From contig PUQB01000239.1 in NCBI GenBank assembly GCA_003024785.1, forward strand, positions 161,501 through 225,500: a DNA stretch of 64,000 bases, in the 5' to 3' direction. A program made the translations under genes and the position numbers. The stretch is from Selaginella tamariscina. Taxonomy: Eukaryota; Streptophyta; Lycopodiopsida; Selaginellales; Selaginellaceae. The first letter of the stretch is position 1. Every line of letters starts with the position of its first letter. This document shows positions 1-64,000 of the stretch, piece by piece. The notes beneath the pieces are model-generated. The model was not told the DNA's origin. It made no database searches and saw nothing but the letters and a program-made list of their open reading frames with translations.

Positions 1-127
1 CTAACTTTACATATATCACATACTCACACGCACACACGAGCACAGGGACAGTCATATGCAGCATATGATCATATATAGACATGTCCACATATGTGCAGAT
101 CATTGTATATAACCTGATAACGTTCTC

Positions 128-128
128 T

Positions 129-163
<35 letters not shown>

Positions 164-186
164 CAGAGAGAGGGAGAGGGAGAGGA
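128..186. repeat. (GT)n(GA)n compound microsatellite
   Basis: A pure GT run passes directly into a GA run, with a GGGAGA tail. The same GT-to-GA junction recurs at 807-843, 9107-9137 and 15919-15955, so the compound motif is a habit of this genome. Confidence 0.9.
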
Positions 187-806
187 TGAAAAATGAACTG
201 TGTATATGTGCCTACGTCAACATAAGAGATCATTATGAGAGTTAGATGGCATAAATATCTAGAGATTAACCTTAGATAAAACATCAAACAGAAACGGAGT
301 ACACGTTCATACACCAGCGTATATTTCAAGTTATCAGTGTATAATATTGAGATATTCATGCCACTAGGTTTCGTGAGTTTAACTTAATACACACACTCCA
401 CGCACACTACTGACCATGGTTTGCCACTTGTGGTAAATCCCAGTAATATCCCGCTTCTTCCACTCATCAAGGTCGAAAATATTCATCCCATAAGCCCATC
501 CACATGCATTGGGAGCAAAATTCCTAGCAATGTGAGGATTGGAGAAGTTCAAGTACTTATCAAACCTATGGAAGCTCGCTCCACACGTTTCCACGGCCCC
601 ATTCACTTTACCCTGTAAGTCTATGCTCCATAGCGGAGTTAAGTCCTTTTGTACCACAATGTCGTCGTCCAGGAACAGTACCTTGCTTAGCTTGGGATAT
701 TTCCGGTAAGTAGAATCTTAAGTGGTTTAGCATTGATAAGTACTTGGGATTCCTATACTTAAGATTCGACGACCCTGTAAATAAACATTATATATAGTAT
801 GTATAC

Positions 807-842
<36 letters not shown>

Positions 843-1110
843 GTTCAACGACTCTGTAATTCATATACACGCACACAGGTATATACATAAAGATATATGT
901 AGACAGAAGTATGCATATAAACAATACGAACATATATAGAGTATAGAAGCATAATACAAACACGTATTCACAAACGTACATATAAACATATATACGAATA
1001 TACCGTGTCATACCATAAAATATAAAATATAACCACTGGTATATATGGAATATAAGCACACATACATAATATATGTATGTTTCCGCTCATTAGAAATTAA
1101 TTATTGTTCG

Positions 1111-1182
1111 GCTTAATTAGTTTAGTTGGTCAGACAGTATGGCTATTAATCAGAGGTCAGAAGTTCAAACTTCTCTTAATCG
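1111..1182 (+). pseudogene. Degenerate tRNA-Asn-like sequence (tRNA relic or SINE head)
   Basis: About 72 bases inside the long GAUT intron align by eye with plant tRNA-Asn(GUU). There is an A-box-like stretch TAGTTTAGTTGGTCAGA, an anticodon arm TGGCTATTAATCA and a B-box-like AAGTTCAAACTTC. The anticodon position reads ATT instead of GTT, and most differences are C-to-T or G-to-A, the usual decay of methylated DNA. The acceptor stem no longer pairs well, so it is unlikely to be functional. It could also be the head of a tRNA-derived SINE; no clear SINE body is seen. Confidence 0.5.
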
Positions 1183-4100
1183 TTATGTCTTGCAAGCTAA
1201 ACTACATAACGCGCACGCAGGTAAAACATATTTGTTCATCTTTATGTACTTTTATGTGATACATAAAAATGAACAAATAAAGATTATATCTCTATATCTT
1301 TATGTGAGAAATGCAACATGTGAAATGTAACAATGAAACAGATGTCAATGTATATACATACGCATCACTCCCTCCCTCCCTCTCTCTCATTGCTATGTAC
1401 ACATGAGCTTCACTGAACTTATATAAAACTTGTGAAAAAAAATAAAAAAATACTACGCTTTATTTATATATATGACTTTTATAGTTAACGGGTAAGCACG
1501 TGAAGTTTATCCATAGGCTAGCCTTAAGAAATGAAACTAAGAATAAAGCAATGAGAAACATCTTTGTTTATACACACACCAAAGTTATGAAAAGAGAACA
1601 AAAAAGTGAAAAAGAAAATATATACCAAGTTTATTCATCTTCAACGTCATGGCATATAGTGTCTTAAAAGCGACATGTTCTTTCATATACATGAGCAAAT
1701 ATTTGTAAGGACGTGGTCTGATACCTACAATACACACACACACATACATACACACGGATATACTGTTTTATATTGTACACCTATGTATGTTATATTGTAT
1801 GAAATTATAAGCACACAGAGTAGCCAGAGGGTGTTAACGACAAAGCCCTCTATACATGTAGTATATACATGTAACATGTCCTACAGCGAAACTGAAGGTA
1901 GTTATAACTTCAAAACAAAAGCCAATGAGAAAAATATTTGTTTACACATCCCGTAAACTTAATGCAAAACAAATGACAAGTGAACGCGTACGCCAAACAC
2001 ATGAAGAGAGAAATATATAAAATATCCATGAACTTTATAGTTGACGAGTAAGCAGGTTATGCATCTTCAAAGTGATGTCATATGGTTTCTTAAAAGTAAT
2101 GAAATGTAAGTATCGATGACAGTCAAGGTATAACAGCACCGACTATATAATTTTATAATAATAAATGTACACACGTGTATGCATGCATTTGTATATACTA
2201 TAGATATTCCGCCTGTGTGTGATATTTACCAGAATTGATGCTTGTAGACTGTTCCTGTTTGAAGTAATATTCCCTCATTGCAGAAGACTCCAACTGCCGA
2301 AGCACGGGACAATATGAAGAGTTTAGCCACTTAAAGTCGTCAATTTCTCTACGAAGATGGTTGCGTTTCCCGGTGGGTTATCCAGAAACCACATCTTCAT
2401 TGCTCCATAATTTAATTTGTCCGTACAAGGTGGAACACATGCTTCTCCGGTTCCTACAAAAAACCACACAAATTAATCATTACACACACACACACACATA
2501 TATAGCGAGAGAGGGAAAGCAATTTATGGTATATAACCTTTGCGTGGATTACTGTGGAGTTAACACGACTGCTGTGGCAAGTACGTTGTCTGAAAACAAG
2601 GTATAGTGATACAAACTATCATCGTCAAGCTTGTCCTGGTTAGGAAAATCACGTTGGTCTTCAGGAAGTGTATAATACTGCACACTGAGCCGTTGGGAGA
2701 GACAATGTAGACCTATTATGCATAAGTAACAATAGATAAGTATTCATTCTAATTGATATGAATATAATCATGTTTTTGGTATATACAGGGCATTATCTAT
2801 AAATATAATTTACAAAAAAATCCAAAAAAGATTAAACAACTCGACAATTTTAGTATAAATAATGTAAAAATGAAAGAAATCTGTGTTGTGTGTGTGAGAG
2901 AGAGAAGGGGGAAGGGGGGGGGGGGAGAGAGATTAAACACAAAGCACAGCCATATCTACCATATATATGCGGACGTATATATTATAAATACGCTATTCAA
3001 CAAGTCTATTTTAATGATGATGTTAACGATATACCTTTGGGCATGGTTTTAGCAGCAAGTTGACTAAGGAAGACGCTTTGCTTCCTTAGCGTACGTGCAT
3101 AATCCTCGGCTCCTTGTAGCATTGCACGTAGGCCCTTAACCACATTATTGCAATCCCAGTTTTGGTTTTTTGCTCTTGTTAATGTTTGTCCCATTGCTCT
3201 TATCTTCTCTGGAGCACTGTAAAATTAAACTATTAATATTTGCTTTGAACAAAGCATCCAATAGTATAATTGATAAGCAAAAGGAAGCTTTACTAGAGTA
3301 GAATTTAATCCACGTATGCAGAGATACTTGTATATACGTGTGGATATCTATATATATCAGGAATATATTATGCTCCACTAGAGGCCATGCTAGTAAGGAA
3401 CAGACTGTTAAGCAAACACGCACTCATGCGCACAGACACACGCGCGCACACACACCTGCGAGGGAGCTCTGAGTCTACGTTTGATTCACCAACAACACGC
3501 TCGCTTTCTCGGAGTCGAAGTCTTAATTCACGTAATAATCTCTGATTACTACGAGCTTGAGCAACACCAATGTACGCTCTCGCCATTATAATCTGATCAC
3601 GTATCAATCTCACCATTGAGTCCGTGTTCTCATTCTCATCACGTCTCCACACGCTGTACTTCCCAAGTATACTGTTGTCTACTTCCTTAGAGCGTTTAAT
3701 AGCCTCATTTTCCAGATTTGTCTTCTCCTCTTCATCCTGCTGTAGAAGCTCTGTAAGCCTTTTTTCATGCCTACGTTCTCTCATTTGCTGCATTCAGAAC
3801 AATGCATTTGACCATGCAAAGTAATGCTGAGGCAAAACTTAGTAATCTGTGTTATAACATACATACTTTAAAGAATAAGGTTGTGTGTAATGTGCACATG
3901 CAATATATACAGCGGAATTATGTGTGTTCTCAATGTACACATACAGACACGCTATACACATGTGCATGCGAACGCGTTTTTGTGTATGCTTGACAACAAT
4001 ATTGTAAGGTTCCTAGAGCATTTAGCTTTAGTTTAAAAAAAGAACAAAAGAAAAATTAGCTATTGGTTCAGTGGTTTAATACATAAATTTTGTTGGTTGC

Positions 4101-4948
4101 TTAGGTAAAGATCACTCAAGTTTCCAAACTTAAAAGACAGTTATAATGATTTTGAAGTTCTACATCCCACGTAACTACATAATACAAGGTACGTACATCC
4201 TTAAGAATGTGTATATATATTGCATGAACACACACACATACACACAGTCACACACGTTGAACTATCTTTATATAGAAGATGCTCGATTGTACAATGTGTT
4301 CCATTAATTTAAAGAAACATAAAATGTATGATCCTAATATATAGGAAACCCGAGGTCGTCTATTGAATTTTAAACATGTAATAAGATAAATGATATTTCG
4401 CAAACAGTCATAATATGTACTCTATATATGTGTATGGATTAAGCTTACCTTTCTAAGTGCTACTGCTGGATCAGTCTGCTCTTGAGAATCGATAGTGTTT
4501 TCATGCGGCTTTTCATCAGTTTCTGTTCTTGCTCGGGTTCGTTTTTAACAACGTCCTGTTCTTGCTGCTGAACTTTTTCTTCAATCACATTGTCCTACAA
4601 GACAGCTGCATATAAAGCTCAAATGCATAATGTATGTGTATGTGTGTGTACGCATTTACACATAAATTATGTGTGTCTGTGCGCAATGTTTTCATTGTAA
4701 CATAACTCACCTTTTTTGCAAACTCCTGTTCTGAATTCTCTTTTACTAATGCAGATGACTGAGATTCTTGAGAATTTGCAATAATCACATCCAACACCTG
4801 CATACAGTATATTAATAACCTATCTCCATCGAGCCGTGGTTACCTCTTTGGGAAATAATCTCTCCACGTTATGCACCACGTTTGTACTGTGCCCGTTATT
4901 GTATTGATCCTGCCCACAATGAAATACCATTAATATATACAGCATTTT

Positions 4949-4963
4949 ATGTGTGTGTGTGTG

Positions 4964-5010
<47 letters not shown>

Positions 5011-5011
5011 G
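4949..5011. repeat. (GT)n-(CA)n-(AT)n palindromic microsatellite
   Basis: A GT run followed at once by a long CA run and then AT repeats, in an intron of the GAUT-like gene. The GT and CA arms are complementary and could fold into a hairpin in RNA or single-stranded DNA. Confidence 0.9.
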
Positions 5012-5384
5012 ACATCGTATATATAGACAGATGTTATATATAGTTTCACCCGACAGTTATTTAGTTGGTGAGTTTCAAGAACACAAATAGCAATATGAAC
5101 CACTTACAATTTTGGTCTGTAACGAATCCGGAAGCTCACCCCGGCCTGTTAACTCAAAAATTAAAGATAAACAAACTGAAAGTTAAAGATCTAAACACAC
5201 TTACCAATGAAGATCGCGATTCGGGGAGCCAGGAAAATGAGAGGAGTGATCATAGAAAATGCAAGCAATGCTACAACCGAGATCCGTAGCTTCTCATTCG
5301 TGAACCGGTGTTCTTTCCTCGGCCTCATGATTCAGACTCTACCCTAATGCAAAACTGAGATCTTTGACAAGAACTCGTAATCTC

Positions 5385-5905
5385 CAGCTACAGATCCGTG
5401 AGAAAATGTCGATATTTCCTGTTCTTGTTTATTGAGCAATCAGAGCCGGAATAATGCTCCTGGAAAGGATTATCGAGAAAACCTGCTTCTTGAAAGAAAT
5501 CCAGAGCTGGAGAAAACCTGCTGCCGCTCGAAAATATGCAGATTTTGAGTAATCCAGTGCCGAAATGCCAATCTTCGTAAGAAAATCCTGTTTTTGCTGA
5601 AAGAATCGAGACCTTTGGAAGGGGAAAAATTATTTTCTGGACTGCCGCTCAAAGACTCGCCAATTCGAGCAATACAAAAGCGACGATCTTTGCATAGAAA
5701 AAAGCCTGTTTTCTTGCAGAAATCCGGAGAAAATCATGAAAATCTACCAATTTCATGCAATGAGGAACTTTCAAGGATTATAGACAGGGTTAAGCGCCAA
5801 AAACAGACCCTACCTCACAGAGTTCTGCTGAGAGATTCCTAGGTGCTAGCATTTCCGCCTTCTTCTTCGTCCCCGTCTCATTCTAGCCCTAACCTTATTC
5901 GTTGA
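5385..5905 (-). promoter_or_regulatory. Likely 5' leader and promoter of the GAUT1-like gene, with degenerate internal repeats
   Basis: Upstream of the GAUT start, GC content rises and a phrase like GAGAAAACCTGCT(T/G)C recurs with variation near 5400, 5475, 5510, 5580 and 5700, suggesting old short duplications. A TAGCCCTAACC telo-box-like motif lies at about 5884. No TATA box or transcription start can be fixed by eye. Confidence 0.35.
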
Positions 5906-7382
5906 GTAGCTATTACACTGTCTGCCATAGCCCCTGTAATAAAAGCATATTCCTAGTTTGGCCTTAGTATATTCTATGAATACTTAATAATTGAATAACA
6001 ACTGCTGCATTAATGTCTTACATTATTTATAATTATGTTTAAAAATTATCAATGCGAATTTCTCATTTTTAAAATTCCTGTTTTAAAATGATTAAAATTA
6101 CCTAATTTTCGAAATTTTCAAATGTGTCTAAATCATTTGAACAACTCACGACACCCACAACACACGCACACGAGGCAGAAGCTCCGGCCCGGCGGAAACG
6201 AAACCGTCTGACATTTCCAATTCAATAACATAAACATTACGTATTGTGTTGATAGAAACGGAACTCTGGACATGATCTGTTTGGTGGAAACACATAAGCA
6301 TGACAACTATAGTCTTGAACTTAAATCTATATTCTATGTGAAATCCAAAGGTAGGGAGGCATTGAAGTGTATACAAAAGAGTTTATAATCATGGTCGTCG
6401 TACTGAAAGAAATGATAAGAGGGGTATGTTCCTATCATCTAGATTATAATAAAAAGGCTACAAAGATGTTGTACTACATGTATGTTATTTTCCACCACCA
6501 TGGGTACAATAAAAAGATTTTCCCTTGAACGTTACAGGGGATAAGAAGGATGAATGTGAAACCTTAACAGTCCAATAGTAAATGTACAAATAGAAGAATC
6601 CACAAGAGAATATGTGGAGGAGAGGGCAGGATAAAATTCTTAAATTTTTAATTTTTTAAAAAATGTTCCTTTATGAACCTTTATATTGGTCTTTTATACT
6701 TTAACTTTTTTTTATTATAATCTTTTTTACTTAATTGAGATGAAGTAAAGTAAAGTGTAAGGGATTAACTTTCCTTGCATGTAAATAGAAGTTCACTTTA
6801 AACAATCAATATCGGCATTAACAGTTTGATTATTTACACACACACATGTATGTATATATATATACAGATATATGTGTGTGTGTACACACACACACACATC
6901 ATAATACAATTAGAAAAATGATATATATGAAATTTATCTTATGTCCATATATAATTCTGAAGTTTCAAAATTATATTTTTCTTCTTCAAAATTCAATTTA
7001 AATTTTCATGTACTTTAATAGAATATAAAGTAACTCATATTTATATTTATATTTAATTTATATTTAAATTTATATTTTATAATTCAGAGTATTTAATTTC
7101 AAAAACACAATGAATTAAACATATTTATTGCAATATAATATATTTACAAGATTATGCCAGCTACTAACATTTATTTATTTATATGTGTGTGTGTGAAGTC
7201 CGTGCGTCTTTATTTACGTCGTATACCCTTGTGTAATGTATGTTAAAAAAAAATGTATTGTGTGTATGTGTATATTTATTGTATGCATGTACATGTGTAC
7301 ATATGTATAAAATATCTACATATATATATACACACACTCACATATACAAAACACACACACACACACATATAATCAATATAGG

Positions 7383-7425
<43 letters not shown>

Positions 7426-8548
7426 ACGTTTGCCTGTGTGCAGATATACATTAAATGTTTATATACATGAGTCTAAAGATGTTGTTTTGTATATCCAAAT
7501 ATCTACGTTTGTATATAAACCACACACACACACAACACACACATATAGATGTCGTAATTTTCAAATACTACCATTCATTCTAATAAGGCTAGTTATACAA
7601 TATACATAAAAGGTTCGTACAAACGAAAGTTTATAAAGCTATTTAGTTATAGTTTATTTGTTATTAGTTATTTAATAAGCTATTAGTTATAGTTTATTTC
7701 TTGAACCATTTATAATTGAATATTATTAACTCTTTTAACTATTAGCATATTACAACTTCACACACAGTCAAAACGTTAGAGTTTATAAATATTGATTAAT
7801 AATTAAATATATATTTACTTTAGGCTAGTTGTTAATAGTAAAAACTCAAGAAGTTACGTTTAATTTACCAATATTAGAAAAAAAAAACCAGTAAAGTTTA
7901 AAATGTTATATATTGAATTAAAAATAGTAAAATTTAATATATTAGTTTAATTTTGTATTATTGAGTTATTATTTATAATTATAAAATTATGAAAAAAAGA
8001 GTTAAAATCTAAATTTGTCGATATATTCATGCACATGCATGCAAACACATAACAAATGATAACATCTTTTCTTTTAATATAAAGTGGTTTTATTGAAAAT
8101 AAAATCAAAACAAAATACTAGTTTATATTAACATGATCATCAAACCATAATAAACTATTTAAAAATATTTTAATGGTTAAAATTCATTATTAATAATATC
8201 GAATTTTCATATAACTTTGAAATATGTTATTTTCAAAAAATTTAAACTTCTTTAAACTTGTAATTGAAATGATATTAATAGTTATTCACTATTATAAAGA
8301 TTAAAGGTTTAAATAAAGCACAAATTTAAAATATATCCCAAACCAAAAATACTTTTAATATAAATACATAAACTATATTGCTCTCAGACATATAAATTTT
8401 AATATTAAAAATATTGTATAAAATAAAATTTTAAAAATATTTTAAGTGCACCTACAACACAAAATAAACTCTATTCACACGTTGAAAAATATGTTTAGTA
8501 TACGTATCGCCACGTAGGTATATATTTCCATGTCATAAGGAAAAGAAT
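5906..8548. other. AT-rich intergenic DNA, no gene seen
   Basis: Between the divergent GAUT-like and 8.5-kb genes. Very AT-rich, with GT/CA tracts near 6835-6900 and 7340-7366 and a pure AT run at about 7385-7425. No open frame with coding character was found on either strand. Confidence 0.6.
7385..7425. repeat. (AT)n microsatellite
   Basis: About 20 uninterrupted AT units, self-complementary and able to extrude as a cruciform. It sits just after a CA tract in intergenic DNA. Confidence 0.9.
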
Positions 8549-10845
8549 ATGCGCTCTGAATATTCCATTAGGGGCAAAGGAATGGCTCCGGGAGCAGCAG
8601 CGTCTCGGCTCAAGCGGAAGACGGATGAGACGCTGGAAAGCCGTCTACAATCGATACAAAGGGAACTAGCTGCTGTCCGTGCACGGATTGATTCGTCCAA
8701 ATCCCTCAAATCCCCTCAATCCCTCAGGTTCATGCCGATTCTGATCACATACATACACACATATAGCTTTCTTACATTCTGTCTTTCCAGAATCGTCATC
8801 CATCAATACAGCCTATCGAGCTTTCTGAGGTAACCGATTTATATATCTACACAATAAGTGGGAAATACTACTGCCGGTTTTCCAGAGTGATGATCAACCA
8901 ACAGACTGTGGCGAACCAAGCGTCCAGAACAATACTTCCAAGGTAATATACACATACTTTCTATGTATGTGTATATTATCTCTCACACACACACACAGAC
9001 TCTCTCTCTTTCTCTCTCACACACACAGACTCTCTCTCTCTCTCTCTCTCTGTCACACACACACGCACACACTTGTTCTCTCCAGACCTTTAAGATGTTA
9101 TTTAATGGTGTGTGTGTGTGAGAGAGAGAGAGAGAGTCATAACATGAAAAGTTGGGCGCATTTTCAGGCTGATGATGATCAACCAGGTGATCGACCAAAT
9201 ATCCAGAACAATACTTCTCAGGTAGAAATATTTTTCATACTGTTTATCTGCTTCTCTTTTTGTTTGTGTACATACGTAACTACATACATATACGTTCACC
9301 AAATATACATTATGGCGTGCGGGTGTGAATGTATGTGCGTGAGTGCGTTGCATTCATGTTTTGCGTATTCACTTACTAATGCAGTTAGATATAAAGATTT
9401 GTAGAACAAATATTAATAGCTCCCTTACTACTGAGCACCCTGCAGCTGCTCCTAAGGTAATCTCTCTCTCTCTCTCAGACACACACACACACACACACGG
9501 TAAAAATTCTATACTTAACATGAAAATATGTCGACATGTATTTATACAGATGCTCACTACCCCTTGGGTGCCTGTGTGTGTCTTACACACATCTCCATGC
9601 ATAAGTATATATACGACACATTAAGTGTGTATATTAGGATTTTGGTCAGCAATCATACATAATGTGAAACTTAGAGGCGCTACCCATAGTTATATATACA
9701 CATTACGTGGACGTATACTTAAACTAGCTAATGCTTTGTTCTTTGCAGAATGGAAGCCCTATAAAGGAAATTATCGACTTAGATCCCGATGTTCCAGTTC
9801 CAAAGGTCAGACAATATATATTATATAGCAATGATGATGCATATATACTTTATATTATAATATAATGCAAATTATAATGTTACGCACTAAAACATACATT
9901 ACATAGTAATGTGATATAATACCCTGAGTATTATATTATATACTATGATATAGTTGAACATAATTTTATACGGCGTTTATACAGAATCTCATACGCAATT
10001 TTGTGAGCGTATTCTATCCCGTGTTGAAGGATATACCTGACTGGGTATCTGGAGCATGTCAAAAGTTTGAAGGCGACAGTGTACGACTCTGTACTAGCTG
10101 TGATTCACTTTGCGAGTGGATTTACTTCCTGGTTGAAAACTCTAAGTACGTACAGCTATTTTCTTATATATAATCCTGGTTTGTGTGTGCGCGCGCTAAA
10201 AAAACTTCAATATTTCTTGACACAGTGTCTAAATGTAGTGAAAAGCTTGACTTGTTCTCACTGTTTCTTTAACACATCCTGATATCATCAGTGTCCTTGG
10301 TATATATGTTGATTTAGATACTCTTATACGTGCTATTATTATTTTATCAACACATTCACGAGTGTAGTGTTAATATATATTTCTGTTCATCTTTTAGTAC
10401 TTCATTGTTCTTACTTTTCCCCGTTTTTGTCTTTAACACATACACACACTTAATCTATGTTATACACACACCACGTCTTTGTGGAGCTATCTGACATATG
10501 TTTAAACCTATCTCTCTCTCATGTATAAGCTAATTTTACTCCAAAACTCTGCCTTACCAAAATGACACTCTTCTCACTTATGTATACATTCGTATAAATA
10601 TAAGTGCGTACACACACGTCCACGTGTGTATTAGGACCGTTTCTGCATTAGAGAGAGAGAGAGAGGTGTGTTAAACTGTTGCTAATGTGAAATAATGCAG
10701 GGAAACTAAGGAGTTGTGTGCACCTTGTGTGGTAGCACAAGGATACAGGGATTCAGCAAAGACGTTTATAAGGGAAGGCGTGATTGAGTATCTTAACGCA
10801 CTAAATTCTACGGCCTTGGGTTTGTTTCCGGATGGACAGGCTTAA
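8549..10845 (+). CDS. Unrecognised eight-exon gene: coiled-coil-like N-terminus, duplicated exon, C-terminal CxxC pairs
   Basis: Family not recognised. Exons by eye: 8549-8727, 8791-8829, 8886-8942, 9168-9221, 9405-9456, 9749-9805, 9985-10145, 10701-10845, all GT/AG. They join in one frame of about 247 residues; an in-frame ATG at 8582 is an alternative start. Exon 1 is charged and helix-prone (LESRLQSIQRELAAVRARID). Exons 3 and 4 are near copies of each other. Exon 6 encodes IKEIIDLDPDVPVPK, where a hydrophobic patch followed by acids resembles a SUMO-interacting motif. The last two exons give FYPVLKDIPDWV, a CTSCDSLC cluster and an LCAPC pair, which could bind zinc. Exons 2-4 are multiples of three. 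Another frame reads QPIELSESDDQPTDCGEP and would join exon 6 if exon 5 were skipped, but that needs a shift in exon 1. Both readings stay open. Confidence 0.55.
8978..9075. repeat. Alternating (CT)n/(CA)n microsatellite block in an intron
   Basis: Three alternations of CT and CA runs within 100 bases, between the two duplicated exons of the 8.5-kb gene. On the minus strand the same bases are GT/GA. Confidence 0.9.
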
Positions 10846-11372
10846 GAGTGAGCCGAACTGTCAAGGTTCGGGCTTTTATACAATTTTTACTAGCTAACTT
10901 GTGAATATTTGACCAGTTATTTAATCACTTGAAATCGGTGTTAACACAGTTCTCTCTTCCGTGTACAATATATGTGTGTGTGTGTGTGTTACACACGTGT
11001 AAACACATACAATATATTTACCCACTACATCACAACGCACATATGGTATGCATATATGTGCGTACACACATATTGTTGTATGTGGAATATATTGCATATG
11101 GATGGTACATGATATAAATCTCTGTACATTTGTGCTTAGTAAAGAATTACTTAAGGTGCACACACGCAACACACACATATATCATACTATTATGTATGTG
11201 CGTTCATCTGTGTTAATGCATATACATGCATTAGACGTGTAGAGTATATGTAGAAATGTTATAGACACACATATATACACAAGTTAAGGAGGATTTGCTG
11301 TCATATGTATGTACAATGTAAAATTTCCGAATATGCCACGTATTTCCCAATGAATCTAGGGGTTTAGGGCTC
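10846..11372. other. Intergenic spacer before PARN
   Basis: Spacer between the stop at 10845 and the telo-box. It holds short GT/CA tracts (10973-11000) and no convincing coding frame. It probably contains the 3' end of the upstream gene and the PARN promoter. Confidence 0.5.
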
Positions 11373-11395
11373 ATGTTTAGGGTTTAGGGTTTAGC
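11373..11395 (+). promoter_or_regulatory. Telo-box cluster in the PARN 5' leader
   Basis: Tandem TTTAGGG units lie directly before the PARN ATG, with another GGTTTAGGGC at 11360-11370. The plant telo-box (AAACCCTAA on the other strand) is known from promoters and leaders of translation- and RNA-related genes, where telobox-binding factors and Myb-type repeat proteins bind. The function here is inferred from that precedent. Confidence 0.6.
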
Positions 11396-11396
11396 A

Positions 11397-12171
11397 ATGG
11401 CATTGTCGCTTCGCCGTTTAGGCGGCGTGCGGCTGTGCAGCACGGATTCATCCGCAATCACGCGGAAGAACTTCGAAGCTACACTGAAGCAGCTCAGATC
11501 GCACCTGCGACAGTCGGAATTTGTGGCCATCGATTTGGAGATGTCCGGAATGCACAGCTCGCCATGGCGTCGAAGTATGGAACTCGATACGATCGAAACA
11601 AGGTATGAATGTAAATGAGCTATAATGTGTAGAAAAACACCAGACCATCCATATTATGTATATGATTTTTGTCGTAAACTTTCACATTATGTAAAATGCA
11701 CCCGACATGTATATGTATGCATATATTTATGACCAGGTACCACAATGTGCGTGATTCAGCAGAGAAGTTCTCCGTTTTCCAGTGCGGGATTTGCCTCTTC
11801 CGTTATATTTCTTCTCACAACAAATTTATTGCCTATCCGTAAGTATGGCCCCATACACACGTGCAGGCGTGTGTGTGTTCGTGCATATCTAAATTAAAGT
11901 GCGGTTATATGTATGCTATAACCTTTCTTGTTTAATGAAATATGTGAAATGCTAATGCTAACTTGAGTATGCATTTCAATGTTAGTATAAGGACACACAC
12001 AGAGGCGTGTGTATGTATTATTTGTACATCTTCTTTTATTTCTAGGTACAACTTTTACTTGTTCCCTCGGAACGAGCTCTCTCTTGAGCGCGATTTTTTG
12101 TGCCAGACATCCTCTTTGGAGTTCTTAGCGAAGCATAAGTTCGATTTCAATGCGTGTATATACAATGGTAG

Positions 12172-12202
<31 letters not shown>

Positions 12203-14012
12203 GTACTTCGTTAAAGGGGTCTTAATATCTAATAACACAATGAGAACTCAGGGCAATTATATGCTATAGCATGATATATGTGAATATTTTTAAGTGTCTT
12301 AATGCATATACTTCTCTCATACAACAATGTTTTTCTATAGTGCAGGAATATCTTACCTTTCAAGGACGGAAGAAAAGAAAGCTCGAGAATTGATTGATAA
12401 AAAGTCCGAAGAAGATAAAGACGTGCCTGATGTAGCCATGCGTAGGACCTCCGACGTGATTTTCAGGTAAATGCAATACACAGGCGCTCGCTGGCACGCA
12501 CATACACATATATTACTATCCTGTATATATTATGTATATAGTAACATCTATATTACATGCATTTACAATTAGTTTTCTTCCTTGTCACAGTGAGAAAGTT
12601 CGACTTCAAGTTGGTTTATGGAGATCTGCTAAGATCATGGCAAAGCATAAGAAGCAAGAAGTTGGTGAGTATATAATTATAACATGTATTCATGTACCCA
12701 AACACACGGTACACGCACATGTATTCTTACCCTTGAATTTTGTAGGAACTCCTGCTTCTGATGAATTCCCTTCACTTGTTATTAATATTGCTGATAAACG
12801 TCAGTGTAAGCTTGTTGTCCAGGTAAAATATATTCGAGTTAATATGTGAATATCTATACATTATCCACACACACACATACATTGCTAAGTCTACATTATT
12901 TAACGTCCTTAGAGGGTGTAATACTCGTGTTATGTATATTTGTATACTATATATACTATATTCCTTATGTTTTGGTGCCATATATGCAGGCCGTGAGTCG
13001 TAATTTCAATGATTTAATACCAATAATTGATGACAGTGGAGACGAAGTTACACAAGTGAAGGTTATATACACCGGCTCTCCAGAACGCAAAGTTGCGTTA
13101 CAGGTTTGTGCGTGTGCGCGCGCGCGTGTTTTGCTACCATTTATTTTATCCTTATAAACTTGTATATATATGTGTTAGTATATATACTAACACCTATATA
13201 TGCAGGCAGACTTGGAAAACGAAAGAGAAGAAATAATAATGACTGATTTAACGGAGGCCGTGGGTTTTCGACATGTCATCGATGCGATTGCCTTCTCAAA
13301 GAAGCCTGTTATTGGTCACAACTGCATACTAGGTTGGTATATGCAATTCTCTTGTGTTAACTCTGTGGATCTCTTCTCTCTCTCTCTCCTCCCTCCCTCC
13401 CTCCCTCTCTCTCTCTCTCTATCTATCCATACAAATATGTCTGTGTCGATATATGCTATCAGCTAGGGAGTAATGTAGTTCATTGACGATAATACATACT
13501 ATACCTGTATATACAACACTAACGTATTCAACTGACACATACATATATTTGTGTATATATGATGTCTTATAGGGACAAGCACCATTATTAACCAGTAGAT
13601 ATGGAAGATCTCGTTATGTCTATATACCGATCTGTTTTGTTTGTATGCATATACATGTACATCGTATCTTATGTAGACATAGCCATATATGTATAGCATA
13701 TGCATACACTCACGCGTTTATATTTACATGTTTATTGTAAACTTGCAGATTTGGCTCACATACATAGCAAATTTATAGGACCTTTACCAGAAGACTTTTC
13801 AACCTTCTGTTCTACGATTCATAAATTATTCCCAGCTATTGTTGATACCAAGTATCTCCTCAAGTCACAGGCAGCTATACGGGATATTGGTATCTCTGTC
13901 ACTTCTTTATACCCGGTATATTCCTATTTCTTCAGCTCCGGTCCACGGAAAGCCGGCAAAAGTAAGACGTTTCCCAGAGTGAACATTGAGATAGCTGAAG
14001 GTTTTACAAAGT

Positions 14013-14046
<34 letters not shown>

Positions 14047-15602
14047 TTTGTGTTATGTAGTTCTGTGTAATTTTTTTTTATATGAACGTGTATAATATAT
14101 ATCTATATATGGAGGGACGTGGGTTATATGATATAATTTTTGTGATATAATATAATATGTTTATACATGTGCACTCTGTGTGTACAGCTGATATAACGAA
14201 AAGAACGTTTTAGTAAATCTCTCTCCCCCCCCTCTCTCTCTATATATATATTTATATATTATTTTATTTTATATTATATTGTTGCAGGTATTCTGAAACG
14301 GAATCAAGACACGAAGCAGGATTCGACGCATACATGACTGGAGCGATTTTTGTACAGATGTGGAGGCTAATCAGTCCGACCCAAAGACAAATGGAGTTCC
14401 GTACGCTGGCGGAGAATATCTACAGGAACATGTATGGAATGTCCAACCTTCTGTACCTGGGATGGGCTGGCCACTACGTCCTAGACTTAACCACCGGTCA
14501 AGAGGCTCAAGGCGCGAAAGCTCTGCCAGAACGCTCTAGTTATTCATCTTTTCGTCCCGCATCTGGTAATGCGTGTGTGTGTCTTTGAATATATATAGAA
14601 TAAATGTCTGGTGTCTGCGTGTGTATGTATACTCTTCGAGAGACAAACATATGTATACATATGTAATGTTTTTACATATTGGACTAAGTAAACTTTAATG
14701 ATGTATGCTTAAATAGTGTCATTAATAGTGTAATACGCCAGATATGAGATAGTGTCATATTATGGACTCTTACTTATGTGCGTTTCTCTCTCTCAAGAGA
14801 TATACAACATACATGTATATTTGTTTATCTATAAATACACCATAATCTCTCTCCATATGCCTAGCTAAATGACAAAGCGGAACAGATGCATATTATATAT
14901 GTGGTGTGTGTGTAGATTAATGTTTACCATTACCCTCACTCGTTTGTGTGTGTCTGTGTGTATATGGATATATAATAATTTTGAACTTATGACTGAATTA
15001 TACATTTAGGAATGTTATAGCACATAATGTCATTTACATACATAACGTTACATACTATATGAATTTACATTTATACATATGGCATGTTTCTGCAGATGCT
15101 TCAGTTATTGTGTGGACAGAGAGCCTATTTAGCTCCAGTAAACAGGTGCATAAACTTGTTAAGAGCTGTTTTATCGGTACACATCACTCGTCAGAGTCCG
15201 AGACAATCCCTATAGATGACAACTCTGCATTTGTAATATTCAAAAGCATGCGTTCCAAGCAGGAGTTTATACAGGTCTGCCGGATATAAGCATTATGTTG
15301 TAAGCTTTTTGAGTTTCATAGTTTGACCGCACAATCATAAGATGCATAATATTGAACATAAGCTAATGTTCTACGTATTTAATTTTCAGGCTTACGAGAG
15401 TATTAGTGGAGGTTTAGAGCTTAATCCTATCGCGACTAAGTTGACAGAGTATGGACTTAAAGTTTCATCTTTCGAGATGTTTGAGAAGCTCTGTAAGTCT
15501 AGAATCTCCACCAGAAGACTTGCCGATGCTATTCAAATGTTGAAGGACTCTGAAGATGACGAGTTTATTGAAGAACATGAAGAGTTGACATTGCAGGCAT
15601 GA
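11397..15602 (+). CDS. AHG2: Poly(A)-specific ribonuclease PARN, AHG2-like, probably mitochondrial
   Basis: Twelve exons by eye: 11397-11602, 11737-11838, 12046-12167, 12346-12466, 12591-12664, 12746-12822, 12990-13103, 13206-13332, 13749-14010, 14288-14565, 15096-15274, 15390-15602. All junctions are in frame with no break. The DEDDh 3' exonuclease residues are visible: D46 and E48 in FVAIDLEMSGM, the D of GHNCILDLAHIHSKFIGPLP, and H and D in RHEAGFDAYMTG. The N-terminus MALSLRRLGGVRLC is basic, hydroxyl-rich and free of acids, like a mitochondrial presequence. Arabidopsis AHG2 shortens poly(A) tails of mitochondrial mRNA and affects ABA and salicylate responses. The C-terminus is acidic (LKDSEDDEFIEEHEE). 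The ATG follows a telo-box at once. This is the cleanest host gene in the window. Confidence 0.93.
13375..13427. repeat. (CT)n / (CCCT)n pyrimidine tract
   Basis: Polypyrimidine run of CT, CTCC and CCCT units in a PARN intron just after exon 8, interrupted only near its end. Confidence 0.85.
14011..14045. repeat. (GT)n microsatellite abutting a PARN 5' splice site
   Basis: Intron 9 begins GTAAGTGTGTG and continues as a pure GT run for about 30 bases. The repeat starts at the donor itself. A similar case is at 12168 in intron 3. Confidence 0.9.
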
Positions 15603-16086
15603 GCTTTAAGGTGTGTGCGTGTGTGCGTGTGTGCGCGTGTGTGTGTATTAGGCATGTAAATCTGTATGTATGTGTTATTGCAAAGAGAGGCTTTGAGTCG
15701 CTGTTGTGTAACATCATACGTCAAATTGCGAAAAACTACTTTTTGAATTGTGGGTTCTACATTTGATGGAAGATATGTCTTACTTGGACTTGTGTGTGCA
15801 TGTGAATGCATAGTGTGTTATGCAAACGGTATATATGTCTCAACATAAATACATTGCTAATAGAGTTATTTAAGATGGAGTTTAATTAACCCTTTACATC
15901 GGCAAACTAAAGGTGGGTATGTGTGTGTGTGTGTGTGAGAGAGAGAAGAGAGAGATTATCTAATTGGTTTGATTTTGCAGGTAGATGAACGATAACGAGT
16001 TCAAACAGATCTCAAGTCTAGGTTTGTATGAAATAGATGTATTATTATTTTACATTCTATATATAGATATATACATACATACATAG

Positions 16087-16121
<35 letters not shown>

Positions 16122-18306
16122 TGGTCTGTATATATGTAGAAAATACTTAAGTCTGTATACACACTGGTCCCGCAGTACGTTGATATATGAACTGACCTTT
16201 TTGCCCTTTTTAAGACTTTATATTCTTCAAAGTACCAAGCATCTTTTTGTTAGTCAGAGTGAATGCCCTTCACGGCACTTCTGTGTTTTCACGTGCTGTA
16301 AAGTCAATATTTACTCGAAACTTTTAATCTTTTTAATTCCTTTAACTCCTTTAGTTACTTGATTATTAAAGATTTCTGGATACATCGTCTATATAGAATG
16401 CATATGTTATCTTGTGAGCTTATACATTTACTCTTCAGGTTCTGGATACATATTTAGTTCACCCCTGTGAACCACCTTATTGTTTATACATGCACACACC
16501 CACACACACACACACATATATATAGCGTGTGTGTAAATATATATGCACACGTGCATATGGGATGATATCATCATCATGGATGATTGGGGTCGGTTGATAT
16601 AAATGTTTCTGTGCTTCATCCTGTGACTTAGATTCTTGTAGGGTAGAAAAGAGGCGGTGACATTTATGTATATGTGTATGTATGTGTGTGTGTATTTGAT
16701 TGTGTATGTACAATATTTAGTAGTCATACATAAATATATTTTAGTGAATGAAGTTAATTCTAAAATTCGTTAAAAATTCCTGAATTAAGATTAACACAGG
16801 TAATGATAAATCAATATTCTTAATATAAATTATTTAAAAGAAACTCTTGAAATTTATATATGTAGCTGAAATTATTATAAAATTAAATGTAATAAAAAAA
16901 ATGTTATTATTAATATAGCATAGTTTTCTTAAATTAAAAAAAACAAACTATATTAATTCATGCATGTTTTTAAATTTTTTTAAACTGTATGTGCTATTTT
17001 TTAAAATTTTAATTTTTAAACTTACGTGTATTTTGAAAGTTTTAATTCATTTATTTATTCAAATCTAATATCATTTTCTCTAAGACATTCATTTAAATAT
17101 ATATATATAAATACAATCAAATTTAATTATATAACATATAAAATCATTGGAATATAAAATATAAAATACATTTTAATTTACTCTAGATTTTTTTTTCAAA
17201 AATATAAATGGTATTTTAGCTTTCAAGTTGTGTGTACGTGTGTACGTGCGTATGTACCTTCGTGTGTGTATATAGACACACACTGATATACAGACTGAAA
17301 GAAGGATGGCCCGTGATAGCTATAGAGCGGACTTCAATCTTGTCGGTATTTGGTGGATCAGATAGTTTTAACAGACTCGATTGAGCAACTACTTCTAACT
17401 AACTACATATATATAAATTAAACCACATGTAAACTTATTTCCAATTAATTAAGCTAATGTAATTACTACAGGGAACTGTTACATTACTTAATAATTATTC
17501 TAATTAAATTCTAACTAATATGATAAATTTATTTATTTATTAATAATAAACTATTGTGTTATTGTCATTTCAACCAGTTGCTTTCAGTTGGGGTCCTTAG
17601 ACAGGTCGGCTTTTACCAACCAAAGGGACCACATTTTGGTTATATCCTATATATATATATATATATGGGCTTTATACTTCTGATTATATACACATACATA
17701 CACACGTATACACGCTTGTCACCGCCATAGTTGCATATTCTTCACTGGGTTTTTACTGCAAAACCTCTGGAAAGTCAATGCTTGCCTCTCTCAGGCATCT
17801 ATCCTTGTATAACTTACACATAATTTATATAATCATATAGTCATCAATTGTATCTAATTCATATTGTTTGTAAATCATGCATTAGTATCTAATGTATACA
17901 TAGGAATGATTTATATATATAGATACACAGGTTTTCCAGAAAACGAGTAATGTCCTTTGCGGTTTGTCGCTGAGTACAAGGGCCCAGAGAGTTTACCACT
18001 GTCCGGAATTCCATAGCTGGCAAGCGATTCGCTTAGGCTCTTCCCAGCCTATAACAAATCAGTGAGCGAAGTTGGATGACAGTGCATTCCTCGGCCCCCA
18101 GTGTGTATCTCACTCGTATACAACAAGATGTCTTGTCCAAACTCTTGTTAATTCTCTTTTTAATAACATCGAGATTCCTATACATTCACACATAGACGCA
18201 GAAATGTGTGTAGTTGCAGTAGCGTACCTCCCACGTATCATAAGTTCGTAAACAGTGGAGAGCAGCCTCTTTGGAGTCGAGCGTACGACTGTATATCCAC
18301 GTGCTG
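15603..18306. other. Intergenic region between PARN and the FAMA-like gene
   Basis: PARN 3' flank with GT tracts (15611-15648, 15919-15940), an AT run at about 16085-16120, then a very AT-rich stretch (16730-17230). From about 17900 the DNA is less AT-rich and probably holds the FAMA-like promoter and leader. No supported coding frame. Confidence 0.5.
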
Positions 18307-20019
18307 ATGCCGGGAGTGCACACGGAAATGACGGATATGCTGCACAACTCTGAAGAGGAAGAGCACGGGGAGAACCAGATGATGGTGTTTGACATGCTCG
18401 GTAGCCATGAGAAATCGATGTTTACAGAGGTCTCAGTTTTTCTCGACACCGGTGGGGAGGCTCAGAGGAGAGCCGACACACAGGGATTTGACTCGTTTCA
18501 GTTTCTGAGGCATTCAGTGTTCGCTGAGAGAGAGAAGGAATCGGAAGCACCGATCACTAAGTTGTGGACGGAGTACGCGGAGAATCCCTACACGGCAAGT
18601 GAAACATTCAATGAGGACGACAGTAAAGGCGTCGGATTTTCCTCGTGGGGAGGAGTCTCTAAGTCCAGCTCGGTACTGGAACATGCTAATACCACGGCAA
18701 CCACCAGCAGTAAACCGAAGCGGAAAAGATCGAGGCCGTGCAAGAGCAGTGAGGAAGTCGAGAGCCAGAGGATGACACATATAGCGGTCGAGCGTAACCG
18801 GAGGCGGCAGATGAATGAGCACCTGCGAGTTCTGAGGCAGCTCATGCCTGGCTCATATGTTCAGCGAGTAAGTCGCATAGATTCGTGTATATAAACTGCA
18901 TCCTTTCACGTCACTGTATGCCTATTCAATGTTTCATATTCCTGCACATATGCAGTGCAGTAATTTTTCTCACAATTCTTACTATGGATGAAATCAAACA
19001 CTGCCTGACATGTATATTTACTCCTGCCCAGATGTGTATCTTAAACAATTAGATTGCATTTTGTGAGTTTATTAAAAAGCAAGGAATATATAGACATATT
19101 TCACTTCCATAGCGATTTCTTCCTGTAAAACGTCACAGTCCTTGAAAAGATTTGATCAAAATCGAGATAGCAATGGCTAAAAGCATGATGTGCATCCGTA
19201 TACACATATGCATAGATATACACATATATGAGAGAGAGAGTGTGGTGTTTCCCAGTCATTTTGCACTAGGGTCTTGCATTGTTTTATCTAACTATGAGGA
19301 ATATAGAAATTGTACAGAAATCTCAGTATGTGAAATATGCATTGGCTACTTAACCTGCAACCTCCATTGGTACTAAATTCACAGTCACACACACACACGA
19401 AACAATTTCGTTTGTTACAGGGGGATCAAGCCTCTATAATCGGGGGAGCAATCGAGTTTGTGAAAGAACTGCAGCAACTACTGCAGTGCCTGGAGGAGCA
19501 GAAGAAGCGCAAGATGAGCTTCATGGACTCTGGTGCAAGGTTAATGGGCTCACCGGTTGCTATATCAACAGTAAACGGGGGATTTCCATGTGTGCGGCCT
19601 CCCCCACCCTCAGATATCAAATACCTGGACGTGGGTATGTACGAACCCCTCAGAGAACTGTATGGTGAAGCGAGGACAGATGTTGCGAGTGTCGAAGTGA
19701 AGATAGTTGGCATGGCTGCATATATTAAGATACTTTCACAAAAGAAGCCCGGTCAGCTACTTAAGACGATGACCGCTCTGGAAACAAAGCTTGCCTTCAC
19801 CATTGTTCACACTAATGTGACTACTATTGAGCAGACTGTTCTCTACTCTTTTGAGGTTAAGGTAAGTTAGCGTGTGCGTGCGTGCGTGCGTGCGTGTTAT
19901 AATCATAATAACTGAATGTTTGGCAAATCAGGTTGGACAAAACTGTTTTGGCCGAAGATATAGCGGCTTTAATCCATGATACTCTAGCTACTAGCATTCT
20001 TGAAGAACTTCAACATTAA
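18307..20019 (+). CDS. FAMA: FAMA-like bHLH transcription factor (stomatal guard-cell regulator), frame problem in last exon
   Basis: Exons 18307-18867, 19421-19861 and one starting at 19932. The ATG at 18307 is the first in frame; upstream TTG codons are not starts. Exon 1 encodes an acidic region, a FQFLRHSVF patch, a basic stretch [20 protein letters not shown], and the DNA-contacting [17 protein letters not shown]. Exon 2 completes the helix-loop-helix ([17 protein letters not shown]) and carries LQCLE at about residues 208-212. That is the LxCxE motif by which FAMA binds retinoblastoma-related protein. An ACT-like C-terminal domain follows ([38 protein letters not shown]). In the plain splice frame exon 3 ends after 15 odd residues at 19979. 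One frame over, it reads [15 protein letters not shown] and ends at 20019, as expected for the family. So about one base is missing near 19933. FAMA halts guard mother cell division and fixes guard-cell identity. Confidence 0.88.
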
Positions 20020-23000
20020 GAACAAAGAATGAACTCTCGGTTTCTTTCTAGTTTATACACGAAGCTGAATACGCTTTGATATCAATATGCATTTTCTACT
20101 CTTGTTTATATAATCATTTTTATCATCGCATACTGTGTACTCAAGAGACATACTATTATTTATTAATACATCAGATACATGCTATCCACATGTATGTGTT
20201 TGCTTTTCTTAACATTTTAATTAGTATTTAGTAAAAACTAATAAAATCAAAATCATTTTTATTGTTACTCCCAGTAAACCTCACTAAACTAATAAATTAA
20301 ATACAATAATTAAATAGCAGGATATTATTTAAGTCTTTTATTTCTTACTTTCTTAATTAAAAGACATACTTATAAATTTTAACATGCACTAATTTGATTA
20401 TGCACACTTCACCTTCAATGCGTTGTACTCAGGTTCTCATTTAAACAATAGCGCCTTTGGTATAAGATGATCAAGATTCAAAATATGTGAAACTCTTTAA
20501 ACTGTGTTTTAAGCCTAATTATTCGACTAATGTCACAATAAACTCCTGTAACAATTTACTACATTATTTAAATTTAAAAAGAAATCCAAACTATCTAATC
20601 TCTCTCTTTCCCCTTATAAACAAATATTTTGTTATTCTTTTATATTTTTGTAAAGGAAGATGCAAACTAATAGCGTTGGACCAATAGTGCTACTAGCGTT
20701 GGAGCATCCATGTGCAAAATGAATGGTTACATAGAAGTTTAATTATTAATTTTTTTTAATTAAGAAAATTATTTATTAATTTTATATTATATCATTTAAT
20801 GAATTTCATTAGTGGAGTACTTCATCTAGCATGGAACTAATTGACTATAAACGACAATGTCTTATTGTTGTTTAAAGTTAAGCATATTCATATTTATTTG
20901 CATGGAAATAAACATTAATGAAATGCGATAGATGCAATTAATTCTGATTAAAATGAAAAATTTAATTGGTTATGAAATTTGATGCGGCATTGTGATTATA
21001 ACAACCTAAACGAATAATAGTTGATGTTGTTAAATTTTTATAAGGGCCACTTTTAAATATGCTTTTGTTAAGAAAACTGATTTGGTGCAAGCTTTTTCGA
21101 TATTATATCATTTATACATAAATTATGTGATGCTTATGAAATTGAATGTGGATATGACACATAAGGAATGGTCTCCTCTACTTTAGAACCTTAATTGTGA
21201 TGAAATCATGTTTATTTCTGATTATAAATTATTTATCTTAGTCTTTAAGATAATTTTTGAGGCTTGATTGCGATTGGTACTGTCTTTTACATACATATAT
21301 ATCGTAATTATTGACTTTTTTTATTCTAGAATGTTACATTACCTATCAACTTACTTTGGATAAATTGTACCAATCATTTTATTAATTAAATATATATTTT
21401 ATATGATTAGCCCCCAATCTACCTCCTATTTACTCAGCATGCCTGTTATATATGGACCTTGGTACATTCAAATGTTGCACCTGCTTCCTCTTTCCTACAT
21501 AGCTACTTCTACCCTTGTTTATTTGTAATCTTTAATTACTTGATGTAACGTGGTAATTTGTTAACGAAAATATCTTATATATTTAATATTTTTAACTCTT
21601 AAATATTCAAATTAATATGGAATTTTTTTTTGTTTGTGTAATGTTCATATTAAAAACAAAGATTTTTTTATGAAGACGAAGTTTCTTTACATAATAATAT
21701 GGTGTTATAAAAATTATATGCTGATTTAAATCTTGTTTGTATATTGAAAACTTATAAAGCTTATACTATAAAATATAATAAATTTTGTTTTTTTAATTTC
21801 GAACCCTATTTTTATTAAAGATACTTATATAAGGTTAAATAGTGTTCTTATTTTAGACCTTATTTTTTTTATTAAGGAAATTCATGTTTTTAATAATTAA
21901 TTAGATTGTCAAGGTCAAAGCCAATGACAGAATATGAGGGGAATCATTTAAGTAATTAAAAAAAAGAAAATTAAAAATACTAATTATTTAGTATTAAAAA
22001 AAAGATCAATCAACAACTAATATAAATTGAAATGTTGAAATTTATATTAAAACTTGGTATCTTTAGACCACTAGTATAAATTTACATATGAACTTTTGGT
22101 TTTATATTTGAATTTAAACCATTAGTTCCTCGTCTTAAAATATTTTAAATACTTTAATGTTGGCATATATTAGCATTAATATCAAATTAAAATATTTTTA
22201 AAAAATATTTTCAGTGTTAAAATATATTAATATAAGCATCAATTTGGTATATTCTAATGGTTTATAACACTAATAAGGTTGAACAATGCAAATCATATTT
22301 CTTTGCCTATTTTTTTTATTAAGAATATCCATTTTTTAATGATTAGTTGAATAGGGTTAAACAATGTTAACTACCTACCTTTTAATTGTACCCTAAATTT
22401 TAGGTTTGTTGTGTCAAGGTGCATACAATTTAATTAACATATGGGATGAGTGAAAACGGCACTTAGCTCATGGTCATCGGGACTTCGCAAGCTAAATGTG
22501 AAGTGAATCCAAGTGGTTTTAATGGTCACTAGAATGCTGTTGTCAACTTTTAATCCCGGGTGCTAAGGTATGGTCATTGCCTTGGGTTGTATAGGGATGT
22601 GTGGTGGTGGCCTCTGCTCGAATGCTATGAGGGTCCATGTATATGGTTTGGAGTCTCATTGTGAAGGGCAACCCTGTTCTAGAGGAAGAGGGAGATAAAT
22701 AGCCCCCCAAGAGGTTGGTTATAATAAGTATATAAAGAAGGATATATGTATCGTAACTTGGAATTACAATGTGGTCATTCCTCAGGTTGACTGGATCACT
22801 CTTGATATAGTTAATATATTTTAAGTATAGGACTCTATTATTTTGAATTTTATAATCTTCTTAACTATAATATGTTAATTTACAACACTACTTAGTGTAC
22901 AGTTAGCCTAAGATCAACCTAAGTGGATTGAGGAGGACCCAAAATCTTATAGAAATGAAGTTGAAAGAAATTATTAAAAAATAAAAGAGAAGCCCATGAA

Positions 23001-23640
23001 TGAGTTGAGCAAAGAGGTTTGTAGTTTCTATTTTTTCCTTTGCACACACAAATATATAATTTCAAAAAAAATGATATATGTATGCAAGTTGTAACTAAAA
23101 TGGGAAAGTCCATAGTCCTATTTCTTAATAATTAGCAATTTTAGTTATTTAATTAACATTTTTTAATATTAAAGAAATATTCTTTAGAATAATATATGTT
23201 TAAAGAAAGAATATTCTTTAGAATATATGTTTGAAGATAGAATATTCTTTAGAACATTATATTTTTGTAATTGACCCTTTAATAAATTATACCATTCATG
23301 GACCAAAAATTAATAAAATTATAAAAGTAGAAGGTATTAAGTTATATAATATATTATATTTAAGATTGTATAGGCCTAATATAAAAATTAAGAAAGAGCA
23401 TAAGAAGTACATTATATAATAAATATTGATGTTGTTATTAAAATATTAATATTTAAATATAACATTAATTAAAAATTTGTACTAGTAATAATATATATAT
23501 AATATAAAAAATCCTATATAGTCAATATTCCATAACTTTTTATAAATTTATATAGTTAAGTAAACAATTTGGTACTATTATTAAAGAGTTTATTATAATT
23601 ATGAATATTAAATATACTATATTTTATAATTTTGTAATTG
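20020..23640. other. AT-rich intergenic DNA with one less AT-rich island
   Basis: Mostly AT-rich with no coding frame. The segment 22440-22830 has more balanced composition and a repeat-like look. It may be an eroded transposable element end, but no inverted ends, LTR partner or protein homology could be shown. A short tandem repeat lies at 23170-23262. Confidence 0.45.
23170..23262. repeat. Three tandem copies of a roughly 35-45-bp unit around AATATTCTTTAGAA
   Basis: The core GAATATTCTTTAGAA(T/C)A is repeated three times, each followed by a similar TATATGTTT(A/G)AAGA spacer. The core contains the palindrome GAATATTC. Confidence 0.75.
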
Positions 23641-23949
23641 CTTTAAGCTTCAAAAAACATACATTCTCTTGCAGTTTTGTTAATTGTGACTTTATCAACG
23701 CTTCTTGACATTCACTCATATCGAATGAATTTAACATTTATAAAACATGTTGGGTCTTTTTGATTGGAAGACCATGTTTTCTTTAGGCATTCGTTATATC
23801 TTTCACTCTTTTTCTCATGTCACCTTTTTTTGGTTCGAACTATGCAACCTTAACCATACTATTTTTTGTGATTACTTCAGGTGTATCGATAATTTAACGT
23901 ATCCAAATAGACTGATTATATGACACATCTGGAGTAATGAGGACCATCA

Positions 23950-24780
23950 TTAATTTTTAAAGAGCAATCAAAGTATGCTTTAAGTTTGGTTTTTTTTTGT
24001 CCAACAAAGTGTGGGGTTTGCACTTCCACATCACTACTGACTTCTATGTCGTTTGTGCTCATTAATGTCATTTCAATCTCCTCATGCCACCTTGTTTTAG
24101 GCCAAAAAGGGTGTTGTAATTCTGTACTTGTGAAAGTAGGCCCTTCTAATTCTCAAACAATAGTCTCCCAATAATCGACCATATGCTTATATAGTTCTGA
24201 GTAACCAGTTGCCTTATCAGAATTCTTTGGCATCGATTTCCCATGCTACATATTTTTTGATGCCATCAATAATAACCTCTTGTTCCTTGAGTTTGGCACT
24301 CAATGGAATAGGGTTTGGTTGCCCTTCTGGGAGAAGTGGCTTTTTCATCCTCTCCACTTTTAAAGAGCATTAAGCCCTCTTTCGGTAACCACTCCTGCTC
24401 TGATAGCCGTAACTTGTACTATATAATAGGTATACTATTTCTTATGAAGAAAAAGAATTGTAGCGGCACAAGGTGACCAACTAAAAAATTGCTCCCTTCT
24501 TTGATATACTCCTTGAGAAACTTTTTGAAGTCTAGCACCTTAGTCACAAGCAAAGCACAACTTTTTTTGGAGATGCAATTTTAAAAAAAGATCCATCATA
24601 TGCAGTAAAGTAAGTGCACTTGTTCTTTTTGTAAAGTTGGAGACCTTGCTAAAGAACGCATCAATATCTTCATGAGTGTGACCAACCATAAGGAAACTGA
24701 GTGTGATTGTCTCAAACACACATTTGGCAACAAGCATTGACAAGTATGCTAGTACATATTTAGAAAATAAAAGTAAGTAT
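23950..24780 (-). pseudogene. Relic of a transposon-associated DUF7869-like protein
   Basis: Minus-strand fragments, read from 24780 downward, spell a recognisable block: KYVLAYLSMLVAKCVFETIT, then FLMVGHTHEDIDAFFSKVS, then FKKFLKEYIKEG, and finally LVGHLVPLQFFFFIRN and ELQHPFWPKTRWHEEIE. VGHTHxDID is the hallmark of the DUF7869 domain, found in repetitive, transposon-linked plant genes. Several stops and frame changes separate the blocks, so it is dead. No ends of the parent element were identified. The assignment is from memory of the motif. Confidence 0.5.
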
Positions 24781-25035
24781 GAGGTGTGAGGATAGAAAAA
24801 AATAAATCAAACAAGGAGATTTCATTCCTTGTCATGGTAAATTTCGATATGATATTATTTTTCGCCCGAGGTTGGACCGTCTCTTTTAAAAGCTTAAGGA
24901 GATAGGTGCACTTGTGGGGATTTGATCATGCATGCAGATTCACAACTTAACACCGTTGCTGAATTTGTTTAAGAAACATTGTAGTGTTGCAAAAAAAGTG
25001 ATTCGTAAAGATTAGATTTTTGACTAACAAATATG

Positions 25036-25341
25036 TTATAAACTTTTCGAATTTTATGATATAAGAAAGGAAAGTAAGTCATACTTCTTCAAGAATGAAA
25101 GATTTATTAGGCTTCATGGGGAGATTAATCAGTTAAGGATAATAAAGAACGCACATATCTTAGTGGTAAATGACTCTTCTCAAAAGGCTATGCTCAACCA
25201 AAACATTGCTTGTATCCATCCAATCACTTTCGACCCATATTCTGATATCAATATCATGGATGAGCTAGTGAATTACTTGGATACTTGCCTTAAAAAGAAG
25301 AATCTCGAAAACTTTTGTGAGCAATATCCATCATATTAAAC
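25036..25341 (+). other. Unidentified open stretch, possibly a coding remnant
   Basis: An open frame of about 100 codons without a clear ATG, ending at a stop at 25339-25341. It includes HILVVNDSSQKAMLNQN and IHPITFDPYSDINIMDELVN, with protein-like composition. It lies next to the DUF7869 relic on the opposite strand and may be another part of the same element. No family recognised. Confidence 0.25.
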
Positions 25342-28127
25342 ATACCCTAACGCTTTTCTTTCTCGTAATTTTGAATTTTATAAATTGAAAGAGAGCAACC
25401 GGGCACTCTACAATATTACTTTTAAGGAATGTCATATTTTAGATGAGCCTTTATGCAATCATGTTCTTATCACAATTTATGTATTAATAAGGATGGCAAC
25501 TCCTAATTGCATTCGTAAAAATGTTAGGTGGTGGCAACAACATAAAGATAAGGAGAAAGTCTTTATAAATAAATTAATAGGTTAATAAGGATATGATTTC
25601 ATTTGTAATTATGTTTGATATTATTTTTACTATTTTTACAATGAAGAATAATATGAATATTCTAAGATATTTTACGAATATTCCTTACTAAGTAAGGTTA
25701 TTGAATGATTAATTTGTTAATTAATTAATATTTAAGGCTTAATTATATATTTATTAAATAATTAATTAATAATTAAAACTTAAGTATTAATTAGCAATTT
25801 ATTTTATATTCCCATTTTCATGTATCATGCCCATTTTAGTTATAACATGCATATGTGTTTCATTTAACATGTATTTGAGAATTTTTCAGTTTGAAATGCT
25901 AGAAAATTACCCTTCAAACTTGGTTGCAATAAGGAGCAATGAAGGTATTATAATAGTTGAGATTGTCTAATAATATAAATTATTTATATTTAATTTAATT
26001 ATTATTGTTTTTATGCAGGTTCTCCAAGAACGTAAAAGAAAGTTCTAATGGAACTTGAGAAGTCTTATTTAGAAGAGAAAATAAAAAATGTCATGAAAAG
26101 ACCAACAAAAGCGATGGAAACAACTATAAGAAGTAACTAAGTCATTAACCAAGTTATCTTGATATGTTATGTAGTATAAGTGTGATTAAGCTTAAGATGA
26201 TGTATTAAGGATGGATCACTAGATTCAATTTAACATTGAAAACACTTAATATTAAATAATATAATTAATAATTTTAATGTCTTTAGGTATTGTTTTCTAT
26301 TCAAAATTTAATATATTCTATAATAAATAGTAACTCTATGTGTTTTTAATATGTTAGAAATAAAATGTGTTTTAATGTGATGTTTTTATGTTTACATAGG
26401 TGATGCAAGTGGTTACTATTATGATCATGTTTAGTGAATTATAAATTTATTTATTTTTAAGATGTCTTATAATACATAATATTAAAAATGTAATCTTACA
26501 ACTTTATTACAATAAATTAAATAACTCACAATCAACATCATTGAATGAATAATCCAACCACAACTTAAAATTAACATATGGAATAAGAAAGAAGAAAAAC
26601 CAGATCAACAAACATGAGTACATAAAAGGGATCCCAACTATATATAAAAAAGGTAAATTACCTATATTACATGTTGAAATATAACATGCATATTATAAAT
26701 AAATGTAAGATATCAAAATAACAAATTTATATAACAACAATAATATGCAAGACTCAATATTGCCAAGCAACAATGTATAAACCACCTTGATGATTTGCCC
26801 ATATTAAAAGAATAAGTGTGAATCACAACCATGCCCATATTGAAAGATATCATCATGAACATAATCACTAAGACCATATGTGTATTGTATAGAAACCAAA
26901 ATCAAATGTAATAACCATACAAATACAATGATTATAAGTGGCATAATAAAAGAGTTCATGTAACAATATGACAATCGATATAATAATGCACAAAAATAGA
27001 TAAGGGAAAGCAACATTTACTCATGACAAAACAACAATCACCAACATCACCAACATCACTTGGACCAATAAGACCTCTTCATGATAAAGTCCATAATATG
27101 ATATGTTTTTGAATGCATAATATGATATGCTCTAAATGACACTATTCACTATATTTTTAAACTATTTTGAACAATCAGAACTAGCAATTAAACGAGTATA
27201 AATACAAATCAAGATGAAGAGGATTGTTAAAATTAACAACAAGATAAAAATTAAAATGGGAGAATTATTTTAAATTACCAATAGCCAAAATATACATCAT
27301 AATAATGAGAGTACGCATGGACCAACAAAAGAACTAGATAGTGCAACATAATTAAGAAAAGAAAAAATTACAATGTTAAAAGTTATAAAACAAACACATC
27401 ATTTTAATAAAAATGACATTTTACTACTACCAACAAGTGTAAATTTTTCAGTGCATAATTGGCATTTTAAATGGCACTTGAAAAGATTAGTGTTTTATGA
27501 ATCACTTGTCTACTTGTCTTTAAAAAAAAATAAAAAATTATTAAAACTATTTTGAAATACAAACAAATATAAAAAAAATAAAAAAAATAAATAAAAAACT
27601 TTCTTGCTAATCTTTTCAAACGCTAAGCTAAGCATTTAAAATGTTAATTGTGCATCATTGCTACAAACCAATACAATTTAAACATTAACATCACCATTAG
27701 AACCATTAAGAAAACAAATCATTGCAATTATATTAAAACAATTGTTCCATTTAAGGATAGGCAATTATTAATGCTTGCACCTTTTTTTATGTACCTAGAT
27801 CATAAATGATTTCAACACCAACAATACACTTGACCGAATTGAAATTAAATAATTATGACTACATAGATAGATATAGATTGGGATAAGTACTAGTAATTTT
27901 AATCATTATGACCAAATAGACGTATATTTATTAGGATAAGGAAGCACTAATAATTTCAAGAATATTCTTGTGAAAATCCTTGGCTACGAAGGAGTAGAGA
28001 CACGTAGATAAATTTTATAATTTGGGCCATAATAAACCTAAAAGAAGGATACTGGACACTATTAACCCTAAATAATTACCTTAGAAAAAAATGCATTAAC
28101 TTCATACTCTTAAAGTGCCAGTCTATG
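25342..28127. other. AT-rich intergenic DNA, no gene seen
   Basis: Very AT-rich. A few lysine-rich open stretches (for example near 26020-26140) are too short and biased to call. Confidence 0.5.
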
Positions 28128-28225
28128 GATGAATATATCTACATCAGGATCCATGGACAATATGCAAATGAACACGTAATACATATGTATGGATGAATAT
28201 GTCTACATCATGATCCATATACAAT
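28128..28225. repeat. Roughly 66-bp tandem duplication whose second copy is split by the Harbinger element
   Basis: A unit beginning TATGGATGAATAT(A/G)TCTACATC is present twice. The first copy continues through ACAATATGCAAATGA. The second breaks after ACAAT at 28225 and resumes after the transposon at 31793 as AATATGCAAATGA. The intact copy therefore shows the empty site and defines a 3-bp target duplication, AAT. Confidence 0.75.
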
Positions 28226-28257
28226 GGGCCGATCCGCACATAGTACACAAACGTAAA
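28226..28257 (+). repeat. Left terminal inverted repeat, Harbinger copy 1
   Basis: Pairs with 31761-31792 over about 30 bases with two or three mismatches. The preceding AAT is the target duplication. Confidence 0.8.
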
Positions 28258-28699
28258 TTTATTAAAAACCTAGTCTTAAAATTTATGTATTACTTTGATC
28301 CACACATAGTATTTAAAATTTAAGTTTACAAAACCATTTAAGTATTTTTTGATCCGCACATGGTACATTACATAAATTTTAATGCACAAATGTTATGTCT
28401 AAATAGAGTCTGGTTCGCACATAGTATATAAACATAAATTTTAAGAACATGTTCATCCGTACATGGTTTTATACTTAAATTTTAAAATTTTGAATTTTAA
28501 TTTGCAATTCTTAGGCAGTTTGAATTCAAAAATCAACAGCGGAAACAAACATGGTCTTCAAGAGCAAGCCTCTTCCTCGCTCCATCATCCTAAGCAATCG
28601 AAGGCTATGAGGGCTCACCCTGGGGATCCGAGTAATCAATTAATGGCCCATATAAGTCGTAATACACCCCTTTCTTGAGCCTCTGCTACTCGCACTCCT

Positions 28700-29796
28700 T
28701 ATCCCATCTCCGCTGCATTTGATCCATGTTTCCCTCGTCGAGATCAATCATGCAAAATGCAACATGCATGAATTTGAGTAGGGAAGAACTTTGGATGAAC
28801 CTTCTATTTCTAATCCAACCATCGAAAATGTTGCTTCAGAAGGCTGAAGGCTTGTTCCACCATGATTTTGGCCTTATGATGATGATCATTGAATGCTTGT
28901 TCACCCAATGTGTGGTTTGAACCCGTAAAAAATGATTTACGCTTGAAAATGAGGAGTGAAAATGAGGAGCTTACCCAAGTAAGGAATCATCATCGCCTCC
29001 GCCAGTTGGTAACCCTTATCCCCAATGAGATAAGGCTTCACTTGCTCATTGAAGGTGAGTATAACCGGCTCCTGCAACAGATCCCCCTCCACAATCTGAT
29101 TCTTTTCCTCCAAACGCACATGTCGTGAACACTTCCTGTAAAAACATATGAAGCATGAAACTAGTCAAGAAAATTTTTACTTGGCCATTCTATGTAGATG
29201 CTCAGAAAGCGCTGCCTCAAATCCACCACCTCCTGGAGAATCATGTTGTAACGCTACTTCCGGTCGAAGTAGTCAGCTCCATCACTAGTTGGCTGCTAAT
29301 GCATCTCAAAGTGAGTATAGTCTATTGCACCAACCACATTCGGAAGCTTGGTTTTTCTAATTCGTTGAAACTCCCTCACAACTGCAGACACCTTCACTAC
29401 CGAACTTGGAAACTTGATCTTGTGTTTCAGCACCCAAACTATAGTTTTAGTCATCTCCAAAACAATCTCATGAGCAATGGAATGGCCGATGGTGAACTTG
29501 TTCGACAACTCATTGTAATCTAAATTCTTCATGAGCTTACAAAGCCTCACTCCTAGCCAAACATAAGTGGGTACAACCTTCCTCCACCTTGTGTTCTTCT
29601 TTGAAATCCCGCTCTCAAGCACCCGAGTAAGGAACTTAAACGTCGACTTCCTCATCTGTAGTTGCTTCTTCCACTCTCCGGGATGTAGTATTGGAGCATG
29701 AACTCCTCCCACCAACTCTTGTTCCTCGTTTGACCCACTAGATGCTGCAGCGTCAGTTGAACATTGTTGCAAACTCAAATCTTCACTCCTCATCAT
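28700..29796 (-). pseudogene. PIF/Harbinger DDE transposase, dead
   Basis: Opens with MMRSEDLSLQQCSTDAAASS and runs through GEWKKQLQMRKSTFKFLTRV, then GHSIAHEIVLEMTKT and LPNVVGAIDYTHFEMH, holding the first catalytic D of the Harbinger/ALP1 nuclease fold. Downstream frames hold SDGADYFDRK, RYNMILQEVVDLRQRF and HHHKAKIMVEQAFSLLKQHF, with the catalytic E in VEQAF. In-frame stops follow FEMH (TAG where copy 2 has CAG) and FDRK (TAG in both copies), with further stops after LLKQHFRWLD. In an intact relative the product cuts and joins DNA at the element ends. Confidence 0.8.
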
Positions 29797-30769
29797 CTAG
29801 AAACTTAAGAAAATCACAAGACATCCTATCATCTAATAACAATCATTTTGCTCCTTCTAAAACAACTAAAAGTGCCTAGCCGATGAGGCACTATGCTTTA
29901 TTGTCGGGCTCAAGCTCAGGCTCAAACATCCTCCAATCCATCCCCTCAGCCCTCTTTCCTGTAAATTAAAAAAAAATTCAAATAAAAAAACATGTAGTTT
30001 ACCTCCGTGGGGAATCCCTCCATCCCCTGGGAGGAGATTTCCATCATTGAGACCTCCTCCAACTTGGGCATGTCCTCCTATTTCATCAAAGTTTAAAAAA
30101 AAAACAAAAAAAAAAAAGTGAACAAACCTCCACGTCTAGGTTCTCTGATGTCGGGGCTGTTGGATCTCCATCTTGGGGGATCCTTGTAGCTTCCACGGCT
30201 TCCCTTGCCGGGATATACCCGGCCTCCCAACTTGAATCAATAGGGTTAAACCCTGGCCCTCGATTTCCCTTGCTGGGCGCTCGACTTTCCCTCTCTAAGG
30301 AAAAACCCTACCTCTTGGGTTGCATCAGTAGGGTTAAACCTCGGCTCCCTCCCCAGGATAAAACCTGGGTTGAAAGCCCCCTAGATGGAAGCTTGATGTG
30401 TTTTAATTTATTTATTTTAAATATATAGACTTAAAAAGAATTATAAAACTCACCTCCATCTCATGGCCCCTCTCCCCGATTTGGAGCCTCTCCTTGAGCG
30501 CCCCAGTAGTAACTTGGTGGAGCAAAACCTGAAAAAACCCAGGAAGTTGTTGAGTGAAAGAAAAAAAATAAAGCAAAGGAAAAAGAACATGCAAACAAAA
30601 AATAAAAAAATCTCACGTCTCTCAAGATCGCTTTTAGGTAGCTCGCCACAGAGTTGGAGAGGTTCACTATTGCCACCACATAATCCCTCCCACATGCCAC
30701 TTTCTTCCGCTGTAGCTCAGTATAGCGATTCATAATTGTGTTTCCCTCTCAAATAACACTAGTCACTGA

Positions 30770-31200
30770 TTAGTCACTCCGCCTCTTCTTCTTTCGAATT
30801 CTAGTTGAACCGTGAGTTGTTTCTACTCTGGAATCATTGTCGTTGTCGCTCTCTACATCAGTAGCTGCGACTGCAGCAGTTGCTGCAGCCTCAATGTCCA
30901 CCTCGCTGGCAACAATGTTGGAGGTTGAGCTGATGCAAAATGTTGTACAACTCATCCTCAAACTTCGCACCATCGAGCTTCCTCCTCTGAGTGTCCGTCA
31001 TGGAGAAGTAGCTATACGCCCCAGTCTTAAGCTAGTTCTCCTGAACCTTCTTGTAGTAACCCAGAATGTTGAGCCATCTCCTCCGGCATGCATCAGCATC
31101 ACGATCAATCCCCTACTCCTGAAGCTTCTTGAATCACCTCCCACCGTGCATCAGATGTCAATCCTCGATCGCAACTTGTAGACTCTTGTTGGTCGATGAT
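30770..31200 (-). pseudogene. Harbinger second gene: Myb/SANT-like DNA-binding protein, dead
   Basis: Minus-strand frames contain RLTSDARWEVIQEAS, DRDADACRRRWLNILGYYKK and FSMTDTQRRKLDGAKFEDEL, typical of the SANT/Myb-trihelix partner of Harbinger transposases. A Ser/Ala-rich, acidic tail ends in a basic RIRKKKRRSD. Frame changes separate the parts. Such partners bind the element ends and help import the transposase. Confidence 0.65.
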
Positions 31201-31760
31201 ATCTTGTCCTTTCAGTTGCGTCAATGCCAACGATTCATCTAGCGTCTAGTTTTTCCCCCTATTTTTATCCTTCACCTTGCCTCTCGCAGTACCTCGAACA
31301 ACCTTAGAGCTATCCTCTATTTCCTACACTTAGATGCAGCTAAAAAACTAGAAAGGAGAAGAAGAAGCTTATCGATGGATTTGGCATGGATGGATTTGCT
31401 GCAGGAGGATTTGGCGCTGGTGGATTTTCCATGGGTGTGGGCACCGGGGATTTCCACAGCTAAATTTGCTACACTTGCACCGCACCATCGAGTCCCAGCT
31501 CCTCGCGCCATGAACCCTAAAGAATCTTCAATAGAATATTTTTTTGTGTACTTCACAAATTTTATGCACTCATGGGAGAGGTTGTTTAAAATTATAACGG
31601 GGTAACATAAATTTGCGTTAAGTAGTACATAAATTTGTGTCCAAGTGCAAATTAGAACAGTTTTAACGTTTAGTACATAAATTTTGAGGTACATAAATTT
31701 AAGTACTGGTTTTAGGTTTATGTACTAAGTGCGGATCAAAAAATTTGCTAAATAGTACAT

Positions 31761-31792
31761 ATTACGTTTATGTACTATGTGTGGATCGGCCC
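31761..31792 (-). repeat. Right terminal inverted repeat, Harbinger copy 1
   Basis: Reverse complement matches the left end at 28226. It is followed by AAT, then the resumed flank ATGCAAATGAATAGG. Confidence 0.8.
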
Positions 31793-33000
31793 AATATGCA
31801 AATGAATAGGTAATACATATCCATGTAAAACATGTAACTGATTGGATAGGTATGTTCTTTACTTTGCAACATGCCGTAGGAACATGTGAGGTATCGTGAC
31901 ATTGTACGTTCCACATAAACCCATATCATTATAAGACAAATGAAATACATATTCCACTGGTCCCTTTACCTCATGTCCAACAAGTTTGCCTTTCATTAAA
32001 TTGTCAAATGCAATATTCTTATTCACTTTGTCTACTTCTAACTTGTTTACCTTCTTTCGTTATTGGGACATCTTTGAAAAGGGGTGTAGTTCAACATTTT
32101 GGTCCCTATATAGGGTGGTCCTCATGGGAAATTGAGTAAAAGAACCAAACACCATACAAAGAAAGAATCTCACTCACTTTAAAATTTCAATCTTCTCAAG
32201 CCTCAAATTTGTATATTCCACAACATGCTAAGGGTCACACAAGTCCTTAAGAACTTTATCGACATGTTTTCCAAACCAGTATACATGGATTATATTACTT
32301 ATAGAAGGAACATGTGTATAATGAACCGGCCTACACCCACACTGTAAATATCACAATAGAGTAGCAAACAACAACATATCTATAGTGTATGTATAATTGT
32401 ATTAAAACATGGGACTCATATCTTAGTCAGCCTTTGTTTTGGACATTGAATATCGTCCTTGGTGCATGTCTCTAATTAACATGCATAAAGGCCAAGCAAT
32501 TTATGTCTTAAAGTGAAAACCCTTAGTGCCAAGGTTATAAATTTTTTGACATTCCAAAACAAGTATGATAAATGCAATCTTTTATTAATCTTTGGTGCTA
32601 AGGAATTAATATTTTAATCAACCAGATATTCATATTGGACGAGTGTTATGCTGGTGAGTTGACCACTTGAGTAAAGATTCAAGGGACATGTGGGATAAGA
32701 CCCAAGCATAATTGGGTCAAATGGTCTAGGAATCCTCCCTTTGCATTGTTGGCTTAAGGGGAGAAGCATAAAACACTGATAATTTGGTCACTTATAAACC
32801 CTGATACATGCACACCTCATATATTGGCAGGACATGTCGACTTAGATGTCTAGCTAATAAGCATTTGGATTTATCTATATAATACCTTATTGCTGAATCC
32901 TTGTCATTCATAAGTTGCTCATGAACCATTAATCTTATAGATTTGGAACTCATTGTAACTTAGTTTTGTTCTAGATTTTTTCTAGTATCTTTGGCCAATT
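31793..33000. other. AT-rich flank, no gene seen
   Basis: No coding frame of note; ordinary AT-rich sequence between the Harbinger element and the repeat array. Confidence 0.5.
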
Positions 33001-33009
33001 TAAGCATGA

Positions 33010-33890
33010 TCTTGCATGATTTTTCTAAAATAACCTTAGTGCCGAGGATCTTTATAAACACCCCACCCAACATTCATTATAAATTCTAAATGTAGATGGC
33101 CTCATCCAACAATTACTTAAATCCCAAACCCACATGGCCCTATCCAACGGTTATCCTAAACTTCTTTTATAAACTAGTTGATGAGTTATATTTTAAAAAA
33201 CCTTAGAACCAAAGTTTTTCTAAAATAACTTCGGCACCAAAGATTTTTGTAAACCCCATTCAACAACCATCACAAATTTTAAATGCACGTGGCTTTATTC
33301 AATGGCCACATGAATCCTAAAGTTACCTTGCCTTATCCAACGATTATCCGATAGTTATTCTAAACTCCCTTTATAAACTTTTTTTTCAAAAACCTTGGTG
33401 ACAAGGTTTTTCTAAAGTAACCTTGGGGTTGAGGATCTTCATGAACACTCCATCCAATGGCTATTATAAATTTAAAATGCAAGTGGCCTCATCCGATGAC
33501 CATTTACATTTTGAAACTATGTGGTCTTATCCAATAATTATCTTAAACTCTCTTTATAATATTATACTTTTAAAAAACTTTGGCACCGAAGATTTTGATG
33601 AAAACCCCATTTAACAACCATCATATATAAATCCTAAATGCACATGGCGCATTTGGTAACCACCTAAATTTTGAACTTATGTAGCCCCATCCAATGGTTA
33701 TCCTAGAATCCCTTTATAAACTATCAACGGTCATAATTTTAAAAAACTTAAGGCTTCAAGATTTTTCTAAAATAACCTCCACACAAGAGATTTTTTAACA
33801 CCACATCCAATGGCCATTGTAAATCTAAAACACACGTGGCTCCATCCAATGACCATTTAAATCTTAAATCTATATGGCCCCATTAGGTGT
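33010..33890. repeat. Degenerate tandem array of about five units of roughly 180 bp
   Basis: Each unit opens with AAAAACCTTGGCACCAAG-like text and TTTTTCTAAAATAACCT. It then has CCCCATCCAA(T/C)GGCCAT, AAATGCACGTGGC and TTATCC(T/A)A, ending CCCTTTATAAACT. Copies start near 33030, 33195, 33390, 33570 and 33740, and differ strongly, so the array is old. It may be a decayed satellite or the tandem-repeat end of a large element. Confidence 0.7.
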
Positions 33891-33894
33891 GATT

Positions 33895-34095
33895 AAGTAA
33901 ATCCTTAATATTGATGATTACATTAAAAAATCCTTGGTCTAAGGACTTTATAAGAGAATCCTTAGCATTGAGGATTTTCTGTAAAACTGAAGATTTTCTT
34001 ATAAAGTCCTCAATGTTAAGGATTTTCTTATATAGTCTTTAACACTGAGGATTTTCTCACATAGTCCTTGGCATTGAGGTTAATCAAGTCCATTA
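33895..34095. repeat. Array of about 33-bp units, partly in mirrored orientation
   Basis: Repeats of (T)CCTTA(A/G)CATTGAGGATTTT recur about five times, spaced by CTTATATAGT-like text. Since TCCT and AGGA lie close together, each unit can form a small hairpin. It follows directly on the 180-bp array. Confidence 0.7.
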
Positions 34096-34099
34096 ATAC

Positions 34100-35500
34100 T
34101 TTTTTTATATAAAGCTTTTCTTACTAAAGGGGGTTTATCATTGTACTATAGTAGAAAACATCAAATATTAAAATATGCATGATGGAAAAGACTTGTATTA
34201 CAAATGTGCACTACATATCGCTATTACTTACTTGCTTTTGTTTTTTCAAGCATTGGGGCTTTGATAAATCTACTGCACTTCACAATAATCTTATCAACCC
34301 TCATCAAACCAAGCAGCTACATTCTTGACTTTCTATGGGTATTGGGAAAATACTTTATTCATGTGGTGATGGTGAGAAATATTTTTGGAGTCAAAATGGA
34401 TTCGATACTTTTTTTGCATGTGAGAGATCCAATAGTAGCAAACCTCCTCAAGCCATTGCATTTCGGAGAAATTTTGAGCCCAAGAAAGACCTAAGCGTAA
34501 CTTTAAGTAGTGATGTGGAAATTGAAAATGAAGAGAAAGTGAGTGATAAGGTGAATGATGATAATAATTGAGAAAACAAATGAGAAGTTCTAGAAAATAA
34601 GGTGTCACAAACTAAAGGATCTTGAACATGATAAACTTTAGGTAGCCAAAAAGTCTCCATTAAAGAAGAGGAAAAAATGAAAACAACTAAAAACACAAGA
34701 GGTTGTCAACAAACAGGATCCAATAGAAACTTTAGAGGTTGAGGAAGAAATTATACACAAGAAGAAGAAGAAAAACTAACCTACAATACAACTATAGAAA
34801 CACCAAAGAAGGACATGATAAACTAATCAGCCCGACGTGTCATAAACACCAAGGCCTAAAAAATAAATGGTGGTGTTCCAAAGAAGAACAAATGAACGGA
34901 TATTACATAGATTGTTTTGCTTGTAAATTTACATGTGTATTTTTTGTACAATATGTAAATAATTAATATGTGTATTCCATGAATGCATGTGTAGACATCA
35001 ATTTGTATATTGGCTTTCACATTGTTTTTTTACTCGATGTTTCATGTATTTTCAATAAGTTATTTAAGATAGGATTACGAAACTCATCAATGAGCATAAA
35101 CTCAACTAATTATCATTATTAATCCATTTTAATAAATCCTTTTATCTCAATCTTAACCACTTTATGGACCTTACCATAGATAATATCCTTTATCTATCCA
35201 TATTTTACTTGGCATTGAGGACTTAAAGTGTCAACACTAAAAAAATATATTATTGAGGAACATTATTACTTTAATAATACTAGGCACCAAAGTAAGGGTA
35301 GGAGAACATTCTATATAATTTATACAATTGCACACTCATAACGTGCAAAGTGCGTATGGACTAGCACCCCAAATAGTCATATTATTACAAAGGAAAGAGA
35401 GCATATAGTGTGTTGCATGTTGCTACTAACATCAACATTCTACAACGATGTCAACATGTTTGTATAGGTGTCCATACTATGCTCTACATTTTCAATAAAA
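34100..35500. other. AT-rich DNA with weak Lys/Glu-rich open stretches
   Basis: An open stretch near 34335-34571 encodes a Ser/Glu/Asp-rich tail (EIENEEKVSDKVNDDNN) but has no recognisable domain, and the downstream frame is closed. No gene is called. Confidence 0.35.
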
Positions 35501-35529
35501 TCTATGTATTTTAAGTGAAATTTATGACA

Positions 35530-36660
35530 TTTGTACAATGTTGTCTTCAACGCTTAAGGGTGTCATCTTTGGCGTTGAAGACTTGGATATTATATAGAAA
35601 TATCCATTATACATGAATTAGTATCATGTATAATACATATCATATATTCAATGATATATGATTCATGTATAATGGATTGATTAAAGTTCACTATTGAACC
35701 ATGAATCAACCTTTTACTAAAAAGAATAAAAAAAAGTTGTGAGTTTAAATCTCATTGTATAAATTTATTACATTTGTACACAATGTTGTCCTCGATGCTT
35801 GAGGTTGTTATCTTTGGTGTTGAAGACATGTATATTACATAGAAATATCCATTATACATAAATCATTATCATATATATTACATATCATATATTCAATGAT
35901 ATATGATTCATGTATAATGGATTGATTTAAACCTTATTAAATTATGAATCAACTTTTTATTAAAATGAATCAAAAAAAGATTGCAACCTTATTAATCTTT
36001 TTTAAAAAGGAATTAAATTCTCACCTTAAAGGGCCATACACCATCCTCAATGCCATGAACATCCTTGATGATTTATAAGGTGCGAGTTTGAACCTCTTTA
36101 TTAATTTTTATTAAAAATAAAAGAACTTATAGCTTTCTAGTGTTAATTTGATTTTTCATTAAGGTTATGCGCCATCTTTTATTAAAAAAAAATAAACAAA
36201 AAATTAAATTCACATCTTATGAAGCTATACACCATCGTCAGTGCCACTAACCTTTTATTGAAAAAGTATTGAACTTGCAACTTTTTGGTGTCAATTTAAT
36301 ATTTTATTAAGATCATGCACCATTTTTTATTTTAAAAATTGAATTCACATCTTATAATGCTATACACCATACTTGGCACAAGGATGATATGGGACTACAA
36401 GGTGCAAGTTCAAACCTTTTTATTAACCTTTTGTTGAAAAAGAATTAAATTTATTATTTTTAGTGTTTAAATTTTATTAAAAGGCATGATTTTTGTGCTT
36501 AGTTTTTTTTTATTAAAAAAGAAACCTTTTAGGATTATGCATGATTATATCAGGATTGAGGATGGTGCATAGTAAAAGGTTACAAGTTAAAATCATTAAC
36601 TATGCATAAACTTTTTTTTGTTAAAAATGAATCAATTGGTCGAATATAATTGACTCTTTT
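35530..36660. repeat. Cluster of dispersed repeats with long hairpins
   Basis: A block of about 240 bp occurs twice (about 35545-35700 and 35790-35940). Each contains inverted arms TCCATTATACATGAAT and ATTCATGTATAATGGA around an AT-rich loop with an inner ATCATATATT-type palindrome. Further on, phrases like GGTGCAAGTTCAAACCT recur near 36080 and 36400, resembling Pol III B-boxes. This may be a family of hairpin-type or SINE-like elements. Confidence 0.55.
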
Positions 36661-38100
36661 GTGTGGTATGTAACCATATGAGCTTGTTATAGGTCCATGT
36701 TATAAATGGCCACACACATATACTTGAGACATATAACTTTTACTTTGATTTATCACATTATATATTTTGACTACATAAAAGTAATAATGTTTAAATATAA
36801 AATATATTATCCTTTAAGGATATAATCATTATAACCATTCGAATCATAAACAAATTGAACTCATAACTTAATGAAGCCATGCACTAACTTTTTGTTTTAA
36901 TAAATCAAGTTGACCTAATTTTAATTTATGAACATGTACTCAGCATAGTATATTTTATAATGGCAGAAAAATTGTATGATAGGGATGAAGTGGTTCTATT
37001 AACAAGACAATGTGGCTGTATGAATGCTAACAGCGTGCAAATTAGCTCTCCTTTGTAGGAAACAATGCAAAAATGCCATTATTTGTGCATATGATAAATC
37101 AACGTAAAGTGCAACCAATAGGAACACCGGAAAATGTAAAATAAACAAAGCAAAAAAACTATGCCTAATTTTATAAATAAGGGTAAAAAAAATTTGACTA
37201 ATATACTAAGGGAAGTACTAAGGGTCCAAGAACAAGGGTTGGTTTTTGGGTTTGTAACATGTATAAAATTATGTTATAATTCATTAAAATACAATGAAAA
37301 AAATATTTTATTTACTTTTTATTTAGATTATATTTTTATTTCACCATGGCATATGTAGTTTGATAGTAAATTATTCTATAACTAAATTAAGGATAGTTTT
37401 TTACTTTGTAAATAAGGATAAAAAGAAAAGATTTATTTAGTTTAATATATTATAAAAATTTATTTTAGTTTTGAATTATATCAGGAACACACACCTAATA
37501 TTATACTATACACACACATACATCCTCCATGCAAACTCGATAATTATGGTTTAACAAAAAATATTTCATTTTGAATTACATAATATTTAACTTTATGTGG
37601 TATGTGTGTGTGTGAGAGAGAGACAAAAGAGGAGAGATGCATTATAAATTCTGTGATATATTGAAATGGTGTGTCTATGAATGTTTAATTCTATATATGT
37701 GGGTGTGTGTTGTGGATGTGTATATGATGTGCCATGTTGGTTTTTTGTCTCTGAGTATTATAATGTGGTTTAGTGATTTAATATTTTAATTAAAAATCTA
37801 TGACTATGTGCATCGACACTAGCATGTGTTGAAGGTAAACACCTGTGTGTATATTATACAATCATGTGTGCATGCATAAATTCATCTCTCTTTGTCCCTC
37901 TCATATATATATAATAATGTCTGTAAGATGTATAGACTCACATATTTAAATTATAATAGATATTTATGAAACTCTTAGTATATATATACATTATACAGTT
38001 ATTGTTCTTCGCTACTTATTTATTAAATATTACATGTAATACACGTAAGCTAACCTAAACAGGGGATCCTAGAATATGCTTTAGGGTTCTTTCTGTGAAG
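36661..38100. other. Intergenic DNA upstream of the macro-domain gene
   Basis: AT-rich with GT/GA tracts near 37602-37625. Composition becomes more gene-like from about 38050, where AGGGTTCTTTC and a GC-rich leader precede the macro-domain exon. Confidence 0.45.
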
Positions 38101-38258
38101 CGGCGGAGCGTGCTCCGCAGATCGGCGGCATGGGTTTAGCTCTCCAAGATCAGGAATGTCGACCGCTATTCAGGTATCCCAGTTCATAGGCACAAATCTG
38201 TCCAGAGTCAGGGGATTTTGGGCTTTCCGAGGAAGTTCCATTCCGGCTCAATGTGGCA

Positions 38259-38486
38259 ATGCCAACAAGGATAAGCTGTGCAATGGGTGGTCCAAGGTCC
38301 ATGGACAGGCCCCGGAGAAGACCCAATTTCGATCGTCCCAGTGGGGAGAAACCGACCCCTCCCCCACCTCCGCCTCCGGAGCCACTCACTGGAGCGGTCA
38401 AGTACAAGCTGTCCGAGTCCAGCACTCTTGTTATCTGGAAAGGGGATATAGGGCTCTGGTTCATCGATGGACAAACAGATGCAGTC
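38259..38486 (+). pseudogene. 5' exon of a MacroD-type macro-domain protein; remainder not found
   Basis: The ATG at 38259 opens a basic, proline-rich leader (MPTRISCAMGGPRSMDRPRRR, then a seven-proline run). It continues into the start of a macro domain, KLSESSTLVIWKGDIGLWFIDGQTDAVV, to a GTAAGT donor at 38487. MacroD-type proteins bind or hydrolyse ADP-ribose; KGDIxxWxxDxxxDAIVN is their first strand-helix motif. The frame is also open upstream (AQICPESGDFGLSEEVPFRL), so a longer N-terminus is possible. The essential NAANxxxxGGGGVDGAIH exon was not found in the next 2 kb. The gene looks truncated, or its next exon is remote. Confidence 0.6.
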
Positions 38487-38677
38487 GTAAGTTTTTTGTT
38501 CTTCACACACACACCCACACACACTGTATGTATGGACAGTTCAGACAGTTATAATTCCTGTCTATACATATAAGCAAATTATCATCTAAGTCTATATATG
38601 CATTTATACACGCAGACACAGACATACACGTTTATAAGTCTAAAAAATTAGAAAAAAATTTGTGTCTATATAATTTG

Positions 38678-38688
<11 letters not shown>

Positions 38689-38717
<29 letters not shown>
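38689..38717. repeat. (AT)n microsatellite
   Basis: Uninterrupted AT run following a GT tract, in the presumed intron after the macro-domain exon. Confidence 0.85.
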
Positions 38718-38722
<5 letters not shown>

Positions 38723-39054
38723 CTTGTCGGATCAGTGCTTTAGTCAGGTTGCATTCATGTATTTTTTCTTATTTAGCTTCCTAAGCTCGTACGGTATATA
38801 CGCATTCTGTGTGCATGCGTGTGTATTTCGAATTTCGTATGTGTTTAAGAAATTTGTATGTGTGTATGTTGTGAAGATTGCTAAATTATTATACAGCAGA
38901 TTCCTTTGCACTACCTTGCTATCCCCAAGCTTCAAATCACACTGCTTTCTCTCTCTGATCTATACATATACAGATACATTGTGTTCTCTGCATTGTGAGA
39001 TAAGCTGTTGTATATTTAAGTATGCAAAATAAGTGTGTGTGTGTGATATTAATA

Positions 39055-39645
39055 TTTTGCAGATTCCTCTGGATTATCTCGCTACAAGGCATCTGAACTT
39101 TTTCGGTATGAAGAATCACTCAAATGCAATCAATATATAAATATACATTGTGTTGTGAGCGTGCATTGTGTGTATGATGTGGACGTGATAGAATTTCGTG
39201 TGTTTAGGACATAAAGTATATATATAATATGATTTTTTTGCTACCTTATTGAAGCCTCTTTCTGTTGTCATATATGCATATACATTGTGTTTGTGTGTGT
39301 ATGTGATGCGTCAAAGATTAACATAATATGAATTTTTGTGCGTGCGTGCGTGTGATAAATAAATATTCTGCTTTAAGTTATTTTTTTCGTTACAAGGAGC
39401 ATTTGAGCTTCTATCTGTGTGTCTCTGTGCGTGTGTATGTGTTGACTTTCGTTTATAAAGACAGAACTGGGTTCACATAAATATAAATTAGAACGTGTTT
39501 GTGTCTGTATGTGGGATGTGTTGCTAAATTGATATTGTGCAGATTCCTCTCCATTTCAAGATTGGGATGTGCTTTTACATACCCAGACTGCTAAATTGAT
39601 ATTGTTCAGATTCTTCTCCATTTCAAGCTTTTTCCGGTAAGCCGG
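39055..39645 (+). repeat. Repeated splice-acceptor-like cassettes downstream of the macro exon
   Basis: The phrase CAGATTC(C/T)TCT occurs at about 39059, 39539 and 39608. The last two lie in a 39-bp direct repeat (39525-39563 and 39589-39627) starting TGCTAAATTGATATTGT. Each unit looks like a 3' splice site plus an exon start, and the first and third end at GTATG or GTAAG. They could be duplicated exons of the broken macro-domain gene or a separate small unit. Confidence 0.5.
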
Positions 39646-42141
39646 CTTTATCTTTTTCCCATCGGATCCTTGTGCGTGCGTGCTTGTTTGTATATATATA
39701 GAGAGAATACTTACAGTATAAAATTATTATATACGTTTCATTAATGTTAGGTTGTTCCTAGGGATAGGTACACGGAGGGCTTGCTCCTGCCGGTAAGCGT
39801 ATTTTGACATTGAATTAGGTAATAAGAAGCCCAATAGAGAACGCCCTAAAGGATAATTTCAATCCAAGTGTTGCATATACATACTTAAGAATAAATACAT
39901 AATGAAATAAGAAATGCAATACTTACACATAGGCTTTGGTTAACATCTTCTCGGACTCCTCTCTGTTCTAGGTCTTATGTTTATTAATTTTACTTAATAT
40001 ATTTTTCTTTGCAAAGGGTTTAATCTACAGGCCTCGCGAGTGATTCATGCGGCCCTGTTTACGAAGAGACGTGTATATACTTATATACACAAATGTACAT
40101 GCTTGATACGTCTTACTTGATTGTTTATTTTGCTCACTGTTTGGATGATGTTTCACTTACTGTAATAATATTATAATAGCATATCTATCTATCTAGTTAT
40201 ACACACACAGTATAACTGGTGAATCCTGGTTACATTAGTTTCTTTTCTTGCAGAGGCCTCGTTGATGCAGAACCTCACGCATGAAGAAACGCTTCCCGAA
40301 GGTGGACTGGTGTGTGTGAGAGAGAGGGGATTCACATAGAGATCACCAGAAATCAATAATGATTTAATTAATGAAAGTTAAAGAGTTTTTATTAAGTACA
40401 ATTAAAATCAATAAATAAATTTAAAATTAAATAAAATGAATTATATAAAAACAAACAGAAATTATTACTGTATAAACAAGGGTAAAAACAAAATAATATT
40501 ACAATATATTATGTAAAAAAACAAATCAATGTTCGACCCCTAGTATGTTAACTGTTTTTTGCAAAAACAAAGGCTTGTTTTCTAGAGATGTTTTTTACCT
40601 TAAAAAAGACAAAAACTAGGGGTTTACATTTTCCGGTGGAATTGTTATGGAGTATGAATTGATTTTGCTAAGTAAGTTATAAAGTTCTTTCTATTCATAT
40701 TAAGTATAATAATATTAATCATCCATATATAAAATGATATTAGGAAGAAAGAGGCTAACGTACCACGTGATTGAGGACACGATGAAATAAAATAAAGGAA
40801 CTCACTATTACCGGACCAAAGGCGCAAACATTGGGAGTTGAGAATGAAGTGCCACGTGTGCAAGGATTCTATCATCCAGTACTACGATCCCAAAGAGAGT
40901 GGAAGAAGCAACTACGAATGAGGAAGTTGACATTTAAGTTCCTTACCTGGGTGCTCGAGAATAGGATTTTGAGGTGGAGGAAGGCTTACCCGCTGATGTT
41001 CAACTAGGAGTGACGCTTTGCAAGCTCATGAAGAATTTAGACTACAATGAGTTGTTGAACAAGTTCGTCATTGGCCATTCCATTGCTCATGAAATTGTTT
41101 TGGAGATGACTAAAACTATAGTTCGGTGCTGAAACACAAGATCAAGTTTCTAAGTTCAATAGCAAAGGTGTCTGCAGTTGTGAAGGAGTTTTAATAAATT
41201 ACAAGCTTCCAAATGTGGCTGGTGCAATAGACTATACTCACTTTGAAATGCATCAGCTGCCAACTAGTGATGGAGCTAACTACTTCGACCGAAAGTAGCG
41301 TTACAACATGATTCTCCAAGCGGTGGTGGATCTGAGGAAGCGCTTTCTAAACCTACATAGGATGGCCATGTAAAAATTTTCCTTGACTAGTTGCATGCTC
41401 CATATGTTTTTACAGGAAGTGTTCATGACATGTGCGTTTGCAGGAACTTGACATTGACTAATCGGATTGTGGAGGGGATTTGCTATAGGAGCCAATTATA
41501 CTCGCCTTTGATGAGCAGGTGAAGCCTTATCTCGTTGGGGAGGTTACCAGCTGGCGAAGGCAATGATGATTTCTTACCCAGGTAAGCTACTCATTTTCAC
41601 TCTTGATTTTCAAGTGTAAATCATTTTCAAACCACACATTAGGTGAACAAGCATTGAACGATCATCATCATAAGGCTAAAATCGTGGTGGAACAAGCCTT
41701 TGGCCTTCTAAAGCAACATTTCTAATGCTTAGATCAGAAACAGAAGGTTCATCCAAAGTTCTTCCTTACTCAAATTCATGTATGTTGCATTTTGTATAAC
41801 GTTTTGATTGATCTCGACAAGAGAAACATGGATCAAATGCAGCAAAGATGGGATAAGGAGTGCGAGCAGCAAAGGCTCAAGAAAGGGGTGTATACGACTT
41901 GTATGGTCCACTAATTAAGTACCCGAATCCTCAAGTTGTAGAGGGTGAGCCCTCAAAGCCTTTGATTGCTCAGGATGATGGAGCAAGGAAGAGGCTTACT
42001 CTTGAATACCATGTTTGTTTCCGCTGTTGATCTTTGAATTCAAACTGCCTGGGATTTAGAAATTGAAATTAAAAAATTCAAAATTTTTAAAATTTTGATG
42101 TGCGGATGAACAAGTTCTTAAAATTTATGTTTATGTACTAT

Positions 42142-42170
42142 GGGTCGATTTGCACCTGCACTTATACTTA
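42142..42170 (+). repeat. Left TIR of the Pack element
   Basis: 29 bases matching the reverse complement of 44233-44261 with one mismatch. Preceded by TAT. Confidence 0.8.
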
Positions 42171-42465
42171 GAGATAAGGGTCAAAAGTGCATTTAAATTG
42201 CTCTGCACATGTATTTAGGAGATAAGGGTGGCCATTAAATTAAATTTTAAGTGTGGCCATTAAATTAAATTTTAAGTGTGAAAAATTTAAAGTTGTTTGC
42301 TCTGCACCTATTTTAAATTTAATGGCGTAACCCTTAAAATTTAAGTGTTTCAGAAAGAAAAAAATCAAAATTTAAAACCATCTCGGAAGGTGATATTAAA
42401 TTTTAAGGGGCACTTATAAATTATTTCAAAAAGATTCTTGTGAAGATTCTTTAAGGGCTAGGTTT

Positions 42466-42790
42466 ATGGTTCGCGGCATCCAGATTTTGGCGCTAGATCG
42501 GCTGATATTAGGGGTGGCAATTGCAGAGGACCGCGCCGTCTCCTTCTACCCACTCGCTTATTTATATTCTTCATTTCAATTCTTCCCCAATAGGCAGGAT
42601 TTTATATTACTGATTAATATCTTTCCAGGCTATATAGTGTTGCAACTGAGATTTAGAGTACATCTCCATCTTCATAGTCACTTGAAATGTCCATCTGTGA
42701 GAAAGAGTGGAGGAAGCGTGTCAGAATTGAACAATTCACTTCTTCGAAGAAGCGTGTCAGGATTGAACACGAGGATAACTGGGGGGAGTT
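42466..42790 (+). other. Unidentified cargo segment of the Pack element
   Basis: Open from an ATG at 42466 (MVRGIQILALDRLILGVAIA), with more balanced base composition than its surroundings. In another frame, MSICEKEWRKRVRIEQF is followed by a near-repeat SSKKRVRIEHEDNWGEF, reflecting a short internal duplication. Probably a third captured gene piece; family not recognised. Confidence 0.35.
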
Positions 42791-42819
42791 TAATAGATTT
42801 TATAGCCTTGGGAGCATAA

Positions 42820-43000
42820 GAAAACCATTATAAAGTTCAACACCACATAAGCCACTGGGATTCATATTACGAAGGAGTTTAACATCCTTAATGAACTCAC
42901 TAATCCATGTAAGCGGTATAGAAACTGTGGTCTGGTGATAAAAGAGTCCATGTATTTCCAGGTCCCAAGGACAAACAAACTCCCTAGACACAAAGTTTGG
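42820..43000 (-). pseudogene. Captured fragment of an L-gulono-1,4-lactone oxidase-like gene
   Basis: The minus frame reads NFVSREFVCPWDLEIHGLFY, HQTTVSIPLTWISEFIKDVK and LCGVELYNGFLM, matching the C-terminal half of plant gulonolactone oxidase-like flavoproteins of ascorbate metabolism. The fragment starts at a TTGTAG-type acceptor near 43003 and stops abruptly near 42822, inside what would be an exon. It has no start or stop of its own. Confidence 0.65.
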
Positions 43001-43189
43001 CAACCACCTACAATACGTATGTGCTATATATGTGTGTGCGTGTGTGTGTAGGTTATATGGTATACTTGAGGATTGGATTTTGTGTTGGAAGCCAACTATT
43101 GGGTAACCAGTGAAAGGATGGAGCTGTTGTCCAACAACAAGGAGAGCTGTTGTTTTCGAGGATGTTTAGCATACCATTTAGCATACCAT

Positions 43190-43292
43190 GTAGTCTTTTA
43201 AGTAGCCGTATCCTCCATGAAGTTGTAAGGCGTCGTTAGCAACATTAAAGCAATAATCGGTAGCAAATCTAGATATCAAAAGATGGTTAATA

Positions 43293-43352
<60 letters not shown>

Positions 43353-43790
43353 CACACCTTTTAGCCATTGCAGCACAGGCGGAGGCCTTAGGTGAATGAG
43401 CATCTAAAGTAGAAGTTGCATTTGCAATCATTAATCGTGAAGCTTGAATATAGTTAGCATATCTGCTAGCTTAAACTGAGTGTTTTGAAACTCCGCTATA
43501 CTTTTCCCAAACTATAACTCTAAGAAATAAATAAAAGAGATAATTAAGTAAATAAGAATAGAAACTGTTTGTGAGTTGAGACATAACCGCTTGCAGCATC
43601 CAAACAATATTGAGCACCACCAACACTGCAAAGAACTTTATTATAATACATGAACCTGCACGAACCAATGTTTATTCGGCCACCATCAAGACCTGTTATC
43701 GCAATATTAAATCCTGCCCTTCTTTGCCAAGTAGATTCTCAGCAGGCACACGTACATCTTCCAAAATTACCTGAACTATATATATAAATA
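43190..43790 (-). pseudogene. Captured fragment of an isobutyryl-CoA-type acyl-CoA dehydrogenase gene
   Basis: Minus-strand exon pieces read VILEDVRVPAENLLGKEGQ, ITGLDGGRINIGSC, VGGAQYCLDAA, QFKLADML, ASRLMIANATSTLDAHSPKA, and finally [20 protein letters not shown] with GYLKDY. This is the C-terminal domain order of acyl-CoA dehydrogenases close to IBD/ACAD8, mitochondrial enzymes of valine breakdown. Introns are kept. Single-base losses break the frame near 43705 (after GKEGQ) and near 43460. The N-terminal half, and everything after the GYGYLKDY helix, are absent. Confidence 0.7.
43290..43349. repeat. (CT)n(CA)n compound microsatellite in a captured intron
   Basis: Long CT run directly followed by a long CA run, inside an intron of the captured dehydrogenase fragment. 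It resembles those of resident genes and suggests the source gene came from this genome. Confidence 0.9.
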
Positions 43791-44232
43791 TATAGAGTAT
43801 GTTTGTCTGTATGCATCTCTCTCATCATCAAATACAAATCACTCGCATCACCTCCACTAATAAAAGCCTATAATTAATAAATAAAGCTTCCATTAATCTT
43901 TATTATAATGATCTTAAAAGAATAGTTACATACATATAACGTGGCCTTACAATGTTGAATTTCAAAATTTGAATTTGAATTTTTGAATTTTTAAATTTTA
44001 AGTAAAATTTAAAGGTGAAAACATATTCGGAGATGAAAACATTAACAAAATTTAAGTGTTTTATGTACGAAGAGACACGCATTTAGGGGTTAAAATTTGA
44101 GGACAAATTCGTTATCATGTGCGAACACAACAAGTGTTAAAATATGTAATTAAATCGCAAAATTCACTTTAAAATTTTTTATGTGCGAATATACAAACCG
44201 TTAACTTTTTAATTATTAACATTTCAAATTTT

Positions 44233-44261
44233 TAAGTATAAGTGCAGGTGCGAATCGACCC
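44233..44261 (-). repeat. Right TIR of the Pack element
   Basis: Mirror of 42142-42170. Followed by TATGTGATCAGACTC, which rejoins the Harbinger copy 2 sequence. Confidence 0.8.
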
Positions 44262-44641
44262 TATGTGATCAGACTCTATTTAGACATAAAATTTGTGCAT
44301 CAAAATTTATGTATATGTACCATGTGCGGATCAAAAAATATTTAAATAGTTTCGTAAATTTAAATTTTAAATACTATGTGCGAATCAAAGTAATACATCA
44401 ATTTTAAAACTAGGTTTTAACGAATTTACATTTTGTATTATGTGCGGATCCATCCATTGCATATGAATTATGATGTAGACATATTCATCTATACATATGT
44501 ATTACGTGTTCTCCATGGATCCTGATGTAAACATATTCATTCATAATCTGACACTTTAAGGGTATGAAATTAATGCACTTTTCTCTAAGGTAATTATTTG
44601 AGGTTAATTGTGTTCATTATCTTTTTTTAGTGCATATCAAA

Positions 44642-45073
44642 GTAGTACATAAATTTTAAGATTAGGTTTTAACGAATTTATATTTGTGTACTGTGTGAAT
44701 AGGATATGAAATGTAATAGTAATTGATCAACTTGAGATACAATCAAATCTCCTATCTTTTAAGTACTAGTCAATTTAGATTAATTTAAAAATAATGTTAA
44801 TTGCTAAATCAATGGTGTTTATAGTAGGTTCAACAACTAAAATTAACTCCTTTCATATCATGCAAATTGGCTGAATATTATATAGTGATTGCTGGTGTAT
44901 ATGTGTGTGTGTGTGTGAGAACGCACGTGTGTTGAACACGAGGCATTTAGATCCCTGATCAATATAATCCCTCTTTTTACATGACACCATGGTAAGTTCA
45001 ACGAGATGCAATCATTTTTACCGGCAACTCAAAATTAACATTTATCACAGTTAGTTAATACTAACTTAATTGG
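44642..45073. other. AT-rich spacer with one more Harbinger-end-like stretch
   Basis: 44641-44700 again resembles the subterminal text of the Harbinger copies (AAAGTAGTACATAAATTTTA, GTGTACTGTGTGAATAGG), perhaps a third remnant end. The rest is plain AT-rich DNA. Confidence 0.4.
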
Positions 45074-45558
45074 ATGGCATATGCTAGCGGCTGCAGATAT
45101 GCCGGCAAGGTAAAAAAAAACTATGTCTTTTTGCCGCACGGCGTGAATCCGGGGCCGCGTGATGGAGCCGACAACGATGGGGAGCCGTCCATTAGGGGAA
45201 GGGGCAGGGGCCGAATCCTGGGCGGTGAGGGTTCGCAGGATGTTGGCGGCAAGGGGGTGAGGAACAGATGGGAACTGTTTTACTTACACTTTTTACTTGT
45301 ACTTCTGTTGTTTGAAATTTGAATCTGTTTCAATATGCTGACATCCTTTTTTTATTCTGTTAGGGCTATGTTAACATCGCAATCTAATATGCAGGTAAAT
45401 TTGACAGCAAATCACTAATAATTCCTGCATTTTGTTTGGTTGCATTGATAACACATGTCCTATGACACAACAACTTTTAATTTTATTCTTATTCTTTTTT
45501 TAATTCTAAGGTTCTTGGGCCTACATCTGCAGAAGACGGTATGGAGAATCTAAATAAT
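45074..45558 (+). CDS. Small RG-rich hypothetical gene
   Basis: The ATG at 45074 opens MAYASGCRYAGKVKKNYVFL, then RDGADNDGEPSIRGRGRGR and GGEGSQDVGGKG. A GTGAGG donor at about 45255 can join AG-bordered pieces at about 45365-45393 (AMLTSQSNMQ) and 45511-45558 (VLGPTSAEDGMENLNN and stop). The product would be about 90 residues with an RGRGRGR stretch, which often binds RNA or DNA. No family is recognised. An earlier donor after YAGK (GGCAAGGTAAAA) is possible, so exon borders are uncertain. Confidence 0.35.
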
Positions 45559-47310
45559 TAGGGAGAGGAAGGGTTAAGATTTAGAACAAGCTATTGCAAG
45601 ACTTTGGCTAAAACAAATTCAATGTTTTTATTAGTTAATAAATAATTTATATTTTTATTATATTATTTACTTATATACGTTATGTCATTTAATTTTCAGA
45701 AATTTTTAAGAATTATTATTTTTTTCTTTTATTTTTCATACAAGAGATCTTTAAGGGTCCTTCTATTGTGGATTTAGAACGCAATTGCTCACCAGAATAG
45801 CCAACCCATGAATACTTATATTGCACCAAGATGCAACTGTATTCACCTTTGTTGTGGCAACCAATATGCTTCCGTTCATAATGTTGACGGTGCACCTAGT
45901 TAACATAAGTTGATATACCGGTGGTACAGGTCTGTAGATCATGTGGTGGTTTATAAATATTGATGTCAAGTTTATATATAATGTCCGTGTCTAACAGGCC
46001 AGCACCTGTAAATGCATGATTGTACATGCTGTTTATGTTACATTGTTCATGTGTGACATAAAATAAATGTTTTAAACATTGTAAAATGAAACGTGTTGGT
46101 AGCTTGGGATTTTGCAGACAGCATCCTCAAATATACATTATATATCTACATGTAACGGAGAGATAATGCAATACATATGCAAGGCGTATCTAAATATATT
46201 AGTTCGTAAAACTGTATGTAAGCACCACATGTTCTAAGAATATCTTAAAAAATACATATGCACGTAAGGCTCGGCATAATTATTTAATTAATTAATAATT
46301 TATTAATTAATGGACCTTTAACTACATTCTTCTTCTTAATTTAATAAATGTATTTATAAAATAGATATTTAACTTAATTATTATTTTTAACCTAGTGAAT
46401 TTAATTTTAAATGGGAAATATATTTTATTGTATGTAAAGTTTTAGTACTAGTAGCTTGAGCATTATAAACATTGTGTGTAAACTCTATATTGTGGTTCAG
46501 GTTCATTCTAAACGAAGACTAAGAATTGCCTGTTTGGCAGTAACACCAACATATATATATATATATATATATTTGTAATTAATATTTATTGAGATTCTTT
46601 GGACAAAATATAATGATTGTTGTTACTGAATCTTGATTTTATTTAATGCCCAATCAATTTGAATCTTTACACATAGTTTGCCATGCAATCATTAAAAAAT
46701 TCTGAAAACATATTTTCGATCCGGTATGTCCATTCCCTCAGAGGGGGTGGTGGATTGCACCGTGGCGGAATATGAAGGGGCTGTTGATAAACGGTCGTAG
46801 TCTACGTTGGTTCCAATCCAGCCTCACATGCTTACAGGGTGATTCCAAGCTAGGCTTACACGGCTTCCGAACAAAACAAATTTCTTACTCTTAGGGTAAG
46901 ATTAATCCACCGTACATGTAGTTTGTATAACATGCTAATCAACGGATTTTGCCTGCAAAACTTATTAATTAATAGATCTTGTTGCAGGTATGATATAAAC
47001 TCATTTGTGTGAGTGGATCTTGTCTGTAAAGATTGTTAATCAGTTGATCTTGCCACATTTAGAGATGCAAAATATCTATGTGAGCTAGATGTTTTAAAAG
47101 CACTTGCTTCGGTTCGATTGAAGAACTGCTGCTCTTTACCTTATAAAGAGATTTCCCTTAATGATTAAAATATGGCACATCATCTTGTAATTAAAATAAA
47201 ACATACATTACACAGAGTTAAATATAAAATAAAAGTCCTATCTAGTAGATCAAATTACTTCACATGAATTTATTCATTAAATTAGCTACTTTTTGTCACA
47301 CTTAAATCTC
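45559..47310. other. Intergenic DNA, no gene seen
   Basis: AT-rich with an AT run at about 46548-46571. 46720-46900 is less AT-rich and may be an element remnant, but nothing in it could be identified. Confidence 0.5.
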
Positions 47311-48807
47311 TTAGTAAGAGTAAGTGTCTTCGTCCGAAGAAGTTTCACCCAGTTCTGCTAGAGTTTTCTCTTTCTGTTCTTTAAGAACCTACAAAATGAA
47401 TTAAAAAATCAATAAATTAAATTAATTCATTAATAAGTAAAATTATGTACACTATCAAAAAGTAATATGAATACCTTTACTGCTCCTTTGTATGCAAGAA
47501 TTGCAGCCAAACTTATGTCATATTTCAGCTCATCAACCTGACAATAAGTGAAGCAAATGTTAAATTAGAGTCAATAGTATATTATGTATAGGAATAAACA
47601 TATGTGCTTAAATCACTAATTACCACCTCATTAACGAGCTCATTCATAGACTTCTTTTTATTTTTTGATAGTTTCTTTCAGCATCGTCTATGTCAGCTTT
47701 TGAGTCCTCACCAATCCATTTCAAGTGGTTGTACGGTAACTGTAAATAATGTAGTGTCGTAAGTTAATAAAACAATTAAAATTTCCATTCAATTAGAATA
47801 ATAAAATTTAGTATATTATAATAATTAACCATATAATATATATATATATATTAGTTGACCTTGTGAAACTTACCTCACGAATATTGAGCCACTCAAAATT
47901 CTCTTCTTTAGCATCAATATCATATCCATAGGAAAGTTTATATTCTCCCTGAAGATAACATTTGAGTACCTCTCTCTTTATATGTATATATTTATATAAT
48001 TAACTCACATTCATAGGGTTGTAATCAGTAATAATGGCTTTATAATATTTATTATCTCCTGGCCATTTCACTTCCACTCTACAGCCAATGCATCCACGAG
48101 CTGGAACTTCAATCTTATTTTCATTAAATTTGTCCCTAGATGTCAAGTACAAACGTTTTAGAATTATTGGCTAATCATTTTTTAATTATTTTATTAACCC
48201 ATATATACATAGATAGATAGATAAATATACACACTCACTAGGCTTGATTGACTTGTTGATGTCTCCATGGCATCTCCATCTAGTTCTAATTCCTCGACTT
48301 GTTGACGCCTCTACAACATCTCCATCTAGTTCTAATTCTTCTCGACTTGTTGATGTCTCCATGGCATCTCCAACCTCAGCAACTCCCTCCTCACTGTAAA
48401 ACATGTATTACTTAGTTGCAATATCTATAGATAAAAAAACTACTTAAATTTAGAAATATCAACAGCACATGGGTTTCTCTAATCTTAAATAAATCTTGAA
48501 ATCTATAATGAAGTAAATAAAAAAGAAGTGCTTACTGCGCAATCTCGCTAGACAACTTAATATGCTGCTCTTCACTAATAAATAATTCTTTCTGTAGCCT
48601 GTTAATTATGCTCATTTTCATCTGCATTAAAACAAAACAGTTAGTTCTATTTCTAAATTAATTTGAACTTGTATAAACCGTTGTGTCTGCATTCCCTTGT
48701 GCAGCAAAGGCTTTTAAAACCAAACGATAAGCATTCTCCTCAAGGCAGCGAATAGCATTGTTTACATCCTCAGTACTATTTATGTTGTATGTACTGGTGG
48801 AGTCCAT
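47311..48807 (-). CDS. EML: EMSY-LIKE (ENT plus Agenet/Tudor) chromatin protein, with frame breaks
   Basis: Minus-strand exons: 48807-48679, 48621-48536, 48393-48239, 48135-48009, 47948-47874, 47739-47627, 47537-47475, 47388-47311, with GT/AG borders. Exon 1 and 2 form the ENT domain (IRCLEENAYRLVLKAFAAQG, SIINRLQKELFISEEQH). Exons 4-6 form the Royal-family Agenet/Tudor module: GCRVEVKWPGDNKYYKAIIT, DYNPMN, NFEWLNIREL, HLKWIGED. A coiled, Lys-rich C-terminus ends ETSSDEDTYSY. Arabidopsis EML proteins read histone marks and act in immunity and seed development. Exon 3 contains a near-exact internal repeat around EMSTSREELELDGD-type text whose second copy lost bases, and exon 6 is one base short near 47670. 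So the frame breaks at least twice. It is a recent pseudogene or carries assembly indels. The usual RG-rich linker is absent. Confidence 0.75.
48245..48375. repeat. Internal tandem duplication in EMSY-LIKE exon 3
   Basis: A unit of about 62-66 bp reading (minus) GAGACATCAACAAGTCGAG and GAATTAGAACTAGATGGAGA is present twice, with a third partial copy. Copies are nearly identical, so the duplication is recent. The second copy has lost bases in its GAGGAATT stretch. Confidence 0.75.
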
Positions 48808-49130
48808 CCTGCATCCATTACCCTTAAATCGTTAAGAATATTAGTGGGAGGTGAACTAAGGGAAAATCATGAAAACCTCAAGAATTTATGCGCCACAAAG
48901 AAGAGATAGAGAGAGCGTAGTGACTACAATGAGATTAGTAACCGCGGTGAGATAGCGAGCACTTAGTGATGGTGGAAACCTAGGTCTAGAACCCCAACCT
49001 ATTCTTATATATCGTTACCACGTCAAAGTTTCACACGTGGAAACGTGAGCTTTTGAACAGACGGCTCGAGAATAATCACTCGTGGAAACGTGAGCTTTTG
49101 AACCGACGGAGAATAATCCGATTGTATATA
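48808..49130 (-). promoter_or_regulatory. EMSY-LIKE promoter/leader with G-box and 47-bp direct repeat
   Basis: A TGCAG acceptor directly before the ATG suggests an intron in the 5' leader. Upstream, CGTGGAAACGTGAGCTTTTG occurs at about 49036 and again at about 49082, each followed by AAC(A/C)GACGG. The first copy includes CACGTGG, a G-box/ABRE core. ABA- or light-type control is inference only. Confidence 0.4.
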
Positions 49131-50312
49131 GCATAGATTATAATGTATAGTATCTTATATACAATTATAATATTATAATAAAACAGAGATTGAACATAAG
49201 ACTATATTTAGGCACTATATGTACATGATTAGTATGAAATAAGAAAGAAAAAAAAAAATAAAAAAATTATTATTCACTATACCAAATTTATTATAATTAA
49301 AGATTCATTCTCACAACTGTTGTACCCAAAATTAAAGAATTAAAAACTTCATAACCATATTAATGTAAACTATGTACATTTTGAATGGTTTAAAATTTAT
49401 TATATATCAAAAAAAATATTAATGTATTTAATCATGTAACATGTACATTTTAAATGATTTACATTTATTATTTATCAAGAAAAATATTAATGTATTTTAA
49501 TTATGTGACTCAAATTTAATATGTAATTTCAAACTTGAGATTTTATCTTTTTATTTATCACACACACATTTTGCACAATTTGAAATTGTGTTAAAACACT
49601 TTAATTTTTAGATTAAATAAAAAGTGAAAATTAATACATATTTAGAAAATTTAAATTATAAAATCTTGTTAAATTGAGAAATCCGATAATAATTCACAAA
49701 CTTTTCTTAATTGCTTCAACCAATTGTAACGTAAAAGATAAAAACACCACTCATTATGATATTATATATTTCAAAAATTTAAACCATCACTCAGTATTGA
49801 TATTATATATTTCAAAAACTTATAAAAAACCACTTTGTGCAAACATGAAACAAACTTAAAATTTGTAATTCACAAATCATATTATATGTTGTGTATTAAG
49901 AAATTACACAAGATTGTTTATTATGTAAAAACATTGTTAATATATTTTATATAAATATATTTAATCAAAAATTTAATTATCGCGAGCACATTATCGGTTA
50001 CATGTAGTTGTAGGTACATACAAATATTAATTTATAATTTACAAAGTTTGAGGTAAATAAAAAATTGAACATTGATAAGAATATAGTAGTATATGTACAT
50101 CATTGTGTAAGAATGAAGAAAAGATAATACATAAAAAGAAATATTTTTATTATTCACTTTACTAGTGGCCCTTAGTTAGTATTCAACATTTCAACATTCA
50201 CCTCATTCTAAAATAAAGAATATTCATTTGTAAGGGTTTCTTAGTATCTTTCTTAATGTTTAAGTATTAATGGAAAAAATTAAAATGTTTTTACATTAAA
50301 GAATTTTGAATA
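49131..50312. other. AT-rich intergenic DNA, no gene seen
   Basis: Low-complexity AT-rich sequence with a few locally repeated phrases (TATTAATGTATTTAAT near 49410 and 49490). No coding frame. Confidence 0.55.
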
Positions 50313-50467
50313 TGTGAGAGCTCGGAATACTGTGTATATCATTAGTTTAGAAACCCTAATTTATATACAAAAGCGAGTGGTCCAGATTGAATCCAATCCG
50401 ACGGCTATTAAAATCCATTACGCTAATAATAGTATGTGCACATTCAGCTGTACATGTAGATCTTACA
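50313..50467 (-). repeat. 3' LTR of fossil A
   Basis: Begins TGTGAGAGCTCGG and ends ATCTTACA, matching 54799-54958. Confidence 0.8.
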
Positions 50468-53400
50468 TCATCCCCTCCTTTCAAAAGGATGTAAGTTGGT
50501 TAGGGTTCTCTTGTAGATGGGCCCGGATCTAGAGGAACATCAGGAGGAGGCACTGGTGGATCTATAGGCACCACAACTTGTTCCTGTTGCACAAAATGCT
50601 TCAACCATTGCACAAAATGCTTCAACTGTTGCACATATACAATCTCCGGAGGATCGGGTTGAATGTCGTGCCGAACCTCATAAACATGCGGCCCTACCTG
50701 CCGTAACACTCGATACGGTCCTTTCCATTGGGGAAGGAGACTCTTAACTAAACCATTATACGTGGCTTAAATGTTTTGCTGACTCCGCACGAACCAATGG
50801 AAGAATGCTCGTCAAATACAGATCCCATGACCTAGCATCAGCAGCTCGCGGTAACCGAGAAGGCAAACCCAACTCCGTTGGCAACACCGGGTCATGACCA
50901 TACAAGAGCTTATATGAGGAAGTACCAATGGAACTTTGTACTCCAGTGACATAAGCATATCGGAGAGACGGCAAATAACCATCCCAATCCAAATGTTGAA
51001 AGTTCATATACTTCGCGATCATCCCCTTGAAGGTTCTAACAAGCCATTTCACTAAACCATCTATCTGAGGATGATAAGCACTTGTGAAAGTGTGGTGTAT
51101 CCCTAGTCGAGACGTCAAAACATGAAATGCCTCATCCATAAATGCAGGACCATTATTCAAGAGAATTTGCTCCGGACAAGAATGTTGAAACACGACCCAA
51201 TTAAGGAGAAACTGATCAATAGTAGAAGCAGTCGCATTAGCAAGAGCACCAACTTCTACCCAATGACTTAGGTAATCAGAAACAATAATAACGTACTCAT
51301 TGCTAGCAGTTGACCGCAGAAAAGGTCCCCTTCCGAAGCACATGGGGGAGTATTGCGAGCTTGGCACCACACACAGCTACGCACATACCGAATCACATCT
51401 CCTCGCAACTCCGGCCAATAGAAAGATCTGCACAGTTCTCCATCACACGACGATGTCCCATGTGCCCAAGAATAGGAGAGTCATGGTAAGCATGGAGGAA
51501 GCGTGGAATGAAGATTGAAGGCACCACCAACCGCAAAGGATCATCTGGATCAGTCCCCACAAAATAAAGGCTGTAAATGCCTAAAAGGCAAGTCATCAGC
51601 AAGTGATGCAGGATTCTCAAACCCATCACGAAGCCTTCGAATCCACGGCTCAACCTTTTGAGCTTCCCGAACCTCATCCAAAGACGGCAAATCTAACTCT
51701 GCATTCTGCGGACACTGAACGTCAAGCACAACTGCTGATGGTACGGAATCTTCATCCAAAAAGTCCACTGAAGCTGGAACAACTGGTTCCTCTGGGGCAA
51801 CAGAAGAGAGAGAAGGTGGAAGAGGAGCCCGAGAAAGAGCATCAGCATCAGCCATGGAACTCCTACGATGAACAACTTCAAAGTCGTAAATTTGAAGTTT
51901 CAAGGCCCACCGAGCAGTACGCCAATCAAATTCTTCCGCTTCAACAACGAAGTGACTTGCATGATCGCCTTCCAACAACGTCGTGAACCATGCAAGTAGG
52001 CATGGAGCTTCTCAAAACCCCAAACTGCTGCTAGACACTCCTTTTCTGTCGTGGAGTAATTCACCTCTGCTGGCTGCAATGTACGGCTGATGTAAATGGG
52101 ATGTCGTTGGCCAGGAACACTCGTACTCTCCTGCATCAATACACCCCGGCCGATGTCAGAAGCATCTACACGCAAGATGAAAGGACGGGTGTAATCCGGG
52201 TACGCCAAAACTGGAGGAGTCGTCAACAACTCTTTGAGATCTGCAAATGCCTGCTTGCAATCCTTAGACCAAACAAAAGAAGTCATTGACGATTTCAACA
52301 ACGCGCGCAACGGTGCAGTACGATCTGAAAGATGATCCACAAAACGACCCAGATATTGTACCTTGCCAAGAAAGCGTTGCACATCATTCACACACTTTGG
52401 CGTAGGGAACTTCAAAACTGCAACTAGTTTGTCAGGATCGACTTGCAAACCTTCACGTGAAATGCGATAACCCAGATAAGTGGTGTCCTTTGATCCAAAC
52501 ACACACTTAGATGGCTTCAACTTCAAACCAACTTCCCGCAGCCGATCCAAAACCTTACGTACATCACCGACATGCTCCTCCCACGTTCCATCCGAATGGA
52601 TCAAAACATCATCGATGAAATCGGCAGTCACCTCCGGCATGTCGCAAAGAACCTCGTCCATCATACGCTGGAAAGTTGCTGGAGCATTGCTCAAACCGAA
52701 AGGCATCACCAAGAACTCGTACAGGCCAAATGGTGTTAAAAGCAGTCTTGGGAATGTCCATGTCAGCCATCGGAACTTGCCAATATCCAGATGCGAGATC
52801 TAACTTGGTGAACCAACGGCTCCGCCCCAGTCGATCCAAAAGGTCTGCAGTATGAGGAAGTGGGTACACATCTGAGACGGTTACCTCATTTAATGGGCGA
52901 TAATCAATGCAGAATCGAACGCTCCCATCAGGCTTCGTCACAAGGTGAGGTTCGCACGCCCAAGGACTTCGAGACTTCCGGATAACACCCTTCTCCAACA
53001 TCTCTTTGACATTCGCTCGTAAGATCTTGAGCTCCTTTGGTGACGACGCCAACAGGTACCTTGATTGGCCTAGCTTCTCCAGTTGGAATAGGGTGGCGTG
53101 TCGCAATCTTGGCCCCAGATGACAAGTCGAAGTTGAAAAGATCAGCATACTCCTTCTTGAGTTGATCAACAACTGCACACGATCATCTGATGGATCCAGA
53201 GAAGAAAGGAAGAGCATGAAGGGAAAATGGTTGGAAATAGGGTGAGACAAAAGTGATGGAAGCAGATGGACGAAGTGGAATAAAGTAAAAGGAATGGAAG
53301 AAAGACGAGGGAGAGTCAAACAAGGGGGAGACTTTTCAAAGTCACACTTGGCATGATTGCGAGTTAACCAATCCATACCAAGAATAAGGTGAAAAGCTTG

Positions 53401-54798
53401 ACTCGGCACCACCCGCAAAGATTGAAGCTCGAGCTCACAATCATCCACACGAACAACAATGTCCACTTCATCTCCGAACAAGCATGAGTGTCCGTTGCCG
53501 TACAGAATGAAGACTGGTTCTACCGCACGACGCAAATGAAGGCTGCAACGTGTAGCAACAGATTGAGAAAAAGGACAAACTCGAACCTGTATCCACCAAC
53601 ACTGAAAGGAAAACAGGACATGCGTGTGATTAAAGAGCTTGAAAAGTGAAAACCGGATGATTTGGTGCCGAGTGAACCCCTTGATGATACTCCCGAAAGA
53701 AAGACGGAGGGGTCACTAATTTATTCGCACGAGGACCCTCCTGTGCGATTCGTCGTTTCCCGGAAGATCCACCGCATCACAACCTTCCACTGCAGCAGCA
53801 CCAACCGGACGTTGTTGACGCCATGGCCTCCATCCTGGAAATGGGGGACGCCAATCGGGAAACCGTTGACAGCGCCGATACGTGTGTCCAACCTCATCAC
53901 ACGCCCAACAACGAACTGCACGTCCACGTCCTCGTCCACGGGCCCACCTTGTGCTGGTACACGAGCGGCAACAGCCTCAACCTCCATCGGAGCAGGTCCA
54001 TCCCCAACATGAAGTGGAACGAGAGCACGTGAAGGGCAAGTGGGAGAGGTGACGACTCATATCGTTGTGCCAGCCTCAAAGCATCGTCAAGAGTCACTGG
54101 AGCTAGTGCATGCACAAGCCCCACAAGGTCTTGACGAAGTGCTGGCCACAACATACCTAACTTGATGCGTTCCGACATGTTAGGTTCTGCACGCAGCAAA
54201 AGGCTTCGAAAGCGAACACCAAACTGCATCACCGACTCAGATGGCTCCTGACGAATACGATGCAACTGCTGAAAAGCATCATCACAGTCGTCCGCATGCC
54301 CAAATGCACGTTTGAAGATCTCTGAAGAATATTCCAATCTCCACGAGTTGCAACGTCCAGACCATTGCAACGCCGTCCCTTGAAGACAAGTAGGAAACTC
54401 GCGCAAACACTGAGCACCGTCCCACGAATGATATGTGGCAACCACAGTGAAGTGGTCAAACCAATGGTACACATCATCTCCAGGATTTCCGCGAAAGAAA
54501 TCCGGTCGGACACGGGGGTTTGCAACATGAGTAGGAGGAGTACCCTGGCTGTTGAATGCTGCCATCAACTGAGAATGATTGTTCAATTGCACACGCATGG
54601 CATCCAACAACTGCATGAGTAACTGCTCCACAGACAAGGGATTTGCCTGTTGTGGATCATGGACGAAGAAAAAACAAAATCTACAAAAAAGAATAGATCT
54701 AACAATGGAAAAGCTAGATAAGAAGACAAAGAAAATCGAAAAAAGACAAAATCCGAGCACTCCGTAGGGACAATTAGAGGTGCCCCTCCCTCCACTAA

Positions 54799-54958
54799 TG
54801 TAGAGCTCGGAATATATAAATGTATATATCCATTAGTTCAGAAACCCTAACTTATATACAAGAGCAAGTGGTCCAAATTGAATCCAATCCGACGGCTATC
54901 AAAATCCACTACACTAATAATAATATGTGCACATCCAACCGTACACGTGGATCTTACA
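54799..54958 (-). repeat. 5' LTR of fossil A
   Basis: Begins TGTAGAGCTCGG and ends GGATCTTACA. Very short for an LTR of this group. Confidence 0.8.
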
Positions 54959-56607
54959 AATATAACTTTATAAAATGATTATTGAGGGCTTTTAATTTAA
55001 TTTTGAAAATTCTTAAAATTGTTTATTATGAATAAGCTACCTTATGAATAATTTTTAAAGTTATGAATCGCATTATTAAAAGATTCAACAATATTATAAA
55101 TTAAATAATTATAGTTGGCTAGTAAAATGATAAATATCAAATTTTCTTTTGTTGAAGCAACATGGTAAATGACTTACTTATTAGGCACAAATGCATAATA
55201 AGTTTTATGTAAATATTTATCATTAAATATTAAATTTCTTTTTATATGGATTTTGTGTCAATGATTATTACATTTATGCTTATGATTGAGTTTAAAACAA
55301 GAAAATTATATTATACCCCTAAAATTTATTATACCTCTATAAGTTTTATATTTACATATATATATCCTCTAAAAGTTTTAAAAGACTTTAATCATAAATA
55401 TATATAAAACAATATACCCTTTTAAAATAACAATATTAATTAAAAATATATTTTAAAATCATAATATATTGCAAGTGAAATAATTAATGTTTATTAAGTG
55501 TTAAATGTTAAAAATTGTCATAGTAAAAAAATAAAATATTTTTAAAAATAATAATATTATATTATGATATATATATATATATATATATTAGATTGTTTTT
55601 TAAACCTAAATATAATAAATACAAATTACTTATAATTTTTTATTGGTTTTCAAAAAATATTTTTTAATTTCTAATTTTGAAATTTATGAAATTTTAAATT
55701 GAAGTTTCAAGGTATATAAATATTAACATTTTAAAAGTCAAAATATTATGATTAAAGATTTTCAAGGGTATATATAATTTTTAAAAGTATATATATGTAA
55801 ATATAAAACTCTTAAGAGTATATATGTAGTATAAATGTAATTTCCCCTTAAAATAAATAAAATTAATGATCAATTTTGTTTTGCAAATCAATACTAATTT
55901 TGATAAGAGATTAAATTTATTCAATTTATGTGATTCTTACAATTTTAGTGTTAAATTTAATTATATAGATATAAAACACAATTAAATTTTAGAAATTGAA
56001 AATTCATTGAACTTTAACAAAAACACTTTGAATGTTAACTCATTTAGTTTATATTTCACTTTATGAGCAAAATTAAAGTATATGAAATTAAATTTAAACA
56101 AAAAAGAGAAATAAATTTCTTCTAAATAACTTGGATAAACTTATTTATAATTTATAAAAATTTAAAATTGATAAAAAAGTTTCTAAAATGAGATGCAAAT
56201 TATGAATCTTAATTGGTTTAATTGATTTATAACTTAAATGTTAAAGATTTATAAAAGTATAAGACCATTAGGATATGATAAACATAAGATATAAAGATTA
56301 AAATTATGAAATATATAAAATAATTGATTATTTAAAATAAATAAAAGATAAAAAAATAGTTAAGAAAGATTTTCTTTAAGAAAAACTTAATTACTCAAAA
56401 TAAAAAATTAAATGTTTGAAAGTCATTTAATCCCATTTATAATATTTAATGGCTAACAAGATTGAAAAAATTCAGACTTTTTATAAATTTTAAAAATAAT
56501 TAAAATAATGTATTCTAATCATATGACTCAATTTTATATGTAATTTCAAATTTGTGAGATTGTAAATTTTAATGTATAAGTATTACATATATACACACAC
56601 ATTGGTC
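54959..56607. other. AT-rich spacer between the two LTR fossils
   Basis: Extremely AT-rich, with an AT run at about 55567-55588. No coding frame or structured repeat seen. Confidence 0.6.
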
Positions 56608-56811
56608 TGTAAGATACTGTATATATATAACATACTGTATATACGCATGTGTATATACACACATGCGTAGTGACACATGGTTGGTGATCTGGCCCATAAG
56701 TTAGCGCCATGTGTTGCATGTGTGCCACGTGGCAGAAGGTCTCCTGTATATAAGCAGGGTTTTTTGTAGCTGAATACATTTGATATTTTTGAATATATAT
56801 CTGCTCTTTGG
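56608..56811 (+). repeat. 5' LTR of fossil B, with promoter-like TATA and a long palindrome
   Basis: Contains the palindromic arms TACGCATGTGT and ACACATGCGTA around ATATAC, and a CTGTATATAAGCAGGG TATA-type motif typical of an LTR promoter. Confidence 0.8.
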
Positions 56812-59800
56812 TGAAGAAGTTGGGTATTCCTTTCTTCCGCCTTTTTCTTTTCTTGTTTCCATGACAATGAACATGGAGACGGCTTTTAGCATTATTGCTA
56901 CTACTAATTGATGCACAAACTAAGTTGTTGGAGCGCTTTGTTGAGGGTCCGTCCTCCTCTTCCCCGCCTGAGCCTCATGCCGGGGGATCTGCTTCTAGTA
57001 CTCCTTCATCTTTCTTCACAGGCCACAAATCCGAGGGTTCGACCCCGATCTTTTTGTGGTGATCCAGGAGATGATGTATACACTGGTTTGATCATTTCCA
57101 AGTCATTGTTCGTTACCATGGTTGGGATGAGGCCCGTGCTCTCAGAGAATTCCCTACATGTTTGGAAGGCCCTGCGCTCAAGTGGTATAATGGATTGGCT
57201 GCGGAGATTCAAGCCAATAGTAATCGGTTAACGGAATGCCTCAAACGTACGTTTGGCAAAGTTGAGGATTCAGATGATGCTTTCCAACAACTGCATGCGA
57301 TACGACAACATCCTGGTGAGTCTGTTATGCGGTTCAGTATTAGGTTCGGGGATTTAGTTCGGCGTGCATATCCTAACATGCCTGAGCCATTAAGCTCGGT
57401 ATGTTATGGCCAACTATGCGACCCGAACTTGTTCGATTCGTTCGGGCTCTTCGTCCTACCACATTGGAGGAAGCTTTTGCACTAGCTCAACGTTTTGAGT
57501 TGGTGCCTGGTGAGGGCCGTGTTCCCCTTGGGTTACCTGCTCCTCTTGTTCAGCGTGCTGATCCAATGGAGGTTGATGCTGCTGCATATGTGCCCGCACG
57601 GCAAGCCTTTCGTGGTCGACCTCGGGGCCCACCCCGTGGACCACCTCCACGAAATCGTCCTGCACCTGCTCCAGTCCTGCCCGTGGTGGTCAAAATCCAC
57701 GGATTCGTGACAGGAGGAATCGGAACAATGCAGGTCGACCCAATCAAGTTCATTGTTGGGCCTGTTGGGCCTGGACATACTTGGCGGGCATGCGATGTGT
57801 ATCCTGATTGGCGTCCACCACATCCAGGCTGGCGACCATATGTTCCGGATGGTGTGCCTGTGGCGGCCATTATGTCTGATGATGAGCTTCCAGATGACGA
57901 AGCCTCTCTTGCAGGTGGATCTGTTGCGGAAAACCAGTAATCGTACGGGCGACGGAGGGATCCCGTGCGATGGAAGACTTCACCTCCATGCTTTTTCCGC
58001 TATGCATATCAAGGTTTGCAAGTTCCACCAGATCATCCAGTTTTCACATTTTCTGCACGAGTGAATGATCTTTCAGTCACAGTGCTTGTGGATACAGGAT
58101 CCTATGTCTTCCATAACTACTTCTCTAGCGCATCGGTGCTCATTACCCTTAAGACGTGCAGATAAGGTCTTGCACATTTTATATGGTAATGGGCAGTCTC
58201 GTGCAGTATCACAGTACACCACTTGACTACACTGGTTTGGGTGCCAACGTAAGTTTCCCTCTGGGTCTCTTAGGGTTGTCCCTTCCCAGGTCTTTGACAT
58301 ATTCTGGGATGTGATTGGTTAAAGCAGTCGAAAGGTATGTGTGATTTTTCACTCTCTCCTCCTGTATTACGCTTGGAGTCTGTGTCTCTGCAGTCTGTTC
58401 CTTTACGTCCAGAGAAGCTTGTTGCTGTTTGTATCACATACAGCTCCTTTGATTCCGGTCTTGGGGTGGTGTTCATCTCAACAGGTTCAAATGCCGGATC
58501 CGTCACCTGAGTGTCGAGCACATGCATCGAACAACTTAAGAAACAGTATGCAAGTTTGTTCAAATTTGATCTGTCCCAAGGTGCACGTGTGAAGACTCGA
58601 CACTGTATACCCAGGCAATGCAAAGCCTTTCAAAGTCCCGGTTCGACGCAGGTCACCAAAGAGTTATCAGCCATGCGAACAGCTGTTACTGATATGATTG
58701 GTAAACGGTGTGTCGTCCGTCACGGAGTCCATGGGCATGTGAACCTCATTTGGTTCCCAAGCCTGATGGATCTCTCCGATTTTGTGTGGATTACCGACCT
58801 CTTAACGATGTTACCATCAAAGATGTCTATCCACTTCCGAACTCTGCCGATCTATTAGATCGTTTGGGTCAGAGTCGATGGTTTACTAAGTTGGATTTGG
58901 CATCAGGATATTGGCAGGTTCCTATGGCTGAGGAGGATATTCCAAAAACGGCCTTCCGGACACCTTTTGGTCATGCCTTTTGGATTGACTTCAGCTCCTG
59001 CCACCTTTCAACGCATGATGGATGAGCTTCTTTCCGATATGCCTGATATCACTGCCGATTTTATCGACGATGTGCTCATTCATGGGTCTGGTTCTTGGGA
59101 GGATCACATTCGTGATGTACGGCGCGTTCTTGATCGATTTCGAGAAGTTGGCCTGAAGTTGAAACTTGAAAAGTGTGTGTTTGGTTCGACCGACACCACT
59201 TACTTGGGTTACCGTATATCTCGAGAGGGTTTACAGGTGGATCCAATGAAGTTGCGAGCTGTTCGAGAGTTCCTCGTCCCCGTACAGTACAGGAAGTCCG
59301 TTTCTTGGGCAGGTGCAGTACTTGGGTCGATTCATCGATCATCTCACTGATCGAACTGCCCCTCTTCGGGAGTTAGTTCATCCACAGGTATCTTTCAGGT
59401 GGACTCGCAGGTGTCAGCAGGCATTTGACCAGTTAAAAGAGTTCCTGACAACTCCACCATTGCTTCAATACCCAGATTTTACTCGTCCGTTCATTTTACG
59501 AGTAGATGCCTCAGATGTTGGTATTGGTGGTGTATTGATGCAAACTGATGCTGTGGATTCTTCAATTCGACACCCGGTGGCTTACATTAGTCGAGTACTC
59601 ACGCCGGCTGAGCGGAATTATTCCACTACTGAAAAAGAATGCCTTGCTGCTGTTTGGGGTTTTGAACGACTTCATGCCTACTTACATGGGAGTGAAACAC
59701 TTTTGGAGTGTGATCATGCTGCTGTCACTTCCTTATTAAAACGGAAGAATTTAGTGGGTCGCGTAGCCAGATGGGCATTACGTCTCCAGGTATATAACTT

Positions 59801-61295
59801 TAAGGTGGTGCACAGGCCTGGGCGAACAATGGTGGATGCGGATGCACTTTCTCGAGCACCCCTCTCCGATTCCACTTTGCCTGCTCATGCAGTAGCTGCA
59901 GCGTTCGGTTTGATACAAGCCCCTCAGGTATTCGATGCCGACTTACCATCCTTGGAACAGTGGCAGGATGCTCAAAAACATGAACCATGGACGAGGCAAT
60001 TACGCGATGCGTTTGCAAATCCGTCTTCCGAACCTCGGTTTCGACAATATCATGCTCAGTTTCGACTTCAGGATGGTTTATTGTATTTTATTGGGACAAA
60101 TCCAGAGGACAGATGGCGTTTGGCTGTACCCTCTACATATGTTCCACACCTTCTTCGAGCATATCATGATTCACCTATTGTTGGAGGTCATCTTGGTCAC
60201 CAACGAGTGTTGGAGAAGCTGCGCCGATCATTTTATTGGGCATGCGTGGTGATGTGATCAGGTATATTCAAAGCTGTCCCACTTGTCAAACTCGGAATTC
60301 CTCTACGACTCGGGCCATGGGGTGTTGGAATCCATCAATGTCTCTCGCCCTTTTGAGTTAATTGCAGTGGATTTAATGGGACCTTTTCCACGTTCTTCTC
60401 AGGTAACCAGTACATCATTGTTGTATCCGATTATTTAACTCGATGGGTGGAGGTTGGTGCTCTTCCGGATGCAACTGCCATGTCAACAGCTTTGTTTCTG
60501 TTCGATAATGTGGTTTTGCAGCATTCTTGTCCAGAGCATGTTATCAGACAATGGCCCCGCTTTCATTGCAGAGGTATTCCGAGTGTTGTGTGAGAGGTTA
60601 GGGGTAAAACATTCATTTGCCTCTCCGTATCATCCACAAACTGATGGTTTGGTGGAGCGATTGAATCGGACCTTCAAGGGTATGATCTCGAAGTATGTGA
60701 ACTTCAATCACACGGACTGGGATTGGTATTTGCGATGTTTGAGATTTGCTTATGTAACAGGCATTCAGAGTTCGATTGGTATCTCTCCATTCAAGGCATT
60801 GTATGGATATGATCCTAAGTTGCCTAGTGAATTGGGGTTATCATCGAATCTGCCACGTGCCGAGGATGCAAAAGATGTGGGCTCAACATTTAGATGCTGT
60901 TTTGCCTCTTCTGCGTGCAGAGTCTGCTGAACATCTTGGTCGAGCTCAAATGCGGCAACAATCTTCTTACAATGCACGACATCAAATTCCACCAGATTTT
61001 GCTGACGGTGACTTAGTCCTGGTACGTTTTCCCAAGCTGACTGCACCTGGGCTTGCAACTGGTTTATTACATAAGTGGCTTGGTCCCTACCGAGTACTCC
61101 GAAAGGTTGGTCCTCAGGTATATCAAGTACAGTTGGTGGGATCTCATGAGGTTGAGATAGTTCACGTGGTTCGAATGAAACGGTTTTGTTCGAGACTCGT
61201 TGAGTACATTTGGTCATACCTTAGATGGCCCAGCTCACACGGATCCAGGACCATCAGATCCATCACCATCTACACAGCCGCAGAGGGGAGGATAA

Positions 61296-61497
61296 TGTAA
61301 GATACTATATATATAACATACTGTATATACGCATGTGTATATACACACATGCGTAGTGACACATGGGTGGTGATCTGGCCCCATGTGTCAGCACCACATG
61401 TCGCATGTGTGCCACATGGCAGAGGGTCTCCTGTATATAAGCAGGGTTTTTGTAGTTGAATACATCTGACATTTTTGAATATATATATGCTCTTTCA
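61296..61497 (+). repeat. 3' LTR of fossil B
   Basis: Starts TGTAAGATACTATATATA and ends TCTTTCA. Keeps the palindrome and TATA motif of the 5' LTR. Confidence 0.8.
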
Positions 61498-62146
61498 TGT
61501 CCACAATTTAAAATATATTCAACATAAAAAGAGGTTAATGCTTATTTGAAAAATATACAAATAATTTTAATTTAACTCTTATAAAAACCTTAATTTAAAA
61601 CTAAAATCTAACTCTTCCTTATAAAAAAGCCACTTTTTATTTGAAGTTTTTATTTTTTTAATAGGACAAAAAGAAGACTTATAATTATGCACTTTCTTAT
61701 ATAAATATAGATTTACATATATATATATATTATATCAATAAAATATTTGTTTAAAATGTGAACATATCATGACTAAATCTCACAATATACTATTTTAAAA
61801 TTAAAAAATATAACCTTATATTTTATAAAATAAATATTTATAAGTTGAGTTAAAATTAAGACACACACACACACACACACACATAACACACATATGGAAC
61901 TTGTCTTGCTGTAGAGAATAAATGAACTGTAACTTTTAACAATATATACATACCATATAAGATTAGTTTATATTTAAGAATCTTTAAATAAACTTATTAT
62001 GTAATATACTTTAATATGTGACATAACAACAGTTAAAAGATTAGACTTTTCTATAAATAATTATTTGTAGCTCATATATATAATGGTTTCTTAATATAAA
62101 TTGAAAAGATTTGATAACATATTCATGTTTTTGTTATCATATAGTT
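61498..62146. other. AT-rich spacer, 3' flank of the SWIM gene
   Basis: AT-rich with a CA run at 61858-61884. It probably holds the 3' untranslated region of the minus-strand gene that ends at 62147. Confidence 0.5.
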
Positions 62147-63812
62147 TTACCGCGGTAAACCAGGCGGTGGTAAAGGTGCAACTTCATACAACAAATACCC
62201 ACTGCAATTTTTACACTCGGTAACTTCAAATGTACCCCCAACTATGTTATACACTCCACAAAACACACACTTTCGTTTATCAACCTTACCAGGCCTTAGT
62301 TGCTTATAATAATGTACATATCCCACTTTTGGATGTACTACTGTCTGTGCGTGTGCATAACTTGCCTTACTACTGGAGGTACCTGCTTACCAAATTACAT
62401 TCGCCATTTATTAATTGAACTACACTTAATGTGTAACATATTTTAAGTATATAGATATAGTTTTTCACATTATATATGTATATAAAGGGAGATACAAAGC
62501 TAAGTAAGATATTCTTTTGTATCTCCCTTTTTTCTTGTATATATGCTAAACCTGAATAAATATGGTAATAAACTAGTAAAAGGATCAAATAAGTATCTTA
62601 ATCTATATGGTTTACACATACACACAGAATATTTTCGCATCTACCACTACAAAGTTACTCGTGACTAAGTATGACAATACACTAGTAAGTATGACATATA
62701 TAAAACTATATTTCATCTTGATTACATAATGTTTATTACAAAGTTGTATAGTATACAATATATAGCTATATCCTATCAATTTATATACATATAACTAAGA
62801 TATTCTGTGTATCTACCTTAAAATGTGCGTGCTAATACGCTCTTTATGTATATTCACATCTACGTGTACACACGCACCACACACATACACGATACCTGAA
62901 GAGGGCTTTAGTTGAACAGGAGACCTCACAGCCTGTAGTTTACACGCCTTTATGTGCTCCTGAATAACACCAACCTGGGTACCTCCAATAGTCCCTGTTT
63001 TTCCCGTGGTATCCTGCTCTGTTCCACTACTAAACGCCCTTAAAGATTTTAATTGTGAACTTAAAACCGTTAAAAGTTCGTCTGCAACTGAGGACCCTAT
63101 AAGCTGGTCTTCACAACACGCTTGTAGATTGCTTAACTGCATTTGTAAGTGTGCAACCTCCTGAACTAAAGCGTCCCACTCCGTACCTACATATAATACA
63201 TACATACATACATATATACGTGTGTGTGTGTGTGCACGTACCTTGTGAGACTGATGCTGGTTGAGGCTCTGTAATGAGTCCAAAGGCTGTGTCTTCTGAG
63301 GCTTCTCTTTCATCTAACCATGCTAAATCTATGTCTTCCACCTGTGTAAGTGGTTCATCGCCTTCCTTAACCCTTCTCTCCAGCAACCCATACATACCTG
63401 CAAGCATACGGAAGTGTGCTTGTGGGAGACTGTGCGTTCGTGTGTGCGTGTGTCTGTGCAAGAAATATGAAGGAACGTATGCTTGTGCATAAGATAGTGG
63501 AGGCACATTTGATCTCTCTCTCTCTCACACACACACACAGTATATATGTATATGTACGGGAACGTGTAGATATATGTGTATGTACCAACGAAATTGTGCT
63601 TGAGAACGAGTCTTGCAGCGAGAAGGTGCTCACAAGTGAATGTCATCTCAAGGCAATCACAAAAATTGGTAAGCAAGTTGACAACGTGTGTTTTAGCACC
63701 ACAGTTATGGAGCCTAAACAGAAAACCTGGTACATATAAACACCTATTAGTATTAGTCTCTATTTATTGTGATATATTCGTTACCTTACTCTTATATATT
63801 CTCTTATAAAGC

Positions 63813-63859
<47 letters not shown>

Positions 63860-64000
63860 CTGGTTCACTGAGAACTTCAAAACAGGTTTTATCTTCGTTG
63901 TATTGTGCTAAGTAACGATCTGCTGCTGCTAACCGTTTACGTTCCGCTGAAGTGCTTGCTTGGTTATGGTAACGTCTTGAGTCACCTGATTGTGATCTCG
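62147..64000 (-). CDS. 3' part of a SWIM zinc-finger, zinc-ribbon protein, possibly a domesticated MULE-type transposase
   Basis: Exons on the minus strand: 64000-63860 (cut by the window), 63713-63586, 63397-63242, 63186-62896, 62382-62147, stop TAA at 62149-62147. The first gives SAERKRLAAADRYLAQYNED. The second gives THVVNLLTNFCDCLEMTFTC then EHLLAARL, a CxC...CxH SWIM finger as in MULE/FAR1-type proteins. A helical region follows (EWDALVQEVAHLQMQLSNLQ). The last exon encodes KRKCVFCGVYNIVGGTFEVT then ECKNCSGYLL, a CxxC-CxxC zinc ribbon, and ends PPPGLPR. The last three junctions keep one frame with no break. The 63860/63713 junction fits only if the donor lies within the GT repeat, or if one base is lost. 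Intact exons with resident-style microsatellite introns argue for a host gene, not a live transposon. The N-terminal half lies beyond 64000. Confidence 0.6.
63812..63859. repeat. (CT)n(CA)n microsatellite abutting a 5' splice site
   Basis: Read on the gene strand, the intron begins GTGTGTG directly after ...GAACCAG and runs on as GT and then GA repeats, so the exact donor cannot be fixed. Confidence 0.85.

Follow-up and report, generated by a model that had tools for sequence, protein, structure and literature searches.

The element at positions 42142-44261 of the window (the whole stretch of DNA analysed, 64,000 nucleotides of Selaginella tamariscina) is a real Pack element, and a richer one than first described. 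We consider it probable that it is a Pack-type, non-autonomous member of a Harbinger-like (PHIS) family, that its transposase was supplied in trans, and that its cargo was copied in during break repair, first from a gulonolactone oxidase-like (GULLO) gene and then from an ACAD8 gene.

Ends, Target Site, and Anatomy of the Insert

The insert and its parts are as follows.

42142..44261, no strand: Pack-type non-autonomous element, 2120 bp (terminal inverted repeats (TIRs), target site duplication (TSD), empty site, family in own genome)
42142..42170, plus strand: left TIR, 29 bp, 28/29 complementary to the right end
44233..44261, minus strand: right TIR, 29 bp, pairs with the left end
42139..42141, no strand: target duplication TAT, left copy (a single TAT in the empty copy)
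44262..44264, no strand: target duplication TAT, right copy, adjoining the right end of the insert
42142..42524, no strand: left terminal module, common to relatives (blastn against 37 relatives); inner limit varies, mostly 42465-42633
43951..44261, no strand: right terminal module, common to relatives (blastn against 37 relatives); inner limit varies, mostly 43951-43997
42627..42811, plus strand: third piece of cargo, the 5' end of an F-box-like gene present in multiple copies (25 other genome matches)
42814..43155, minus strand: GULLO-like fragment, two exons and the intervening intron (TIGR01677; putative donor on contig C1015)
43156..43167, minus strand: 12-nt filler at the GULLO/ACAD junction, without evident source (same junction in L042, L045 and L049)
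43168..43953, minus strand: ACAD8-like (isobutyryl-CoA dehydrogenase) fragment, several exons with introns and some internal deletions (putative donor on contig C441)

The earlier note had described a 2.1-kb insert with 29-bp inverted ends, and its coordinates prove exact, with a single mismatch between the two ends. The ends start GGGTCGAT and form the sole inverted 29-nt pair in the 64-kb window with at most one mismatch and a spacing of 200-5000; 20 dinucleotide shuffles of the window contained no complex inverted pair of comparable quality. TAT stands on both sides of the insert, and the reverse Harbinger copy at 28038-29695 reads TACTATGTGCG uninterrupted, with one TAT only, which confirms the proposed 3-bp duplication. 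The statement that the insert has no transposase holds as well: tblastn with five transposase-type queries gave no match in it, and its frames submitted to Pfam gave no transposase match. The insert thus combines TIRs and TSD, host gene fragments, absence of a transposase and more than one family member, the features of Pack-TYPE elements; with the empty site and the donor loci elsewhere in the genome, these bear out its reading as a Pack-type transposon. Exact TIR scans of viral_contigs and genome_contigs returned 0 matches, as expected for a plant repeat.

Elsewhere in the window, 50759-61297 holds two LTR-retrotransposon-like coding regions in opposite orientation, where the three frames tested gave RVT_1, RNase H, integrase zinc-binding and gag matches. 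A bHLH-like gene lies at 18244-19867 (HLH, 2.9e-09; a weak plant ACT-like domain, 0.00033, below cut-off).

The Host Element and Its Second Copy

Two copies of the host family are present in the window.

40875..44455, no strand: host element, truncated Harbinger copy split by the insert, right TIR degraded (blastn to 28038-29695)
28226..31792, no strand: two-ended host-family Harbinger copy, 3567 bp, TSD AAT, empty site near 28418-28424

The insert is indeed nested in a Harbinger copy, as had been claimed. The two host copies, though, probably arose by duplication of one stretch, since they have ~188 bp in common outside the TIR, and their reading as independent insertions was dropped for that reason. 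The insert-bearing copy ends at 40875. Divergence between the two amounts to K2P 0.127 over 1426 columns, and the insertion would postdate their split unless the other copy lost the insert cleanly.

The copy at 28226-31792 has 31-bp ends with a 29/31 inverted match, and a tandem unit adjoining it represents the unfilled form of its AAT target site. One of its frames matches DDE_Tnp_4 with E 5.9e-05, just under the Pfam cut-off, and in the insert-bearing copy 41570-41722 gives a weaker DDE_Tnp_4 match (E 0.0071, below cut-off). The host-family TIR has 40 genome matches at two or fewer mismatches, against 0 for the reversed control. At C942:100100-101335, C948:1130659-1131860 and C989:129135-130315, host-family end matches face each other ~1.2 kb apart; judged by these match positions only, they suggest MITE-like short forms beside the ~3.6 kb forms.

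Three Cargo Pieces and Their Sources

The GULLO piece matches TIGR01677 with E 7.7e-22 and 77.5 bits; the cut-off of 383.1 refers to the whole protein, of which this piece is a fragment. No Pfam match was obtained for it, and a PDB search gave chance-level matches only, none better than E 0.12. A genome search with the piece returned 20 matches. Among those examined, L015 and L017 carry the TIR, and L018 carries terminal-module sequence without it. The locus on contig C1015 (L016) aligns to the GULLO-bearing element L041a solely over locus positions 1211-2987, and its frames span profile positions 2-560 of the 560 in TIGR01677, with the first (1.3e-06) and last (1.4e-13) pieces lying outside the captured stretch. 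Between the insert and C1015, identity is 93.7% over 335 gap-free columns (K2P 0.066).

The ACAD piece matches PDB entry 1rx0 (acyl-CoA dehydrogenase family member 8; E 7.3e-10) and Pfam Acyl-CoA_dh_1 (8.8e-05), and a genome search with it gave 21 matches. The locus on contig C441 (L025) aligns to the elements over 554-2127 at most; Acyl-CoA_dh_N (1.2e-10) lies upstream of the captured stretch and the end of Acyl-CoA_dh_1 (6.4e-06) downstream. Identity of the insert to C441 is 97.8% over 631 and 94.7% over 131 gap-free columns, with K2P 0.023 and 0.057 for the two pieces. A frameshift within an ACAD exon is found in the insert and is absent from C441, as expected if the cargo is a decaying copy.

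Alignments with both loci continue through non-coding stretches, so that introns are kept in the cargo, as the earlier note had stated, and retroposition was set aside. The two loci belong to separate contigs, at least 126 and 149 kb away from the closest contig end, and neither 3.3-3.6 kb locus contains a TIR-like 29-mer at up to seven mismatches. Among the matches examined, no other long one is free of element ends and their remnants, and C1015 and C441 are therefore the likely donors to which the cargo can be mapped, though a lost closer paralogue is conceivable.

The cargo had been ascribed to two unrelated genes, one gulonolactone oxidase-like and one isobutyryl-CoA dehydrogenase-like. 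Both assignments stand, and it is the count of two that fails: the stretch 42627-42811 has its own multi-copy source and lies on the strand opposite to the other two, so the insert is built from pieces of three genes. This third piece has 25 other genome matches at 82-98% identity, the 98% match covering only 46 bp, and differs from one genome copy by K2P 0.028. In the relative L042, other bases stand in its place. At L080, an F-box-like domain follows directly downstream of the piece (E 0.00023, below the Pfam cut-off); Pfam searches with four frames of 42400-42833 gave no match. On C73 and C758, copies of the F-box-like source follow each other at intervals of ~8.6-8.8 kb, suggestive of tandem arrays. 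In other members of the family, L052 (614-774) and L053 (1302-1472) gave Rfam matches to bacterial-type LSU rRNA (E 1.1e-15 and 2.5e-20), and this stretch is probably organelle-derived DNA captured as cargo.

The Family in the Selaginella tamariscina Genome

In the genome of the species itself (300.7 Mb, 1391 contigs), the inner 20 nt of the insert TIR have at least 119 matches with two or fewer mismatches, the insert's two included, compared with one for a reversed-pattern control. The search with the 29-bp TIR that the earlier note had proposed thus reveals many other loci with these ends. We retrieved 40 regions with TIR matches, 35 of which yielded 37 two-ended elements (38 with that of the window). 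In five regions (L072-L075 and L078), no second end occurs within the stretch examined, and in L041, L048 and L065 the nearest end pairs were chosen. Eight of the 38 elements were left out, as both their flanks are 97-100% identical to those of another element (haplotigs or recent duplicates), and 30 distinct loci remain, the window's included. Flanks at this level of identity between contigs were seen for L041/L048, L042/L045, L043/L044, L046/L054, L058/L066, L064/L069 and L076/L077, as in an assembly that would have kept both haplotypes, or as after recent duplications.

An exact 3-bp duplication borders 21 of the 30 loci, compared with 0-3 of 30 in 18 offset controls; widths of 4, 5, 8 and 9 were found at 1, 0, 0 and 0 loci, respectively. 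The nine loci without a matching duplication include L055, one of the three that combine transposase relics with both cargos. Family members have the terminal modules in common, in whole or in part, and differ in their middles. Thirteen loci contain neither GULLO nor ACAD, twelve of them measuring 858-1231 bp and one 2761 bp. The longest element cut out, L063, measures 5984 bp and has tRNA-Lys and tRNA-Asn genes in its flanks (82-155 and 6251-6324). In the flank-identical regions L041 (218-3953) and L048 (225-3945), two members lie 57 bp apart in the same orientation. This adjoining pair has no matching outer duplication, and the arrangement is one that could be mobilised as a single composite.

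Order and Mechanism of Capture

Counting pieces of at least 50 bp, GULLO is present in 15 of the 30 loci and ACAD in 12; ten carry both, five GULLO alone, and two a short ACAD piece alone. The low limit of GULLO falls at 1211 in 10 of its 15 carriers and the high limit at 2987 in 7 of 15, and this recurrence suggests one capture followed by losses. ACAD is enclosed by GULLO pieces on either side in L043, L061 and L063. Together with the GULLO-only relatives, these three loci suggest that GULLO came first and ACAD later. Divergence from the donors accords with this order, being larger for GULLO (0.066) than for ACAD (0.023 and 0.057) and the F-box-like piece (0.028), although this is a weak clock, as the two ACAD pieces differ and the donor genes evolve under constraint. 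The limits of ACAD vary between an L042 type (554-2127) and an L061 type (573-1926), and its uptake may therefore have taken place on two occasions.

At the junctions, the two sides have GGC in common at GULLO2664/ACAD573 and CC at ACAD1926/GULLO1539, and a 12-nt filler occupies ACAD2127/GULLO1842. The filler was considered as a copy of neighbouring sequence and rejected as such: the donor itself already contains the second GTATGC, which leaves just 12 bases sourceless. Junctions lend template switching weak support, since chance alone often yields matches of two to three bases, and where GGC or CC is found, a later deletion rather than a capture point may be the origin of the junction.

Fusion offers another route, in which the inner ends of two neighbouring insertions are lost and the pair moves as a unit along with the host DNA between them. 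This model (Catoni 2019, as given in PMC8903248) is the origin favoured in the accessible text of PMC8903248, and neighbouring family members do exist in the pairs of L041 and L048, 57 bp apart, so that fusion might apply to the first capture. Against this, the insert, which the scan for inner-TIR remnants covered, shows none: its closest internal 29-mers have 14 mismatches to the TIR in 29 positions, which is no improvement on 200 shuffled middles, with best values of 10-14. Neighbours beside one gene also fail to explain a patchwork with ACAD nested in GULLO at three loci and with donors on different contigs. On balance, fusion as a whole is an unlikely account of the cargo, and the evidence weakly favours break repair with template switching.

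In the break-repair reading, the insert would have been moved in cut-and-paste fashion by a trans-supplied transposase, and its cargo would have been copied in while breaks within the element were being repaired. A 1.8-kb GULLO stretch would have entered first, between the terminal modules, and an ACAD8 stretch would later have split this piece in the middle. The window's copy would in addition have had the beginning of an F-box-like gene patched into its GULLO stretch, and internal deletions would then have given the shorter forms. Capture perhaps took place in transposase-bearing elements, or in elements that recombined with them, as 3 of the 30 loci hold transposase relics along with both cargos.

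Superfamily and Target Rule

Autonomous members of the PHIS superfamily have a DDE_Tnp_4-type transposase, and a second ORF with a Myb/SANT domain goes with it. Transposase-like pieces (tblastn E 1e-4 or better) were found in 6 of the 30 loci, three of which also carry both cargos. An 83-residue piece in L040 matches DDE_Tnp_4 above cut-off (4.2e-11). Among four L061 pieces, DDE_Tnp_4 was matched by one (0.00031) and Myb_DNA-bind_4 by another (0.0044), both below cut-off, and the remaining two gave no Pfam match; the Myb_DNA-bind_4-like piece is present in L061 and L063 only. These pieces are relics, and no intact transposase gene or mobile copy was established among the 30 loci.

The GGGYCGATYYGCAC start is common to the ends of the insert and of the host element, and over the first 14 bases the two match at 10-12 positions (chance ~5e-05 to 3e-07 per comparison). 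Only GGGYCGATYYGCAC sites with 0-1 mismatch count here, as the pattern at up to three mismatches is not by itself enriched over chance in the window (11 sites, shuffle mean 7.0, reached by 7 of 100 shuffles). Likeness of the ends over 260-300 bp was set aside as an argument for kinship, being weak against shuffles (best local scores reached by 2, 20, 0 and 44 of 200). The Harbinger-type ends claimed by the earlier note are thus upheld by the start common to the host element, and better by the family members with DDE_Tnp_4 and weak Myb/SANT-like pieces. By these marks, we assign the insert to the PHIS superfamily (PIF/Harbinger and kin).

Pooled over both strands, the 21 exact duplications comprise AAT (6), ATA (6), ACT (2), TCA (2), TAA (2), AGA (1), AAA (1) and AAC (1). 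WNW describes 20 of the 21, and C (G on the other side) flanks the duplication at 21 of 42 sides. The narrow-sense PIF/Harbinger target TWA (TAA/TTA) accounts for 2 of 21 only, ANT, the target of Pangu, for 8 (AAT/ATT 6, ACT/AGT 2), and TNA, as in the C|TNA|G of NuwaII, for 4.

CACTA elements make 3-bp duplications of varied sequence and have ends reading CACTA or CACTG. Placing the family there would account for duplications of 3 bp that vary and are TWA in only 2 of 21 cases. We regard it as very improbable, because the ends start GGGTCGAT, neither CACTA nor CACTG, the relatives match DDE_Tnp_4 above cut-off and Myb_DNA-bind_4 weakly, and the resemblance over the first 14 bases is to a host element with a DDE_Tnp_4-like frame. 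Segmental duplication of a site with neighbouring GULLO and ACAD genes would fit the two fragments lying on the same strand, yet it can practically be dismissed: intact genes were not found side by side elsewhere, the TIR-less donor loci sit on separate contigs far from contig ends, the eight contigs on which the genome searches place both genes near each other (C548, C535, C599, C885, C1380, C454, C948 and C769) all have a TIR match within ~5 kb, and the insert comes with ends, a TSD and an empty site of its own.

For the PHIS superfamily, the accessible text of PMC4482050 gives groups with TWA, ANT, CWG, TNA and AT types of target and one without duplication, and the duplications observed here fit none of these types. 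A more far-reaching reading, which we offer tentatively and with more doubt than belief, is that the family represents a PHIS group beyond those six, with a relaxed palindromic C|WNW|G target. Its transposase-bearing members would capture genes by gap-repair template switching, and generations of capture (GULLO, ACAD8 and F-box-like; in another branch organelle-type rRNA) would be readable in present copies.

Relation to Known Elements and Significance

Harbinger-type Pack elements had been presented as far less often described than the well-known Pack-MULEs; they are less rare in print than that suggests (PMC8903248, PMC2528002). As Pack-PIF (PMC8903248) and gene-bearing PIF elements (PMC2528002) have been published, the kind of element is already known, and the present case is an unusually well documented example of it. 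The comparisons below refer to the accessible portions of the cited papers.

Pack-PIF elements, described in maize and rice (Gisby and Catoni 2022, PMC8903248), resemble the present family in their PIF/Harbinger ends, host gene fragments, 3-bp duplications and family copies, and maize cluster 18 likewise has pieces of two genes. Those pieces measure 163 and 58 bp, whereas the present ones reach 1.5-1.8 kb with introns. Fragments are nested in some members here, in contrast to the neighbour fusion preferred for Pack-PIF, and TWA makes up 81.2% of Pack-PIF duplications in maize and 52.4% in rice, while those of the present family are mostly not TWA (PMC8903248). Pifvine-3 of grapevine is a PIF element with transduplicated exons and introns beside transposase sequence, in several copies, and is alike in this; grapevine PIF duplications are mostly TAA or TTA, unlike those observed here, and the accessible account gives its captures no order (PMC2528002). 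Turmoil-1 of C. elegans is also a Harbinger element with pieces of two protein-coding genes, but carries them inside the 760-bp inverted repeats of a transposase-bearing element (PMC2572040).

For single-copy Pack-TIRs of animals, gap filling is mostly proposed, with template switching and microhomology (PMC8277862), a mechanism like the one favoured here; those are animal elements, and Harbinger is absent from the main text of that paper. Pangu and NuwaII are PHIS groups that, like the present family, have 3-bp duplications departing from TWA (PMC4482050). Pangu needs ANT and NuwaII TNA, which the present family shows in 8/21 and 4/21; C|TNA|G is the preferred target of NuwaII, and C and G often flank the duplication here too. 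A Harbinger-type family with such a target rule and three ordered sources was not found in the accessible open-licence literature.

The route by which Pack elements capture genes is still argued between fusion of neighbours and template-switching repair. Here, one genome holds donors, single-cargo, nested-cargo and transposase-bearing members, allowing every capture junction to be checked against its source sequences. Transcription or chimeric transcripts of the cargo are reported for some Pack-TYPE elements, though they do not define the class, and the present cargo could possibly play a role in transcripts or small RNAs. The family is Harbinger-like with a target rule looser than TWA, and annotation that expects TWA would miss such elements.
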